Shown here: piece by piece, positions 1 through 64,000 of the stretch
Layout: every line of letters begins with the position of its first letter
How positions within the stretch are numbered: position 1 is the stretch's first letter
Assembly: GCA_003116975.1 (NCBI GenBank)
Contig: BGKB01000026.1
Span: forward strand, 868,001-932,000
From: Aurantiochytrium sp. KH105
Taxonomy: Eukaryota > Sar > Bigyra > Thraustochytrida > Thraustochytriidae
Length of the DNA stretch: 64,000 nt
Direction: 5' to 3'
Position numbers and translations under genes: made by a program
The notes under the pieces: generated by a model
What the model saw: the letters and a program-made list of their open reading frames with translations, nothing else
The model's database searches: none
Told to the model about the DNA's origin: nothing

Positions 1-344
1 CGGGTAGATCTAAGCGACTGATGAATCCCCCCTCTGAGCAACTTTTAACTTTGAAACTTTTTACATTTTTCAGGGTTTTTGCTATGATTAATATGGAGGG
101 CCATCAAAATTTCGGAATTTCGTGCTCAGTAGAACAACATAGCACGAAATTAGGGACACATTCAATGTGTCTTTTCAGTGGACCTCACAGCTTGTCTGCA
201 TTTTCTCCCACAGACCTCGTAAGGGTGCTCTAGTGGAGCTCCTCCCAGTTTTATGTTACGCATTGGCAAAAAACCATGCGCAACATCCTCACATGTTGAG
301 GGTTTACCTCACAGCCTCCACTGACAGAGAGGCCTTTTTCGTCC

Positions 345-857
345 TTGGCGGTTGATCTTGGCTTGGACGTGGCAGCAGCGGCAGTAGACAGGAAAAGACC
401 AATCGCTGCAAGGAGACAGACATCACACGCCCCAAGCACGCATCTACGTATGGTGGGCGCGCAATCCGCGCGCCCCGCAAGGGGGCCGCGCGCAGCCTCT
501 CAAGACGAAGAAGGCGAAGAGCCGGCTTCCGACACGTGAGACAGCTCACCACATGATGGGGATGGCGACGGCGATAACGATAGCGACAGCGAGGCTGACG
601 TGCAAGAAGATGAAGTCACCTTCACGGGCAAGCGGCGCACAGTCAAGCTTCGCGACACAGAGAAGAATCGAGTGTCTGCTCTTTGCAAGGAAGTGTCGAC
701 AATCAGCATGAAAGATGCTCAAGCAGCCTATGGTTCTTTCAATTTTCGAGCGTGGATCTTCGAGCACCCGTGGCGGCTTTATCTGACTTGTGAGGAAGTC
801 TTCGCTCGCCCTTGCGCGATTTGGTGGTCATGCAAATTNCATGGCATTGACACCTGA
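345..857 (+). pseudogene. Possible decayed ORF with in-frame TGA
   Basis: One reading frame stays open over this stretch apart from a TGA at 537-539. The part after the stop continues the same acidic style (many D, E and S) and then becomes a mixed-composition stretch of about 80 residues. The frame also crosses an ambiguous base (n) at 839. I recognise no family. Continuity of composition across the TGA suggests a gene with a nonsense mutation. Alternatively the stop lies in an intron, since GTGAG at 535 would be an acceptable donor. It could equally be chance coding-like sequence. Confidence 0.18.
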
Positions 858-2280
858 GGCGGGCAGCAGTGCGATCCCGCAGAAGCGTTTAGCTGCCCAG
901 ATCGGTCTTGCTGAACTCTTCCTTGATAACATTTCTTCCAATGTGCTATTTCAAACCCAAATAGACCAATCGCAAAAGCAGATGTCTCATCAATGACCTT
1001 CAATGCTCACACCAAAAAATAAACGGGTCTTCAACGGATAAATTTTCAAAGTTAACTGCACAAAAAATTACCGCAATGTCACGGCCTATCTCTTGCACGT
1101 GGCGCTGCGACCGCAATTTGATAGGAAGTTCTAGGCGTTAGATAGACTAAACCCATCAAGTGTCCAAATGAAATGGTCTAAACGAGTGAGACGCCCACCC
1201 CGTGCACTCCCGAGAGAGAGCCTTTTTTGGACTCCGACAGCCGCCACGGCGCTGGAGCTGGAGCTGGAGCTGGAGACGCCCGAGCCCGAGTCGCGCTCGG
1301 CCCCGACACGCAGACGATGGACGGTCGCGAGGAAGGCGCGAGAGGTGTTTTACGGACGGAAGCGGCGGTCGCGACGGGCGACGGCGAGGAGGGGGAGATG
1401 AGATGCACGCGGCTGGCCTTGACTTTTGGCGGTGTGGCGGGGCTGGCCGAGTATACACTGCGAGAAGGGCGTGCACCGCGTGGAGGACTACTCAGTAGTC
1501 TCGTCGTCGACGGAGAGGGGCGGCCCAGCCAGGTCGACGCGTCCGTCGCGGCCACGCCGAGCAGCTGTTTCTTCTAAGTCTGCTCACTATTCTGTCTGAG
1601 CACGTGTGCTGGCTAATGCCGCTGGGCTTGGACTTGGCCTTCGCGGACTCGTCGGGCAGCGACCAACTCGCGCGTCTCGCGCAGGTTTGTTTTTTCAAGG
1701 CTGAGTGGGGCTTGAGCACAGAAGTCGACCTCCAACCTGTTGAGCTCGCCCCGAGCTCGCTCGCTCGATCAAACTTGTCTGCGAGCTCCACGCTCGCTCC
1801 GAGCTCGCTCCGAGCTCTGGTCGAAGAGTTTGATTGATCACCAACCCGCGACGGCTCTCGCGGCTCTCGCGGCTCTCGCTTCTAGACCGATGCTCCACGA
1901 AGCGGCGCGACGCGACACGAAGCGGGCGGCAGGCTCGCTCGAGCTCGCGCTCGCTGGAGATCTGCGTGCTCGCGCCGGCGGAGCGCCGCGCCAGCCGCTC
2001 GGCTGGGCCGGGCTCGGCTGGGCTGGCCGGGCTGGGCGCGGCCGATGCGGGCTGATCTGGGCTGGGGCACGAAACGCCCGCGGCGCCGCGCCTCTTACCT
2101 GAATAAAAAAATAAAAGCGCCTCGCCGCGCGAGCTCGCGGCTGCGACCTGCGTGAGGCGCGCGCCTCTCGCGGCCTGGAGCTGCACGTCGCTCCGCGCGA
2201 GGCGGGTTTGGAGCGGAGCGGGCTGGACTGCCCCGTCTGCTCTGGCCGCACGGGTGGAGTGACGAGGACGGGTGGGTTGG

Positions 2281-2317
2281 ATGGATTGGATTGGATTGGA
2301 TTGGATTGACTTGGATT
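2281..2317. repeat. GGATT pentanucleotide microsatellite
   Basis: Seven or so near-perfect GGATT(G) units lie in tandem. It sits in gene-free DNA. Confidence 0.85.
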
Positions 2318-3177
2318 GAAACACGGAGACCGCCTCCGCTCCGCTCGCGGCCGGGCCTGCGTCCACGCAAACCTGCCTGCCCGCCGCCCGCGCCGCCCGC
2401 GCAGCTGCCACTCCGGTCCGGGACGACGGCCCGCGCCCTGGAGGAGGACAGTGGCGGAGTTCGGGGTTTGGGACTCGCAGGCGGAGTAAGACGCCGCGCT
2501 CACTGAGCCCGCGACGGCGAGCACGTCTTCGTCACGGCGCCTTCTTGCGAGCCTGCAGCTGCAGCTGCGTGCTCGCGCGGGGGCCCTGCCCGGCCCAGGA
2601 CGAGGCAGCCGCGCAGCCGGGCCGGACCGCGCGTCAACGCGAGCGGGGTCGCCGGCCAGGTGGCCGTGGGCCGAGATCGCCGACAACGAGGTCCTCGTGC
2701 GCCATATCGCCAGCGAGCCGGCCCGAGCAGCCCGCGTCGAGCACGCCGCCGACCTGTGTTTCGGCCCACCCTGCGATACTTTGGCGAAGCCCAGGATGGG
2801 AGCTTTGATGACGACGCATCAAGATCAAGAGAGAAGGCGGTGCAGAGGCGCAGACATTAAGCTCTCGTCGAACCAGCCAGGTGATACTGCGAACGGCTTT
2901 CCCGAAGCAAGCAAGCTAGGTCGACGCTCGGGATGCCTTGCGGGAGAGCCTGGGTGTGGCAGTGGCAGAGGCAGTTCGGTTAGGGATAAAAGTCGCGGTG
3001 ATGTGAACGGACGAGTTGTTTTACTTTACAGGAACGCGCGGACGAGGTGCGGTGAGAAGCGAGGCCGCTCTGCGGCACGTGCGATGCGACGGTGACAGCG
3101 ACTGACATGTGAGTCGGCCGTGCGCTCGCACGCTTGGAAGGTTGCATGACCCAGCAGTCACAACATCCTGCTCTGCC

Positions 3178-3212
3178 TTGCTTTGCGTTGCTTTGCGTTG
3201 CTTTGCGTTGCT
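3178..3212. repeat. CTTTGCGTTG decamer repeat
   Basis: Three exact tandem copies of CTTTGCGTTG are followed by degenerate TGC/TTG units. The repeat lies just beyond the 3' end of the RAD51B-like gene. The related CTTTG/CTTGC type recurs elsewhere in the window (32440-32470, 62212-62244). Confidence 0.8.
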
Positions 3213-3261
3213 ATGCTTTGCTTGCTCGCCAGGTGTGGATGTGCATGAATGGATGGATGGA

Positions 3262-4638
3262 TTATGCGCCAGCTGGAGAGGCTTGCTTCGCCTTCTTGAG
3301 GAGAGAGCGGGCAGGATCGACGCCGCGCTCGGATATGATAAAGTACGAGGTCGCGTCAGCGCGATGCGGGGCCTTGACGAGACTTGCGCGACGCAGACCG
3401 GCCACCTCGAGCTCAAAGGTGACACGCACGTTTACCGCGTGCGCCCAGGTGTTGCCCAGCGCAGCCAAGACGTGAACTTGGCGGCTGCCACCTCCCATCG
3501 GTCCTGGTCCCGAAGTCGAGGACGCTTCACCGTCCTCGAAGCGGTCCTGCGCGTCTGCGTACATATCCTCATCGTGCGCCACGCCAAAGGCATCTGCAGA
3601 GCTCAGAGCGCGTACGCCGCGCGCACCGTCACCTTCTTGCAGACGACCAGTTGTCACTTGGTTGGTCACAAGCACAGCGACTTGACAAGTTTCGCCTAAA
3701 AGCTTGAGGCGCGCGGCGAGACGAGATAACGCCTGTGCACCTCGCGCGCGCTCCGCCAGCGCGGCAACCGAGTCAACTACAACAAGGGCCACATCTTGCT
3801 CGGCCACGAGCAGCTCGACGGCATCGAGATCACGCTCAAACTGTTTGGCATTGCGCGGTGAAAACACAGTAATCTTGTCCGCGAGACGCGCGACCTCGTC
3901 AACCGGCATGTCGTCGCCGTCTCCCCGTGCGCGAATTACTTCGGCCACACGTTGCGCAGAAAACTTGTTTTCCGTATCAACAAAAACAACGTGGCGTCCA
4001 GTTCGCGCCGCCGCGTCGACGGCCGTAGTGATGCAGAATTGCGTTTTGCCCGTGCCGGCGCGTCCGACAACCTCCACGAGATGGCCAGGGGCCAAGCTAA
4101 ACAAGGGCAGAGGCGTGGCAATTGCCTCGCCGCCGAGCGTTAACAAGGCCGCCGCCGTTTGAACCTGTGGTCTGCACGCGCTTGCGACGCTATGGAGCAC
4201 CTCACGTGCATCTTCCCAGCCAACGTTGAGCATGCTCATGAGCTGCACCTGAGAGAGACTCAGCGCGTCCAACGCGCTGACATTGCCGTCCTCGTTAGCG
4301 GCCTTGGACGCGCCGGTCGGGTCCCTTGCATTTGGCTCGCTATGACTGCTCGCATTTCGTTCGCGTCTGCGCTCTTTACGGGCGGCAGCCTCGTTACTCA
4401 GCGTCTTTGCCAGCAAGGCCACCTTGTCAAGGCTCGCGCGTCTTGTCTTGCGCTTCTTCGCCCCTTCGCGAGCCCGGTTCCGCGGCGCGCTCAGGTCGTC
4501 TTCGGGCTCGCTCTCGGCGGCATCCGCTGCCGCATCCTTGGCGTCCTCCTCGGTGGCTTCTTCCGCGGCGCGAGCGAGTCTGCGCACGACGGCCTCCAGC
4601 GGCCACGCGCCCGCGTTACCGCCGCCCGCGCCGCCCAT
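3262..4638 (-). CDS. RAD51B: RAD51B-like RecA-family recombination protein
   Basis: A 458-residue RecA/RAD51-family ATPase, predicted nuclear, for homologous-recombination repair. Walker A is GRAGTGKTQ at about 192-200 and Walker B is ALVVVDS at about 284-290. Two features point to the RAD51B paralogue rather than RAD51 itself: the short N-terminal helical domain ending SACRPQVQTA (compare RACAPKMQTA, as I recall it for RAD51B), and FSAQRVAEV after the VDTE motif. A later LVTNQVTT matches the family L2-proximal strand. About 120 N-terminal residues form a charged extension not usual in RAD51B (about 350 residues in animals). Start is the first in-frame ATG (4636-4638). RAD51B assignment among the paralogues is likely but would need a tree. 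Confidence 0.82.
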   Translation of the reverse strand: MGGAGGGNAGAWPLEAVVRRLARAAEEATEEDAKDAAADAAESEPEDDLSAPRNRAREGAKKRKTRRASLDKVALLAKTLSNEAAARKERRRERNASSHSEPNARDPTGASKAANEDGNVSALDALSLSQVQLMSMLNVGWEDAREVLHSVASACRPQVQTAAALLTLGGEAIATPLPLFSLAPGHLVEVVGRAGTGKTQFCITTAVDAAARTGRHVVFVDTENKFSAQRVAEVIRARGDGDDMPVDEVARLADKITVFSPRNAKQFERDLDAVELLVAEQDVALVVVDSVAALAERARGAQALSRLAARLKLLGETCQVAVLVTNQVTTGRLQEGDGARGVRALSSADAFGVAHDEDMYADAQDRFEDGEASSTSGPGPMGGGSRQVHVLAALGNTWAHAVNVRVTFELEVAGLRRASLVKAPHRADATSYFIISERGVDPARSLLKKAKQASPAGA

Positions 4639-4951
4639 GTCTGCGCGCTTGCCTTCACGATCACCTCGCTTTGCGTTCTGCTTGCAGTGCGCAGATGTGG
4701 ACGTCGTCGTTGATGAGCAACCTTTTCGCTTGAATCGACTTGAACACGGAGTTTACACGGAATCCGTCGGAGATGGTATACATACAGGTGCCTCTTCCTT
4801 CGCGACTTGGGCCCTGGCAGGTGTGCTCTGACCGGCATCTTGGCATCTTGCTAACCTGCGTGCAACAGCTGCAGCGTGCCCCATGGATAAGGTAATACTT
4901 TCAATTGCTCGAATGCATCAGTAAGGTCTTTACGAATAGGGTAAAATGAAA
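4639..4951. other. Upstream region of RAD51B-like gene
   Basis: No gene is visible between the RAD51B-like start (minus strand) and the decayed frame beginning at 4952. It presumably contains the promoter and 5' leader of that gene. Confidence 0.4.
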
Positions 4952-5206
4952 TTAGCCTGACCTCCACTTCTTGAGGAGTTGCTTCATGTTGGCGAGCTTG
5001 GTCTTGAGCTGCTTGTTGCCTGGCATCGCACTCCAGCCTGCCTCAGTCGGATCCCATTTCTCTCGGAAGATTTGGAGAGCATCCATTGTCGCCAAGAATT
5101 GGTCAAGGGCTTCTTTGAGCGTTGCGACGAAGCGTGAATCCAGTCGGCAGCGCTTTCGCTCGGGAGCACGCTCTGCTTGCGTGATACTTTGTGTTCTTGG
5201 TGGTAG
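4952..5206 (-). pseudogene. Orphan coding-like frame, probably an exon or gene remnant
   Basis: An 84-residue minus-strand frame runs from just after a TAG (5207-5209) to a TAA at 4952-4954. The C-terminal half reads as ordinary soluble protein with amphipathic helices (FVATLKEALDQFLATMDAL, then KTKLANMKQLLKKW). The only ATGs are internal, so it is either a terminal exon or a degraded gene. Adjacent minus-strand frames at 5312-5754 are also coding-like but in different phases, which fits decay by frameshift. I recognise no family. Confidence 0.25.
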
Positions 5207-6846
5207 CTAGCGGGTCGCCGGGCTCTTCGCGTCTGCACCAACTTGTTCGTTATAGACTTGTCCTGGAGGAATTTACTTGTCTTTGGCCCTTCGAGCGCGG
5301 TCCACGCGGCATCAGTAGCAGCCCATTTGATCCAAAAGTAGTTGACGGCTTGCTATTCTTTGCAAAGTTCGGGTCGATAGCTTCTCAAAGTGTGCTATTG
5401 TTACACTTGTCCATTTCTCGGTCCGCTGGGGTGTCGAGAGGCCCGACCCTCCTTCTGAAGCCTGAAGAGACGCTTGAGCTCCGTGGTGAGATCGGCTTCC
5501 CTGACTGTATGTCCTTTCGAATGCGGCAGGGTTTCTACAAGCTCTCGAGAATAAATGAAGCAAAAGCTCTGTCTGCTGTGTCTCATATGCCTTGCAGTAC
5601 CAGCAGCAGGACCTACCATCGTCAGCGGCGGCAGCGCGTACGACCTGCGCAGCTTCGAGTGCAACTGATACGGCATCGTCTGCCGGCACGAAACCGCTTT
5701 GAACAGGAACTGACAGTGAGTGATCAGCAACTTCTCAAGTCGCGTGATAATCATGTCGTGAAGAGCTTATCTCCAATTCCTTCTCCAGCGACAATGACAA
5801 ACAGAGACAGGAACGACAAACTCGACTGCCGGTCAGCATATGCATGCAAATATGTGTACGTATGTGAGTCGTGGATCTGCGTCAAGATTGTGGTTCTGCT
5901 GAAAACGATCATTCTTTGGGGCCTCGAAATTGCTCTTGCAAATGAAAAGTGAGAGAGAGGTTATCTTCTCCATCCACACATTTGAAACAGGGCTCAATAT
6001 TGCAACATTTCGAGCACCCGAAGCGCGTGTCGTAGCAGAGGAAAACCCAGGTCCAAAAGCCCCTTCCCACCCCTCTGCAAAAGAGAAAGCCTCCGATGGC
6101 CTTGAAGAACCCTCTCCATCGTAAAGTGATTTGCCAATCCTAGTTGCGGTGGGGTAAAACCGGACTCGCGAATGACGCTGTCACAATCAAGACCTCCTTT
6201 ATCCTCAAATTTTATTGTCTGGTGTTACGTTTTATTTTGCCCCAAAGGCATGCGACCTTTTGCAGCGGAGCCCGATATGCCATTATCGCCCATTTTTTAT
6301 CGCGCGTGGAGCGTGTCCGCCACATGTGGATTCCGGTTGCCAAGACTTCCTTTGCTTATCGACAGCGCTTCCTCGTACCTCGCCAAGGCCTCGTACTTGT
6401 TGCTGTTGTTGTGTTTGTGATTGTCGTTGTTGGACTTTGTCTCCTTCGGCTAGTTCGCCGTTCTCCTTGGCTGCTCGTCTCGGATCGTCCCGGCTGGGTT
6501 TGACTCGGATCTTGCTTTGCTGTTGGCGAGTGTTGTTCTGAAAAGGCATATCTATAACGAGGAGGGGGGTCCGCCACTCCAAATCGGTGCCATCGACACT
6601 TTTTTGCGATTTTTTTTTCCAATATTCTATTTAAAAATGGTCTATCTTACAACTTGGGGCACTTTGGCTCTAATAATACCTGGTACTATCATAGGATAAA
6701 ATACCCTTGCGAAGAGCCTGAGCCATCACAGAGCGCTTTCGGCCCTAATAGCGCCTGAGGGTAGTCTTCGACATCACTTCATGCAAAAAGGACTTCTCTT
6801 CTTCAGAAACCACAACATAGAGTTACTCGGTGATTGTTTCTTTGTC
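5207..6846. other. Region without an intact gene
   Basis: Short out-of-phase coding-like patches occur on the minus strand at 5312-5754 (for example ELKRLFRLQKEG). The rest is AT-richer DNA with T-runs near 6600-6620. Nothing else can be supported. It may be remains of a transposon or of an old gene continuous with the 4952-5206 fragment. Confidence 0.3.
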
Positions 6847-8655
6847 CTACTTCTTGAAGAACAGCTTCTCCGGAATCTTCGAAACTCTAGCTCCTTGGAA
6901 TTGCAAGCAGTTTTCATAATGCGATGGTAAGTTGAAGCGCCACTGCAGAGATTCGCACAGACATGGCACGACCATGTTGGCCGCGCTTGTCTTCACGGCA
7001 GCCATGGTGTTGTAGCGCATGCCTTGTCTCCCAACACTGGTGTCCTGGTCGGTTTTGCAGTGCGTGAGCATTTGCTCGTTTGCCGCCTTCTTGATTGTGC
7101 ACCTTTCTTGACTCTCAATTCCGCACCATCCGCAAGGGTTCGGAGGGAGCAAGTGACGATGAAAATGGATGTGAGCTGCCATATGCTCGCGCAGACTCCT
7201 TTTTGCAACGTAAACGCTTTCTCCCTTTATGTCCCCGTACACTTCGCAGACGAGACAGAGAAACTTCTCTGTGACGCCGGACATTTTCAGCCTCTCCTTC
7301 TGCCCCTTCACCGACGCGCCTTTTGCCAATGCATTCCCGCCACCCTTCTGGTATGGGAGGAATTCCACTTTGGCAAGCCTTGGTATCTTCCGCCTCTCGC
7401 TTTCTGAATACGAAGTCAGGGTCTGCTGCGCGACTTTCAGAACGCTCAGCTCAAAGTTTGCCTAAGGCTTGCCACGACGGCTGGGGAGGGAGATCTCCGG
7501 TTGAAGTGGTACGGCGAGTGCGCCATTAACTTCCACCTTGTTGATCATTTCCACAGTCGCATGTGGATCATTTATGTTGTACCTCAAAAAGGGAGTCCCT
7601 GGCACCTCGTTGAGCCGTATAATGTGCCCTTTTATGAAAACCCCGGCTTTATTGAGACGGGATGCCTCGACGCATGATAATGCCTTATTTCCGTCCACGA
7701 TGTTTTCGATAAGAATAACAGCAAGGGTCTGGATACTTGCGACATCCACTAAAGTCGCCGCGAAGTCGTGGTGTTCGACTGTATCAAAGCCCTGGTCGTT
7801 GGGCTGGTCCTCCATCACTTTTTGGTTGGTGCTGCAGGTGTCGTTAGATCGCCCGCTTCCTTTCTCATATCCCCTCACTCGCTTCAGTCTGTCGGTACTC
7901 ATGCTTGAGTACCGATGGTTTTCCCAAGCGAAGCGAACGCGCGCTTAATACATGTCGCTTTGGGCACTTCTTCGCCTTTGCTGATAAAATTGCGTGAATT
8001 GGTCGATACAACACGATCGTCACCTTCTCGTCCCGCGTCTCCCCAAGTTCCTTACTTCAGTTGAGCTTGGTGAGCTAGAGCCAGGTGATTCCGAGGCATC
8101 TTGTGATGATGGGTCGTTCTCTAAGTCTGCATCTGATGTGGACGAGTCCGAGTGAAGAAAGGAGTGTTTGCTTGCAGAATCAGCAGGAGCCTTCTCAGCC
8201 GCACGCCGCTTGAACCCAAAGCGAGCAAGCACACCCATATCTGATCCTGATGCAACCGCGAATTTCTTCGGATGCCGGTTTCGCAAAAGGTGCTTCCGGA
8301 GATTGCCGTAATTGATGATTCCGTGCTTGGTTACTTTTTCACTATAGAAAACGAACGACGGCTTCTTGCAAGCTGATTCGCAGCAGGATATCGCGATGGA
8401 TCCTGACTTGGATCGGACGAGTTCAAAAATCTCGCCTTCATCATTCTTGCCAAAGGGCGGGCATTTGTTCTCCAACAATTTACCCATGAAGTCTTGCAAT
8501 GACGCAACGACAAAAAATCGAATGAAATCCTCGTTATACTCGCCATTGAAACGCGTCACCCAGTTAACACATCCATCGCGATCCTCCAGGGTCGACTGCA
8601 CCCACATTTTCAAGTGATTTAACTCCCCTGACACCCAAGGAATGTCGTTAGTCAT
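6847..8655 (-). pseudogene. Zinc-finger-like ORF interrupted by three in-frame stops
   Basis: Starting at an ATG (8653-8655), a single minus-strand frame of about 602 codons runs to 6847. It contains only three internal stops: TGA at 8020-8022, TAA at 7945-7947 and TAG at 7462-7464. No frameshift is needed. The N-terminal segment has a CCx4C...Hx4-5H pattern (CCESACKKP ... LRKHLLRNRH) followed by a serine/aspartate-rich tail. The C-terminal segment has CLVC followed by an HMAAHIHFH histidine cluster and CGWCG. These are zinc-finger-like and reminiscent of transposon-derived DNA-binding proteins, but no transposase core is visible. Alternatives are a gene whose introns cover the stops, or several separate small genes. 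Function unknown. Confidence 0.4.
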
Positions 8656-8693
8656 GGTTGCGCGCTTGGGCTTCCTAATCAGCTGTTATACTG

Positions 8694-8788
8694 CTGCGTG
8701 CTGCTGCTGCCTACTGTTGCCTGCTGCTGCCTGCTGCGTGCTGCTGCTGCTGCTGCTGCGTGCTGCTGCTGCTGCTGCTGCTGCAAAT
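8694..8788. repeat. CTG trinucleotide repeat tract
   Basis: Imperfect CTG/CTGCGTG repeats lie between the decayed zinc-finger frame and the acid phosphatase gene. They are not part of a convincing reading frame. Confidence 0.85.
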
Positions 8789-9096
8789 ACTAATGGGTTT
8801 GTTTACGTGGTGATTGTCACCCGAGCGCAGTGGCCGCGGTGTGCGAAACCCAATCTATATTAAGAGTCTCTTAGGAGTATACACTAAGTAGACTGCCGGC
8901 CGGCTCAAATCGGCGAAAAAAAATGTTTTACATCCTCGTGTACGAAATGTTTTTTCAGAACAACACTCGGCTGTTGGCCAGATTCAGGTTCTCATGGTTT
9001 TTGGCTCACACTAGCTCGTTCTCGCTCTGGCCGTCACCAGACAGACAACTAGCCTCACTACAACTATCTCGTCGTGAGGCGGCAAACGCGACCAGC

Positions 9097-10374
9097 ATGG
9101 CCAACACGTACGAGCCTGTTGGAGCGCACTTCGCGCCGCGGCGCGGCGTCAAGGGCGCTCCTTGTGCCGCCGCGTTCGTCGGCGTCGCGGTCGTTGTCGC
9201 GCTCGCGCTTTTCGTCGGATCGGGCAGAAATGTCGAGACAGAGACTGGCCTGGTGGAGGGCGCCGCAGGTTTCGCAAACAGAATCGGCAAGCAACTCGCG
9301 ACTGTACCATACGCCACGCAACTCGCGACTGTGCCATGCGCTACGCAACGAGGTCGCAACCCGTACGCAATCGATGCCTCCTCGTTAGAAACGCTAGAAT
9401 TCTTTGCCATCGGCGACTGGGGCCTTGACACAGAGTACAACAAAGACGACGGCCCGCGTGATGATTGGAACGTGCCCTTGATGCAGCATATAGGACAAAC
9501 GCTCAATGCCCGTATCGAAAAAGGCCAGGGATCATTTGTGCTCAACCTCGGTGACAACTTTTACCAGTGGGGAATCTCCGACGTAGAAGACGTCCGATGG
9601 GAAACCACCTTTGAGAACGTCTTTGCAACTCGCCGCGTTGTTCCGTGGTACAGCATGCTCGGCAATCACGACTACTTTGCCAATATAGGTGTAGATAACA
9701 AGCCTACAAGCGCGGGCATCGATGCTCAGGTGGATCGAACCTTCCACTCGGCCAATAAGCGATGGTGCATGCCGGACACCAACTACACGATCCTCCATGC
9801 GACTGCTCATGTCGACGTGCGCATTGTCGTCTTTGACTCGCAGGCCCTCGTACGCATCAGCCCCAACGCCGATTCGCCTGCATATGATACTCGTGCATCC
9901 CCCGACATTGAGGATCATCTCGCATGGCTGGAAAGGGCAGTGTGCGCCGAGGGTAGAAAAGGAAGGAAGACGATCGTCATGACTGCGGCGCACCACTTCT
10001 TCCTCTCTGCGGGTTTGTACTTTGATAGAGCACGGCAAGACGAGGCCATTCTCCGAGAGCGTGTTCTCCCCGTGCTCACGCGTTGCGGGGTCTCCATGCA
10101 TTTTCACGGGCATGATCATGTGACGCAGGTCATTCGCATCGACAAAAGTCTTTTGCAAGTTGGCGTTGGCTCCGCAGGCAAAAAGAATGGCATGATCCTT
10201 GGTACGCAAGATAGTCTTTCCAAAATGTACCCCGAACACCAGCTGCAAGCATACTTCTTGGACCAGCAGGCGGCCTTTGCTCAGGTGCAGATTTCCAAAG
10301 ACAATGTATCGCTCCGTTTAATAAACACGAGCGGAGATGCGTGGGGTCCCATGGTAGCCTCGCACATTGATTAG
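9097..10374 (+). CDS. Purple/tartrate-resistant-type acid phosphatase, membrane anchored
   Basis: A 425-residue metallophosphatase with the full ordered metal-ligand set of type 5 (tartrate-resistant) acid phosphatases: GDWG, GDNFY, GNHDY, AAHH and GHDH. It is expected to hydrolyse phosphomonoesters at a dinuclear metal centre in the secretory pathway or cell surface. Start chosen at MANTYEP; the frame is open to 8923, but the upstream stretch has no domain character. After this start a single hydrophobic segment (about residues 25-43, FVGVAVVVALALFVG) forms a signal anchor, so the enzyme is probably a type II membrane or secreted protein. Just after it a 9-residue unit (QLATVPYAT / QLATVPCAT) is repeated in tandem, a local 27-bp duplication. 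Substrate unknown. Confidence 0.9.
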   Translation: MANTYEPVGAHFAPRRGVKGAPCAAAFVGVAVVVALALFVGSGRNVETETGLVEGAAGFANRIGKQLATVPYATQLATVPCATQRGRNPYAIDASSLETLEFFAIGDWGLDTEYNKDDGPRDDWNVPLMQHIGQTLNARIEKGQGSFVLNLGDNFYQWGISDVEDVRWETTFENVFATRRVVPWYSMLGNHDYFANIGVDNKPTSAGIDAQVDRTFHSANKRWCMPDTNYTILHATAHVDVRIVVFDSQALVRISPNADSPAYDTRASPDIEDHLAWLERAVCAEGRKGRKTIVMTAAHHFFLSAGLYFDRARQDEAILRERVLPVLTRCGVSMHFHGHDHVTQVIRIDKSLLQVGVGSAGKKNGMILGTQDSLSKMYPEHQLQAYFLDQQAAFAQVQISKDNVSLRLINTSGDAWGPMVASHID

Positions 10375-10959
10375 CTCCAAGTATATTACACAATCGTAGA
10401 TAGCGTCATGTATTGAAATTTTTTTCGAAACGATTTGATGAAGAGTTATGTCGAGACCGTTCGTGGACTCGGATTCGCCATCTAGTCAACCGATGCGCGA
10501 GCACAGAGACTCGGGCACGACACCATGGCCAAATTGATAGTTGTTTGCGAGTCATGGCGTGCGATCTAGTAGCACCACGGCAAATTCCGATGAGGTTAAC
10601 TTTATTGACTCTTTCCGTGACCTGTCCAGATCATTTTATATTCGTGAGTTTTCGCGTGCGGTCTTGCAGCAGCACGGTAAACTGTCTCCTTTCATGATTT
10701 GACCCGATTTCGCTGACATTCATGACTTATTGCGTTCGACGCAGACGCACAGCAAACCCGGGCGATAGAAACATGCCGAGTAATACGAAATTTTGTCTTC
10801 AAGCATGCAAAGAAGGACTCAACCGAGCGAACAGAAAAAGGCACAACAAATAATGACAATCTACGACAAAATTCCAAAGTGGCCGACCGGATGCGCATGA
10901 ATGCCAACCCTTTGGAAACCCAGTCTTTCCAAACTCTTTCGAGCAAGCAACAAGGCTAG
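10375..10959. other. Convergent intergenic region
   Basis: The region lies between the 3' ends of the acid phosphatase gene (plus) and the PH-domain gene (minus). I see no gene or structured element; it should contain both polyadenylation regions. Confidence 0.5.
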
Positions 10960-12348
10960 CTAGATGATCTGCGCATAGCGACCGAACGCGCGAAGAGAAG
11001 CAGCTTTGGCCTCATCAATCTTGGTACGTGCTTTGTAGTCCCGATACAATCGCCAGGCAGCAAAGAGACGGCGCAAGGTAGCTTCTTGTCGCAGACGCTC
11101 CATCTGCTCCTCAAAGACATCGTCAATTTCCGATACGTCGTTACACTCTTCGAACACCGCATGTGCCCATTCTGCGCGCATACCTTCGACGTCTTGTTCA
11201 AGCTCGGGTAACGGACTGTCCATCACCACTGAAACTGCGCGCTCCACGGTTGCGGAGACGGCTCGTTCAATTGATGCTCGCCTGGGGTCCTGGTTGGTAA
11301 CCTTTTTGCGCGCATTGAACGTTTTGCTCAGATGCCGCTCATACGCTTGGCCGATGGCCATGACCCAAGACTCCTTTTCTTCGGAAGACTCTGCCGAAAT
11401 GACGAATGTGCGTGAAGGCAAATACATGCAGAACAGGTTCTTGTGACGACCCACGCGCATGAGACGCGCCATGTCGTCCGAGACGTCATTCACAACGCGG
11501 CCGCCCTCGATTTGGACATCTCGAAAGGGAATTACACCGAGAGGTTGTTCGAGATCCTGGAATTTGCGCTTGCTAAGATAGTACGCGAGCCCACGCGTGG
11601 TCAGCACAAAGTACCTCGCGTGCCAAGTTTTGAAAAAACTGCCCTGCTTGTCCAACATGCCCTCCTTGTACACGCGTGGCGCGAACTTGCGCTGCGAAAA
11701 CATGAATGCATACCGGTCATCGGGCATGAGTCCCGCGCTCGCGATTTGCGAGAGAAAGGTCTCCGTCACATCTTGCACCTGCTCTGCCAGATCTTTACGC
11801 TTGTTCTTGTGCTTGTTCTTGTGCTTGCTGCGCGTGCTCCTTCCCCCTGGCGTGCTGGGCGTGGGCGTATGCAAATGTCTTTGCTTGGGCGTCTTAGGCG
11901 TCTTGGGCGCCGTTGAGACATCGGTGGACTCCATGTCGGTGCTTTCTCCATCGAACTCGTGAGTGCCCTGTTCGTCGCCCGCAGCGAAGCTGGCGGTCTC
12001 GCGCGAATTCCCCCTTGCTCGGCTTTGGCGCGAGCGGCGGCGAATGTTCAAAAGTCTGCGCGAGGATTTGCTCACACTCGAGAGCGCTGCCGTAGCTCGT
12101 GTCGCGGCCACGGTCGGCCTCGAGAAATCGTCGTCGTCGTCGTCGTCGTCGTTATCATCGTCGTCGTCGACGTTATTCTCGCCGCCGCTGACGAGCTCGT
12201 CGGTGTCGGCGCTGCCGCCGTGGACGCTGCTGTCCAGGTCCGCCTCCACGAGGCTGCTGCCGCCGCCCTGAGCGGCGCTCGACCCGTGGCGGCTGTCGCT
12301 CCCGGCCAGGCTGAGCAGCGACTTGCGCGGCTTGGGAAACCACCCCAT
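10960..12348 (-). CDS. PH-domain protein with acidic N-terminal region
   Basis: Start is placed at MGWFPKPRKS (ATG 12346-12348), giving 462 residues; the frame stays open to 12927, but the extra 193 residues are R/P-rich and look like translated leader. About residues 35-110 are S/D-rich with a poly-aspartate run (GTC/TCG repeat in the DNA). A basic segment with KHKNKHKNKRKD follows, then a pleckstrin homology domain at about 232-345: KEGMLDKQG, WHARYFVLT, and a closing EKESWVMAIGQAYERH helix. PH domains bind phosphoinositides or proteins, so membrane recruitment is likely. The remaining C-terminus is helical and contains no recognised catalytic domain. Adaptor function is inferred. Confidence 0.8.
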   Translation of the reverse strand: MGWFPKPRKSLLSLAGSDSRHGSSAAQGGGSSLVEADLDSSVHGGSADTDELVSGGENNVDDDDDNDDDDDDDDFSRPTVAATRATAALSSVSKSSRRLLNIRRRSRQSRARGNSRETASFAAGDEQGTHEFDGESTDMESTDVSTAPKTPKTPKQRHLHTPTPSTPGGRSTRSKHKNKHKNKRKDLAEQVQDVTETFLSQIASAGLMPDDRYAFMFSQRKFAPRVYKEGMLDKQGSFFKTWHARYFVLTTRGLAYYLSKRKFQDLEQPLGVIPFRDVQIEGGRVVNDVSDDMARLMRVGRHKNLFCMYLPSRTFVISAESSEEKESWVMAIGQAYERHLSKTFNARKKVTNQDPRRASIERAVSATVERAVSVVMDSPLPELEQDVEGMRAEWAHAVFEECNDVSEIDDVFEEQMERLRQEATLRRLFAAWRLYRDYKARTKIDEAKAASLRAFGRYAQII

Positions 12349-13855
12349 GGGCGGCGCTGCGTTCCTGCGCAGACGGGAAAAAGAGAAGAGGAAATCGCAG
12401 CGGCAGAAGAAGAAGAGGCGCGAGCAGGAGTCGTCGAGCTCCAGCGCGAGCGGGTCGGGTTGGTGTTCTGGTCGTCGATGATGATGGACGGGACCCGAGC
12501 TGGGCGAGCGAGTGAGAGCGCCACGAGCGAGCGAGGACCGCGCCCTCCCGAGCCGCGGCGCCACGCAGGCAGGCGAGCGCGCGCGCGCGCGGGCGGACGG
12601 ACGAGAGAACGGCCGTACGCGCGACCGACGCGGCGCAGGCAGCGGCCGGAGGCGCCTGCTGCGAGGTGGCGGTGTTTTGGGTTTGGCTGCTGCTCGCCGA
12701 GGTCGATTCGATTCTGCACCGCCGACTCGGCGCCAGCAGCAGGCAGACGGACGGGAGGCGCGAGGGAGGCGCGAGCTAGCCTGCCGCGCGCGCTGCGAGG
12801 CCACACGGGCGACCGCGGTCCGCGTGCGCCATCCGCTCTTGTCCCGCTTTCCCTCCCTGGGCGGGCGGTAGGAGTCGGAGGCCAAGAAGAAGAAGTACCT
12901 CCGTCCACATGGACTCGCCGCGGGCACGTGCCACTTTACCTGCCTGTTATAACCTTTTTATATTACTGTACGAGTGCCTGTGTGTGTATGTGTAGTACCG
13001 GAGCGAAAAGGGTCCAAGGGGGGCGGGCGGCCCCGATTTGGCGAGCCAGAAGATTGTGGCGAGGCGGAACTGGGTTTTGGTTTTCGTAGCGCGGGTGCAA
13101 GCCCGGGGACGGTGAGGACCACTGCGTTGATGGTCAACGAGCGAGGACTCGGAATGAGATGAGGCTGGGCCTGAGCCAGGCGATTGTGGCAAAACGGAGC
13201 TGTTGGAGTTCTAGTAGCAAGCTTGAGCGATGGTGAGGAAGGCGATCCTTGGTGTCATGAGGGAGGGGGGTTAAGCAACCTCCGTATTGCTGCCTGTAAG
13301 AGCAGGGTCAAGCGTGCTTGCGGATATAGAGAAAAGAAGAGATGTTGAGCCTTGCGTAGCGCTTCATGTTGAGGGGATTTAAGAGGTATACCAACTTTGG
13401 TCGTCGCGACAACTTGGCAGATATCCTTTGCAGCTCCAACAAATTTAAAGATCATCCAAGGCGCGATCGCAATACGCATAAAAGAGCAACGAGGTGCTTG
13501 CACAAGACAAAATCTCGTATCAGTGAAGCAATATCTCTCGAGTCAGCGGAAAGCGTCGCCACTTTCGCTGTTCAGACTGCTTGTCAAAGTTGGTTTCGCC
13601 ATTGCGCATGGGGAATGGACCAACATGGTGGGAGTCGAAGACTCGTTGCTTACATCAAAAGTTGACTCTGCCACTCAATCACACAGAAGCGTCGCTCCAA
13701 GGACGAAGTAGAAGAAAGCCAGCATCTGCAGCAGAGTACGGCCACCCTCATGGCATCTCATGGGTACGCGGCGCACGCTTCTCTGCTGAAGCGCCACGTT
13801 GCCTCGCTCAGGGGCTGAGCCCTCTATTTGCGTCCTCAACAATGCTCCGGTGAAA

Positions 13856-13892
13856 TGCGTTGCGCACACATACTGTATGTGTGCGCAACGCA
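13856..13892. repeat. Perfect palindrome, 18-bp arms, 1-nt centre
   Basis: The left arm 13856-13873 is the exact reverse complement of 13875-13892 around a single T at 13874. The core reads GCGCACACATAC-T-GTATGTGTGCGC. It lies about 410 bp upstream of the JmjC start. It could be a dimeric transcription-factor site, a transposon-end remnant or a hairpin. Confidence 0.9.
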
Positions 13893-14187
13893 AAATCCAA
13901 ATCGAATCTAGGTCGATTGGTCCCGGGTGCTGTGGCTGCTGGCCTGATGAGAAAGGAAAGCACGCGCCGCGCGCCATTTTCGAGGGCAAGCAAGCTTGGT
14001 TTTTCCGGACGCCATGCACAGAGCATGCTTGGGGTTAGTCTAGTAATGAGAGGGAGTCCTCCTCTCCTCTTTTGTGGCGGCCAAGTGTAAATGAAGCAAG
14101 ATGCGACCGCAAAGGAATAAGCAAGCTCATTGCTTTGGAAAGGAAAGCAATCTGGAATCTCTCGAGGCGTGCGGAGAGCGTGCGCCC

Positions 14188-14253
14188 GAGCGAGCGAGCA
14201 GGCGAGCGAGTAATCAAGCGAGCGAGCGAGCGAGCGAACGAACGAACAAACGA
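14188..14253. repeat. GAGC/GAAC tetranucleotide repeat
   Basis: A degenerate (CGAG)n/(CGAA)n tract ends about 50 bp upstream of the JmjC-protein ATG, so it is probably in the 5' leader or core promoter. Confidence 0.8.
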
Positions 14254-14302
14254 AGGGACGAGTGTGCTAGAAGGCAGCGCGCCGCGCGCGTGACACAGCA
14301 CG

Positions 14303-17300
14303 ATGGGGCGTAAAAAGACAAGCGCTGCTGCGGCCGCTCATGGAAAAGAACTGGCCCCGGGAAAAAAGGACGAGCTCGGCTCCGCAGCCTCGGGACTCCT
14401 CGACAAGCTCGACGCCATACCCATGTCCGTAGTCCTTGCAGTCCTTTTCGCGTGCGGACTTGCATTGCTTGGTGTCAAAGTACAGAGCGGCGAGGTCTCC
14501 ATGCCGAGAATGAGCAGCGACCTTGCCTTCGAACATATCATGAGTGGTCGGCCAGCGGCCTGGTACAAGGACAAGCACGAGGTGGTGGAGAGTCTGCCCG
14601 TGGTGACGAACATGGAACAGCCGTTCTCCCACGCCAAGCTCATAACCACAAAGACTTTCAAGAAGGAGGTTTTGGAGGCCAGCAAAGATGAACTCGTCCT
14701 TGTCGTATTTTACGATCCCAGATCGCATGCATTTCAGCTTTTGCATAGCGAAATTGATGCCGCTGCGAAGTACATTCAGTCGCACCCACGTTTGGCGGGC
14801 CGTGTGCGCATTGGCGTCGTAAACGCAGCCGTTGACGCCTGGCTCGGTAAGCTCTATGCTTGGCTTGGCAGAACTCAACAAGACACAACCAAAACTGCCG
14901 CCACTTCCTTTCAGTTTGGTCACGAGACCACGTACATGATGTTGTCTCGCCTCTTTCGCAACGGTCGTGTTTTGGGGGCCTACAAGGGCATTTACGATGC
15001 AAGCGATATCATCAACTACCTCGACCTTGCGCTCGAGCCGCTTGAGCCCCGCCGCGTGCCCAACGTCGCCGCCTTGGAGGCCATGGTGACGGCCGATCCG
15101 CCCCGTCTCCCGCTCATCGCCAGCTGCGACAGCGTCTTGAGTTCCGAAGCTTTCACGGCTGTTGCCAAATGGTTTCACGGAAGATCCTTTTTTGCGCGTG
15201 TGGACGATGCAGCCGCCTGTGCCTCGTCTGACGGCGGCTCGCCATGCACACTGGCAAGCTTTAATGCTCGCGGAGAACGTCACTGCTATGCTCCGACGAG
15301 CGAGGTGATAGGAGCGTTAGAAACAAAATCGAGAGCCGAGGGGCTCGACAAATTTCTAAGCGATCCCGAGCTGGAGGCCTTTGTTCGACTCGAGTCGCGC
15401 ACACAGCTCGAAGAACTCCGCGAGGACAACGTCCATGTGTATCTGCGGAAACCCTTTGTTTGCGCTCTGCTTTTGGACCTGCAGAACATTGAGCAACTCC
15501 GCAAACTCACCAAAATTGTGGAGTCTGTGCGAAAGAGTCCCCATGTTGCTACGATTGTTCCCCATGTCGAATTCGTCCTCGCGGATGCCAAAAGTATGGC
15601 TGCCGGGTACGATCTTGCTGACGATGGCGTGAATGCAATTCTCTTTCAGGCCAGTCTTTTGACGTCGGCTGAACATGAGAGCATTTACATGCCCGCAGAC
15701 CCTCTGCAAGAGCTCTCCGGGGAGAGCATCGAATGGGTTGCCACTGGCATGGCATCCTGGCTCGAGCGGGAGCTGAGCAGTGGTCTTCAGGAGTTCATTC
15801 GCGATCATGCCCTCTTTGTGCGCCAAGGCGGAGTTGACCGCGCCGAAAAGGGGGCCGTGGCAGCCTCGCATCGTGCTGCTCAGACCGACGTGCAAAAGAA
15901 GCAGCCCGAACTCGAGGCAAATGCTAAACCCCAGGTCGACCTCGTTCCCGAAAAGGAATCCTTTGAGGTAACCAACAATCTGGTTGGATATCAGGAAATG
16001 AAGTTGAGTGATGTCCTCAAATCCTTTGCGGGCCTTTACACCGACTACGCCATGTTGGAGGAGATTTGGGAGGACTTTTCGCCCGCACAACGAAAGAACG
16101 AAGTTGCCATGCGCAATGGTCTCGAGATGGTCCGCAACTACATTCAGTCTCACGCCTTTCTCCACGACTACGTGCAAACGATCCCTCTCACGCCGCGAAG
16201 ACTGCGTGACACAACCGAGGGCAAGGGCGAGCGCAAAGAATTGATGCGCGCCATTGAGCGATTTGCATCCAAAACCACGGGCATGCTCAACGATGCCTAC
16301 CACGTCGAAGAGCGGGGCGAGGAGGACCTTGAGCATTTTTCGCTCAAGCTCAAGTGGTCCGAAGCGGCCGCCTTTTTCGAGTTTGCGCTCTACGATATAT
16401 ATGTAGAGCGCTCTGACGAGTACAAGAAGGAGCGCGCAGCGGCTGGAAACACGTCGTTGCCGCAGGCAGAGACGCTGCAGATTGACCGCCGCTCGGCCGA
16501 TGAGCTGAGCATGGAAGAGTTTGCTCGAGAATATGCAGGCAAGGGACGTCCTGTGATTATCGAAAACGCCAAGCTGACGCGTGAAACTTGGAACCTGGCG
16601 TTTTTCAGGGAGCACTGCGGCGACAAGTTTCCCAATCTTGTCACGTTGGACCGCTCGCAACGGACTTGGGGCGGCCTCGTTTCGGTCCCCAACAAAGTTT
16701 CCATGGCCGAGTTTGTCGATACCCATCGCACAATGGAAGAACGCAAGGCGTGGTACGTGCACGATTGGAGTCTCCCACATCACTGCCCCAACGTCTTTGG
16801 CGAAGCCCCCTATGAGGAATTCACATTGCCCAAATATTTTGCTGGCGACTACGCGCAGCGCTTGCCTTTTGAGGGATACCAGCATAGCTGGCCCTCGCTC
16901 TTTGTGGGTGCAAATGGCACGCAGAGTCTGATGCACGTGGACAGCGGCGGAACAAACTTCTGGATGTACCTCGTCTCGGGCGTCAAGGAGTGGCGCTTCT
17001 TTGAGCGTCACGACATTCCCAACCTTTACTCTCGACCGCTCTCGTCTTCGTTTGCCGTCGACCCCTTTGAGCAGGACGGATCACGTTTTCCCCTCGTCGG
17101 CAAGGCCAAAATGTATCACGGAACGCAGCGTCCTGGTGACCTCGTCTTTGTGCCGGGGGGGTCCCCGCACGGCGTGCGAAACCTCGATGATGTCGTCGGT
17201 CTCTCTATGAACTACATTGATGACACGAACATGTGGTTATATCTCTGGACGCAGCTTCATTCGCACGACTTTCGCGCGTTCGAAACCTTGACGCAGTCCA

Positions 17301-17431
17301 ACTTTCCGCGCGGACTGCGCAAAAACCAGACGGACATTTCTTTTGGCGAGTTCAAGAGCACGGATTGGTACAAGCTCGCCAAGGAGGGTGAGCTCGATCT
17401 CGTCATTGATAACTACAAGCCTCACGAGTAA
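14303..17431 (+). CDS. Membrane-anchored JmjC-domain hydroxylase with thioredoxin-like N-terminus
   Basis: A 1042-residue protein. One transmembrane segment lies at about 41-60 (SVVLAVLFACGLALLGV). It is followed by a thioredoxin-like region (LVLVVFYDPRSHAF) that lacks the CxxC active site. The C-terminal third is a JmjC/cupin domain: GRPVIIENA, the iron ligands H and D in LMHVDSGG, NFWMYLVSG for 2-oxoglutarate binding, and the distal histidine in PGGSPHGVRN. This predicts an Fe(II)/2-oxoglutarate protein hydroxylase on the lumenal side of the secretory pathway rather than a histone demethylase. Chromatin-reader domains are absent. Start is the first ATG of the frame (14303). The middle about 500 residues may hold further thioredoxin-fold repeats; I cannot assign them. 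Substrate unknown. Confidence 0.85.
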   Translation: MGRKKTSAAAAAHGKELAPGKKDELGSAASGLLDKLDAIPMSVVLAVLFACGLALLGVKVQSGEVSMPRMSSDLAFEHIMSGRPAAWYKDKHEVVESLPVVTNMEQPFSHAKLITTKTFKKEVLEASKDELVLVVFYDPRSHAFQLLHSEIDAAAKYIQSHPRLAGRVRIGVVNAAVDAWLGKLYAWLGRTQQDTTKTAATSFQFGHETTYMMLSRLFRNGRVLGAYKGIYDASDIINYLDLALEPLEPRRVPNVAALEAMVTADPPRLPLIASCDSVLSSEAFTAVAKWFHGRSFFARVDDAAACASSDGGSPCTLASFNARGERHCYAPTSEVIGALETKSRAEGLDKFLSDPELEAFVRLESRTQLEELREDNVHVYLRKPFVCALLLDLQNIEQLRKLTKIVESVRKSPHVATIVPHVEFVLADAKSMAAGYDLADDGVNAILFQASLLTSAEHESIYMPADPLQELSGESIEWVATGMASWLERELSSGLQEFIRDHALFVRQGGVDRAEKGAVAASHRAAQTDVQKKQPELEANAKPQVDLVPEKESFEVTNNLVGYQEMKLSDVLKSFAGLYTDYAMLEEIWEDFSPAQRKNEVAMRNGLEMVRNYIQSHAFLHDYVQTIPLTPRRLRDTTEGKGERKELMRAIERFASKTTGMLNDAYHVEERGEEDLEHFSLKLKWSEAAAFFEFALYDIYVERSDEYKKERAAAGNTSLPQAETLQIDRRSADELSMEEFAREYAGKGRPVIIENAKLTRETWNLAFFREHCGDKFPNLVTLDRSQRTWGGLVSVPNKVSMAEFVDTHRTMEERKAWYVHDWSLPHHCPNVFGEAPYEEFTLPKYFAGDYAQRLPFEGYQHSWPSLFVGANGTQSLMHVDSGGTNFWMYLVSGVKEWRFFERHDIPNLYSRPLSSSFAVDPFEQDGSRFPLVGKAKMYHGTQRPGDLVFVPGGSPHGVRNLDDVVGLSMNYIDDTNMWLYLWTQLHSHDFRAFETLTQSNFPRGLRKNQTDISFGEFKSTDWYKLAKEGELDLVIDNYKPHE

Positions 17432-17912
17432 AGGTCACCCTTGATTTGATGAAGTGCCCGAATGAGAGATTTCGAGTGATAAACGCCGTCAAGAAATCGT
17501 GCTCTCGAGCATTCCAACTCGATAGTAATGCCCCCTTTTCCACAAGCTGTCACTAATCATATGTGTTTCTGACTTCAATCCTTTGCAAAGGCTTCTGCTT
17601 TGCACGCACTTGTCTGCATCGTCCTCAGGCATCAACCATGCCAAGAGCACAATGGATTGGGTGTGACTCCTTTCAAAGGTTGTAGGCAGGACGGCCCGCG
17701 TGAGTCCCGATTCGCGTTGTGCAAGGGAACCCGCACGGTGCGTCGGTGCAAGACCTCCGGCATTTTACACGGGCGAGAACTCTCGAATAAGAAAGAGCGC
17801 GCGTTTGGCGCGGGAAGCACGCAGAAACCATTTGCACAAGAGCGACGCGCGCAAACCGGGCAGACTCGCGGGACCGAGCAGCGCGGCAAGCAGCAGGCGA
17901 GAACTTCGAAAG
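17432..17912. other. Intergenic region
   Basis: The region runs from the JmjC stop to the first microprotein. No other gene is visible; the distal part is presumably the promoter and leader of the microprotein at 17913. Confidence 0.4.
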
Positions 17913-18068
17913 ATGTGCTACAAGACGACGTGCCAGACGTGCCAGAAGACCACATGGGGGGGCTGCGGCGCGCACATCGACAGCGCGCTCAAGGGCGTGC
18001 CCAAGGACAAGCTCTGCACCTGCAGCGAGGCCGATAGGAAACCTGGTGCGGGGTGCTCCATCCAATAG
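17913..18068 (+). CDS. Cys-rich microprotein, copy A (51 aa)
   Basis: First member of the local family with the pattern MCYx3CxxCxKTTWGGCGxHIxSALKGVPKDxLCTC. It has CxxC (C7, C10), CxxH (C18, H21) and a terminal CTC, so binding of one metal ion such as zinc is plausible. It is the most divergent copy and carries an extra 11-residue tail with another cysteine (ending GCSIQ). I recall short proteins with this pattern in fungi, plants and bacteria as conserved proteins of unknown function; not checked. It is convergent with copy B. The start is fixed by the conserved MCY/MCF N-terminus. Confidence 0.75.
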   Translation: MCYKTTCQTCQKTTWGGCGAHIDSALKGVPKDKLCTCSEADRKPGAGCSIQ

Positions 18069-18792
18069 ATGTCCTAGGTCTCAGACCAAGCTGGGCAAGA
18101 CGATGACGGAGGCGCGTGATGTGGTTTTCGAGCAAGCAATCGCAATCGAGCGCGCGAATCCCGGAGCGAGGACGGGGTGGTGTTTCGCAGCGTGCGTATG
18201 GATAGACTAATTCAATTGAATCAGTGCGTGATGTGTTTTGGCTGTCTTGTCTGCTTAATTTTACAATGGGTGAAGCCTTTGAAAGTTGTCAAGTTGCTCC
18301 TGGAGATTGATTCGCTTGACATCTCGGGCTGGGGTCCAACTTTACTTTTTTGTTTTGGCCTCGGTGGCGGAAGAAGCGGGGCGAACATGATGCCGATGAC
18401 CTTGTCTTGATGGCTCTCGCTCGCTCATGCGTTTTCTCAATGATAACTTCGAAGACTCAGGCACTCTAGGCTTGTCATTGAAAAAAAGTGAATGGTAACG
18501 CTTGGTTGATCGCAACTTTATCGGTTTATAAAAGCTTAAGGTAAAGCACGAACACTCTCTGCCCACAATAGTTTGTTCTGCTGCCAACGAAGGAGGTGAT
18601 TTTCATCAAGCTACAGATCAATGTCGCCGTGATGCTTGGACGCCAGACATCCGAATTTTGCTGCGCTGAAGCAGCCCTTTTCGGGCCAACAAAAACTACT
18701 CGTGGCAGCACTCGCCCCGCACCGCGTGGCGTACTCCTTCTCCCGCAAGGCGACCCGCACCCTTGTCTTTGAGGCTCCGCCGTGCCGCTCCG
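18069..18792. other. Intergenic region between microproteins A and B
   Basis: This spacer separates two convergent microprotein genes. No gene is visible. Confidence 0.4.
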
Positions 18793-18915
18793 CTAGTCCT
18801 TCTTGCACGTGCAAAGCTGGTCCTTGGGCACGTCGCGAAGCGCGCTCTCGATGTGGTTGCCGCAGCCGCCCCACGTCGTCTTGCCGCACTTGCTGCACTT
18901 GACCTGATAGCACAT
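18793..18915 (-). CDS. Cys-rich microprotein, copy B (40 aa)
   Basis: An intact member starting MCYQVKC and ending CTCKKD, with all six family cysteines (C2, C7, C10, C18, C35, C37), H21 and the TTWGGCG core. It is on the minus strand, convergent with copy A. The upstream leader contains a (CTCTG)n repeat. Function unknown; metal binding inferred from CxxC and CxxH spacing. Confidence 0.8.
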   Translation of the reverse strand: MCYQVKCSKCGKTTWGGCGNHIESALRDVPKDQLCTCKKD

Positions 18916-18965
18916 GGTCGCGCCCTGCTCCCTCTCCTCTGTCCTGCTCTCCTCCGCTCGCCTGC

Positions 18966-19008
18966 GCTCTGCTCTGCTCTGCTCTGCTCTGCTCTGCTCT
19001 GCTCTGCT
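18966..19008. repeat. CTCTG pentanucleotide repeat
   Basis: About eight perfect CTCTG units lie about 50 bp upstream of the copy B start, hence probably in its 5' leader or promoter. Confidence 0.85.
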
Positions 19009-19269
19009 GCGCGTCGCGGCGTGCACGATGTTGCGCCTTTGCGCACCTCAAGCTGGCCTTCCGCCACTCCTTCCGCCGAGTGAAAATCTCCGTGCGGAAG
19101 AGGAGAACGCCGAGTCCCTCCTCCCCAAGAACGCGGTCACGACGCGCGCCGGGGACCGCGAGAGGAACCGCGAGAGGCTTCCCAGAATGGCCGATTTTAC
19201 AGACGCCATCACGAGATGCCGCTCGCAGTCGGCGGCAGGCGGGCGGGGCGTCGTCGTCTTTAACGTCGC

Positions 19270-19375
19270 TGCTTCTTGCAGGCTCTGCGCGAGCTGGTCC
19301 TCGGGCACGCCGCGGAGCGCGCTCTCAATGCGGGCGCCGAGGTCGCCTTGCAGCGCGCGTCGCACTTTATCGAGG
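19270..19375 (-). pseudogene. Frameshifted relic of the Cys-rich microprotein
   Basis: The minus strand reads IKCDARCKATS in one frame (equivalent to VKCDKCGKTTW of intact copies). It then continues as ARIESALRGVPEDQLAQSLQ in a second frame (equivalent to NHIESALRGVPKDQLCTCK). The GGCG core and terminal CTC are lost and no initiating MCF/MCY remains. It sits upstream of copy B on the same strand, marking a former additional copy. Confidence 0.65.
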
Positions 19376-20103
19376 ACTCTTCGACCTCGCGGAAAAGCTC
19401 ATCTTGGCCCAGCTGGCTGCTGCTCGATCGATGCGCGCGCGCCCAAGTTCTTCAAGGTGCGCGGGGCGCAGAGGTTGCGGGTGTGCAGGAGAAGAGGGCG
19501 CCGACGTGCGCTGGGATGAACGATATGACGACCGTCATGGCGGAGATGGCGGGCGCACAAGGACGAGGACACCGAGACGCAGAACTCCGACTTGGACGTG
19601 GACGAGGGCGGGGCCGAGGCGCACGAGCGGTCAGCTGGCCGTCGACGGGCGACCGCGCTCGTCCTACAGCCGCCACAGCCGACCGCGGCCGGGACGAAGA
19701 CGAGAAGGGACCCGCCACCGGAGAAAGCCGGGCAGCATGGCGTGCCCCGCTGTACAGCATGTCGCCGCAGAACAGCGGCAGCGGGTCGCCGGCCGTGGTA
19801 TTAGACGCGCGGCATCAAGGAGGACCTGCAGGCCGGCGAGAGGTCTGGCGACGTCGAGGCTGCGTGCTCGGTGCGGGACCAGGACGAGCAAGCATGGTGC
19901 GGCGAAATCACCGCGCATTTTTGCATGGAAAGAGCGAGCGGGCGGCAGGGAGAAAAACTCCGAGGACGCCAAAGCACCGCGCGCTGGGCCCGAGAGCCGG
20001 CAACGGCGGCGCGGGGAGCTGCAAACCTGCAACACTAGCAAGCGAGCAACCGGGCGAAGAAGCGAGCAAGACAAGCAAGCAATTAGCCAAGCAACCAAGC
20101 AAG
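19376..20103. other. Spacer upstream of microprotein D
   Basis: No independent gene is supported. The last 40 bases are purine/C-rich AAGCAAC-type repeats leading directly into the copy D start. Long open frames here are due to GC-rich composition. Confidence 0.4.
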
Positions 20104-20226
20104 ATGTGCTTCCAAGTAAAGTGCGACAAGTGTGGCAAGACGACATGGGGCGGCTGCGGCAACCACGTTGAAAGCGCGCTTCGAGGCGTGCCCAAGGATC
20201 AGCTTTGCACGTGCAAGAAGCGGTGA
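20104..20226 (+). CDS. Cys-rich microprotein, copy D (40 aa)
   Basis: An intact member starting MCFQVKCDKCGKTTWGGCG and ending CTCKKR, with H21 and six cysteines at 2, 7, 10, 18, 35 and 37. The same frame is open far upstream, but the conserved MCF start and the non-protein-like leader argue that translation begins here. It forms a convergent pair with copy E (339 bp between stops) and is the first unit of a 1.3 kb tandem duplication. Confidence 0.85.
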   Translation: MCFQVKCDKCGKTTWGGCGNHVESALRGVPKDQLCTCKKR

Positions 20227-20564
20227 TAGCGTCGTGAATGTATAGCAACACACAAAAGTCATGTATATTTTAGCGTAGTCAACCTTCCTTCCATTGTCCA
20301 GCCCCATGAGAATGCGCGTAGCGGTCTGTATACTTACTCAGTCGCACCCAAATGAAGCTGGGACAATGATGGCGTTACGCCTGTCATGTGAGATCGTCGA
20401 GATGCTCTAAAGCTCGGGACTGTTCCGGTCTGGCTTCCTGCATTTCCTTTTCAGACGGATCGTAATGAACCAATAAAGTAGGCTACATTTGATTTTCTTA
20501 CTTTTGATATTCATTCAGCAGCGACGCATCGCTTTACTTTATTGATTTGGCTCGATGTCCAACT
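20227..20564. other. Convergent spacer between microproteins D and E
   Basis: This is the shared 3' region of D and E. It is nearly repeated at 21523-21860 between F and G. No gene is visible. Confidence 0.4.
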
Positions 20565-20687
20565 CTAACGTTTCTTGCAGGCACAGATCTGGTCCTTGGG
20601 CACGCCTCGAAGCGCGCTTTCAACGTGGTTGCCGCAGCCACCCCACGTGGTCTTGCCGCACTTGTCGCATTTCACTTGAAAGCACAT
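20565..20687 (-). CDS. Cys-rich microprotein, copy E (40 aa)
   Basis: A minus-strand intact member starting MCFQVKCDKCGKTTWGGCG and ending QICACKKR, so the terminal pair is CAC instead of CTC. It is convergent with D and divergent from F across a 712 bp intergenic region that is duplicated between G and H. Function unknown. Confidence 0.85.
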   Translation of the reverse strand: MCFQVKCDKCGKTTWGGCGNHVESALRGVPKDQICACKKR

Positions 20688-21399
20688 GTTGGCTGGTCTT
20701 GTTGTTTGTCTTGACTTGTGGCTTCTCTGGTTTTGCTTGCTTGACGGTGTTGCGGGTTTGGTGCTCTCGAAAGGGCTGACATACCATCTGTAGCGGCCTT
20801 CGAATTTGGGTCAAGCAGTGGCCGCCCTTTGGTTGATCATGGCCCGGCCAAAAGTCTTCGTGCGGTGGCTCCGCCCGGAACAATCGTAAGACTCCCGAGG
20901 GGCTGGTTGCTGCTCCCAGTCTGGGCCCGCGGTACCTGCCCTGGCAGGGGGAGGAAGTCCACTCAGAACTGACCAGGCTCATGCACTCGTTTCTGCAGCT
21001 TGCTTGGTGAATAGAAATAAGGGACGCCTTGGCCTTTTCTCCGGGAAGCGTCGACGTCAATGGTGGTTGCGTGGTCAAGCTACCGCCCAGCCGTGCAAAT
21101 GTCCGCTCTCGGCACAATCACAAATGCAATGTGGCGTGCTATGGACGGCCGAATTCGGGAACGGAGAAATGATGCCATGACATGGGGAAAAGAGAGGGGG
21201 AAGAGAAACGGAGAAAAGGAAATTTGGAAGAAAAAAAAAAGAAAAGAAAACTCCGATGTCCGAGAGCCGAGCGGGAAACGTAGCGCGGCGCAGCGACCAG
21301 CAGCAAACCCGCAACCGCAAAGCAAGACAAGCAACCAAGCAACCAAGCAACCAAGCGGCTAAGCAGCCAAGCAGCCAAGCAGCCAAGCGACCAAGTAAG
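20688..21399. promoter_or_regulatory. Putative bidirectional promoter between microproteins E and F
   Basis: A 712 bp spacer between divergent starts, nearly repeated at 21984-22671. Near F it carries a poly-A/AG tract (21230-21250) and AAGCAACC/AAGCAGCC repeats abutting the ATG. The promoter role is inferred from orientation and conservation between the blocks. Confidence 0.45.
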
Positions 21400-21522
21400 A
21401 TGTGCTTTCAAGTAAAGTGCGACAAGTGCGGCAAGACGACGTGGGGCGGCTGCGGCAACCACGTTGAAAGCGCGCTTCGAGGCGTGCCCAAGGACCAGCT
21501 TTGCACCTGCAAGAAGCGGTGA
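21400..21522 (+). CDS. Cys-rich microprotein, copy F (40 aa)
   Basis: An intact member whose protein is identical to copy D (ending QLCTCKKR). It is preceded by an AAGCAACC/AAGCAGCC-repeat leader and is divergent from E and convergent with G. Confidence 0.85.
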   Translation: MCFQVKCDKCGKTTWGGCGNHVESALRGVPKDQLCTCKKR

Positions 21523-21860
21523 TAGCGTCGTGAATGTATAGCAACACACAAAAGTCATGTATATTTTAGCGTAGTCAACCATTCTTCCATTGTTCAGCCC
21601 CATGAGAATGCGCGTAGCGGTCTGTATACTTACTCAGTCGCACGATGATAAACTTGGGACCAAGATGGCGCTACGCCTATCATGTGAGATCGTCGAGATG
21701 CTCGAAAGCTCGGGACTGTTCCGGTCTGGCTTCCTGCATTTCCTTTTCAGACGGATCGTAATGAACAAATAAAGTAGGCTACATTTGATTTTCTTACTTT
21801 TGATATTCATTCAGCAGCGACTCATCGCTTTACTTTATTGAATTGGCTCGATGTCCAACT
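21523..21860. other. Convergent spacer between microproteins F and G
   Basis: Duplicate of the D-E spacer. No gene is visible. Confidence 0.4.
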
Positions 21861-21983
21861 CTAACGTTTCTTGCAGGCACAGATCTGGTCCTTGGGCACG
21901 CCTCGAAGCGCGCTTTCAACATGATTGCCGCAGCCACCCCACGTGGTCTTGCCGCACTTGTCGCATTTCACTTGAAAGCACAT
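21861..21983 (-). CDS. Cys-rich microprotein, copy G (40 aa)
   Basis: Minus-strand duplicate of copy E with the same predicted protein (ending QICACKKR). The DNA differs at a silent position in the NHV codons, which suggests the duplication is not brand new or that selection preserves the protein. Confidence 0.85.
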   Translation of the reverse strand: MCFQVKCDKCGKTTWGGCGNHVESALRGVPKDQICACKKR

Positions 21984-22671
21984 GTTGGCTGGTCTTGTTG
22001 TTTGTCTTGACTTGTGGCTTCTCTGGTTTTGCTTGCTTAACGGTGTTGCGGGTTTGGTGCTCTCGAAAGGGCTGACATACCACCTGCAGCGGCCTTCGGA
22101 TTCGAGTCAAGCAGGGGCCGCCCTTTGGTTGATCAAGGCCCGGCCAAAAGTCTTCGTGCGGTGGCTCCGCCCGGAACAATCGTAAGACTCCCGAGGGGCT
22201 GGTTGCTGCTCCCAGTCTGGGCCCGCGGTACCTGCCCTGGCAGGGGGAGGAAGTCCACTCAGAACTGACCAGGCTCATGCACGCGTTTCAGCCAAGCAGC
22301 TTGCTTGGCGAATAGAAATAATGGACGCGTTAGCTTTTTCTCCGGGAAGCGTCGACGTCAATGGTGGTTGCGTGGTCAAGCTACCGCCCAGCCGTGCGAA
22401 TGTCCGCTCTCGGCGTTGACGAATGCACCGTGGCGTGCTAGTGGTGTATAGTATACTAGTGGTATGGACGGCCGATGTCGGAAGCGGAGAAATGACGGAG
22501 AGGAACGGAGAAAAGGAAATTTGGAAGAAAAAAAAAGAAAAGAAAACTCCGATGTCCGAGAGCCGAGCGGGAAACGTAGCGCGGCGCAGCGACCAGCAGC
22601 AAACCCGCAACCGCAAAGCAAGACAAGCAACCAAGCAACCAAGCAACCAAGCAACCAAGCAACCAAGCAAG
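21984..22671. promoter_or_regulatory. Putative bidirectional promoter between microproteins G and H
   Basis: Duplicate of the E-F spacer with small indels, including a roughly 24 bp insertion near 22438-22462. Five perfect AAGCAACC-type units end at the H start codon. Confidence 0.45.
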
Positions 22672-22794
22672 ATGTGCTTTCAAGTAAAGTGCGACAAGTG
22701 TGGCAAGACGACGTGGGGTGGCTGCGGCAACCACGTTGAAAGCGCGCTTCGAGGCGTGCCCAAGGACCAGATCTGCGCCTGCAAGAAGCGGTAA
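22672..22794 (+). CDS. Cys-rich microprotein, copy H (40 aa)
   Basis: Last member of the cluster, on the plus strand but ending QICACKKR like the minus-strand copies E and G. This hints at gene conversion between opposite-strand members. The downstream sequence is unrelated to the D and F spacers, marking the end of the duplication. Confidence 0.85.
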   Translation: MCFQVKCDKCGKTTWGGCGNHVESALRGVPKDQICACKKR

Positions 22795-23169
22795 CATGGA
22801 TGCTCAATTCTCTGGGGCCAAAAAAACTACAATCTTTTGAGATTGGCCAACAGAGTACACATGTAACAAAATCTCAGTAAACTATTCAATTTGTCTGTCT
22901 ACATGAATTTGAATTACTTGCTTTGATGAATACTGCTGATGACGCTCGAGCATCGCGTGCATGGAAACAAGCGCGTTGAGATCACTCCGAGAGTATGGAG
23001 CATTTCTTGCCATGGTGGTCTGCCCACGTTCGGCGTCTCGGTGATCTGGTGCTGATGCCGATGCTGGTGGTGATCCTGGTCCACGCTTTGCTGCATCGTA
23101 CGCACGCGATAGAGCGCAATGAGCTTATGCAAGCTTTACCATCATTATGATTTGCCCACGGTTGGCGTC
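22795..23169. other. Intergenic region
   Basis: The region lies between microprotein H and the 3' end of the EF-hand gene. No gene is visible. Confidence 0.4.
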
Positions 23170-23298
23170 TCAACTGCCTGTTGCGAGTTCTGCTGCTGGC
23201 GGTGGTTTTTTGGGGTGGTGGTTCTGCTCGTGTTGGTGATGGTTCTGTTGGTGCCGTGGCTGCTCCTGGTCGCTCTGCTGGTTATTCTGCTGGTCATT

Positions 23299-23331
<33 letters not shown>

Positions 23332-24324
23332 ACGTTGCTGCATCGAGAGACGGCGCGCGATAGGAAGGACTGCAGTAGCATTTCTGTGGCGACACTGCCG
23401 ACAGAGGCGATCTCTCTTGGCAGACAGCGAAGCCTTCAATGTCACGGAGCAGTCGTCGGCTTCTTCCAGAGGATGAGGAAGTTGCTTGCCGTCGACAAGC
23501 TCAAGATTCATCACAAACTCAACGTTCTTTTTTCTGCTGAATGCAGGCAAGAAAAGATGAAATGGCAAGACCTGGTCTTGATTGCTGTCGTTCTCAGCGT
23601 CGCCTCCGAGACCTTGCGCGTTGCCAGAGGCTTCCCCTCCTTGTTTAGATACCTTGTGAGCCTGCTGCCTCTCTTTGTCATGACACTGTCGCTGCGCGCT
23701 GTGTTTCTTTGTTATATTCATCGAAGACTCAACAACCATGAGAAAGGCATTGAAGTCAAGTTCACCATCGGTTGCATGCTCGTCGATCACATGCTGTAAT
23801 TGATCGAGACTTTTCTGAAGCCCAACGAGCTTTAGAGCGAGAGATATCTCCTCAAAGTCGAGAGCCCCGCTGCCATCCTCGTCAAGAAGCTCGAAAACTT
23901 TTAGATACATGCGCCTTTCCTCCTGGGTCATTTTGGCCACAACCCGTCCGCCTCGGCGCCGAAGCCATTCATTTCTGCGCTGCGCAAGAACCTGCTGCAT
24001 TTGCTCGAAAATGGCGTCGCATTGCTTGCAGCCATGTCTTATGCCCGGCCAGCTATGAAAGTCGTAAGGAGGTTTGGCCTCGGGCTCGAGCGCCTCCTCG
24101 GGCTTGAGCGTCTCCACGGGCTTGGACTCACAGTCAGTTCTCGGACTTAATTTTACTGTCTTCGCTTCTCTTGGGCTTGCGCGCATCGCAACGCGGGGTA
24201 CACATGGTGGCCGAGGCCGATGTTTGGGTCCCTTGGTCCTTTGCCGCGCACCCGTCCGCCTCTTGTGGCAGGTCACGGGCTGGATCTCTGCCAGGAGCGT
24301 CGCGACCTCCTCTCGCACGGGCAT
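23170..24324 (-). CDS. EF-hand protein with polyglutamine C-terminus
   Basis: From the in-frame ATG at 24322-24324 the protein is 384 residues; the frame is open to 24474 without an ATG, so an upstream exon is possible. The middle carries a canonical EF-hand loop DEDGSGALDFEE after LKVFELL. A weaker second hand follows with ATDGELDFNAF and no full calcium ligand set. Upstream are a Pro/Glu-rich segment and CKQCDAIFEQM. The C-terminus has a CRQC pair, then a Q/N/H-rich tail encoded by CTG/CAG repeats (23290-23340). One calcium-binding hand is likely; cellular role unknown. Confidence 0.6.
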
Positions 24325-24639
24325 GCTGCAATGCACCCTCCCAGAAGCCCCACAAGCTTGCCGAGAGCACACAAGCTGGCCCCAAGGGCGACCTCCGTGA
24401 CCGCGTGTGAAGAAGCCGCGCCTTTGGTCGCGCGACCCTGCCGCCCCGACGCAAAATGCAAGCCAAGTCGCCACGAGTCGCCCCCGGATGGGAACGGGAT
24501 CCAGCTTTTGCAGTCCCCGCGCGCACCGTTTTACTCACCAGTATGTAGTACACACCTAAATTGGATAACAGAAACGCGAAATATTGACGGGCTGCGTGGC
24601 CCTCAAGCATTATCGTTTGAAGGAACGAAGTAAAGCCAC

Positions 24640-25116
24640 ATGCCTCACCCGTCAGATGGCCGGAGCAAGGCTGACGCCCGTGCGGCCGCCAAGCTAGAAG
24701 AAGCGCTCCTTTGTAAGTCCGCGGACCAAGCACTGAAAATCGCCACTAAACTCCTCCGCGGCGAAAAGGCGACGCCACTCGACTGGGCTAAAATTGACGC
24801 CTTTGAGACGAAACGCTCGCGCGTCAAGGACCCTAACGACCAGCATGCCCTACCAGGGCCGGGGCATTATGACGTGCAAGCCGCAGAACAGCGAACGCGA
24901 CGTCGCGACGGCGACGGAGCACTTCGTTGGCGAGAGCCTCCGCAACCAACAAAGAGAGCCATCAATGATCGCTACGAGGGGAAAGATATGCGTCAAGACA
25001 TCGTCTTACCCTCTTGCTTTGATAAACGTCCCTGCGCCGCCACCCGTTCGCGCAATCCACAAACATCGAATAAGCGCAAGCAAGATCTCGCGCGTCATCG
25101 GTCAACGAATTGTTGA
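24640..25116 (+). CDS. Hypothetical protein with one PGPGHYD motif
   Basis: A 158-residue frame from an ATG at 24640. The first 80 residues are helical and Ala/Lys-rich (KADARAAAKLEEALL). LPGPGHYDV then resembles a single sperm-tail PG-rich (STPGR/SHIPPO) repeat of axonemal or microtubule-associated proteins. The rest is R-rich. An alternative frame starting nearby (24794-25195) is also coding-like after the motif, so the true 3' part may be spliced or frameshifted. Single-motif evidence only. Confidence 0.35.
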   Translation: MPHPSDGRSKADARAAAKLEEALLCKSADQALKIATKLLRGEKATPLDWAKIDAFETKRSRVKDPNDQHALPGPGHYDVQAAEQRTRRRDGDGALRWREPPQPTKRAINDRYEGKDMRQDIVLPSCFDKRPCAATRSRNPQTSNKRKQDLARHRSTNC

Positions 25117-26106
25117 GAAGAGGTCTTGGAAATCTTGTGGTTTGAGGGATTCTGTGCTGAGGTATCTTGGTCTAAATCTTTGCGTAAGAGCATAAACGAT
25201 ACAAACAAAGGAATGAGGGTTAAACGGGTCCTCAGTCTCCTGACGCAACGCGTCATTTACTTGCCTAGGGCGCTCAATGATTTCCTCGCTGCCAACCCTG
25301 TACATGGCTGTATGAGCGTCGATTCGGTGACGATCCAGCTGGATGGCCAACTTGACTTGATCAAATTTGCAGATGCGAAAAACAGCATGGAGCATGCGAA
25401 GATGGGTTGTATCGCTTTCGATGACAGCTAGCTCCGTGTTCTTGGAGAGAGAATGATGGCCGGCGTCCGTTTTCGAAGCATCTCTCAGCATTCAAGCGCT
25501 TCAAATGTCTCAGAAAGGTCGACACGCGGACTTGATCTGCCGTGCCATGCACTTGACGTTTCCATTGTGAAGCTTCTGGCCTGCAGGGCGATGCTGTTTC
25601 CACGAAATCTCGTTTGGGCTAGATTGTTTGGCACGAATGAAAAATCGCAGACAATGCTCTGAGAGAAGACTTCGCGACTTTGCAGATTGAGAATTCACGG
25701 CGCCGAGCGCGCGTGCGTGCGCGCGCGCAGCCCGGTAGCGCGCAGAGAGTGGGCGCTGCACCGCCTTTGCCCACTCGCAGGCAGCTGTCTTGCGCGCGAA
25801 AAGGCCGGCGCAACCGTGCGTGGCGGAGGCTGCGGGCAGCATCGGGGATCCTCAGGCCTCGCCTGACATCGTCCCGGGACCTGTCCGCGAACGAAACGCG
25901 GACCGCTGCTGCAAGCTCTCAAGGAGCTGCTGGGGAGTCGGCCCTCCATCTGACTGGCTGATATCGCGCAGAGACGTTGTTTCGTCCTCGTTTGATCCGC
26001 GTGCTCCCCGAGTCTCGCATTTTCCCGCACAAGATCGCGATTGCAAGGACGCTATAACGGACGAGACTGTGCGACGCGACACCTTGTCCACACAAAAACA
26101 AGCACC
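25117..26106. other. Intergenic region upstream of LRR gene
   Basis: Short open frames on both strands at 25102-25491 lack recognisable domains. Positions 25690-25960 are GC-rich with GCGC runs. I cannot support a gene here. Confidence 0.35.
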
Positions 26107-27994
26107 ATGTGCAATGAGTGCATCGACAGCACCTTGAAAAAATTACGCGATGGTGCCAGAAATGTAGCGTACGTTCGTTGAGGAATAAATCTGAAAATGC
26201 TTTCCTTGCTTTGGCTTCCTCGAAAGCATTGGCTAACGAGCAGGGTTTCGAACACACTTTGTTTTGTACGGGTGACAGGAATCTTGCGCGCGCCGACAAG
26301 CTTGGCGTCACTGGACACTGTATTCTCTGGAATGACTTAATTCCCATCACGCAAGAGCTCGAGCAAAACACCACAGCAAGAAAGCTCATGTAAGTCATCC
26401 GTGTGATCGAGGCATGACCACGCACCTTTGCCAAAGCGATCGTGCAAAGAAAACTCACGCTGTCGTGCTGTGTCACGCGTATAGTCTGCGCAAATCAGGT
26501 ATTTGCAAGGTAGGCGCCAACCTCATATCGCGAGCGCTCCAAGTGAATGTGACCTTGCTGGAACTGAGTCTCGAAGGCAACAATATCGGCGATGCAGGCG
26601 CTTCGGCACTTGCCATCGGAATTGGCAAAAATGCAACACTGCGAAAACTAAGCGTTGAGAAAAACAAAATTGGTGACACGGGCGCCATCGCGCTTGGGCG
26701 CGCGCTGGCCGAGAATCGAGCCATGAGGTTTGTCTCATTTCAGACAAACTTGGTGAGTGACTATGGCGCAATTCAGCTGGCCATGTCTCTCGAAACCAAC
26801 CAACTCGCGGGCTTGGACCTCACATACAATAATGTCGCGGATCGTGGCGCCGCCGCTCTTGGACGCGCGCTCAAACGCAACGGAAGCTTGCTCTTTCTTG
26901 GACTGTACACCAACAACATTGGCGATGAAGGAGCGGAAGGTCTTGCACGAGGTCTGGAAGTCAATTCATCTCTCAAACGTTTGCACCTTACCTTCAATGT
27001 GGTCGGCTCTGAAGGTGCCAAAGCGCTCGCTACGATGCTCGAAAAGAACTCCACTTTGGAGATCCTTGATCTGTACAGAAATCGCATCGGCGACGAAGGC
27101 GCGCGCGCGATATCACGTGCGCTCGAAAGTAACACCACGTTAACAGATCTCGAACTTGGGTGGAACGGCTTGGGCCCTGCTGGTGCCATTCCTATTGCCA
27201 GGATCCTCGAAAAGAACAAAGCCATCAAATACCTCTCAATACAAAACAATGAAATAGGTTTGCGCGGAGTTCGCGCGCTCAGCGCAAGTATTGCGTGCAA
27301 CACACTGGTCGAAATCAACCTCAAGTTTAACAAACTTGGGCCGCGCTGCGCCGAGCCGCTCGCTGAAGCCCTGGCGAAGACTGACACACTCGAAGCATTG
27401 GATCTTGAGCAAAACAACTTTGGCGACCAGGGCGTGACCACCCTTGCCCAAAGTATTTGTCGAAACAACTCGCTCATCTTTCTCAACCTCGACCACAACA
27501 ACATTGGGGACACCGGTATCGCCGCTCTAGCACAGGCTTTACGCAAGAATGATTCGCTCCAAGAGCTCCTCCTGATGGGTAACAACTTTGGTGATGAGGG
27601 CGAACAGGCGCTCCTTGCCGCCGTACGCGAAAATGAGTCCCTAATCAAGATCAAACCAGTCTTGGATGACATTCGTACTGCCATGGAGCCAAATTGCAAA
27701 ATTGTAAATCTCAAACGCGACATTGCATACATGCTCGACACACTCCCTGAGTTGCGTGTCGCGGTAAAGCTTAGCGAGCGATTCGGGCTTCCTCTTGCTC
27801 GCAAGCGCCCGCGAGAACCTCACGTCGCGCTTCGCTCTGACAAGTCGACAAAGGATGAGTCATCAAAAGTTAGACGAACTCGCGAGTTGCAGAATGAATA
27901 TAACCGGGTGTATCACGAGGTGGAGGTCGTTGCCAGTGTTGTTCCCCTCCTCGCCTCCTTTCTCTTTAGCCAAGACCTTTTGCTCGCAGCTTGA
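26107..27994 (+). CDS. Leucine-rich repeat (RNase-inhibitor/NLRC3-type) protein, two proposed introns
   Basis: Proposed join 26107-26163, 26244-26389 and 26485-27994 (570 residues). The second intron (GTAAGT to TATAG, 95 bp) is strongly supported: splicing fuses NTTARKL to ILRKSGICK and restores the 28-residue repeat register. The first (GTAGCG to GAGCAG, 80 bp) supplies an ATG and is in phase, but its donor is weak. The body has about 13 repeats of the LxxLxLxxNxIGDxGAxALAxxLxxN type, forming a horseshoe for protein binding. The C-terminus (from about LPELRVAVKLSERF) is basic and ends in a hydrophobic stretch. No NACHT, F-box or kinase domain is visible. The partner is unknown. Confidence 0.82.
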
Positions 27995-28285
27995 CAAAGC
28001 ATGACATGACAAGGATCTCTTTTCACGCGCGCGCTGATACCGTAGCTCATGGAGCCGGAATGAGAGAAATTTAAAGAACGAATTGTCGATGTAGATAGCT
28101 AGGTCCAATCTTGTACGCTCTCCCCCGTACGCTTCTGAATCGCTAACTCTCCATATCTTCCTCCCTGTCTCACTTTGTTTTTGTTTCCAGGTCGTGATTA
28201 GTACGAATGGATGAATTGATGTTGGCCTACACTGTGATACAACACTTCTTTTTAGATCTAGGGCCGAACGTAAATCTGTTTGCAA

Positions 28286-31200
28286 TTACGCCTTGGGAAA
28301 GCGAGAAAAGAGCCCCCCGAAACGTGACGCTGGGCCCTTTGCGCGCTCACCAGGCCCTGCTTCAAGTCTGGCAAGCCGCTTACGGATCTTCTCAGTGTCC
28401 TTGAGCAGGTTGGCTTGGTCCTCGAGACGGTGCTTTTGCTCAATCTCTTGCTCGTAACGCCAAATGACCAGCTTCTCGATAGCCTCCGTTTTGGTCATTT
28501 TGCCTGCACCGAGGTAGTCCGGACCGTATTTGATGCCAGCCTTTTTGCATTCGAGGACGAGCTGATGCGAGTTCGACACGCCACGGAATTCCTTGGTTGC
28601 CTTGGCGACACGCTTTTTGAAGAGATCGTTACTCATTTGCTCAACGGCCTGGCGATGCGCGTCCTTGCGAATAGCTACACGAGCTTCTGCCATGTCCTGC
28701 AACAGCTTTGCCTCGTAGGCATTCCTGGACAGTTCCGTGCCCGTGAGCGCAGCATCAATTCCAATGTCCTTGGTGGCTTCATCTCGCAGCATGCGTTCCA
28801 GATACGCCTTTTGCTCATAAAAGACTTCTTCTTCCAAGGTTCGCTTTTGACGAATGAAGGAAAAGAGTTGCGCCTTTTTCGCCTTGGCGCCACTTCGAAA
28901 AGACCGTATGGCTTCTTCAGCCTCGGCCGCATCGTCTTCCTCATTTTGCCGGTCCATCTCTGCCTTCCACTCTTGCAAGTGGGCAACTTCTTCTTCGAGG
29001 ACTCGAATCTGCCCAGGGATTGGATTATCAGATTCTTCATTCTCTGCCGCTTCGCGCTCTTGTACACGACGCAGACCCTCGGTGACGGGTCGGCCCGCAT
29101 CTTCATCCTCCTCGCGCTGCAGTATCGCCGCAGGCTTTTCCCACGTCGATTCCTCAGTGAACGTATTAAAGTAGTAGTATCGCGAACTTGCAACGTCGTA
29201 CAGCTTCTTCCACACTGCGTAATCGTTTGCCGGTGTCCAAACGTGCGTGCGACGGCGACCGTTCTCATGAAACTCCTCGTAACACTCAACGCAGTAGATA
29301 TCTCCACAGTGTTTGCAATTTCGCGCCGCCGGCGCAAGGTCGCAGTACGGGCACCATCGGTCCCCGTACTCGAGCTCTGGACGGGTGAAGCGGGAATAGG
29401 CCTCGAAGGCGTGTTTTTCTCGCGCTGCGGTGCGATGCGTGAGTTTCCAGCAATTGTCGCAAAAGTCGTCGCCACACGGTTTGCAGTGACGGTTCGCCAG
29501 CTGATTCTCGCACACAATACAGACTGACTTGTTTTCAAGCTCGGAGATTAACAAAAGAGCATGGTTCTTTGCCGGTCCTCTTTTGTGCGCGCGTTCTGCA
29601 CACGCTTCGCAAAACACTTCGTTACAGTGGTGGCAGTGAATCGTCGCTGGGCGGTTGCACATTGCCAATGCCGACACCCACGGCACATTTCTGCGGCAAA
29701 GCAAAGTTTCTGCTGGTCGTGCCGTGCGCTTGGCTTCAAAGGCTTGCACGAGAGCGGCCGCCTTTTCACTTCGCTCGGCATCGCGCGCCTCCCGTGCACG
29801 CTCTTGTGCGATGCAATCTGGGACTTCCCACTGACTGTGGCCAGTGAGTTCATTGTAAAAGTAGCAATCGGACTCGGGTTGTGTCTCGTCAACGGGAACC
29901 TCGGTCCATGCGCGATCAATTTCATGCCGCCGCTTTTCGTGTCTGAGAACGCGTTCAAAGAGATCGAGACTACATAGATTTTCGGCCCAACCCGGTATCT
30001 GAAAGCCTTCTGTTTCACGCAATTTGGTGCGGGATTTGACAGCAGTCAGGTACGCCTCTTCGCGGAAGCGCCCAAGGGCCTCACGACGACGATTTTGTCG
30101 CGCTTCTTTGCGAGCGAGTCGCTCTTTGTCTTTTTCCATTTTGAGTTTGCGTTCATGCTTGTAGTCTTCCTGGATGACGCGGCCCTTTTCGAGTTTCAAG
30201 AGCTGCTGGAAGCGTTTCCGTCCACGATGCGCCCGCCACACGCGCTGAAGGGTCCTGGCGCATACGTCTTGTCGATCAAGAAGTTTGCGACGATCCTTGA
30301 ATCTACGTTGCAGTGCACGCCGCTCTAGAATTCGCTGCCAAAATCGTTGGATCTTTCGGGCGGCAATTTCCTGATATGCGCGCTTTACGGCACATCTGGC
30401 CAGGAGAACGCGGACAGCTCGCTGAATAACACAAGCTGCTTCATTTCGATAAGCGCGCACAAGCTCAAGAAAACGTCTCCTTGCGATCAAAATGCGCGCG
30501 CGACACTGAATAACGCGAGCACACCGGGTTCTGCGCGTGAGGACCCAAACGAGATTGGCCTCTCTTCGAGCCCGCGCTCTGTTTTCGAGAGTGCGGGCCT
30601 GCCGAACGCGACTGCGAGCCAGAATAGGTCGCCACACTTGCGTTTGCAAAGTCGTCGCGGCCGTCTTTTCGCGGAGCGCCTGGTAAAAACTCCGCGCAAG
30701 CATTCCGCGCACGCGCGCTTGGATTCGGGTTGCCGCAGCTCTTTCGCGCGCTTTTTGACGGCGCACGGCCCGAGCAAAATGACTGCGGGTCATGCATTGA
30801 ATTCTCGTCGCAGCGCGTCGACGACGCAACTCCCCTGTTCGCTTTAGCGCGGCTCGCACGCGAACCATGTTTTGGATAAGCGTGGCCATGCGCGCCAGGC
30901 GCCTGCGACGCTGCTCGCGTTTGCGATTGACTTTGCGTATCGCGAGCCAACTGCGCGCTAGGTGCTGAATCACGAGTGCTGCCCGCGTGTGAGTGCGAAA
31001 GCGCGTAACTCGACGTCGCGTTTGCACGCCTCGAATTACCTTTTGAATACGCGTCGCACTTGCGTTTTGACGAGCCAATTCGTCGCGCCGCGTGGCGCAT
31101 CGACGAGCAAGCTCATACTGTCCCTGGCAGCGCCACCAAAAGATTTGCAGACGCTCTGCTGCGAGATTCTGTCTGGCGAGCAGTATCTCACGCGCTTGAC

Positions 31201-32359
31201 GCGCCTCGCGAGCCCGCTTACGCGCACGGTTTCGCCGCGCAAAACATTGAATGACGATGCTCGCGTGCTGTCGACGCGCAGCAGCTTCCCGCTTTTCGCG
31301 CTCTCTTCGGGCTGCAATTCGAACGCTTAGCGCATAGCTGCCGTTCTTGACGCGATAGAACTTTTGGATGCGTTCTGCAGCGCGAGAGAGGTATTCCCAC
31401 TCGAGCCTGCGCACGCGAGCCTCTTGGCGACCAATGGCCCCGCGACCCACGCGTGTAATGGCGAGGGCAGCTCGGTTGCGCATTGCAATTTTGCGGCCGA
31501 GAGCGATGTTGACAGCGCGCCGCGCATCGCGCACATTGTGTGCAGCGCGCAGTGCGAGGCGTTTTCGCCACGCACTCTGCATTTTGATGGCGGCTTGCTG
31601 GAGGCGCAAGTCCCCGGCCTTGCGATTGGCGAGAAATGCAACATGGCGTTGGGCGCAATATCGTCTAAAGAGAAGCTGGATGCGCATTGCCGCGGCTTCG
31701 CACTGCGCAGCACGAGCGCGCCGCTTGGCATTGTACATTCTTACGAGTGTGGCACGCCGTTCGAGAAAGGCAGTGGCGCAAACGGCGTCACTATTGCGTT
31801 GGCGCATACGTTCGAGCGCTGCGACGCGACGAGCAGCCTTTCGACGGCCCACATGGCCCCGATAGCAACGTTGGATTGTGCCAGCGGCGCTGCGTCGCTC
31901 CGCGTCAATCATTGCGTTGGTTTGTGACTTCCAGTGCATCAAATATACGCGAGGCTTTCCCTGGAGTGCGCGACGCGCAAGCCGTTCGAGTGTGCGCAAG
32001 CTCTTGGCCTGTTTGATCAAGAGGTCCATTTCAGCCTTGTTGCGTGTTTCTTCGAGCTCGAGAAGATGCAAGTGCCTTTTCCATCGTCGCCACGCGAGAG
32101 CCTTGGCTTGTGTCTGCATGCGTTTGAGAACATCGACCACTGCGCGTCGCATGCGGTCGCGGCACTCCTGAATGTCTCTCTCAAAGAGATAGTTCATGGG
32201 CAAAATCTTGCGGGCTGCGAGCACAGAGGCCTCCACGGCCTGGCTCTGCCGCATTTCTGCAAGCACATGTTTCCGCAATTCACGGTCCAGCTCCTTGCTG
32301 GTCTTGGTCCACGCGCTCTGCGCATTTTGGCGCTCCTGGCCGCGCGAGGGACGCTGCAT
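28286..32359 (-). CDS. Giant IQ-motif protein with WW and B-box-like zinc domains
   Basis: A 1357-residue protein from ATG 32357-32359. The N-terminal two-thirds contain about 16 IQ motifs (for example TIQRCYRGHVGRR, TRIQARVRGMLARSF, VIQHLARSWLAIRK) in a continuous basic helix, the calmodulin-binding array seen in myosin necks and ASPM-like proteins. Then come a WW domain (YNELTGHSQWEVP), three B-box-like zinc modules (CxxC...CxxC...H, for example HCHHCNEVFCEAC, CKPCGDDFCDNC, CKHCGDIYCVEC) and a second WW (YYYFNTFTEESTWEKP). The C-terminus is a coiled coil. No motor or ubiquitin-ligase domain is visible. A calmodulin-regulated scaffold, perhaps of cytoskeleton or cilium, is inferred. Confidence 0.85.
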   Translation of the reverse strand: MQRPSRGQERQNAQSAWTKTSKELDRELRKHVLAEMRQSQAVEASVLAARKILPMNYLFERDIQECRDRMRRAVVDVLKRMQTQAKALAWRRWKRHLHLLELEETRNKAEMDLLIKQAKSLRTLERLARRALQGKPRVYLMHWKSQTNAMIDAERRSAAGTIQRCYRGHVGRRKAARRVAALERMRQRNSDAVCATAFLERRATLVRMYNAKRRARAAQCEAAAMRIQLLFRRYCAQRHVAFLANRKAGDLRLQQAAIKMQSAWRKRLALRAAHNVRDARRAVNIALGRKIAMRNRAALAITRVGRGAIGRQEARVRRLEWEYLSRAAERIQKFYRVKNGSYALSVRIAARREREKREAAARRQHASIVIQCFARRNRARKRAREARQAREILLARQNLAAERLQIFWWRCQGQYELARRCATRRDELARQNASATRIQKVIRGVQTRRRVTRFRTHTRAALVIQHLARSWLAIRKVNRKREQRRRRLARMATLIQNMVRVRAALKRTGELRRRRAATRIQCMTRSHFARAVRRQKARERAAATRIQARVRGMLARSFYQALREKTAATTLQTQVWRPILARSRVRQARTLENRARARREANLVWVLTRRTRCARVIQCRARILIARRRFLELVRAYRNEAACVIQRAVRVLLARCAVKRAYQEIAARKIQRFWQRILERRALQRRFKDRRKLLDRQDVCARTLQRVWRAHRGRKRFQQLLKLEKGRVIQEDYKHERKLKMEKDKERLARKEARQNRRREALGRFREEAYLTAVKSRTKLRETEGFQIPGWAENLCSLDLFERVLRHEKRRHEIDRAWTEVPVDETQPESDCYFYNELTGHSQWEVPDCIAQERAREARDAERSEKAAALVQAFEAKRTARPAETLLCRRNVPWVSALAMCNRPATIHCHHCNEVFCEACAERAHKRGPAKNHALLLISELENKSVCIVCENQLANRHCKPCGDDFCDNCWKLTHRTAAREKHAFEAYSRFTRPELEYGDRWCPYCDLAPAARNCKHCGDIYCVECYEEFHENGRRRTHVWTPANDYAVWKKLYDVASSRYYYFNTFTEESTWEKPAAILQREEDEDAGRPVTEGLRRVQEREAAENEESDNPIPGQIRVLEEEVAHLQEWKAEMDRQNEEDDAAEAEEAIRSFRSGAKAKKAQLFSFIRQKRTLEEEVFYEQKAYLERMLRDEATKDIGIDAALTGTELSRNAYEAKLLQDMAEARVAIRKDAHRQAVEQMSNDLFKKRVAKATKEFRGVSNSHQLVLECKKAGIKYGPDYLGAGKMTKTEAIEKLVIWRYEQEIEQKHRLEDQANLLKDTEKIRKRLARLEAGPGERAKGPASRFGGLFSRFPKA

Positions 32360-33299
32360 GACCCCCCGCCCCGCCCCGCCCCGCCCTGCCCCGCCCCGTG
32401 CAGGGTTTTCCCGGGAGTCCGCTTCTGCTCCACTCTTTTGCTTTGCTTTGCTTTGCTTGCTTTGCTTCGCCTCGCTTTGGAGCCATCGTTGTCATTCATT
32501 CACGATTCGTATAGAATAGAAGGAGCGAAAAATGTACGTTGAGGAAGAGATAAGGACAGAAACCTGCTGTCCCCCAGAGCGAGTCCGAAGCATGCGTGTC
32601 TGCTCTGCAACTGCCTAAAAAAAAATGGCCGGCTAAGTCGTAGATGACGTGTGAGGTTGAAGCGATAGGAAGAAACAGAGAAACAAAGAAGTAAAAGATC
32701 TTCGTGCAGGTCCGCGTCCCTCATCAGCTTAGACCTAGGCCCTGACCTTTCGCTAGAGATCAACATGAAAAAGTTTAATAGATAGCGCAGAGCGAGCGCA
32801 GGAACGCCATGCTGACTTTTTCGAAGATGCGAGCCAAAGTAAAGTGTATCGCCAATAGTATAGACAGCTATATCGCGAATAGAGACAGCCAGAGCCAGCG
32901 CTCTTGCCAAGTGACGCAGCAATGATCGAGTGTGTCTTGCGCGAAGAATGCAATGGCCCCGATCCTCGACTTTCGCATTATTTTCCAACCAATGCGCAAG
33001 GCTTTTGCAGTAGTGTATACCGCCACTCTGCCTTTTCAGACTTGACTGTGAGCCCCAAGCTTTTATCATCAACTCCCGAAACTCTCGTGGTGGTCTGCAT
33101 CGTCACTCTTCGCAACTCGAGCCCCAGATTGGTAGGCATGTGGCGATGATCATCGCACGAGGACTTTTGGTCAGCAGGCCGAGAGAGAAAGAAGCTGAAA
33201 AGCCAGCCGGCCGCAGACGATTCTTTCTCGAACGAGACTTGCATAAGCTCACAGTAGGCCGCCCAAGCTACGGCTCGCAAGGTTGGCTTCTCGCTCGCC
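32360..33299. other. Divergent intergenic region
   Basis: The region lies between the IQ protein (minus) and the OTU protein (plus). It begins with a CCCCGCC repeat (32362-32399) and a CTTTG repeat (32438-32470), likely in the IQ-protein leader. A minus-strand open frame at 32500-33072 has no domain character and I do not support it. Confidence 0.45.
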
Positions 33300-34394
33300 A
33301 TGCCAGTACTTATTAGGCATAACAGGCTCGACAAACCAATGACTGCGCCAGCGAAAGCGGCAAAAGCGAAACCTCGTGCAGCAGGGAGACGCACACGCGC
33401 GGAGGCGACCATGGCGGAGGAGACGGTGGCAGCGGAGACAGCAATGTCGGCGGAGGCGTCGATGGCGGCGGAGCTGGTGGCTGCCGGCACCGCGGAGGGC
33501 AAGTCGGCGGCCCTGATCAAGGAGGGCCTGCAAAGCAAGCACAAGGCCGAGCGCAAGGCCCTGCGCAAGGACGGCAACGACGCCCTGAGCGGGCTCAAGG
33601 GCGACGAGCGTAAGCGCGTCGAGGCAGAGAATAACAAGAAGAAGGAGGAGCAGGCGGCGAAACATGGCGCCGAGATGGCCGCGCTCGAGGCCGCGCTCGA
33701 GGCCGCTGCTTCGGCCGAGGGCGAGAACGGCGACGGCGAACAGCTCGCCGCCGGCACGAGCATGGCCGTCCCGAAACAGAACCAAGTCACACGTGCGCAA
33801 AAGCGGCGTGAGAAGAAAAAGGAGCAGGAAAAGCTTGCCAAAGAGCGATTCGCAGAACGCAAGGCGCAGGCAGGACCGAGTCGCCGAGACCGGGAAATGG
33901 AGACTATCTCTGCGAAGCTGCTCGGCAAGGGATTTGCGCTAAAGGAAGTGGAGGCCGACGGCCACTGTCTGTATCGCGCTGTGGCAGACCAGCTGATTCA
34001 GAAAAAACAAACCAGCGTTGGCGAGTCCAAAGAGCCACACAAATTATTGCGCACCATGTGCGCCCAGTATATGCGTACACATCGTCCTCTGTTCGAGCCC
34101 TTTATCGCGCTCGACGATGAGGGTGGCGAGCAGGGTGCGCACAGCTTTGAGGAGTACCTTGACACCGTGCAGAACTCCGCCGAGTGGGGTGGCCAGCTCG
34201 AACTGCGTGCGCTCGCTGGCGCGCTGCAGACCCCGATCGAGGTATATGCCGCCGATGGCCCGATGGTTATCATGGGCGAGGACTTTACCGGCGAGCCTCT
34301 TCGTGTCAGCTTCCACCAGCACTTTCTTACTCTTGGAGAGCATTACAACTCGGTGCAGCCGTCTTCTGCGATTGCTGAGGCCGATAATTTCTAG
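33300..34394 (+). CDS. OTU-domain deubiquitinase (OTUD6-like)
   Basis: A 364-residue protein. The N-terminal half is Ala-rich, then strongly charged coiled coil (AKHGAEMAALEAAL, RREKKKEQEKLAKERF). The OTU cysteine protease domain occupies about 205-350: VEADGHCLYRAVADQ contains the catalytic Asp and Cys, and LGEHYNSV the catalytic His. The coiled-coil plus C-terminal OTU layout matches OTUD6A/B. OTUD6 proteins cleave ubiquitin chains and have been linked to translation. The start ATG at 33300 gives a long Ala/Glu-rich leader; MAEETVAA further in is an alternative. Confidence 0.88.
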   Translation: MPVLIRHNRLDKPMTAPAKAAKAKPRAAGRRTRAEATMAEETVAAETAMSAEASMAAELVAAGTAEGKSAALIKEGLQSKHKAERKALRKDGNDALSGLKGDERKRVEAENNKKKEEQAAKHGAEMAALEAALEAAASAEGENGDGEQLAAGTSMAVPKQNQVTRAQKRREKKKEQEKLAKERFAERKAQAGPSRRDREMETISAKLLGKGFALKEVEADGHCLYRAVADQLIQKKQTSVGESKEPHKLLRTMCAQYMRTHRPLFEPFIALDDEGGEQGAHSFEEYLDTVQNSAEWGGQLELRALAGALQTPIEVYAADGPMVIMGEDFTGEPLRVSFHQHFLTLGEHYNSVQPSSAIAEADNF

Positions 34395-34911
34395 ACTTTC
34401 CAAAGGCCCTTTAATCTTTTGTCACTCATAAATCGGTGTTGTGTGTCTGCTTACTGGCGACAAAAAATGCCATCCTCTTTTCTTAGTGTGCCACGTGGCC
34501 TCGGCAAAAGAATCTTTCTTGCTATCAGGAGACAAAGTCACAATTCTCCTCCCCCCCCCCCCCCCAAAAGTACCACAATTGCATGCGAATGAAGAACGAA
34601 ATGGCCATTCTTGCCAAGCGCTGCTTCTCGCTCTTGGCTGTTCTTGCGTTGTTCGGCCCCGCCTTTGCCCTCGGGCATTCGTGCTGCAGCCGTCACAGCC
34701 CTCGCCATTCGCATGTCCGCATGCTGCATGCGCATCAATCATCTCGGTTGCCAGGTTGACGAACTTCGCGCGTCATCTTTGACCTCCCTCGGTGAGTCGA
34801 GGATCGATCGCTGCCGCGCGACGCGAGGAGGCGCAGAAGATTGATAGATCTCGGCGCGCGCGCGGGGAGAGCGAGGACGCGCGAGCAGAGCGCCCGGCCC
34901 GGAGCGCGGCA
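34395..34911. other. Intergenic region with C15 homopolymer
   Basis: The region runs between the OTU stop and the 5-phosphatase start. It contains a run of 15 C at 34551-34565. GGTGAGT at 34791 could be a 5'-leader intron donor. No gene is visible. Confidence 0.4.
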
Positions 34912-37602
34912 ATGCGGAGACTGGGCGGCGGGTCCGGGCGCGGCGCCCGCGGAGGGGGCGTCGATGGCGGCGCAGCGGTGCGACATGGCGTGGACCCGTT
35001 GGACCCCATGGCGACGGCCTCCTTTGAGGACGTCGCGGGCGAGGCGACGGCGGCGCGAGAGCTGGAGAAACGGCAGAACAGCATCGTCGTGACGCAGAAG
35101 ATTAGGGACGAATGGATCAGAGACCAGCTCCGGTCTCGCAAGGATGAGTTTACCAAATACCACGACTTGAAGCTCTTTGTCACCACGTGGAATGTGAACG
35201 GCAAAAAGCCTAGCGAGTCCCTCGAGGCTCTCCTGAGCGTCGGCGGTGCGGAGCGGCCAGATATTTACGTTTGCGGTTTCCAAGAGCTAGTCGATCTTAC
35301 AGCCGGCAATGTCGTCATGGACTCTGCCAGCAAGGACCGCACGTCAACCTGGGTCGATGCCATTGGCGCCACGCTCAAGCGCATGTACGGTGGAGAGGGC
35401 CTGCACTACAAGTTGCTAACAGCGCGGAACCTGGTCGGCGTCATGGTGTGCGTCTTTGTGAATCGAGCTCATGTGGCGCGCGTGCCGCAGCTCTCGGTTC
35501 AGACGGCAATCACAGCCACGGGAGTCATGGGTATGGGCAACAAGGGCGGCGTCAGTTTGCGCTTTCAGCTTTACGACACGACCTTTTGCTTTGTGTGCGC
35601 GCATCTTGCGGCGCATCGGGAAGCCGTCGAGGCTCGCAACGCCGACTACCGCAACATTATGCTGAAAACCACCTTCAAAGACGATGCCCAGACACTCGTT
35701 CATCGAAGCGCGGAAGAGCGTCTTGCAGCGCCGTCGGACGCAACGACGATGCTGCCAGACGGACACGGCGTCTACAATCGTGCCAACGACGGTGCTCTGG
35801 GCCCGGCGAGCGTACGGGGCGGAGGCTTGGCGCCCGCAACGATGCCCGGTTTTGGGGCCGTGGGCCCCGACGACACGGATAGCGAGGCTGGCGAGACGAG
35901 TGCGGGCATGGGCGCAGGTGACGGAGGCTCTGGTAATACCGCAGGTGCGGGCGGGGAGGACGACATGCTCCAGCACAGCTCGCTCAACCTCGCACCCGTG
36001 CTCGCCGAGCAAACCTTTAGCATTGCGGATCATGACTACGTATTTTGGTTGGGAGATTTTAATTATCGCATCGTCATGCCGCATAGCATTGATGAAGTCT
36101 TTCGGCATGTTGATGCCAATGATCTGGCGTGGCTTCGCCGTAATGATCAGCTGCTGTCGGAGCAAGCAGCGGGGCGAACCTTTGTCGGCTTCAAAGAGGG
36201 CGAGATTGAGTTTTTGCCAACGTACAAGTTCCAGGCCGGAACGAACCAGTATGATCGCAGACCCGAGAAAAAAGTGCGCGCACCTGCCTTTTGCGATCGC
36301 ATTCTTTGGCGCGATGTGAACGGTGCCAGCGCGCGGATCCAGCAGTATGTGAGCTGCCCGACGCTGACAATCTCTGACCACAAGCCCGTGATTGGGATTT
36401 TCGAAGCGCGCGTAAAGGAGGTTGTGCCATCTGATCGTACGAGAGTCTTTCAGGAAATCGTGCGGCAGCTCGATCGCTGGGAAAATGCAGAGCGCCCGCA
36501 GCTCCAGGTCGAGCCTCAGACCATCACCTTTGAAGGCGGTCTGCGTTACATGGAACGGCGCGAAGAGACGATTCTCCTCGCAAACACTTGCAATGTGCCA
36601 GTGACATGGCGCTTTGTGCCGAACATGGAGGATCTCGCCATTTGCAAGCCGTGGCTTCGTCTGGATCCCGACTTTGGACTTATTCCTCCCGGAGAGCGGG
36701 CCGAGGTCCGCGTCATCGCCCTCGTGGAGCACACGACGGCCCGCGCTGTGGCTGCAGGCGCTGACGATCTCGACGACATCTTGGTTTTACGGCTCGAGGG
36801 CGGCCGTGACCACTTTGTTTGTGTTTCGTCTGCATTTGCACCCACGTGCTTTGGTGTCGACCTTGCGCGCCTTGCGCGCACGCACCACCCGTTTGCGGCG
36901 TCGGCAGACGATATCAAAGTGTGCAGACTTGATCGAGAGGCGCGCCTTGGGGCCGACAAGGCTGCGCAACCTTTGCGTCTGCCCAAGGAGCTCTGGTGGC
37001 TGTGCAACTTTTTGTGGAACTTTGATCTTCTCAAGGTCTCTCAGATCTTTGTCATGAGCGCTCGACTTGCGAATCCAGACAAGCTTCGTGCCGTGCGTCG
37101 CGCCATTGACGCTGGTCATGAGCTTGTTCCAGAGGACGAGGACGGCGCCAGCGTCACGGCAAGTCATGCCATGGCCCACGCTGTGGCCACCATCATTATC
37201 GAATTTTTGCAGGCCCTCCCGGAGCCCGTGGTCCCCTTTGCACTCTTTCCGCGATTTGACATGGAGAACCAGTCCATGGACGTTTGGGGTCGACGATTCC
37301 TCGATCAGCTGCCCCCCTTGAACCACAACGTCTTCATCTACATCATTACCTTTTTGCGCGAGATTGTCAAGTGTCGCCCGTACAACGACATTACGCCATC
37401 GGATCTTGCTGCAGTCTTTGCCCACGTTCTTCTTCGTCCTGCTGAGGTGTTGGTCAAGCAAAAGGAGACCTCGGTGCAGGCAAACGTGCCTTTCGACCTT
37501 CCCAACTGGTTCACGGGCGAGAAGAAGGAGTCCACGCTTCAGCACATGGCCGAAACCCTCATTCTGCACTTTATCAATGCCGACCGCGCCTTTCTCCTCT
37601 AG
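34912..37602 (+). CDS. OCRL/INPP5B-like inositol polyphosphate 5-phosphatase with ASH and RhoGAP domains
   Basis: An 896-residue protein from the first ATG (MRRLGGGSG). The catalytic domain carries WNVNG, CGFQEL, GMGNKGG, CAHLAAH, WLGDFNYR, FCDRILWR and SDHKPV, the ordered signature of Mg-dependent 5-phosphatases acting on PI(4,5)P2 and PI(3,4,5)P3. An acidic, glycine-rich insert of about 90 residues lies between CAHLAAH and WLGDFN. An ASH (MSP-type) domain follows (RREETILLANTCNVPVTWRF), then a C-terminal RhoGAP-type fold (PKELWWLCNFLW ... ITPSDLAAVFAHVLLRP). This order is diagnostic of OCRL/INPP5B, which act on endosomes, Golgi and cilia. The RhoGAP arginine finger is not evident, as in OCRL. 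Confidence 0.92.
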   Translation: MRRLGGGSGRGARGGGVDGGAAVRHGVDPLDPMATASFEDVAGEATAARELEKRQNSIVVTQKIRDEWIRDQLRSRKDEFTKYHDLKLFVTTWNVNGKKPSESLEALLSVGGAERPDIYVCGFQELVDLTAGNVVMDSASKDRTSTWVDAIGATLKRMYGGEGLHYKLLTARNLVGVMVCVFVNRAHVARVPQLSVQTAITATGVMGMGNKGGVSLRFQLYDTTFCFVCAHLAAHREAVEARNADYRNIMLKTTFKDDAQTLVHRSAEERLAAPSDATTMLPDGHGVYNRANDGALGPASVRGGGLAPATMPGFGAVGPDDTDSEAGETSAGMGAGDGGSGNTAGAGGEDDMLQHSSLNLAPVLAEQTFSIADHDYVFWLGDFNYRIVMPHSIDEVFRHVDANDLAWLRRNDQLLSEQAAGRTFVGFKEGEIEFLPTYKFQAGTNQYDRRPEKKVRAPAFCDRILWRDVNGASARIQQYVSCPTLTISDHKPVIGIFEARVKEVVPSDRTRVFQEIVRQLDRWENAERPQLQVEPQTITFEGGLRYMERREETILLANTCNVPVTWRFVPNMEDLAICKPWLRLDPDFGLIPPGERAEVRVIALVEHTTARAVAAGADDLDDILVLRLEGGRDHFVCVSSAFAPTCFGVDLARLARTHHPFAASADDIKVCRLDREARLGADKAAQPLRLPKELWWLCNFLWNFDLLKVSQIFVMSARLANPDKLRAVRRAIDAGHELVPEDEDGASVTASHAMAHAVATIIIEFLQALPEPVVPFALFPRFDMENQSMDVWGRRFLDQLPPLNHNVFIYIITFLREIVKCRPYNDITPSDLAAVFAHVLLRPAEVLVKQKETSVQANVPFDLPNWFTGEKKESTLQHMAETLILHFINADRAFLL

Positions 37603-38013
37603 TTGCCTGAAAGAAGAGAGCATGCCGTGACGAAAGCGATAAAAACGATAAAAAATCGGCGTTTGTGTTTTTTTACGTTTTGTTTTTAGTCCAGAAACAG
37701 AGCGTTTGGCGCAACAAAAGGCCTACAATCTCCATAACGGCGCCGCGCCAGAGCCTGGCTGCTGGAGCCTCGCTTCGCTCCGCTCCGCATCCTGTTCTGT
37801 TCCCTCTCCACACGTTCCACTTCTCCCGTCCTTGTCTTTCCCTTCCCCCTCACCTCCCCCCCAGATCGTCGGGACCGGTGCCCTTGAAGGCGAGTGACAT
37901 GACCACGTGGTCGCGGGGCGGATCGGGCAGACCCGCGGTAAGCAGAGGCGCGGATGGAGCCCCCCCCAGCCGGGGCCGCGGGCGACCACGTCATTCATTC
38001 TCCCCTTTTCTGC

Positions 38014-38061
<48 letters not shown>

Positions 38062-38090
38062 CGGAAACTCTGAGCTTGCCAACTTGAAGC
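37603..38090. other. Intergenic region
   Basis: The region lies between the 5-phosphatase and bZIP genes. Pyrimidine-rich DNA (37795-37862) precedes the GA repeat. No gene is visible. Confidence 0.4.
38014..38060. repeat. GA dinucleotide microsatellite
   Basis: A perfect (GA)n tract of about 45 bp ends about 30 bp upstream of the first ATG of the bZIP gene. GA tracts at promoters often bind GAGA-type factors; that role is inference. Confidence 0.9.
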
Positions 38091-39716
38091 ATGGCCAAGC
38101 ATACCTCGATCGATCGCACGCACGCAAGCTCGCTCGCACGCACGCACGCATCGCCGCCGCCCGCGCTCGCGCGCGCAGCCCGGCAAGCCGCGGAAGGAGC
38201 GGAAAACGGCGACAGATTGGACGCGCGCGCCGAGCCGCCGCGCAGGAGCGAGCGGGCGCCAGGGCCACGCAGGAAGAGCAGAACTATGACCTCGCACGAG
38301 CCAGCGCCGCCCGCGTACGCGGGGGGCCAGGACGAGGAGATTGTGGCGCAGAGGCAGAGCGCGGAGAGCGCGAGACCGCAGGAGGAGGGAATGCAGGCGG
38401 TGGAACACGGCGAGGACTGGCTGCAGACGCTGCTCGCGGACGAGAGCGAGAGCTTTGTTGCGAGTGCCTTTGCTGACGATCTCACAGGCACATACAGCGA
38501 CTCGGAGGGATCCATGTCGACGTCGACGTCGCCCTTTGCCGATACAGACAACACCTTCTTGCTGGATGGATTTGACTTCCCGGATCCCAGCGCGCTCCCC
38601 GAAGACATTGGTTTGGCCAGTATTCCACCTTTTGAGGAACTCAACACTGACCTTTCGCCGGAAATGCACGTGATGGACACACTTGCGCCGGCGCCAGAGT
38701 CTTCGTCCGCAGGTTTGCCATCTGCGAGGCCCGCGTTTACGTCTTTTCAAAGCCAACCATCGTATCATACTCCGGAAATGCCAGAAGCGCCGGCCCCGCG
38801 GCGTTCGGCACCAGCCAGAACCGCGACGTCCATGATGGCATCGCCAACGCCAACGACATCATCATCATCATCACGGTCCGGAGCACCCCGCTTCAAACGT
38901 AAACAAACGACCACTTCCGGTTCGGAATCTGGTCGATCGAAACGTCGGGCTAGCAGCGCTGCGAGCACGCGGTCGTCCGGCAGCTCAACCTCTGGGTACA
39001 GCTCGTCGGGCACCGCGGATAGCTCGACATTTAGCGCCGGTGCACCCCCTTCTGCGGAGAAGGTGCGTCAGATGAAGCTAAAGAAGAAACGCGAGCGGAA
39101 TCGCATTTTGGCCGCCGAGTCAAGGCAGCGTCGCAAGGATCACATGGAACTCCTCGAGAAGGAGAATGCAGCTTTGCGGTCGCGCGTGCAAGCACTCGAG
39201 GCCGAGGTCGCCTCGTTGCGCGGACATCCCCAACCTCACGCGCAGACGCTTACGCAGCACGAGAACACCAACGCTGCGCGCGCACGTGCCAATGCCGTAA
39301 CAATGCGCAGCACCAAGATGGGCGCAGCTGCCATGGCTGTGGCGACCTCGATGGTTGTTCTCACCGACTCTTCGGAGGCTTCTGCGTCGGGCGCCAGTTC
39401 CTGCGAGATGATCAGTTTCTGGGCCCTTGGCCTTGACCTTGTTTCGGGTTCTGGCGTCGACCTCGATCGTCTCTTTTTGCATTCGCTGATTCTCTTTGTC
39501 TGCCTCGCGCTCTCTCTTGCCGTCGTTGCATTGTACTACTTTCGCGTGCTTCGCGCCAAGCGTGAGGAGCTTTGCGCTGTCAAGCAACCCGAGACCACCA
39601 ACGACGCCAAGTTGCCCTTGTACACGAAACACCGCGCGCGCTACACTGCGTTCGACGCAAGCTCCTCATGCCTTTCATCTCGCGCCTGGACCTCGTCCAC
39701 GTTGCGTGCTCGATGA
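38091..39716 (+). CDS. bZIP transcription factor with C-terminal transmembrane segment
   Basis: 541 residues from the ATG at 38091; M66 (38286) is an equally possible start because the first 65 residues are leader-like. An acidic region (about 70-220) suits a transactivation domain and is followed by Ser/Thr-rich linkers. The basic region NRILAAESRQRRK and leucine zipper (LLEKENAALRSRVQALEAEVASL) define a bZIP. A hydrophobic segment near residue 470-490 (LFVCLALSLAVVALYYF) follows. This order resembles ATF6/CREB3-type factors held in the ER membrane and released by proteolysis. An ER-stress or sterol-type response is inferred, not shown. Confidence 0.85.
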   Translation: MAKHTSIDRTHASSLARTHASPPPALARAARQAAEGAENGDRLDARAEPPRRSERAPGPRRKSRTMTSHEPAPPAYAGGQDEEIVAQRQSAESARPQEEGMQAVEHGEDWLQTLLADESESFVASAFADDLTGTYSDSEGSMSTSTSPFADTDNTFLLDGFDFPDPSALPEDIGLASIPPFEELNTDLSPEMHVMDTLAPAPESSSAGLPSARPAFTSFQSQPSYHTPEMPEAPAPRRSAPARTATSMMASPTPTTSSSSSRSGAPRFKRKQTTTSGSESGRSKRRASSAASTRSSGSSTSGYSSSGTADSSTFSAGAPPSAEKVRQMKLKKKRERNRILAAESRQRRKDHMELLEKENAALRSRVQALEAEVASLRGHPQPHAQTLTQHENTNAARARANAVTMRSTKMGAAAMAVATSMVVLTDSSEASASGASSCEMISFWALGLDLVSGSGVDLDRLFLHSLILFVCLALSLAVVALYYFRVLRAKREELCAVKQPETTNDAKLPLYTKHRARYTAFDASSSCLSSRAWTSSTLRAR

Positions 39717-40401
39717 GCATAGCACTCTTCGTCACCTCTTTCATCAGAGGAAGAAGCATCCCATCACTCTTCTGACTCACATGCCAGATGAAACCAACCC
39801 TGTAAAATCGTGAAATACAAACTCTTTGAAAATGATCATGAATCACAAATTTCCGACGTACGTACGTCTTTGCATTCCCCCCCCTTTTTCCCTTTTTCCT
39901 TTGGATGAAGAGCATGCTGTCCTCATTTCCTTTCCAAGAAACAGTCATTCCACGTGCTTCACGAGTGGCAAAGTGAGCGTGCGCGCCAAGATGGTGGTGT
40001 ACGTACAAAGCTCTCACCATGTAGCCTCCACCGTGGCCTCGTCCAGAAAGAGTAAAACCTTCCACCATGGCAGGAACTATCTATGAGTGAATCGATGGCA
40101 CGTGGAAGACTACGTTTGGCGGCGATTCTCGACACCAGACCTGAATCGAGGGGGTCTTCTCAAACGAGCTGCCACTCGCGCTGCGCGAGGGAAGGAAAGA
40201 GGGCGAGTGGCGTGTTCGTACGTACGCAGGGAGGCACGCGGGCGCAGGCAGGGCAGGCAGGGCCGGGTTCGCGGTGCGTCTGACACCCTGGAAGGCAGGC
40301 CGAAGCTCGATACGATCGAGCCCCGAACAAACGTACGCCGAGCGCACGCACGCGACGAGACACGCGGAGGAGCAGAGCAGGTCTTGCAGGCTGCAGGGGA
40401 A
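39717..40401. other. Intergenic region
   Basis: No gene is visible. An open frame from 40087 leads into the next CDS, but it has no ATG before 40402 and its composition is R/G-rich. Confidence 0.4.
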
Positions 40402-41151
40402 ATGTCGCGCTCATTGCGAACCGACATCTTTCCAGTAGGAGGAGACGATGATGAGAGGGAGAGAGATCAAGAGGGTCTCGTGATCATTTTCCAGCGCCGA
40501 AAAGCCGAAACGCGGTACCCGGAGCAGGTGAAAGCTGTGCAGGAAGGGTGCTCGGCAATTGGACTTCAGGCTTTTGAGTGGAATGACTTCTTTGCGCAAT
40601 ACATTCGCACGGAGGGCGAGAACCGCCTTCTCGGCCCTCCAGACTCGCTAATGAGAGAAATTTCCATGCGAGAGCTCTTGCAAATTTTGTCTGACTGTGG
40701 CCGTGACATAGCCTTTGCTGGCGCGGCCGAGCGCAACCTCTTTATCACGGTTGCGCTCGTTCACGCAATGCTGACAATGGTTGTGCTCACATTCTTTCAA
40801 ACGATCCCGCATTTTATCCTGTGGAATGTTCTGGATCTTGTTGTTCTGCTAATTCTTTTCCTTTTTCTACTCGAGATTTACAATTGCAAAAAGTACAACA
40901 AACCCTTTCAGATGTCACTTTCAGGACCAGCACGTCGGTATCGTAATGCCATTGAAGAGCGTCTGGCGAATGCAAATGCCAGGTATCCCAAGCTTCTCTT
41001 TGAGTATGAATGGAACTGGATACAGCTCAGTCTGGGACGCATGGAAGTTGTCGCCGTACGATCGCGTGAGAGCATTGGCGACGGCGTTGGCGACGTGGCT
41101 ACTACGGACACCGACGCGCCTGACCAGCAATCGTTCCTTGATCAGGTGTAG
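40402..41151 (+). CDS. Predicted two-transmembrane protein, unknown function
   Basis: 249 residues from MSRSLRTDIF, the first ATG of the frame. The N-terminal half is cytosolic-type and includes FQRRKAETRYPEQV and FFAQYIRTEGE. Two adjacent hydrophobic helices occupy about 118-160 (LFITVALVHAMLTMVVLTFF and VLDLVVLLILFLFLL), separated by a short IPHFILWN loop. The C-terminal tail is helical and soluble. I recognise no family. The hairpin topology would put both termini on the same side of the membrane. Confidence 0.65.
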   Translation: MSRSLRTDIFPVGGDDDERERDQEGLVIIFQRRKAETRYPEQVKAVQEGCSAIGLQAFEWNDFFAQYIRTEGENRLLGPPDSLMREISMRELLQILSDCGRDIAFAGAAERNLFITVALVHAMLTMVVLTFFQTIPHFILWNVLDLVVLLILFLFLLEIYNCKKYNKPFQMSLSGPARRYRNAIEERLANANARYPKLLFEYEWNWIQLSLGRMEVVAVRSRESIGDGVGDVATTDTDAPDQQSFLDQV

Positions 41152-41785
41152 TACGAGAACTTGCCCTGTCTGAAAATGATGTAGCAAACAGTTCGTTGAA
41201 TTTCACAAAATTAAAAAAAAATGTACGTAGTAGGTATTGCATGATTTTGATTCGGTCAAGCGTTGAAGTCATGAGTCAAGTAGCTTTCTTCCTGTTCGAG
41301 GGACTTGTGTTGAATTGTAAAAAATAAGAGAAGAACACGTCGTACCCTTCGTCAGCTGCTGTCTCAGCTTTCGATTTTAGCATTTAATTTGCGAGCTGGG
41401 AAACGCGCGTCCACAGGCAAGCAAGCAAGCAAACGAGAACCATTGACTGTCCAAATTCGCACTACATTCGCAGACAGCTTGGCATGCAAATTTTATCGAT
41501 GATCTTCAATAATCAGTGAAGGTTCCAGAGGTTCTTCGCACTTAACGACCGTCTTTGGTCGACGACGAGTAAACAAACGACGACAAGAGGACTCTCTCTC
41601 TCTCTCGTCCTCTCTCCCGCGCGCCGGGGGGAACACCCTGTCCGCACCAAAGAGCAATCGACGTCCGGCAAAAGCAACACGTAGACGTGGGCGCGGTGGC
41701 GGCGAGTCCAGTCCCAGCTTTGTTTGTGCAACCTCGACACCATTGGTCGCTCCATACCGGCGACACCCTCATTCCGGGACCGACC
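41152..41785. other. Intergenic region
   Basis: AT-rich at the start (A-run at 41211-41221), then a CTCTCT tract (41593-41605) shortly before the RING-protein gene. No gene is visible. Confidence 0.4.
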
Positions 41786-43231
41786 ATGTCTCGTCGTGGA
41801 CAAAAGCTCGCCCTTCTTGCACAAAGTGGCAGCGGCAACGGCAGCGGAGCAGGGGCGAGCACAAGCAGACAACAAAAGTCGGATTCTCCGTCCATCAACA
41901 CTCTAGCGCAGACGTCGACGGCGACGCACTTGTCAAGTGGCAAAGATGCACGCTGCTCGTCTTCAATGACTATCGGCAGCAGAAGAAACCTCGTCAAGAC
42001 GAGTCCTGTGCGAAGCACGTCGCGCAGTCCAATTCGAGGGCTACAGAGTCTTCGTGGAGCGTCAAAGGGCGCGGCGGCCAGTCTTCGCAACTCATTTCGG
42101 GGGAATTTGCTTGCTTCGCCCTCTGGACGAGGCAATACAGCGCGCAAGAGACCTGCGCCCGGTTCAACGTCAGCGATCAAGTCTGCCATTTCCTCTGAGG
42201 CAGATCCTGCCCAGCAAATCCGCTCGCGACCGCGGACGTTGTCAACGTGGCCGAGCGCTGCTGATCGCGACGTGTCGATGGACTCGATCGAGTCTGTGTG
42301 GAGCCGCAACAGCGAATTCGAGGGGCGCGGTCGAAGAGCGGACCACACGTCTGTCTTTGATTTCGGTGACGCCTGCAATAGCAACCATAGCAGTAGCAGC
42401 ATGCGCGACTTGCTCAAGCGCACGACGAGCGGCGGCGGAAGTGCGCACAGGGAAGAGTTTGAAAACACGCGCAATGGCAATGTTGATGGTATGGACCCTG
42501 TCGATGGCACCGGCCCATCGTCCCGCGAAGAGGTTTCTCGAGACGCGCTCGCGAAACTTGCCCCATCTGTGCCGCACATGTCCGAGAAAGAGTTTCGTGC
42601 GCAGGATGCAAAGCTCGTCGAGGATGCAGAAGCAGAACGCAATGCAGCGGTAAAGGACATGAGCGCGCGCTTCTGCGAAGGCTTTGAAGCCGAGTGGGCC
42701 TTGCAGCGTCAGCGCATGGACGCAGCATGTACAACAATGCTTCGTGGACTGGATGAGCAGCTTGCTGAAGAAAAAGGTCGTGAGGATCTGGCCAGGAGCA
42801 CCTGGGAATTTCAGATGCGCAAGGCCGCAAAAGAGTGTGCGCGCTTGATGGATAATTTGCAATCGACACAAGACGAGAGCAAGCTCTGTGATGCACAACT
42901 TGCTCGTTTTCACAGCTCGGCACAAGACCTTGCCTCTACTGCGGACAGCGATGAGCTGCAGCAGCTCATGGCCACGCTGCTTCACACCGCGCGTTTGGTT
43001 CGGCGCGAAAAGGACACCCGCATGAACGATCAGCTCTCCGCGCTGGCTGATGTCGTCAAGTGCGTCGTTTGTCAGGATCATGCTCGCTCCGTCGTTTTCA
43101 TGCCTTGCAGACACATGTGCGTCTGTCCTTCGTGTCGCAAGCAGCTCCAACGCAACGAGTGTCCCATGTGCCGCGCGCGTATTGAGTCATCCGTCAATGT
43201 GGTTCTCAACGAAGGCTCGATCCGGAATTGA
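41786..43231 (+). CDS. RING-finger protein (probable E3 ubiquitin ligase)
   Basis: 481 residues from MSRRGQKLAL; the frame is open to 41687 but without an ATG. The first 270 residues are Ser/Arg-rich and probably disordered. Then comes a coiled coil (about 290-420). The C-terminal C3HC4 RING is CVVCQDHARSVVFMPCRHMC continuing to VCPSCRK and CPMCRARI. The VVFMPCRHMCVC form resembles RINGs of the IAP/MGRN1 class. The RING binds E2 enzymes, and the coiled coil likely gives dimerisation or substrate binding. Confidence 0.85.
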   Translation: MSRRGQKLALLAQSGSGNGSGAGASTSRQQKSDSPSINTLAQTSTATHLSSGKDARCSSSMTIGSRRNLVKTSPVRSTSRSPIRGLQSLRGASKGAAASLRNSFRGNLLASPSGRGNTARKRPAPGSTSAIKSAISSEADPAQQIRSRPRTLSTWPSAADRDVSMDSIESVWSRNSEFEGRGRRADHTSVFDFGDACNSNHSSSSMRDLLKRTTSGGGSAHREEFENTRNGNVDGMDPVDGTGPSSREEVSRDALAKLAPSVPHMSEKEFRAQDAKLVEDAEAERNAAVKDMSARFCEGFEAEWALQRQRMDAACTTMLRGLDEQLAEEKGREDLARSTWEFQMRKAAKECARLMDNLQSTQDESKLCDAQLARFHSSAQDLASTADSDELQQLMATLLHTARLVRREKDTRMNDQLSALADVVKCVVCQDHARSVVFMPCRHMCVCPSCRKQLQRNECPMCRARIESSVNVVLNEGSIRN

Positions 43232-43498
43232 GGACCTAAAGCCTTTACTGTTAATCCGAAATTGAGGACCTCATTTTCGTCTGGAAGTATGCACAGAGAA
43301 GGTGGTGATGCGCGAAACAATTATGATCATTCTGGCTGCAACGGAGACATTGGGGTCTTCATTCACGCCTGTATGGAATGTACGAAACAACAAGGATTGA
43401 TGTGCAAGGTGTGCCTTACCCAGAGTGCTTTGCCATCAAATCAAAACAAACACAAAGGAGGTAGTCTATCTAGTGACAATAACAACAACAATAATAGT

Positions 43499-44386
43499 TC
43501 AAAGACCATGTGAGGTCTGATCGTGGCCACACGCGCAAAACTCATCTGACGCCGGGGCCTGCTGAAAGGCAGCGCACGTGCAAGTTGTACACCTCGCGAC
43601 AGAACGACGTCGAGCTTTGGGATCGTCTGAAGCTACGAGCACCGGTAATCGGTCCGGATCGTCTTCATCCTCTTGCGTGAAGAGCTCGCGAACCTTGCGA
43701 AGGGAAAGGCGAACTTTTTCGCTGGTTGTCAGAGGTTTGATAGACTTGACAATCGTATACTTTTCCTTGAGTTGCATGTACGCCTCGACAAGAGAGCGGT
43801 AGGCGTGCAAGAGCTTGTCAAAGCGGGTCACAAGCTCGCGCTTCTCAGCTGCAACTCGCGCGTGCTTCTCGACAGCCTTTTTCAATGCAAGGTCAGCATC
43901 GATTCGCCCAATCCGTTGTTTGCCATGTTTGGCCTCAATGGTCTCCAGACGTTGCTGCAGCTGCGAAACGAGCAAGTCCGCTGCACGGCGCGCTTTTCTC
44001 TCCTTGTCAATTTCTTCGCGCAGCACTCGTAGCTGGTTCTCGAGCACTGCGCGTTCCTTCCGTTTGCGCTCGTCGGCATGTTCTCGAACTTGCGCCAATG
44101 TGGCGCGCTCGTACGCGATTGTCCCAACAATGTCTCTGTGGACCGCATCTTTATCGAGTGCGAGCTTGGCTGTCATCGAGTCGAGTCTGTACTGGTCCAG
44201 CGCGCGAGACTCCATGCCACGGTGCACCCCGGCCCCATCATATCCAGCAAAAGCTCGGCTGTCCTTGAGCGACCCGTGCTCGCCGCGACCAAGCATTTCA
44301 ACCCGCAACTGCTCTGCAGCGCATGTCACACCCTCTGGGAGCGAAAGAGAAAACTCCTCGTCCTTCCTCAGGCTCTGATGTAACAA
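43499..44386 (-). CDS. Coiled-coil protein with C-terminal Cys/His cluster, 5' end uncertain
   Basis: The frame encodes about 295 residues but contains no ATG before residue 31 (ATG 44294-44296). The sequence just upstream (TTGCCCTTTGTTACATCAG on the minus strand) looks like a splice acceptor, so a short first exon is probable. Most of the protein is a long coiled coil (RAVLENQLRVLREEIDKER, RFDKLLHAYRSLVEAYMQL). The end carries CTTCTC and then CACGHDQTSH, a possible single zinc site. Family unknown. Confidence 0.6.
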   Translation of the reverse strand: MLHQSLRKDEEFSLSLPEGVTCAAEQLRVEMLGRGEHGSLKDSRAFAGYDGAGVHRGMESRALDQYRLDSMTAKLALDKDAVHRDIVGTIAYERATLAQVREHADERKRKERAVLENQLRVLREEIDKERKARRAADLLVSQLQQRLETIEAKHGKQRIGRIDADLALKKAVEKHARVAAEKRELVTRFDKLLHAYRSLVEAYMQLKEKYTIVKSIKPLTTSEKVRLSLRKVRELFTQEDEDDPDRLPVLVASDDPKARRRSVARCTTCTCAAFQQAPASDEFCACGHDQTSHGL

Positions 44387-45126
44387 AGGGCAAGTTTTTA
44401 ATCAACGTGCAGCTCGCGAGGTCCCTCGTGCTCAACCTTGCATGGTCCCCCTTCGAGCTGCGTTTTGTCTGTCTTGAGAGACAGTCAGACACACAGACAG
44501 ACAGAAAGACAGACAGAACAGACCAGGTGTCCGTCCCTCCCTTCGCCCTCGCCCTTGCTTGCGCCCCAAAGCCGGCAGGTTCGTGCCCCTCACCGCCTGT
44601 CACCATGACGTTCACCTCGTTGACGCGCTGGCCCCATCGCAACGTAACGGACACCGCGGCGCGCCCAAGTCGCGGAAGCCACCTGGCGCAAGTGCGCGCC
44701 GCCGGATGGCGCACTTGCGGCAAGTGCGGCTTCGCCGCTATAGCCCACTTGCGGCGAGGTGGTACTTGGTGGTGGGAGACACTCTGCAAGACGAACAAAG
44801 AGAGAGAGACGAGTAGTAGAGAGACACAGGAGAGACGAGGGCGAAACGTCGGGCTGCGAAGCGCCAACGCAGCGACGGCGAGCGCCCCGCCAGCGCGCGA
44901 GCGAGCGACCCGCGCGTCGCGTCGCGCCGCCGCGCCCCGCGAGGCTGCGCCTGGCCCCGCGCCCGCGCGCGAGCGGCCGCGGTCGGCCAGCCAGCTGGAG
45001 GGCGGGACGGAGGCGAAGCGAAGCGAATCTGAGAAAAAGGGCCCTCGGGACGTGGCTGCCGAGACGCTTAGGCGCGCGGCAGGAGGCAGGGCGGGCGGGT
45101 AGGGAGGCGCGGGGAGGCCGAGCAAG
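44387..45126. other. Divergent intergenic region with CACTTGCG-type inverted repeats
   Basis: Likely the shared promoter of the coiled-coil gene (minus) and the sulfotransferase gene (plus). It contains a CAGACAGA repeat (44488-44521) and an inverted repeat at 44710-44728. It may hide a first exon of the coiled-coil gene. Confidence 0.4.
44710..44728. promoter_or_regulatory. Inverted repeat CGCACTTG-CGG-CAAGTGCG
   Basis: Perfect 8-bp arms with a 3-bp spacer. Related half-sites lie at about 44687-44698 (GCGCAAGTGCGC) and 44745-44754 (CCACTTGCGG). The same half-site is the core of the 21-bp repeats at 59548-59628. A dimeric transcription-factor site is inferred. Confidence 0.4.
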
Positions 45127-46790
45127 ATGCCATGGCTAGTCATGGACGAGGTGCTGTTTTTCCACGTGCCGCGGTGCGGAGGCACGAGCATTACCAAGCA
45201 TCACCGCGTAGGATACAAAGCCCGCAAGGGCCTCAACCCGTACTTTAAGTTTGGGCTCTTCTACTACTACTACAGGTACTGGCTTCTAGAGCAGACCAAC
45301 TTCCCGCTCTTTACGTAAGTGTTTGAGAAAGGGCCGACGCGCAGTTGGTGTCTCTCTCTCTCTTTTAGTTTGCTCCGCATTGGGACGGAGAAAAAGGGTG
45401 GGCGGGAAAGGGGGATATAGAAGTGTACATTGTGTGCGAGAGTACGATGAAGCTGACATGGTCTTTGCTGTTTTTGCTTGCTTGCTTGCTCGTTCGCGCG
45501 CGCAGATGGGAGAACTTGCTCGCGATGACGCAGATTACAATCGCGATCTTTATCTACTTCTTCATGACACCGATCCCGCCCGCTCCATACGTCATGTGGA
45601 CCACGGCGAGTATCACATTCGTTATGTCAACGTTTATCTGGACGGCGCCCATTACGATGCGTAACAACACGCTTCGGTGGCTCCTGATGCTCTTTCAGTC
45701 CAAAGTTATGTGCGGTTTCGGCGGCGAGACAAAGTACATGACCGGAACGAACGACAAAGGTTATCTGTTCCACCTCACGGCGCAACGGGCAGTCAACTAC
45801 GGCTACGTCACCGAGGAGCAGGTGCACAGGTGCGCCTTCTCGATCGTTCGTAATCCGTACAGCCGGATGGTCTCCATGTACGAGTACAACAAGCGGCCCT
45901 TTGAGTCCTTTGATAACTTTGTGCGCAAATTTCACGCCGAATTCTGGCACGTGTACATGGCAAAGAACACCACAGAATGCAGGGACGTGTACTGCCATGT
46001 GCTGCCCATGTTCGAGTACACGCACATGGACGGGGAGCAGGCCGTTGCTTGTGTGATCAAGCAAGAGCACCTCAAGAACCTCGTTGCCACCGACTGGGAG
46101 GGTTCCAACGTGCCGGAGACGATTCAGCGCGCGCTCACGGGCATCCCACACGCCAACAAGCGCTCGCGACGCGTCGCATGGCAGCGATACTTTACGCAGG
46201 AGACCATGGATCTCACCTACGAAATGTACCACAAGGACTTTGAGATTTTTGGCTACGATACTGACATTCCTGGTCGCACCGACCTCTCCGTCTCGCGCAG
46301 CGTCCTGGAGAGCATCCGCCAAGACCCAGCCGCATGCATGCGGCAAGGCTCCGGATTTGCGCCCATGTCACCCTCGGCTTCACATAAGGCTCGCTATGAG
46401 CGTGTGCAGAATGACGCCGACAACCGCCGGATCGCCATCGAAGTCGACTATCAGGACGACGATCCCTCGGCACCCGCCCTGGGCGCAGACAATCGCGCCA
46501 ACGGCGACGATGATGACGCAGGCGTCGGGGCCATCCAGGATGGCACTGTCGACGGCGGCGTCAATGAGGACGAAGGAGAGGAGGAAGAGTCCAAGGGCGT
46601 GCAGACGTCCTCGTCCTTTAAGCGCGCCGCAAAGAGTGAGGACTCGCAGGTCATCGTGGATACTGGAGTCCAAAACGGCAGCCGCCCCCAGAACTCTGCA
46701 CGCATTGCTCCCGGCTTCGTCTCCGAGGAAGAGCAGATGGCGCGCCGCGAGGCCGCAGTCTTTGTGCTCTCCCCGGCACGGAGAAGTTGA
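45127..46790 (+). CDS. Membrane-associated sulfotransferase-family protein, one intron
   Basis: Proposed join 45127-45314 and 45506-46790. The intron starts GTAAGT and ends GCGCGCAG (191 bp), and joining keeps the frame (TTW). Exon 1 holds the 5'-phosphosulfate-binding motif VPRCGGTSI and an aromatic stretch (KFGLFYYYYRYWLL). Exon 2 begins with two hydrophobic segments, then the 3'-phosphate motif FSIVRNPYSRMVSMYEY. This is the PAPS-dependent carbohydrate/protein sulfotransferase pattern (Sulfotransfer_2 type), expected in the Golgi. Hydrophobic segments lying between the two PAPS motifs are unusual. The C-terminal about 150 residues are acidic and disordered. The gene is convergent with the NLR-like gene. 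Confidence 0.8.
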
Positions 46791-46991
46791 CCATTGATTT
46801 CGACATAAACACAAAATTGCTCTTGGATTCTATGAATATTTGGCCACTTTGTAACGCTTCGATTTCTTGCGCGAAGTTGATCATTGGCGTAACAAAATCT
46901 GATTTTATTTTTTTTAATCTCGATGGCAGAGGATGCGACGTTCAAATTTCTGTAAAAGTGGGGTTCATTCAAACCACAGGGCAGGTGTCTT

Positions 46992-49900
46992 TCAAATGCT
47001 CTGCATAGTTTCTTCCAGAGCATGTGCTAGGCGCTCACGAAGTGTTGCGTCCACGACAAGCTGCTCACGGAACATTCTGGAAATGGAAAGATCAAGTGCC
47101 GTGGCGCCCGGCTGCGCCAAGGAGAGGTACTGATTCGAAAGGTTCGTCCAGGACTTCCCACCTCGTCCAGCATAAGACGGATCACAATTCACAACCCAAT
47201 CGCTTCCGACGGCTTTTTGAAATGATTCGAGAGCTGCCTTCTTTAGGCCCTCGCAGACATCCGGGCGATGCTTCTCCAATGCACCGAATCCAAGTGTGAT
47301 GGCACCACGCGCACCACTGCTGGATTCCATCCAATCCTTTCGACCGTGGCAAACGACAACCATACCGTTGTCATTTGCGTCTGCCCAAGTTCCGAGCGCC
47401 CCATAAAAGGGGGACTGGAGCTCCTTGCCGTTTTCAAGGTGATTCGGGTCGACGCTCTTAGGGTGCGGAAGCATTGTTTGTTCTGAACGAAGAATCTCTG
47501 TCATGTCCCAAAGCAGGGAAGCTCCCTGGAGAACCTCTGCTATGGACTGAGCGAAAAAGTCAACGTGAGGCTGCGAGTTCATGATAGACGCATCTCGTGA
47601 AACAGCAGCCCCATGACTTGAAACAAGCAAAATCTGCTGGCCCCCAGTCGTGTTCAAATTCGCCTTCGGAGCAGGGATGGAATCCGCTAAAGTCTGCAGG
47701 TCTTCACGCTGCAGCGAACCTTTGACGGCCGAGGCTAAGCGCGAAGACATTGGGTCCTTAGCAGCCGATGGCCTCTCGCTGGACACAAAGCAACGAATAT
47801 TATCGGCGACGCTCAGAGGTTCGCCCGTGGGGCTATCCTCCAAAGTAAGGAGGACTGCCAAGGAAATGTAACTGGGAGCGACAGCGGTGGTTAGCGTGGA
47901 TATCAGCTGCTCCGAAGCTTCAGCTGCAGACATCCATTCATGGAAAACTTCCGCACTTGCTTCACTTGCAGCCTCCAAGAGTCGCTCCTGGAGCTTGCTC
48001 AGCCTTTTCGTGATTGGTATCAGGTCCTTTTTATCTGAAAGCGCAAGGGAAGCCGCGTCGGCGCCGAGATTCGCCTGGCGCACTCTGTAAAAGATTTCTG
48101 CCGCATGCAAAAAGACTTCTCGGCTCTCAGTGAAGCGTCCGCTTCGGTCGAAGTATTCGCCAAGCGCCTTGAGAACGCGGCCGACCCGTTCATGAACATA
48201 TCCATAATAGTTCACAGTGATCTCGAATGCTTGGACGAGTGCCTTGTCATCCGCCTTGCCGAGGGCTTCGCGCGCGCGATGCACGTTCTCCAGAGCCAAT
48301 GCAATCGCGGGGTCGTTCCTTGCAAGAATGCTCTCACGAATGTCAAGGCAGCGCTCGGCACTTGAAAGGGCCAGCTCATACTTGCGGAGTTCGCGATAAG
48401 TAACCGAAACACCGCCAAGGGATTTTGCTGTCTCTGGGTGCTCGGCTCCGAAGAGACGCTCTCTATGTTCGAGCGAAGCGATGCGTAGTTGGAGTGATGC
48501 CTCGAGAAGCGACGTTCGCTCCTCGGCGCTTCCACCCTCGCGACGAATCGAACGCGCTTCTTGCAGAAACATAGCGGCTTGCGTTGCTTGCATCTCAGCC
48601 AAGAGGCGGATAGATGAACGAGAGGGCTCTCCAGACTCAGCGATGAGAGCCTCCAGACGACGGATATTCTCGCTACCGCTCTCGGTGATCTGTGGCGTAC
48701 GCTCACCTCGACGGTATGCGATAAGCAACAGTCCAAACCTTGCTTTCACTTGAGCGAGCGAGCCTGGTGCATTTTCTTCTTGGAGATCAACAACCTTTTG
48801 TTGCACCTTAGCGGCTGCATCGAACCAAGACATGCGCAGAAATAGAGTTGCGAGGCGTTGGAGCGCGTCAGGGGGCGTTGCATCAGTAATGGAAGCAAAG
48901 TATGCTGCCTCTAGTCTCGATTTTGCAGCTGCGTACGAGGACGTGGGCTGACGCCGAAGGTATTGCTGCGTCATTTCAATCGCTTCGCTTAAGGTACCAC
49001 CGGAAAGAGAGGTCTGAGCCTCGTTCATGCAAACTGAGCCATGATGTTCAACAAAAGCGTCCCAGTCTGCAAGTCGCATGAGCTGAAATGGGAGTTCTGC
49101 GGCTCTGCGAAGGTTGTATGACTCCCGAGACCCGTATGCCAAAGGTTGCGGATTGATGAGACGCGCGAACATTTTGCCATTGTATTCTTTTCCTTCCCCG
49201 TATCGGCCGGAGAAGTAATCGACGAGGAGCTGGCGAATTGACAATTCTGCGTCAAGATCCTGCATATAGCGATCTCTCGACACCGAAGCGAGGAGCGCAG
49301 AATTCCAGGTGTACAGTCGCGCTCCAGAATCAGCCTGAGGCGCACCGTGAAAAAGAAATGGCCGGAAAACGTCAATAACTTGTTCGACCACCACCTTGGG
49401 ACACCGCCGCACAGGACGATCCCAGTACTGATAGACAGTATCGAGAATTGAATCGTCGATGCTGAGGATATCGAGTAGTTCCTTCTCACTCAGCCCAAAG
49501 CGAGAAACGGTGAGGAGAGAGGCCACGGCCCCAACAACAGAAGCCCCATGAAAATGCTCTGCTCGCTCGAAAATACCAACAATCGGATCTGTAAAATCGC
49601 TGCTTGGATCAAACCACGACGTCCAGCCGCCAGCGAGCTTTGCGAGAGCTCGTGTACGAGTCGCCGACCAGCCTCCGTCACCATTTGCAATCGACGAGAG
49701 AAGAACCTCGCTCGCATGTTTCATGTGTGACTCGGTCAGCTGACGATGCGCCAAGTGAAGATGGTGTTCTAGCATGCTCGTAAGATGAACCTTGTTTGTG
49801 AAGCTGGCGCCCATTTCCATCCAAGTAACTGAATGCTCATCAACAGAAGGTTCTTGGGCGCTAAAAAGCAGGGCTTGGCCCTCGAGGGGAGGAATGAAGG

Positions 49901-51623
49901 ATGATAGAGGACGATCGAAACAATCAAGACCATCAAAAACGAGCACGATACTGCCAGGTGCGTGCCCGCGAAGCGCTGCGAAGAATCTAGAGCGTGCTGC
50001 GTCCCACGAAACTTTCCCGCTCTCATCGTCATCGAACTCGTCTTCATCAGATGACGAGCCTCTCTCGAAGGCTTTAAGCCACTCCAAATGACGCGAAACA
50101 GAGAGCATGAAAGCAACAGAGTCACCCACGTAACTCACGAGATGACGGTAGATAACCTTGACTCCCAGCGATGATGAAAGAGACTTTGCAAGGAGTGCAA
50201 GAATCGTGCTTTTTCCGATTCCTGGGTCGCCGTAAACGCCGACGATCCGAGGATCCGATGAGCCTGCATACTCTAGCGTCTCTTGCGAGTCATGAAGAAC
50301 GGCAGAGACAGCCTCTGTCTCGATGGCGTGTTTGCAGAACTCAAGGCACAACTCGATATGAGCGCAGTATTCACGCATGAACGAATTCTCGAGAACCTGA
50401 ATAGCAGAAGCAGCTTCGATGAGAGCAGCAGCACCGGCAGCAAACGCTCCCCAAAGAAAACCTCCTACAACTCCAGGAACCAAGTCCTTAGAACTTGCTT
50501 TGAGGGTTGCGTAATCGACTTCATAGTCCTCGATGCGAGTGCGCGGGAGACGATCACTCACGAGCTCCCGCAGATGAGCAACGCTCGACGCTTGATTGTC
50601 GAAAAAGTCTTTGTTGCTTGGTTCCGTAACATTGGATAGGTCACGTTGGAAGCAAAATGCCTGTTGGGCGGCGTCTGGATTCTCAAGAATACCCTTCTCC
50701 ACTTCGCGAAAAGTGACAGACTTGTGAAGGTCTTCAATCAAGCCAGATAGACCAGCGGCGGTCCCAATTTCGAGAAGAACTTTATGAACGACATCCTCGG
50801 GAACAGTGTCCGATGAGAGCGGCTGAACAAAGTAAGCTGCATCAAGGTCATTCAGATCCTGTTGGTATGCCTGCAGAAGAAGATCCGTATGCTCACCAGC
50901 ATGCTCCAACAGCGTACTCATTGTAGTTGAGTCGATTCGGGAAGGGACATCGCGGTATCCATACTTGTCCGTACTGATAAAGAGGAAGCTGAGCGCGTCA
51001 CTCTCGGCATTGGTCTTGCCGATTGCCCGCAAGCAGGTCTCCGTGGTCAAGTGGGAATGGGTCATCTCGTCGGAGATACCCCAGCGCATCTCAATGGCCT
51101 CGTACTCGCAACCAAGAGCACGAGCTAGACTTTGGAGGTGACCATCGACGAGAAGGAGAAATGAGTCACGCTCGACGCGAGTATCCGTGAAAGTTGACGA
51201 TATAAACACCTTCACTGTGGCAGAAAGACATCTGGGCACACTCTCGGGAAGAGGAATTTGAGACAGTAGCTCAAGTTTTTCATGCTTGGATAGAATCAGT
51301 GCGGTCTCTGCACGAAGCGTTGATGACAACTCGATGATGGATTGCCAGAGTTTGCTCTTTTGGACATCTCCGAGCTGCGAAAGAGCTTGGACATCATCTC
51401 GCAGACTCTCCACAGGCAGCCCCGCTTCTTCAAGAGCACTCAGCAGCGCCGAGAAGGACACACTCGAGGCCACGTCTTTAACCGCATACTCGAGCGCCAA
51501 CGCTTGCTGCGCTGCTTTGCTCGACTTGCGCGTAGATCTCCGCTTCACGAGCGAGACACGATTCGTGCTGCGCGGCTCTTGTCGCTTCGCCCGCGCGGCC
51601 CCCTTCGATTGTCGCCCCCCCAT
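46992..51623 (-). CDS. NLR-like protein: myristoylation signal, DUF4062, NACHT P-loop, TPR, amidohydrolase-like C-terminus
   Basis: A 1543-residue single-exon protein. The N-terminus MGGRQSK fits an N-myristoylation signal (G2, S6, K7). Residues about 137-225 (VKVFISSTFTDTRVERD, RWGISDE) are the DUF4062-type domain found at the start of TEP1, NWD1 and NPHP3-like proteins. Walker A is GDPGIGKST (465-473) and Walker B LVFDGLD (561-567), as in NACHT/STAND ATPases. About 900-1250 is helical with kinesin-light-chain-like TPRs (ALSSAERCLDIRESIL). Residues about 1327-1543 form a module with SSHGAAV, VVVCHGRKDW, WVVNCDPSYAGRGG and ALDLSISR, shared with the divergent neighbour. STAND proteins act as signal-triggered oligomerising switches. 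An immune or stress role here is inference. Confidence 0.85.
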   Translation of the reverse strand: MGGRQSKGAARAKRQEPRSTNRVSLVKRRSTRKSSKAAQQALALEYAVKDVASSVSFSALLSALEEAGLPVESLRDDVQALSQLGDVQKSKLWQSIIELSSTLRAETALILSKHEKLELLSQIPLPESVPRCLSATVKVFISSTFTDTRVERDSFLLLVDGHLQSLARALGCEYEAIEMRWGISDEMTHSHLTTETCLRAIGKTNAESDALSFLFISTDKYGYRDVPSRIDSTTMSTLLEHAGEHTDLLLQAYQQDLNDLDAAYFVQPLSSDTVPEDVVHKVLLEIGTAAGLSGLIEDLHKSVTFREVEKGILENPDAAQQAFCFQRDLSNVTEPSNKDFFDNQASSVAHLRELVSDRLPRTRIEDYEVDYATLKASSKDLVPGVVGGFLWGAFAAGAAALIEAASAIQVLENSFMREYCAHIELCLEFCKHAIETEAVSAVLHDSQETLEYAGSSDPRIVGVYGDPGIGKSTILALLAKSLSSSLGVKVIYRHLVSYVGDSVAFMLSVSRHLEWLKAFERGSSSDEDEFDDDESGKVSWDAARSRFFAALRGHAPGSIVLVFDGLDCFDRPLSSFIPPLEGQALLFSAQEPSVDEHSVTWMEMGASFTNKVHLTSMLEHHLHLAHRQLTESHMKHASEVLLSSIANGDGGWSATRTRALAKLAGGWTSWFDPSSDFTDPIVGIFERAEHFHGASVVGAVASLLTVSRFGLSEKELLDILSIDDSILDTVYQYWDRPVRRCPKVVVEQVIDVFRPFLFHGAPQADSGARLYTWNSALLASVSRDRYMQDLDAELSIRQLLVDYFSGRYGEGKEYNGKMFARLINPQPLAYGSRESYNLRRAAELPFQLMRLADWDAFVEHHGSVCMNEAQTSLSGGTLSEAIEMTQQYLRRQPTSSYAAAKSRLEAAYFASITDATPPDALQRLATLFLRMSWFDAAAKVQQKVVDLQEENAPGSLAQVKARFGLLLIAYRRGERTPQITESGSENIRRLEALIAESGEPSRSSIRLLAEMQATQAAMFLQEARSIRREGGSAEERTSLLEASLQLRIASLEHRERLFGAEHPETAKSLGGVSVTYRELRKYELALSSAERCLDIRESILARNDPAIALALENVHRAREALGKADDKALVQAFEITVNYYGYVHERVGRVLKALGEYFDRSGRFTESREVFLHAAEIFYRVRQANLGADAASLALSDKKDLIPITKRLSKLQERLLEAASEASAEVFHEWMSAAEASEQLISTLTTAVAPSYISLAVLLTLEDSPTGEPLSVADNIRCFVSSERPSAAKDPMSSRLASAVKGSLQREDLQTLADSIPAPKANLNTTGGQQILLVSSHGAAVSRDASIMNSQPHVDFFAQSIAEVLQGASLLWDMTEILRSEQTMLPHPKSVDPNHLENGKELQSPFYGALGTWADANDNGMVVVCHGRKDWMESSSGARGAITLGFGALEKHRPDVCEGLKKAALESFQKAVGSDWVVNCDPSYAGRGGKSWTNLSNQYLSLAQPGATALDLSISRMFREQLVVDATLRERLAHALEETMQSI
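46995..47645 (-). other. C-terminal FGase-like module of the NLR-like protein
   Basis: Segment encoding residues about 1327-1543. The motif order is: strand plus HG; DPN; VCHGRK; GAITLGFGALE; GSDWVVNCDPSYAGRGG; ALDLSISR. This parallels N-formylglutamate amidohydrolase-like enzymes (Pfam FGase), where histidine, acidic and arginine residues in equivalent motifs form the zinc and substrate site. Family membership is my inference from motif order. Confidence 0.5.
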
Positions 51624-52733
51624 GGCGCCGCGTTCCGTCTCTGCTACCCACGTGATCGGCAGCCACGGCAGACAAACACGCGCAACGCAGCGAGCGCAAC
51701 GCGCACTCGCTTCACGCGCGGGCCCTGGCCGGCCGGCCGGTCACGGCACGTGCAGGCTTGCCTTCTCACGAGAGGTGTGTGTGCGCTGTGCGCCGCGGTG
51801 TGGCGAGGAGCCTACGCCTTTGCCCTAGCGGGGCGCTAGCAGGTCTGGTCATCGCAGACTGGCGCCTGCTGCGAGCGAGGGATTCTTGGATGATTTCCAG
51901 CTGCGCATGGCTGGCTGGCTGGTTGCCTTGCGCCATGGATGGCCGCCGCGTCGGCCGTCTGGACTCGCTCCGGACGCCGGCCGCGCCCGCGCTCTTCAGC
52001 TGCAGCAGGCTCGCGCGTCACGACGGGCCTCGCTTCCCCGCGCGGGCTGCAGCTGCAGCTGCGCCAGGAGAGCTTTTTTTTGGGCGGCGCAGGTTCTCCA
52101 GGCAACTCCAAGAAGGCTCTTCAACCTGGCTTGCGACTTGCTTGCTCGTGTCTCTCCTTTTACTTACTTTTTGCGTACTGCAGCAGCGCAGTCCGGCCGG
52201 CACGTGCACACGCCCGCTCCCATTCGCGCCACTCCACCCCGCCCCCTCCGCGCGCAGCATCGGCGCGGCCTGCAGCGCCGAGCCGGCGGTCCTCGCGCGT
52301 CTCGCCCGGCCCGGGCTCGCCCGGCCTGGCCTCGCCTCGTCTCCCTCCCGCCTCCGGGCATCCGTCCGTCCATCCATCCATCCATCCATCCATCCATCCA
52401 TTCATCCAGCTTTCGTCTCGTCTCGTCCAGCGCATCTCCATCCGCCGCCCGCATCACATCCCGCGGCCCTCGCGCGCTGGAAACCTGCGGACCCCTTTCG
52501 CGCGGCGCCTCGGCCCCGCGCTGGCCTGGCTCCGGCTCCTGCTCTGCGTCTGCGTCTGCGTCTGCGTCTGCCTGGCCGGGGCCGGCCGCGGCCTCTGCGC
52601 GCGAGCGGCGGGGGGCGGGCGTCCGAGAGCGACCCCGCCGCGAGCCTGCGGCGGGCAGCAGCAGCAGCGGCAGCAGCAGCAGCAGCGGCAGCAGCAGCAG
52701 ACCCGGAGCGCGGAGGAGGAGGAGGCGCTCGCT
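51624..52733. promoter_or_regulatory. Divergent promoter region of the NLR/FGase-like pair
   Basis: A 1.1 kb GC-rich region lies between two divergent starts. It contains a (TCCA)n microsatellite (52361-52407), GTCTGC repeats (52546-52575) and GCAGCAGCAGCGG repeats just before the plus-strand start. The plus-strand frame is open from 51939, but the peptide is simple-sequence (for example repeated PSIH) and is treated as leader. Co-regulation of the pair is inferred. Confidence 0.45.
52361..52407. repeat. TCCA tetranucleotide microsatellite
   Basis: About ten (TCCG/TCCA) units in the divergent promoter region. Confidence 0.9.
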
Positions 52734-54125
52734 ATGCAGCAGGAGGAGAGCGGGAAGAAGATGAGGGCCAAGGACTTCTGCGAAGACGTGCACAAGGCGG
52801 CGCGGGCCTTGTTCTACGGGGAAGGCCCGCCGATGCCACCGCTGGCCACTTCGGGCGGGGAAGGCGCGGCCTTGGCCAAGGAGACTCACATGCTCAACAT
52901 CAAGGCGGAGGAGGGTCTCCTGAGCATGGCGCTGTGCAAGGCAATTGATGAGCTTGCAAGCCTCGAAGTATCGAGGGAGAACAGCTCCCGAGCCTTGGCT
53001 CTCTTGGAGCTCGCCATCGAGATCGCCGGGGGAAACAAGGAAGCCGGATCTGAAGCACGGGAAAACCTCGGCGAGAAGCTCGATGGTCTTCGCGAGACAA
53101 TTCGCAGTGCAGAGGACAATCCTGATGAGATGGCCACGTGGGCAAAGAACCTTGCGAGCTCCGCAGGCGCTCCTGCCCCCGACGACATCGGGACGACAAT
53201 TTCCAAGTTGGTGAACGGAAGATGGTCAATGCTGGCGCACATTATGCAGGTTGTTCCCGGCGCGGACGGCGAACCTTTGCAGAGTGCACAGCTTGGACGC
53301 AATGCGAAACGAAAGGTCAAAGCTGCTGAGAATGTACTCCAGTCTCGATTCCAAGACCAGCTCAATCTCTCTGAAGATGTTACTCTTGCGCTTCGCCGAA
53401 ACCTTCCTCTGCCGGCGGTAGTGTCCAAGAGTTTTGGATCTGAGCGTGCCATCTTCACCGCACCTCACGGTACTTATGTCGTTCGCAAAGAAGGAGAGCT
53501 TCACCTCGCAGAGAACTATGCTTCGTTTGTTGCGGAGGGTCTGGCGCAACTGTGCGGAGGAGAATTTATTGGATGGAGCCCTGCTGAAATATTTCGCTCT
53601 CAGGAATCGAAATTGCCCCACCTCCAAGCCTATGATCCCAATTTCACCCCGCTTGGAGCCGAAAAGCCTGAGGGCTTTCACGGCGTGCTAAATAATGCGC
53701 TTTCGCAATGGTCGAAGACCTCGAAAGACGAGCAAGTGCTTCATTTTGATTGTCACGGCCGGAAAAATTGGAAAGTGGGCGAGGCTCAAGGTGCCGTAAC
53801 GGTTGGAATGGGTGCACTGGAAAGGTATGCGCGCTCAGTTTCAAACTTTCGTCTGACAGAAGCAGAGATTATCGAAGCCAAGACAACGATTGTGCACGCA
53901 ATTCAAGCCGGGCTTGGGTCTAATTGGGTCGTGGACGCCAATCCGAAATACGCGGGCGCCGGCGGAGATTCATACAGAACCATGACCCGAATGTCTGTGG
54001 ACGCCCTGGAGGGCAAAATTCTCGCCGTTCAGCTAGAGATGAGCCGCGACTTTCGGATTGCTCTGGTGCTTGACTCAGGCCTTATGCAACGCTTTGCATC
54101 TTCTTTGAAATCAATCAGACTATAG
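52734..54125 (+). CDS. Stand-alone FGase-like protein, paralogue of the NLR C-terminus
   Basis: 463 residues from MQQEESGKKM. Residues about 236-463 match the C-terminal module of the divergent NLR-like gene motif for motif: TAPHGTYVV (NLR SSHGAAV), YDPNF (DPNH), FDCHGRKNW (VCHGRKDW), GAVTVGMGALER (GAITLGFGALEK), GSNWVVDANPKYAGAGG (GSDWVVNCDPSYAGRGG) and AVQLEMSR (ALDLSISR). Similarity extends upstream (GEPLQSA / GEPLSVA), so the gene resembles a copy of the last third of the NLR without the sensor and ATPase. The pattern suggests an N-formylglutamate amidohydrolase-like fold. Candidate substrates (N-acylated amino acids or peptides) are speculation. The frame is open to 51939, but the extension looks untranslated. 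Confidence 0.8.
   Translation: MQQEESGKKMRAKDFCEDVHKAARALFYGEGPPMPPLATSGGEGAALAKETHMLNIKAEEGLLSMALCKAIDELASLEVSRENSSRALALLELAIEIAGGNKEAGSEARENLGEKLDGLRETIRSAEDNPDEMATWAKNLASSAGAPAPDDIGTTISKLVNGRWSMLAHIMQVVPGADGEPLQSAQLGRNAKRKVKAAENVLQSRFQDQLNLSEDVTLALRRNLPLPAVVSKSFGSERAIFTAPHGTYVVRKEGELHLAENYASFVAEGLAQLCGGEFIGWSPAEIFRSQESKLPHLQAYDPNFTPLGAEKPEGFHGVLNNALSQWSKTSKDEQVLHFDCHGRKNWKVGEAQGAVTVGMGALERYARSVSNFRLTEAEIIEAKTTIVHAIQAGLGSNWVVDANPKYAGAGGDSYRTMTRMSVDALEGKILAVQLEMSRDFRIALVLDSGLMQRFASSLKSIRL
53439..54122 (+). other. FGase-like module of the stand-alone protein
   Basis: This is the catalytic-type segment shared with 46995-47645. In the stand-alone copy the acidic residue before the central HG is kept (FDCHGRK), whereas the NLR copy has VVCHGRK. 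That may mean the stand-alone protein is the active enzyme and the NLR module a decoy or weaker enzyme. Confidence 0.5.
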
Positions 54126-54273
54126 GCCTAAAAGGGCTGGAATTTGGCAAGCGGAGAAATCGTTGTTCGATCATTGCTTGCTGAAATACTGAAATGCAAT
54201 ACATCACCTGAAATAATCGATTTTAAATTCTTTCATGAGTGAAACCTTTGTGTGCGTGAGGAGAATTAAACGC

Positions 54274-55200
54274 TTAGGCCATCGACTTTGTCACTGCATC
54301 GCGAAACATGTCTAGACAAGCAGGGAACGAGTCAGGATGTTGCCGGAGGAAGCCATCAACAAAGACTGCGCTGTTGATCTCCATGACCATAAATCCACTT
54401 GAATTAGCGTATGTTTTTTCCGTATCCGAGGCCTTGTCAAGGTCAAGTTGCACAATGTCAATGGATGCAAAACGGAGGCCCAAGGCAGACATTGCCTGCT
54501 TTGCAAGTGGAAAGAGTGATCCGTCGATGAGATCCTTCTCCACCTCCACGGATGTTGTGGCTCCTAGCGAGACATTGTGACGCCATTCCGTGCCGTGGCG
54601 AAGCTTACAATAACACACATAGAGCTCTTGGTCAAGTACCATCAAACGCCACTCTTTGTCGAGGTGAAAAAGGGGACTAATAGCAAAGTCCCGTGCACCT
54701 CCTCGAAGAAGCTGAAGCCAGCCAGCTTCGACCTCAAGTGGCGTTTGTGCAAGGATGACGTTGCGCCCGCTGTTTCCATCCTTCGGTTTCAGAACTAGAC
54801 CACTCGGGTTCTCTTGCAGCATTTTCATCAACGGTGCAATGGTGCCCTCGGATGCGCGGCGCTTGCTGGCCATTGTGTATTGCACGGTCGGACCAAATAC
54901 GAGAGTATGAGGAACGTGGGGAACTCCAGCATCAGTGAATACTGCAGCTGCCGAAACTTTGTCAAGGGCAAGATTAGCCGAGGATTGCGAGTTAAGCGGA
55001 AATGCACACCCTGTTACCACGCATCGCTTCTGTTTGCTTTCGTCCTCAATGATGCAGATCCAACCATTGGAGATGGTCTTCATTTGCATGCCGCGCTCAT
55101 CCACAATCTGCTGCAGAATCCGCACGAGCGGTCGCCCTTTTGGCGCCGGTTTCACAGCTGCAGCAACATCTTCGTTGCCGCTGGCAGTCTTCGCAGACAT
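54274..55200 (-). CDS. ATP-grasp enzyme, RimK/cyanophycin-synthetase-like
   Basis: 308 residues from MSAKTASGNE. ATP-grasp features in order: LDKVSAAAVFTDAGVPHVP (lid of the N-terminal ATP-binding half), VLKPKDGNSGRNV (ATP-binding glycine loop), DKEWRLMVLDQELYVCY, FASIDIVQLD, and MVMEINSAVFVDGF (Mg-binding Glu/Asn). ATP-grasp ligases join a carboxylate to an amine or thiol via an acyl-phosphate. RimK, glutathione synthetase and cyanophycin synthetase are the nearest patterns I can name. The protein is compact and lacks a large N-terminal substrate domain. Substrate unknown. The gene is convergent with the FGase-like gene (148 bp apart). Confidence 0.8.
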   Translation of the reverse strand: MSAKTASGNEDVAAAVKPAPKGRPLVRILQQIVDERGMQMKTISNGWICIIEDESKQKRCVVTGCAFPLNSQSSANLALDKVSAAAVFTDAGVPHVPHTLVFGPTVQYTMASKRRASEGTIAPLMKMLQENPSGLVLKPKDGNSGRNVILAQTPLEVEAGWLQLLRGGARDFAISPLFHLDKEWRLMVLDQELYVCYCKLRHGTEWRHNVSLGATTSVEVEKDLIDGSLFPLAKQAMSALGLRFASIDIVQLDLDKASDTEKTYANSSGFMVMEINSAVFVDGFLRQHPDSFPACLDMFRDAVTKSMA

Positions 55201-55682
55201 TTGATTTTCTCGCTCAGTCTCTTTTTTTCACTTTCTCGCGCGCGCGCGCGCGTTGAGTCCGGACGCTGAACGAGAGAAAGAGCAGACCACGACCCCGTCT
55301 TCTGCTGTCGCTTGTACGAAGCGGCGCCGCACGTATGACTGACTGGATAAGCTTTTGTGGATGTGGCCTTTACCTTTTGCACAAGCCAGCCTTTTACATT
55401 GTCATACTACTTCATACATCGAGTAGTGGCATCCTGAGATTGGCATGCAAAAGGAATTTATGGCGAACAACGACAAATGAGAAAAGGATAGTGATAGATG
55501 ATAGAATACGGGTTGTAGGGTAAAAAGCGCGACGCTGCAACGTGCGCTTGTTGGTCGCTCGTTTTCGCGCGCACACAGAGAGAGAAAGTATTTTAAAATT
55601 TCAGAACTGACGTGGAGATCGACACTGATCAATTTCGCGCGAAAAAAGGTTGGAGAAAGAAGAAAATAAGACAGACCTGGGA
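55201..55682. other. Intergenic region
   Basis: The region lies upstream of the ATP-grasp gene and downstream of the kinase gene (both minus). It has a GC dinucleotide run (55239-55252). No gene is visible. Confidence 0.4.
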
Positions 55683-58600
55683 CTACCTTTCCGTGCGGCT
55701 GCCCGAGCGAGACGGGGTAGCCACCGGCGTAGCGGCAGTCGGAGAGGGTGACATGGTTTGCGAGCGACTGCTAAAGGAACTGGCAGCGCTGATATCGTTG
55801 TTGCTGCTGTCCCGCAGACGAGCCTGTTCCATCTCGCGGACGATGCGCATTTGACCTTCGAGATCGTTAAGAAAGCGACCGGGAGGCGCAAAGGTAGCCT
55901 GCGAGTTTTCGAGCTCACTAGGGTTCCTAATGGAGGCCTTATGCGGGGCCCCGAACTGCGCACGGATTTTCTCTGCGCGCAGGTCGAGAGCCAGGAACTC
56001 TGCACTTCGCTCGGGTTGCAAACGGGGCGAAAGATGAGGTGCGCCAGCAACCACCGGGGCCGTTTGCCGGCTGGAAATCGAAGTCGGGGTCGTGGAAGAG
56101 ACAAAGGACGAGGCCCTGCTGGCGGACATCTCGCGATCAGGAATGTTGAAAAAGGAGCTTGCGTCCCGGCGCGACGAATGCGCGCTGGGCGTAGAGGACC
56201 GAAGTCGCGGGCGGTGCGTGGGAGCAGCCTTGCGCTGAGCCTGGTACGCCTGGATGCGATTGTGCGCAATCTCGAGGCAGGAGTCCGCTACGGGGTTCTT
56301 GACCCACTCGTGATCGAGGACCTGAGCGGCAGTAAGACGCTTAGAAGGATCGACTTGGAGCATGGAGAAGAGAAGAACCTTGGCTGGACCTGAAATGCCC
56401 GCCCACTCGTCTTTGTTGAGCTTGTCGGCCTGGAGGCCTTGCGAGATGGACTTGAGCATTTCGGCAGGGGTCTTGCCACCAAAGGGCGGGTGGCCCACGA
56501 GGAGCGCAAAGGAGATGCACCCGAGCGCCCAAATGTCGCTGCTGCGAGAGGGCTTGCCAAAGGAAGCCACTTCGGGAGCCACGTACGGAGACATACCACC
56601 AAGGGGCAGACGACGCAGAGCGCTGCGTCTGGCAGAGTCTCGTTTGGCGCTCGCGCCCGACTTGTTCACGCCCTGCGTGTACGTGGCGGCGGCGGCAGCT
56701 TGGCCGCGAGGCACAGCAGCCTCATTGCCAGCACTTCCAGCGCTGTTGGGCCTCGCCGAGGCATCGGCATCTCTGGCAGCATTGCGGTCCGCGCGAGGAT
56801 CGCCACTGGCAGGCCGGTTGGCATGGTGGAGAGACTCGGATGAGCCCTGGGCGCGCGCGCCGCGGTTCTTGTCACCGCCAAGGACAACCGCGCGACCGAA
56901 CTCAGTGACCTTGAGTGTATCAGAGCTCTCGTTGATGAAGAGAAGGTTTTCCGGACGCAAATCGCAGAGCACAACATTTGCACTGTGGAGCTCCTTGAGC
57001 GCGCAGGCAATCTGGCGGATCATGTCCGCCGCATAAGCCTCCGTGTATGCCTCGGAAGGAACACATTCGGCAATGTGCTCGAAAAGGTCACCGCCATCGA
57101 GCTTTTCCAAGACGAGATAAACCATGTATGGGTCTTCGTAGGCTTGGAAGAGTTTGCAAATGTTCGAGTGATCGAGCTCGCGAGTGACGCGACGCATTGC
57201 CTTGATCTCGTTACGCAAGAGGACTGCGGCCTCCTTTGTCTTGACGCGTTTCTCCTTGTCGACAACCTTGATGGCATACTCGCGTCCAGTCATGGTCGCA
57301 ACGGCGCCGTAGACGTCGCCAAAGCGTCCGGAGCCGATAATGTCGCCCATTTGATAGTGGTAGTGTACAGAACCAACGCCGCTAAGGGTGGGCGCAACCT
57401 CGACACGACGAATGAGGTTGACGGCTCGCTGCAGGGAATTCATCCAGCTCTTGCGTTCCTTTTCGCTCGTGGCCTGGAAGCGCCAGATGGAGCGCGTGTT
57501 GCGGTTCTTTTCCTGATGCGAGCTCGAGTCGAGGTCGTCGCCGCCGCGAAGCCAGCTTCCCAAGTTCCATCCGCCGCCGTTGCTACCGCCGTGAGTCGAG
57601 GACTCGGGAGCGGCGGCGAGCGCTGCGGCCTCCTTTTCCTTGGCGCGCTTGGCGACGGCCATGGCCTTGGCCGGGTCGGTGACGAGGTTGTGACGGATCT
57701 GCGCCTCGAGGGAGAGCACCTGAAAGCCAAAAGGCCCGTCATCAGCGTCGGTGCTGCAGCGAATAATGGTATGTTTGGTGAGTTCGAGCCTGCCGCGGGG
57801 TGAGGACGCGGCAATGTCGTCGCGGGGAGGCTGATCAAAGTACTTGAGCATGCGACCCGAGAGCACGATGTACCTGCGCGACCATAGTTTGCGATATCTG
57901 AATCCGCGCTTCATTAGATAGCCTGTTTTGCGCAGGTTCCACAGCTGTCCCTTCGCTTCGCTAAAGGTGAGGCCGGAGTCGAAGACGCGCTTGTGCGCGG
58001 CCTCGAGGGAGCCAAAGTTTGGACACGAAGGGCTTGGGCCCATGACGGTCAAGGTGCCCACGTTGACATCGTTTGACAAAAGCGGGTCTTTGGGGATAAC
58101 GGGACCGAGTTGGGCCTGCGAGAGGATGTGGGGAAAGGCGGCGGTTGATGCGGTCTCGGAGGCCTTGGAAAAGCTTTCCTCGGAGGCGCCACCGCAGACC
58201 TTGCGTTCGCCGGCGGCGGTGTCCACGACCACCGGGGCGCTGAGCACGACCGCGGGGGGGAGCAGCGTCTCCCCCTCATCTCCCGCCTGCGCGTCCCCCT
58301 TCGCCGCCGCTGCCGCCGTGGCAGCGGTTGGCGTCGGCGTCGTCGTCGTTGTCGTCGTCACGCTGCGTGCGTTCGTGGCCTCCTCGCTCCGGTCTCTGCC
58401 TTGGCCCGAGTTCTGGTCGGCGTGCTGCGCGCTGGGGTCGGCCGCGGCGGCATTCTCCGCGCGGCTCTTCTCTCCGCGCGCCGCGTCCCCCGCGGTAGCC
58501 TGCCCTCCGCGCGCGCCCGCGCCCGCGCCCGCGCCCTTGCGGCCCTCGCCGAAGCTGTTGGCGTTCGCAAAGGTGCCATGGCGGCGTTGGCCGCTCTCCG

Positions 58601-58793
58601 CATTGCCGCTACCGCTACCGCCGCCGCGGCCGCCCGCGCGCGCGCGCGCCGCCGCCGCCTCCTGCGCCTCGATGTCCTCGTACTGGCCCCAGCCCTCGGG
58701 CCCCATCGCGCGCAAGCCCGCGCCCGCGGCCCCGCGCGACTCCGCCTGCGCGCGCGAGCTCTCCAGTTCCAGCTTTGCGGCGCAGGGCGCCAT
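55683..58793 (-). CDS. PH-domain protein kinase with degraded catalytic motifs (possible pseudokinase)
   Basis: A 1036-residue protein. Residues 1-280 are low complexity. A PH domain at about 289-463 (TGYLMKRGFRYRKLWSRRY ... EKERKSWMNSLQRAV) is split by a roughly 70-residue Ala/Gly-rich insert. The kinase domain spans about 480-830: glycine loop GSGRFG (487-492), AIK lysine K509, C-helix RNEIKAM, and FGKPSRSSDIWALGC in the C-lobe. Catalytic motifs deviate: HRD reads LCD (D611 kept) and DFG reads EFG (E631). About 105 residues separate EFG from APE (VAPE, 738-741), against the usual 20-30. Closest in style to CaMK/AKT-like kinases. Weak or scaffold activity is likely. The C-terminus is Ser/Arg-rich. 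Start ATG 58791-58793. Confidence 0.85.
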   Translation of the reverse strand: MAPCAAKLELESSRAQAESRGAAGAGLRAMGPEGWGQYEDIEAQEAAAARARAGGRGGGSGSGNAESGQRRHGTFANANSFGEGRKGAGAGAGARGGQATAGDAARGEKSRAENAAAADPSAQHADQNSGQGRDRSEEATNARSVTTTTTTTPTPTAATAAAAAKGDAQAGDEGETLLPPAVVLSAPVVVDTAAGERKVCGGASEESFSKASETASTAAFPHILSQAQLGPVIPKDPLLSNDVNVGTLTVMGPSPSCPNFGSLEAAHKRVFDSGLTFSEAKGQLWNLRKTGYLMKRGFRYRKLWSRRYIVLSGRMLKYFDQPPRDDIAASSPRGRLELTKHTIIRCSTDADDGPFGFQVLSLEAQIRHNLVTDPAKAMAVAKRAKEKEAAALAAAPESSTHGGSNGGGWNLGSWLRGGDDLDSSSHQEKNRNTRSIWRFQATSEKERKSWMNSLQRAVNLIRRVEVAPTLSGVGSVHYHYQMGDIIGSGRFGDVYGAVATMTGREYAIKVVDKEKRVKTKEAAVLLRNEIKAMRRVTRELDHSNICKLFQAYEDPYMVYLVLEKLDGGDLFEHIAECVPSEAYTEAYAADMIRQIACALKELHSANVVLCDLRPENLLFINESSDTLKVTEFGRAVVLGGDKNRGARAQGSSESLHHANRPASGDPRADRNAARDADASARPNSAGSAGNEAAVPRGQAAAAATYTQGVNKSGASAKRDSARRSALRRLPLGGMSPYVAPEVASFGKPSRSSDIWALGCISFALLVGHPPFGGKTPAEMLKSISQGLQADKLNKDEWAGISGPAKVLLFSMLQVDPSKRLTAAQVLDHEWVKNPVADSCLEIAHNRIQAYQAQRKAAPTHRPRLRSSTPSAHSSRRDASSFFNIPDREMSASRASSFVSSTTPTSISSRQTAPVVAGAPHLSPRLQPERSAEFLALDLRAEKIRAQFGAPHKASIRNPSELENSQATFAPPGRFLNDLEGQMRIVREMEQARLRDSSNNDISAASSFSSRSQTMSPSPTAATPVATPSRSGSRTER

Positions 58794-59547
58794 CGCCGGG
58801 GCCCCTAAAAAGAAGAAAGCTCGATCGGGGGCCCGGTTCTCCCCCTGGCCTGCCTGGCTTGCTCACGTACGCGGAGAACGAGGCCGCCTTCGCCGCTGCG
58901 CTCGCGCGCGCCTGCCGTGGAGCCAGCTGCCCGCGCCCGCGGCCCTGCGCGCGAACGGCGTCCGCGCGGGCGAGCGAGCGAGCGGGCGAGCGAGCGAGCG
59001 GGCGGGCTCGGCGCTGCCTGCCTGCCGGAGGCGGCTTCCCGGCGCAGCGCGGGCGGGCGGGCGACCAGCACCTCGGATGCGGACAGGGAGGGGCTGCGGC
59101 GCACGGGTGCGCCGGGGCGAACGGCTCGCGCGCGAAGAGGGCGGGGAGGGGGGAGAGGGGCGCTCGCGGGAGGGGGAGGGGGCGCAGGGAGGCTGCGCGG
59201 GTATGTGTGCGATGCTGCGAGCGCGGTTTGTTTGGTGGGGTGCTTGTTTGGGTTTTGTTGTTGGCGAGAGGCGAGCTTGGATCAAACAAACGCCGAGCCT
59301 GCCTGTCGCAAAAGAGGCTGGATGAGCTTGCGGCTCGCGTCGCGTTGACTCGCGAGCAGACGCAGCAGCAGTGCAGCAGACGCAGCAGCAGCAGTGCACG
59401 CAGGTAGCTAAGCGAAGCTGAGCTAAGCTAGGCCAAGCACGCACGCAGGCCAGCCGACTTGAGCGAGCGAGAGAGAGAGAGAAACCCGTCCGCGTTGCCG
59501 GTTTGGTCGATGCGCAGGCGACCAGCCCCTCCCCGGTTGGTGAACCT

Positions 59548-59628
59548 CCACTTGCGCGGCGCCCCTCCCCACTTGCGCGGCGCCATTCCGCACTTGCGCG
59601 GCGCCATTCTCCACTTGCGCGCCGACGC
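59548..59628. repeat. Four 21-bp phased CACTTGCGCGGCGCC repeats
   Basis: The CTTGCGC core starts at 59551, 59572, 59593 and 59614, an exact 21-bp period. The consensus is CCACTTGCGCGGCGCCATTC with small changes. The spacing of two helical turns would place four sites on one face of the DNA, about 0.8 kb upstream of the kinase start. The regulatory role is inferred. Confidence 0.75.
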
Positions 59629-62211
59629 AGGGGGACCCGCGCCGCGCGTCCCACCTGAAGTTCGCCGCGGCCCAAGGCGGTGCGCGGCGGCGGCCGAGAC
59701 GAGGAGCCCCGCTGTATGCTGCCAGCCTCGTGGGAAGCAGGGAGGAAGGGAGGGAGGGAATGGAGGCGAGCAGTGCAGAGCGCCGGCGAGGCCGCCTTCA
59801 AGAGCGGGGTCAAGAGTGCGTGAAATGGAGAAGCGAGCCCGGTGCAGCTGCAGCTGGACGGAGACGGGCGTCGGCATCGCCGAGCCAGGCCAGTTTGGGC
59901 GATGAGACATTGGCCTGGCTGCAGCTGCGAGCGATTTGCCTGCGTGGAGTGGAGAGGAGAGGAGTGGTGGAGGTCGCTCGTTCCACTTCGGGTCACTTCG
60001 CTCGAACATTGATCGACGCGACCGTCGAAACCCGAGCTCGTATTATTCTTGTGTAAGGTTCATTGGTAGTAGTACTCTCCGTCATTCCGTGCCGTGAGCA
60101 AGTGCGCGCGAGGGGCCTGGTCCTGCGCGGGAGCGCCCACGCCGTGGTGAAGAAGCATATGCCGTGCCGCGCCATGTCTGCCGTGCACAAAGCGGCACGT
60201 GCTGTCTACTTTGCGAGCGAGCGAACGCGGAGCGCGGTCGGGTGGTTGTCGCCGCTGCAGCGTGGGCGCTGGTCGCTGGTCTGTTTGTCGTGGCGCTGCT
60301 GCTGTGCTGCTGCTGCTGCTGGTGTCAACGCGCAGGTGCTGGCATCAGTGGCCGCCGGCCATGCCATCCCATGCCTTGCACCTGCCCTGCCCTGGCACGC
60401 CAACTCGACGCAGGCGGGCGTGCAGGTCGCCCGGCGGCCAGAAGACGCGCGCGGGTCGCGCAGGCTGCGTGCCTCCGTCGCGCGACGAGCAGCAGCAGCG
60501 AGCTCGCTGTAGCTTGCTAGCTAGCTAGCTACAGCTGTGGCTGCTGCTGCCACTGTTGCTAAAGGCCTAGGCCTCGATAGTATCTCCTCATCGTCCCATG
60601 TCTTCCTTTTCTTCTCTCCTCGGTTGCTTCACAAGTGACCCTCGCGACGAGCCCAGACCAGCCGCAGCGACCGCATTGATGCAGCGGCCGCGCGGCGGCG
60701 GGCGGCGGCGGCCTCGTGCGCTGCTCGCGTCGCGCGGGTCGGAAGGCGCGGCGTCGGAAGGCGCGGCGGCGTGCTTGCGGGCCTGGCAGAACGAGGCGAA
60801 ATGGCGCAGGAAGGCGCGCGAGCAAGGCCAAGCAGCGCCGCGAGCACCCGCCGCGGCGCTTTCTGCAGCTGCGTCGGCGCGGCGGGGGGACGCTCGTGCA
60901 GGCTGTTTGTTATCTATCTAGCGTTTGGGAGGCACACGGCGGCCGGCGGGGCGAACCAAGACGAGTTTCGCGAGGCAGGCATGCATGCTTGGAGGCAGGC
61001 GTGCGTGCAGCTGCAGGTGTAGAGCGGAGACATGGATTGATGGGTGGGTGGGTGCCACGACGGCAAGGCGAGCCTGTCAGAGGGAGAATGTGAATTTCCG
61101 TCTGCCATTGGACAGAGTGGCCATCCGTGGCCAAGGGCGAGAGGGAGGAGGTGATTATTTCACGCACGGCCATGGACCAAGGCTGCCAGCGCGGGCGGTG
61201 GGGACAGCCAGCTGGCCTATTCCCTTGCGATCGACTTCGATTGTCGAACGTGAAGTAGGCCCACGTTTGTGTAAAATAAAATAAACCAATCAAAGAGGGG
61301 CCTGATATGATACGGCGGACGAGCGAGCCCGCTTTTTACAGCTCTACTTGTTTGCATTGCACTCATTGCAACGTGCTGTCAGCTAGAGTGCGGAACGCCG
61401 CGAAACTTCGCACCAGCCACCAGCAGCAAGAAGCATCCCGGACACGAAGCTGCGCAACTGCGCAGCATTTCGAGCTCTGCTTGGTTGCAAATCGCTTACG
61501 GTCGTGATATAGGCTCTTCTTCGGCTGGATGCGACACCATCTGGCTGCAATGATGGCCGGCCGCTGTTGTGATTGTCTCCCTCCTTCACCTGTGAACACT
61601 CGGATGACAGAGGAACGATCACGAATCCAAAGCAAGTAGGCCTAGTAGTACAACGAATGTAATTTTCTTTCCGTTTACGTGCAGGACCGCTTCTTCGCGC
61701 GTACGGGCTTGCTGGCTGATGGTGGCTGCCACGCAGTGCTGGCTCGCCAGCCAGCCATCGTCGCCGTAGCCAGAATCAATCATGCCATGGCCACCACTCC
61801 TAGGCCTAGTACGCTGCGGACGCCTCGGACGCCTCGGACGTCCTCGCCGCGGCTCCCACGTGCCGTCCCGGCCAAATAAATGCGTTGCGCTGTTCTGTTT
61901 TCTTTTTCTTTTTTCACCGTTCGGGTCAAAATGCGTTGCGTAGAGTTGCTTCCCTGGGTTCCCTGCATTTTACTGCAGAAAGCGCGACTAAAAAAAAGAT
62001 GCAGACCTTGGCAAGCCATAGTAGTATAGTAGAGCGCCATCCGAAGCTAGCTTGCGCGCCGCGCGGCGAGGCCAGGCACGCGGACCGAGCGCGAGAAGGA
62101 CTCGGCGCGCAAGGAGGCGGAGCCGCACGCAGCGCCAGCGAGCGCACGCGCGCGCGATCGAACGAACGAACAAACGGCATCCTCGCCCGCGCCGCGGACC
62201 CAGGCGGGCGG

Positions 62212-62244
<33 letters not shown>
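62212..62244. repeat. CTTG tetranucleotide repeat
   Basis: A perfect tract of about eight CTTG units about 245 bp upstream of CNOT11. Confidence 0.9.
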
Positions 62245-62246
<2 letters not shown>

Positions 62247-62409
62247 GTGGAGGGAGAACAAGGACCAAACGACGACGAGGACGGACGCCTCGCTCCCTAT
62301 CTCTCTCTCGCTGTCGCGCGCGCGCGCGTGCTGCTGCTCGACGGCGCGACGCCCGCGGGAGCAGACCGCAGCGCGTCGTCTCGTGTTCTCCTTTTTATAA
62401 CTTGAGGTT

Positions 62410-62425
62410 GCGCGCGCGCGCGCTC

Positions 62426-62456
<31 letters not shown>
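62410..62456. repeat. GC/GCGT repeat in CNOT11 leader
   Basis: A (CG)n run passes into (TGCG)n and ends about 30 bp before the CNOT11 ATG. It could form Z-DNA-like structure; that is inference. Confidence 0.85.
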
Positions 62457-62487
62457 AGGGGGAAGACGGCGAGCAAACAAGAAAAAC

Positions 62488-63939
62488 ATGAAGCTACTCA
62501 GCATCGACGAGCTCTCGACCGTGGTGGGCATCTGCGACAAGGTCGACGACACTCTCGAAGCGTGCGCGCAAAGCGCGCTGGAAAAGGCCTCCAAGCAAGA
62601 GCGATTTAGGTGGTCGTGCGGGCTCGCTGTGCTCCTTGAAGACAATCTTTTGCCCGCACCCCAACGGCTGGTGGCCCTGTACGTGCTGCAGCAATTGGTA
62701 CGCCCCAGCGGCGACAATGGTGGAGGACGCGCCACACTCACCAAGACAGGCATCCAGCGGGTTCACCCCTTTGCTGGCGTTTTCCTCAAGCTTCTCTTCA
62801 AGGTCAACGCCGCCGATCCCTCGCGCACCGCAGAGTGCCACTTTCTCACGGGCTTGCTCCGCGGTCTGAGCGCACGCTTTGACATGTCTCAAACGGCACG
62901 CGCTGCCGCGTCCGTGGGCGGCGCGGCACAGAGCACTGTTGCAGCGACCGCTTGGGCCCAAAAGAGCGCGCGGGCAGTCCTCATGGAGCTCTCGGCGCTG
63001 GCGCCAATTCCCCAGCTCCAGGCCCTCGAAGCTGCAGAATACGCCGAGCTCATGCGTGACTACGAGCAGGGAACAAGCACGCGAATCGGCCTCGGTCTCT
63101 TGAGCAAACCTGTACGCGTTCCCAGCGAGCAGCGGCCCGTAGTCTTTGACCCCGTTCGTCCCGAAGGTGTGCCGCAAAAGTTGCCGCCACCGACGCCTGC
63201 GCAGTCTCTCTCGGCCGAAGCCATTTCCGCGCTCGAAAGCAGCAGTGATAACTCCCTCTCGGGTCTTTCCATGGCTGGCTTTGCGCCTGCTTTCGCGCGT
63301 CCAGCGCCGACGCTCTTCAAGGTGGAGTCAAACGAGATGATCTGGCTTAATCCTGTCACTCTTCCGGGCTTGCTCTGGGACTCTACAATGTGCGAAGACA
63401 GCTCCCGCGGGGAGGAGTTCCGCGAGCTCATGGCCAAGGCCTTTAATGGTCCGCTTGTGCCCGCGCAGCAAAAACAGGTCCTGGAGCAGCTCGAGGAAGA
63501 CAAGCGTCTCGCGTATCAGTGCGGCCTGGTTCCCGAGAACCTCCCGGACCTGGTCGAGAACAACCCTATGATTGCCTTTGAGTGTTTGCTCAAGCTCATG
63601 GAAAGTGACATGATCACCGACTACCTCAGCGCGCTCGTGGAAATGGACATGTCGTTGCACTCCATGGAGGTCGTCAACCGTCTGACTACGAGCGTGGAGC
63701 TTCCGCCTGAATTCATCCATCTGTATATTTCCAACTGCATCTCCTCCTGCGAGAACATCAAGGACAAGTACATGCAGAATCGCCTGGTGCGTCTTGTCTG
63801 CGTTTTTCTCCAGTCGCTCATCCGAAACAATATTGTCGACGTCTCTGATCTCTTTATCGAGGTCCAGGTTTTCTGCATCAATTTTGCGCAGATTCGCGAG
63901 GCCGCTGGGCTCTGGCGTCTCTTGCGTTCGCTCGGGTAA
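62488..63939 (+). CDS. CNOT11: CCR4-NOT complex subunit 11
   Basis: 483 residues from MKLLSIDEL (ATG 62488). The C-terminal part is close to CNOT11 (formerly C2orf29) as I recall it: PEFIHLYISNCISSCENIKD, KYMQNRLVRLVCVFLQSLIR and FIEVQVFCINFAQIREAAGL. The N-terminal helical part (RFRWSCGLAVLLEDNLLPAPQ, HPFAGVFLKLL) fits the same family, and WLNPVTLPGLLWD lies in the linker before the C-terminal domain. Length is close to the animal protein (about 510). CNOT11 joins CNOT10 on the N-terminus of NOT1 in the mRNA deadenylase complex, in the cytoplasm. Trypanosomes and many eukaryotes have it while yeast lacks it. No introns visible. Confidence 0.93.
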   Translation: MKLLSIDELSTVVGICDKVDDTLEACAQSALEKASKQERFRWSCGLAVLLEDNLLPAPQRLVALYVLQQLVRPSGDNGGGRATLTKTGIQRVHPFAGVFLKLLFKVNAADPSRTAECHFLTGLLRGLSARFDMSQTARAAASVGGAAQSTVAATAWAQKSARAVLMELSALAPIPQLQALEAAEYAELMRDYEQGTSTRIGLGLLSKPVRVPSEQRPVVFDPVRPEGVPQKLPPPTPAQSLSAEAISALESSSDNSLSGLSMAGFAPAFARPAPTLFKVESNEMIWLNPVTLPGLLWDSTMCEDSSRGEEFRELMAKAFNGPLVPAQQKQVLEQLEEDKRLAYQCGLVPENLPDLVENNPMIAFECLLKLMESDMITDYLSALVEMDMSLHSMEVVNRLTTSVELPPEFIHLYISNCISSCENIKDKYMQNRLVRLVCVFLQSLIRNNIVDVSDLFIEVQVFCINFAQIREAAGLWRLLRSLG

Positions 63940-64000
63940 CTAGGCTTATTCTTTTTCTTCTGGCCGGCGCTTCCTTTCCCCTCCTCGTGTGTTTTCCTCA
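63940..64000. other. 3' flank of CNOT11
   Basis: A short pyrimidine-rich tail to the window end; nothing further can be called. Confidence 0.4.

Follow-up and report, generated by a model that had tools for sequence, protein, structure and literature searches.

A block of three genes that is cleanly absent from a collinear second copy of the same region is present in the window, the whole stretch of 64,000 nucleotides analysed here from Aurantiochytrium sp. KH105 (contig BGKB01000026.1, positions 868,001 to 932,000). The block (46836..55467 of the window, 8632 bases) comprises a receptor gene, a divergent stand-alone gene whose product shares the C-terminal module of the receptor, and a putative ATP-grasp gene. 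The reading that we favour, tentatively and at somewhat less than an even chance for all its parts together, is that the locus is a dispensable cassette of three genes, for a STAND/NLR-type receptor akin to NWD1 and NPHP3, for a metallo-hydrolase-like protein that stands alone and has the fold of N-formylglutamate amidohydrolase (FGase), and for an ATP-grasp protein; the sensor of the receptor would be a pseudo-hydrolase.

The extent of the cassette was defined by blastn of the window against contig C1 (420001-480000) and by alignment of the junctions. Contig C1 is the collinear second copy; all three genes are missing from it together, and 66 other, TTC-rich bases stand in their place. This absence was judged from a 4 kb DNA search of the genome and from direct alignment of C1. 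Searches of the genome at E up to 0.001 matched the module and the ATP-grasp protein nowhere outside the cassette; the receptor's further matches at this threshold are paralogues with its common domains. The remaining DUF4062 genes of the genome are found at two places each, which is not proof of two haplotypes. A transposon or mobile-element origin was considered and set aside, since no repeat joining the ends was present among those listed (20 of 24 direct families and 25 of 45 inverted pairs) and no target-site duplication was seen at the junctions. The third-position G+C content of the cassette genes (0.53, 0.59 and 0.53) was compared with that of 13 other ORFs, unverified as genes (nine from the window and four paralogue or TPR genes; 0.57-0.74); two of the three genes have values under the whole set of 13, though by a small margin, and a foreign origin was not accepted on a difference that is not decisive.

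The receptor gene (46992..51623, minus strand) encodes 1543 amino acids, and its ORF and Pfam matches give the order DUF4062, STAND ATPase, NWD1-type winged helix, TPR and hydrolase-like module, all of the following being on the minus strand. The TIR-like DUF4062 domain (residues 138-227; 50943..51212) was matched at E 2.7e-5 with 24.7 bits, exactly the curated cut-off, and with 29.6 bits in the genome search. The P-loop region (residues 449-571; 49911..50279) matches AAA_16 above cut-off (E 3.9e-8), and with an intact Walker A (GDPGIGKS, 465-472) and Walker-B-like motif (VLVFDGLD, 560-567) it has the features of a STAND ATPase. It is followed by an HTH_NWD1 winged helix (residues 675-789; 49257..49601; E 4e-12, above cut-off) and by a C-terminal repeat sensor region matching TPR_12 above cut-off (E 5.8e-15), the best stretch of which is residues 1033-1098 (48330..48527). 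The original prediction had named DUF4062, a NACHT-type P-loop and TPR-like helices; the domains and the Walker A stand, while the NACHT model itself fell below its cut-off (E 0.051). The NPHP3-specific Pfam models were likewise all below cut-off: TPR_NPHP3 with 34.4 against 100 bits, NPHP3_N with 20.5 against 24.8, and NPHP3 with 17.7 against 33.

DUF4062 is described as a TIR-like NADase with a catalytic Glu (E97 of KpSwz, E1008 of TEP1) that adjoins NACHT in human NWD1, NWD2, TEP1 and NPHP3 (PMC13174449). The same paper reports no NADase activity for purified human NWD1, NWD2 and NPHP3, so that the absence of the Glu from proteins of this group may mean little. The Glu is present in 5 of 5 paralogues aligned, and the receptor has Ala200 in this column (TCLRAIG, window 51018-51038, in the CLxE helix); the catalytic column was assigned from its place in an alignment without a KpSwz or TEP1 row.

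The stand-alone gene (52734..54125, plus strand, 463 aa) has a putative start codon at 52734 (ATG), and both divergent genes thus lie where the original prediction had placed them. BLASTP of the whole proteins aligned minus 1232-1537 with plus 144-459 (E=6e-36, 28% identity), the part common with the receptor being residues 144-463 of the plus protein; the integrated domain of the receptor is therefore homologous to a separate host protein, as in an integrated decoy. The module proper (receptor residues 1327-1543; 46995..47645, minus strand) is 28-32% identical between the two proteins, and its score was reached in none of 300 shuffles (z=52). The linker segment upstream of it (receptor residues 1232-1326; 47646..47930, minus strand) is also shared, and the similarity here, as had been anticipated, is weaker (plus 144-236 versus minus 1232-1327; z=4.3, reached in 1 of 300 shuffles). 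Residues 1-143 of the plus protein are unlike the receptor, their scores being reached in 168 and 242 of 300 shuffles. None of the receptor's DUF4062, ATPase, winged-helix or TPR domains was found in the plus protein by Pfam at E up to 1, and its N-terminal part scanned alone gave TPR_14 at E 0.75 as the sole match. The locus thus places a STAND/NLR-type receptor next to a separate protein that is homologous to its C-terminal module and lacks the receptor's other domains.

The module is enzyme-like, as had been supposed, and the class of enzyme is tentatively suggested by its modelled fold. As a catalogued family it could not be placed by sequence: convincing matches were absent from Pfam, NCBIfam and the PDB (short PDB matches, E 0.13-1.4), and FGase was found in neither protein by Pfam or NCBIfam, nor in the plus protein among Pfam matches to E 10. 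An NCBIfam aldolase model matched the plus protein at E 0.005 and was rejected, having 15.8 of 250 bits and lying outside the module. Alignment of the module to FGase with hhalign gave E values of 0.058, 0.0086 and 0.015, none significant alone; hhalign P-values are weak, and shuffle controls are the better test. The better structural model superposed on 2odf at 4.4 A (Foldseek TM 0.53), and leans towards FGase because its alignment was picked for in-register motifs (one of 47 such among 113). Uridine phosphorylases appear from rank 2 in Foldseek, E below 0.001 being reached by 2odf only; nucleoside phosphorylases and pyroglutamyl peptidases are further entries in the VIA-align list. On these models the stand-alone protein was judged to have the FGase fold. 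It shares with FGases (Pfam FGase; PDB 2ODF, 2Q7S) the order of strands and helices, the two conserved His of the module and a Glu in the last long strand; unlike them, the module is 13-19% identical in our alignment (A6), lacks a Pfam match and bears a CHGRK.W signature rather than HSFTP. The genome encodes a second FGase, above the Pfam cut-off, in which the first His is preceded by Pro; BLASTP of the plus module against it was not significant (E 0.28).

The His columns (H27 and H123) are kept in 16 of 16 rows of the alignment and the Glu column (E217) in 15 of 16. All 14 bacterial relatives aligned have the Glu, as does the stand-alone copy (Glu435 in QLEMSR, window 54030-54047); the receptor copy, which keeps both His, has Ser1513 instead (LDLSISR, window 47076-47096). 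Lacking the invariant Glu, the receptor module is probably a pseudo-hydrolase that binds without cutting, as judged from these residues. An Asp preceding CHGRK was at first considered a further catalytic residue missing from the receptor copy; this was abandoned, since bacterial FGases have no such Asp. The residue before the first His (EH/DH) is acidic in all 14 FGases, 13 having Glu and one Asp; it is Pro in the plus copy and Ser in the minus copy, and 40 of 51 FGase-invariant residues, including the SR, NR and FTP letters, are missing in both. The stand-alone copy may therefore be no active enzyme of the FGase kind, which weakens our preferred explanation and strengthens the case for genes with no functional link. 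The original prediction also took the module to be the effector, and this part was not supported for the receptor: the module lacks the conserved Glu and sits at the C-terminal end, where three scanned paralogues carry WD40 or TPR, and the executioner position is held by the N-terminal DUF4062, itself without its presumed catalytic Glu.

The putative RimK-like ATP-grasp gene (54274..55200, minus strand, 308 aa) lies inside the cassette and is the single match in the genome. Its product matched Pfam RimK with 18.2 bits, under the 21-bit cut-off (E 0.002), and PDB 3vpb (E 4.6e-4), which is deposited as 'putative acetylornithine deacetylase' and which we take to be a LysX-family ligase. ATP-grasps of the RimK/LysX type join amino acids. 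Among the fold relatives of the module are poly-gamma-glutamate hydrolase, N-acetylmuramoyl-alanine amidase and the carboxypeptidase CCP5, whose structure was solved with Glu-peptide analogues.

In the mechanism that we propose, the pseudo-hydrolase of the receptor would read whatever engages the neighbouring hydrolase: a small ligand or peptide common to both or, by integrated-decoy logic, an invader protein that attacks the enzyme. Binding would let the ATPase switch, and the receptor would oligomerise at a membrane, a location suggested by its N-terminus (MGGRQS), which presumably fits the N-myristoylation signal. Since its own DUF4062 lacks the presumed catalytic Glu, output would pass through partners, either the stand-alone protein, if active, or DUF4062 paralogues which possess the Glu, and the role of the whole would be in defence. 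A bolder version, which we regard as quite unlikely, makes the cassette an NLR-guarded writer-eraser-reader: the ATP-grasp protein would mark a protein or small molecule through an amide link (e.g. glutamyl), the hydrolase would erase this mark, the dead domain would read it, and an invader upsetting the balance would trip the receptor. It fits the joining activity of RimK/LysX-type ATP-grasps, and poly-gamma-glutamate hydrolase, CCP5 and FGase fit amide or glutamyl bonds.

The arrangement recalls immune gene pairs of plants and fungi. In plants, paired NLRs with integrated decoys are known (RGA5/RGA4, RRS1/RPS4) and show presence/absence variation, although the receptor's protein family is unrelated to plant NB-LRR. 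The likeness lies in a receptor with a non-typical integrated domain, a head-to-head partner and presence/absence variation; the partner here, with no ATPase or DUF4062 at E up to 1, is a stand-alone enzyme-like homologue and not an executing second NLR. In the fungal NWD2/HET-S pair, a STAND receptor adjoins a separate protein with a common homologous segment (PMC3321046), and on this precedent the cassette could, as the original prediction had it in outline, be a sensor-effector pair working by homotypic contact, in which the stand-alone hydrolase is drawn in and switched on by the pseudo-module and acts as executioner. This is possible, if unlikely: the altered NADase site of the receptor would call for a separate enzyme for output and the Glu is kept in the stand-alone copy alone of the two, but the NWD2 segment is a short N-terminal amyloid motif, whereas the common part here is an enzyme-like domain of more than 200 residues at the usual sensor end, and the hydrolase, whose toxicity would be conjectural, lacks many FGase-invariant residues.

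Compared with the NWD1/NPHP3/TEP1 group, the receptor has the same order of DUF4062, STAND ATPase, NWD1-type winged helix and repeats, and differs in its additional Glu-less module and in the change of the DUF4062 Glu to Ala; the cassette adds the stand-alone homologue and the ATP-grasp gene and is missing from contig C1. We think it rather unlikely that the receptor is a non-immune, NPHP3/NWD1-like regulator; it would then be a STAND protein of the membrane or flagellum that carries an extra domain, a duplicate of this domain would lie close by, and the presence/absence difference would be neutral. The HTH_NWD1 match, the weak NPHP3 models, an MGxxxS N-terminus (which we take to be shared with NPHP3) and the retention of the other DUF4062 genes at two places would agree with this, but those NPHP3 models are under cut-off, and one would not expect a conserved ciliary gene with a housekeeping role to be lacking, along with both neighbours, in one copy of its region. 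It is improbable that the genes are functionally unconnected, the shared tail having been duplicated from one neighbour to the other and the presence/absence being an ordinary insertion or deletion; the low identity of the modules, the dissimilar plus N-terminus and the missing FGase invariants speak for it, and against it are two open frames, common motifs kept at 32% identity, and a Glu-bearing and a Glu-less copy in one divergent block. We give hardly any credence to a selfish toxin-antidote or drive cassette, of which one product harms cells or spores without the block and another protects: the block is compact, in one copy only, and its module and ATP-grasp are unmatched elsewhere in the genome, but known killer families are absent among the matches, PADLOC found nothing at E up to 0.01, no repeat among those listed joins the ends, and no target-site duplication was seen.

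Relatives of the cassette proteins were sought more widely. A second example of the pair was not found in the sequence collections searched. Two degenerate peptide patterns for the module gave 32 and 61 matches in IMG/VR and the genome collection, none confirmed; since only exact matches to a pattern register in such scans, distant relatives are not excluded. No module was found in plasmids by tblastn up to E 1. For the ATP-grasp protein, 16 pattern matches in viral contigs were not confirmed, and tblastn of plasmids gave one 26% piece in Haladaptatus (E 0.02). In agreement with the original prediction, no described system of such architecture was found in the open-licence literature, judged by title and abstract opening, nor in the open-licence literature searched was FGase paired with ATP-grasp or NACHT.

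Land plants offer the best-known receptors into which a copy of another host protein is integrated. If a protist has built such a sensor into a DUF4062-STAND protein of the type found in human NWD1, NPHP3 and TEP1, this would suggest that the integrated-sensor strategy originated more than once. The writer-eraser-reader version, if true, would be to our knowledge the first protist system of this sort with a presence/absence polymorphism. The cassette would give a system in which to ask what such proteins detect for free-living protists, and the presence/absence difference makes that question testable by natural genetics.

The receptor gene (46992-51623, minus strand) is an ORF of 1543 residues, and the stand-alone copy of its C-terminal module is encoded on the plus strand at 52734-54125, giving 463 residues from an inferred ATG at 52734, upstream of which the frame stays open through low-complexity sequence. 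This divergent pair lies where the original prediction had placed it, and the C-terminal module said to be common to both proteins, together with a weaker similarity upstream of it, was borne out. Alignment of the two proteins paired receptor residues 1232-1537 with plus-strand residues 144-459 (E=6e-36, 28% identity); the similarity of the module (receptor residues 1327-1543) was 52 standard deviations over shuffles, that of the segment preceding it 4.3, and plus-strand residues 1-143 had no similarity to the receptor in these shuffle tests. Among three candidates scored in a search of all six frames of the 76-Mb genome, only these two loci carried the module.

The module is predicted to have an N-formylglutamate-amidohydrolase (FGase)-like fold. 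In an alignment of 16 rows (14 FGases and the two window copies) two histidines are invariant, and a glutamate in the last long strand, presumably equivalent to the residue that serves M14-type carboxypeptidases as general base, is found in 15 rows, the sole exception being the receptor copy (Ser1513). The glutamate motif is MIEIRND in the FGases and QLEMSR in the stand-alone copy. Since it keeps this residue, the stand-alone protein is, as judged by alignment, the better equipped of the two and a putative enzyme. Of the 51 columns that do not vary among these FGases, each window copy retains just 11 (chance about 2), and where they have an acidic residue ahead of the first histidine, the stand-alone copy has Pro and the receptor copy Ser; both features would count against an active enzyme in either copy. 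The second FGase of the genome, which exceeds the Pfam cut-off, also has Pro at this position. This protein (locus L055) diverges from the canonical FGase (locus L054) and has, by eye, a hydrophobic stretch upstream of its FGase domain.

As originally predicted, Pfam matched DUF4062 (receptor residues 138-227, with a score exactly at the cut-off), an ATPase of STAND type (AAA_16, residues 449-571) and TPRs, strongest at 1033-1098, as well as an NWD1-type winged helix (675-789). The Walker A motif and a Walker-B-like stretch are intact. The receptor begins MGGRQSK and one DUF4062 paralogue MGQKPSSS, starts which we take to fit the N-myristoylation consensus. The genome contains 11 DUF4062 matches, the receptor and ten forming five pairs; three pairs are near-identical proteins, and the other two were called because their members score equally and have frames of almost the same length. 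Three DUF4062-STAND paralogues, at two places each (loci L028 to L033), were scanned with Pfam; two have WD40 tails, one of these with a myristoylation-like start, and the third has a TPR tail and terminates in CVVM, presumably a CaaX-like prenylation motif.

A 2026 preprint (PMC13174449) describes DUF4062 as a TIR-like NADase with a catalytic glutamate; it reports activity for bacterial Swarozyc and for human TEP1, and none in its assay for human NWD1, NWD2 and NPHP3. The glutamate of the CLxE helix is kept in all five aligned paralogues and is Ala200 in the cassette receptor; from TIR topology we infer that this column is probably the catalytic one.

Window 3332-64000 has a collinear counterpart in a second contig (C1), with 87-95% identity in the long aligned pieces and a region of reshuffled repeats around 18-23 kb. 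Here a repeat of approximately 115 bp, which may represent a small element of dispersed or foldback type, occurs in many copies and both orientations (17910-22793, locus L048, and the matching part of C1). Absent from C1 is window 46836-55467 (8.6 kb), which contains the predicted receptor and plus-strand genes and, as a third predicted gene, an ORF on the minus strand at 54274-55200. The C1 flanks are 97% identical up to 46835 and 96% identical from 55468, with 66 TTC-rich bases between them. The only other stretch >1 kb without a C1 counterpart in the part compared is 6528-8969, which wholly contains no ORF of at least 250 residues; this 2.4 kb adjoins a region tandemly repeated in C1. The other DUF4062 genes and the two FGase genes served as a control, and each of them is found at two places. 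We read the window's copy and C1 as a diploid's two haplotypes; a pair of homeologous genomes would give the same picture. The difference is read from assembled contigs, and either presence or absence may be ancestral. Elsewhere, window 40057-41183 (1.1 kb) has an extra copy on a third contig (C113:126991-128120, 94.7% identity), its surroundings having none in the 30 kb of that contig compared.

The third gene, missing from the original prediction, shares the presence/absence block with the receptor pair. It is predicted to encode a RimK-like ATP-grasp protein (sub-threshold Pfam match, E 0.002; PDB 3vpb, which we take to be a LysX-family ligase, E 4.6e-4) and has no further match in the genome.

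With its switch intact and a key glutamate lacking at each of its two enzyme-like ends, the receptor would act via partners. Our tentative preference, held at less than even confidence, is that its module is a sensor or decoy of the neighbouring enzyme-like protein, since the module lies at the sensor end with its histidines kept and its glutamate lost, and a better preserved twin adjoins in one divergent block. The main rival, the sensor-effector pair originally proposed, would make the stand-alone protein an executioner; it resembles NWD2/HET-S (PMC3321046), and we consider it possible though rather doubtful. NPHP3-specific Pfam models match the receptor weakly, under their cut-offs, and a non-immune NPHP3-like role seems unlikely. 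That the cassette genes have no functional link is very improbable, and that the cassette is selfish slightly more so.

The individual parts, namely DUF4062-STAND proteins, FGase-fold hydrolases, ATP-grasps and integrated-domain receptors, are already known; neither their combination nor such a combination on only one copy of a region was found in searches of open-licence literature, judged mostly by title and abstract. The presence/absence difference would, purely by analogy, fit loci of defence or allorecognition better than housekeeping.
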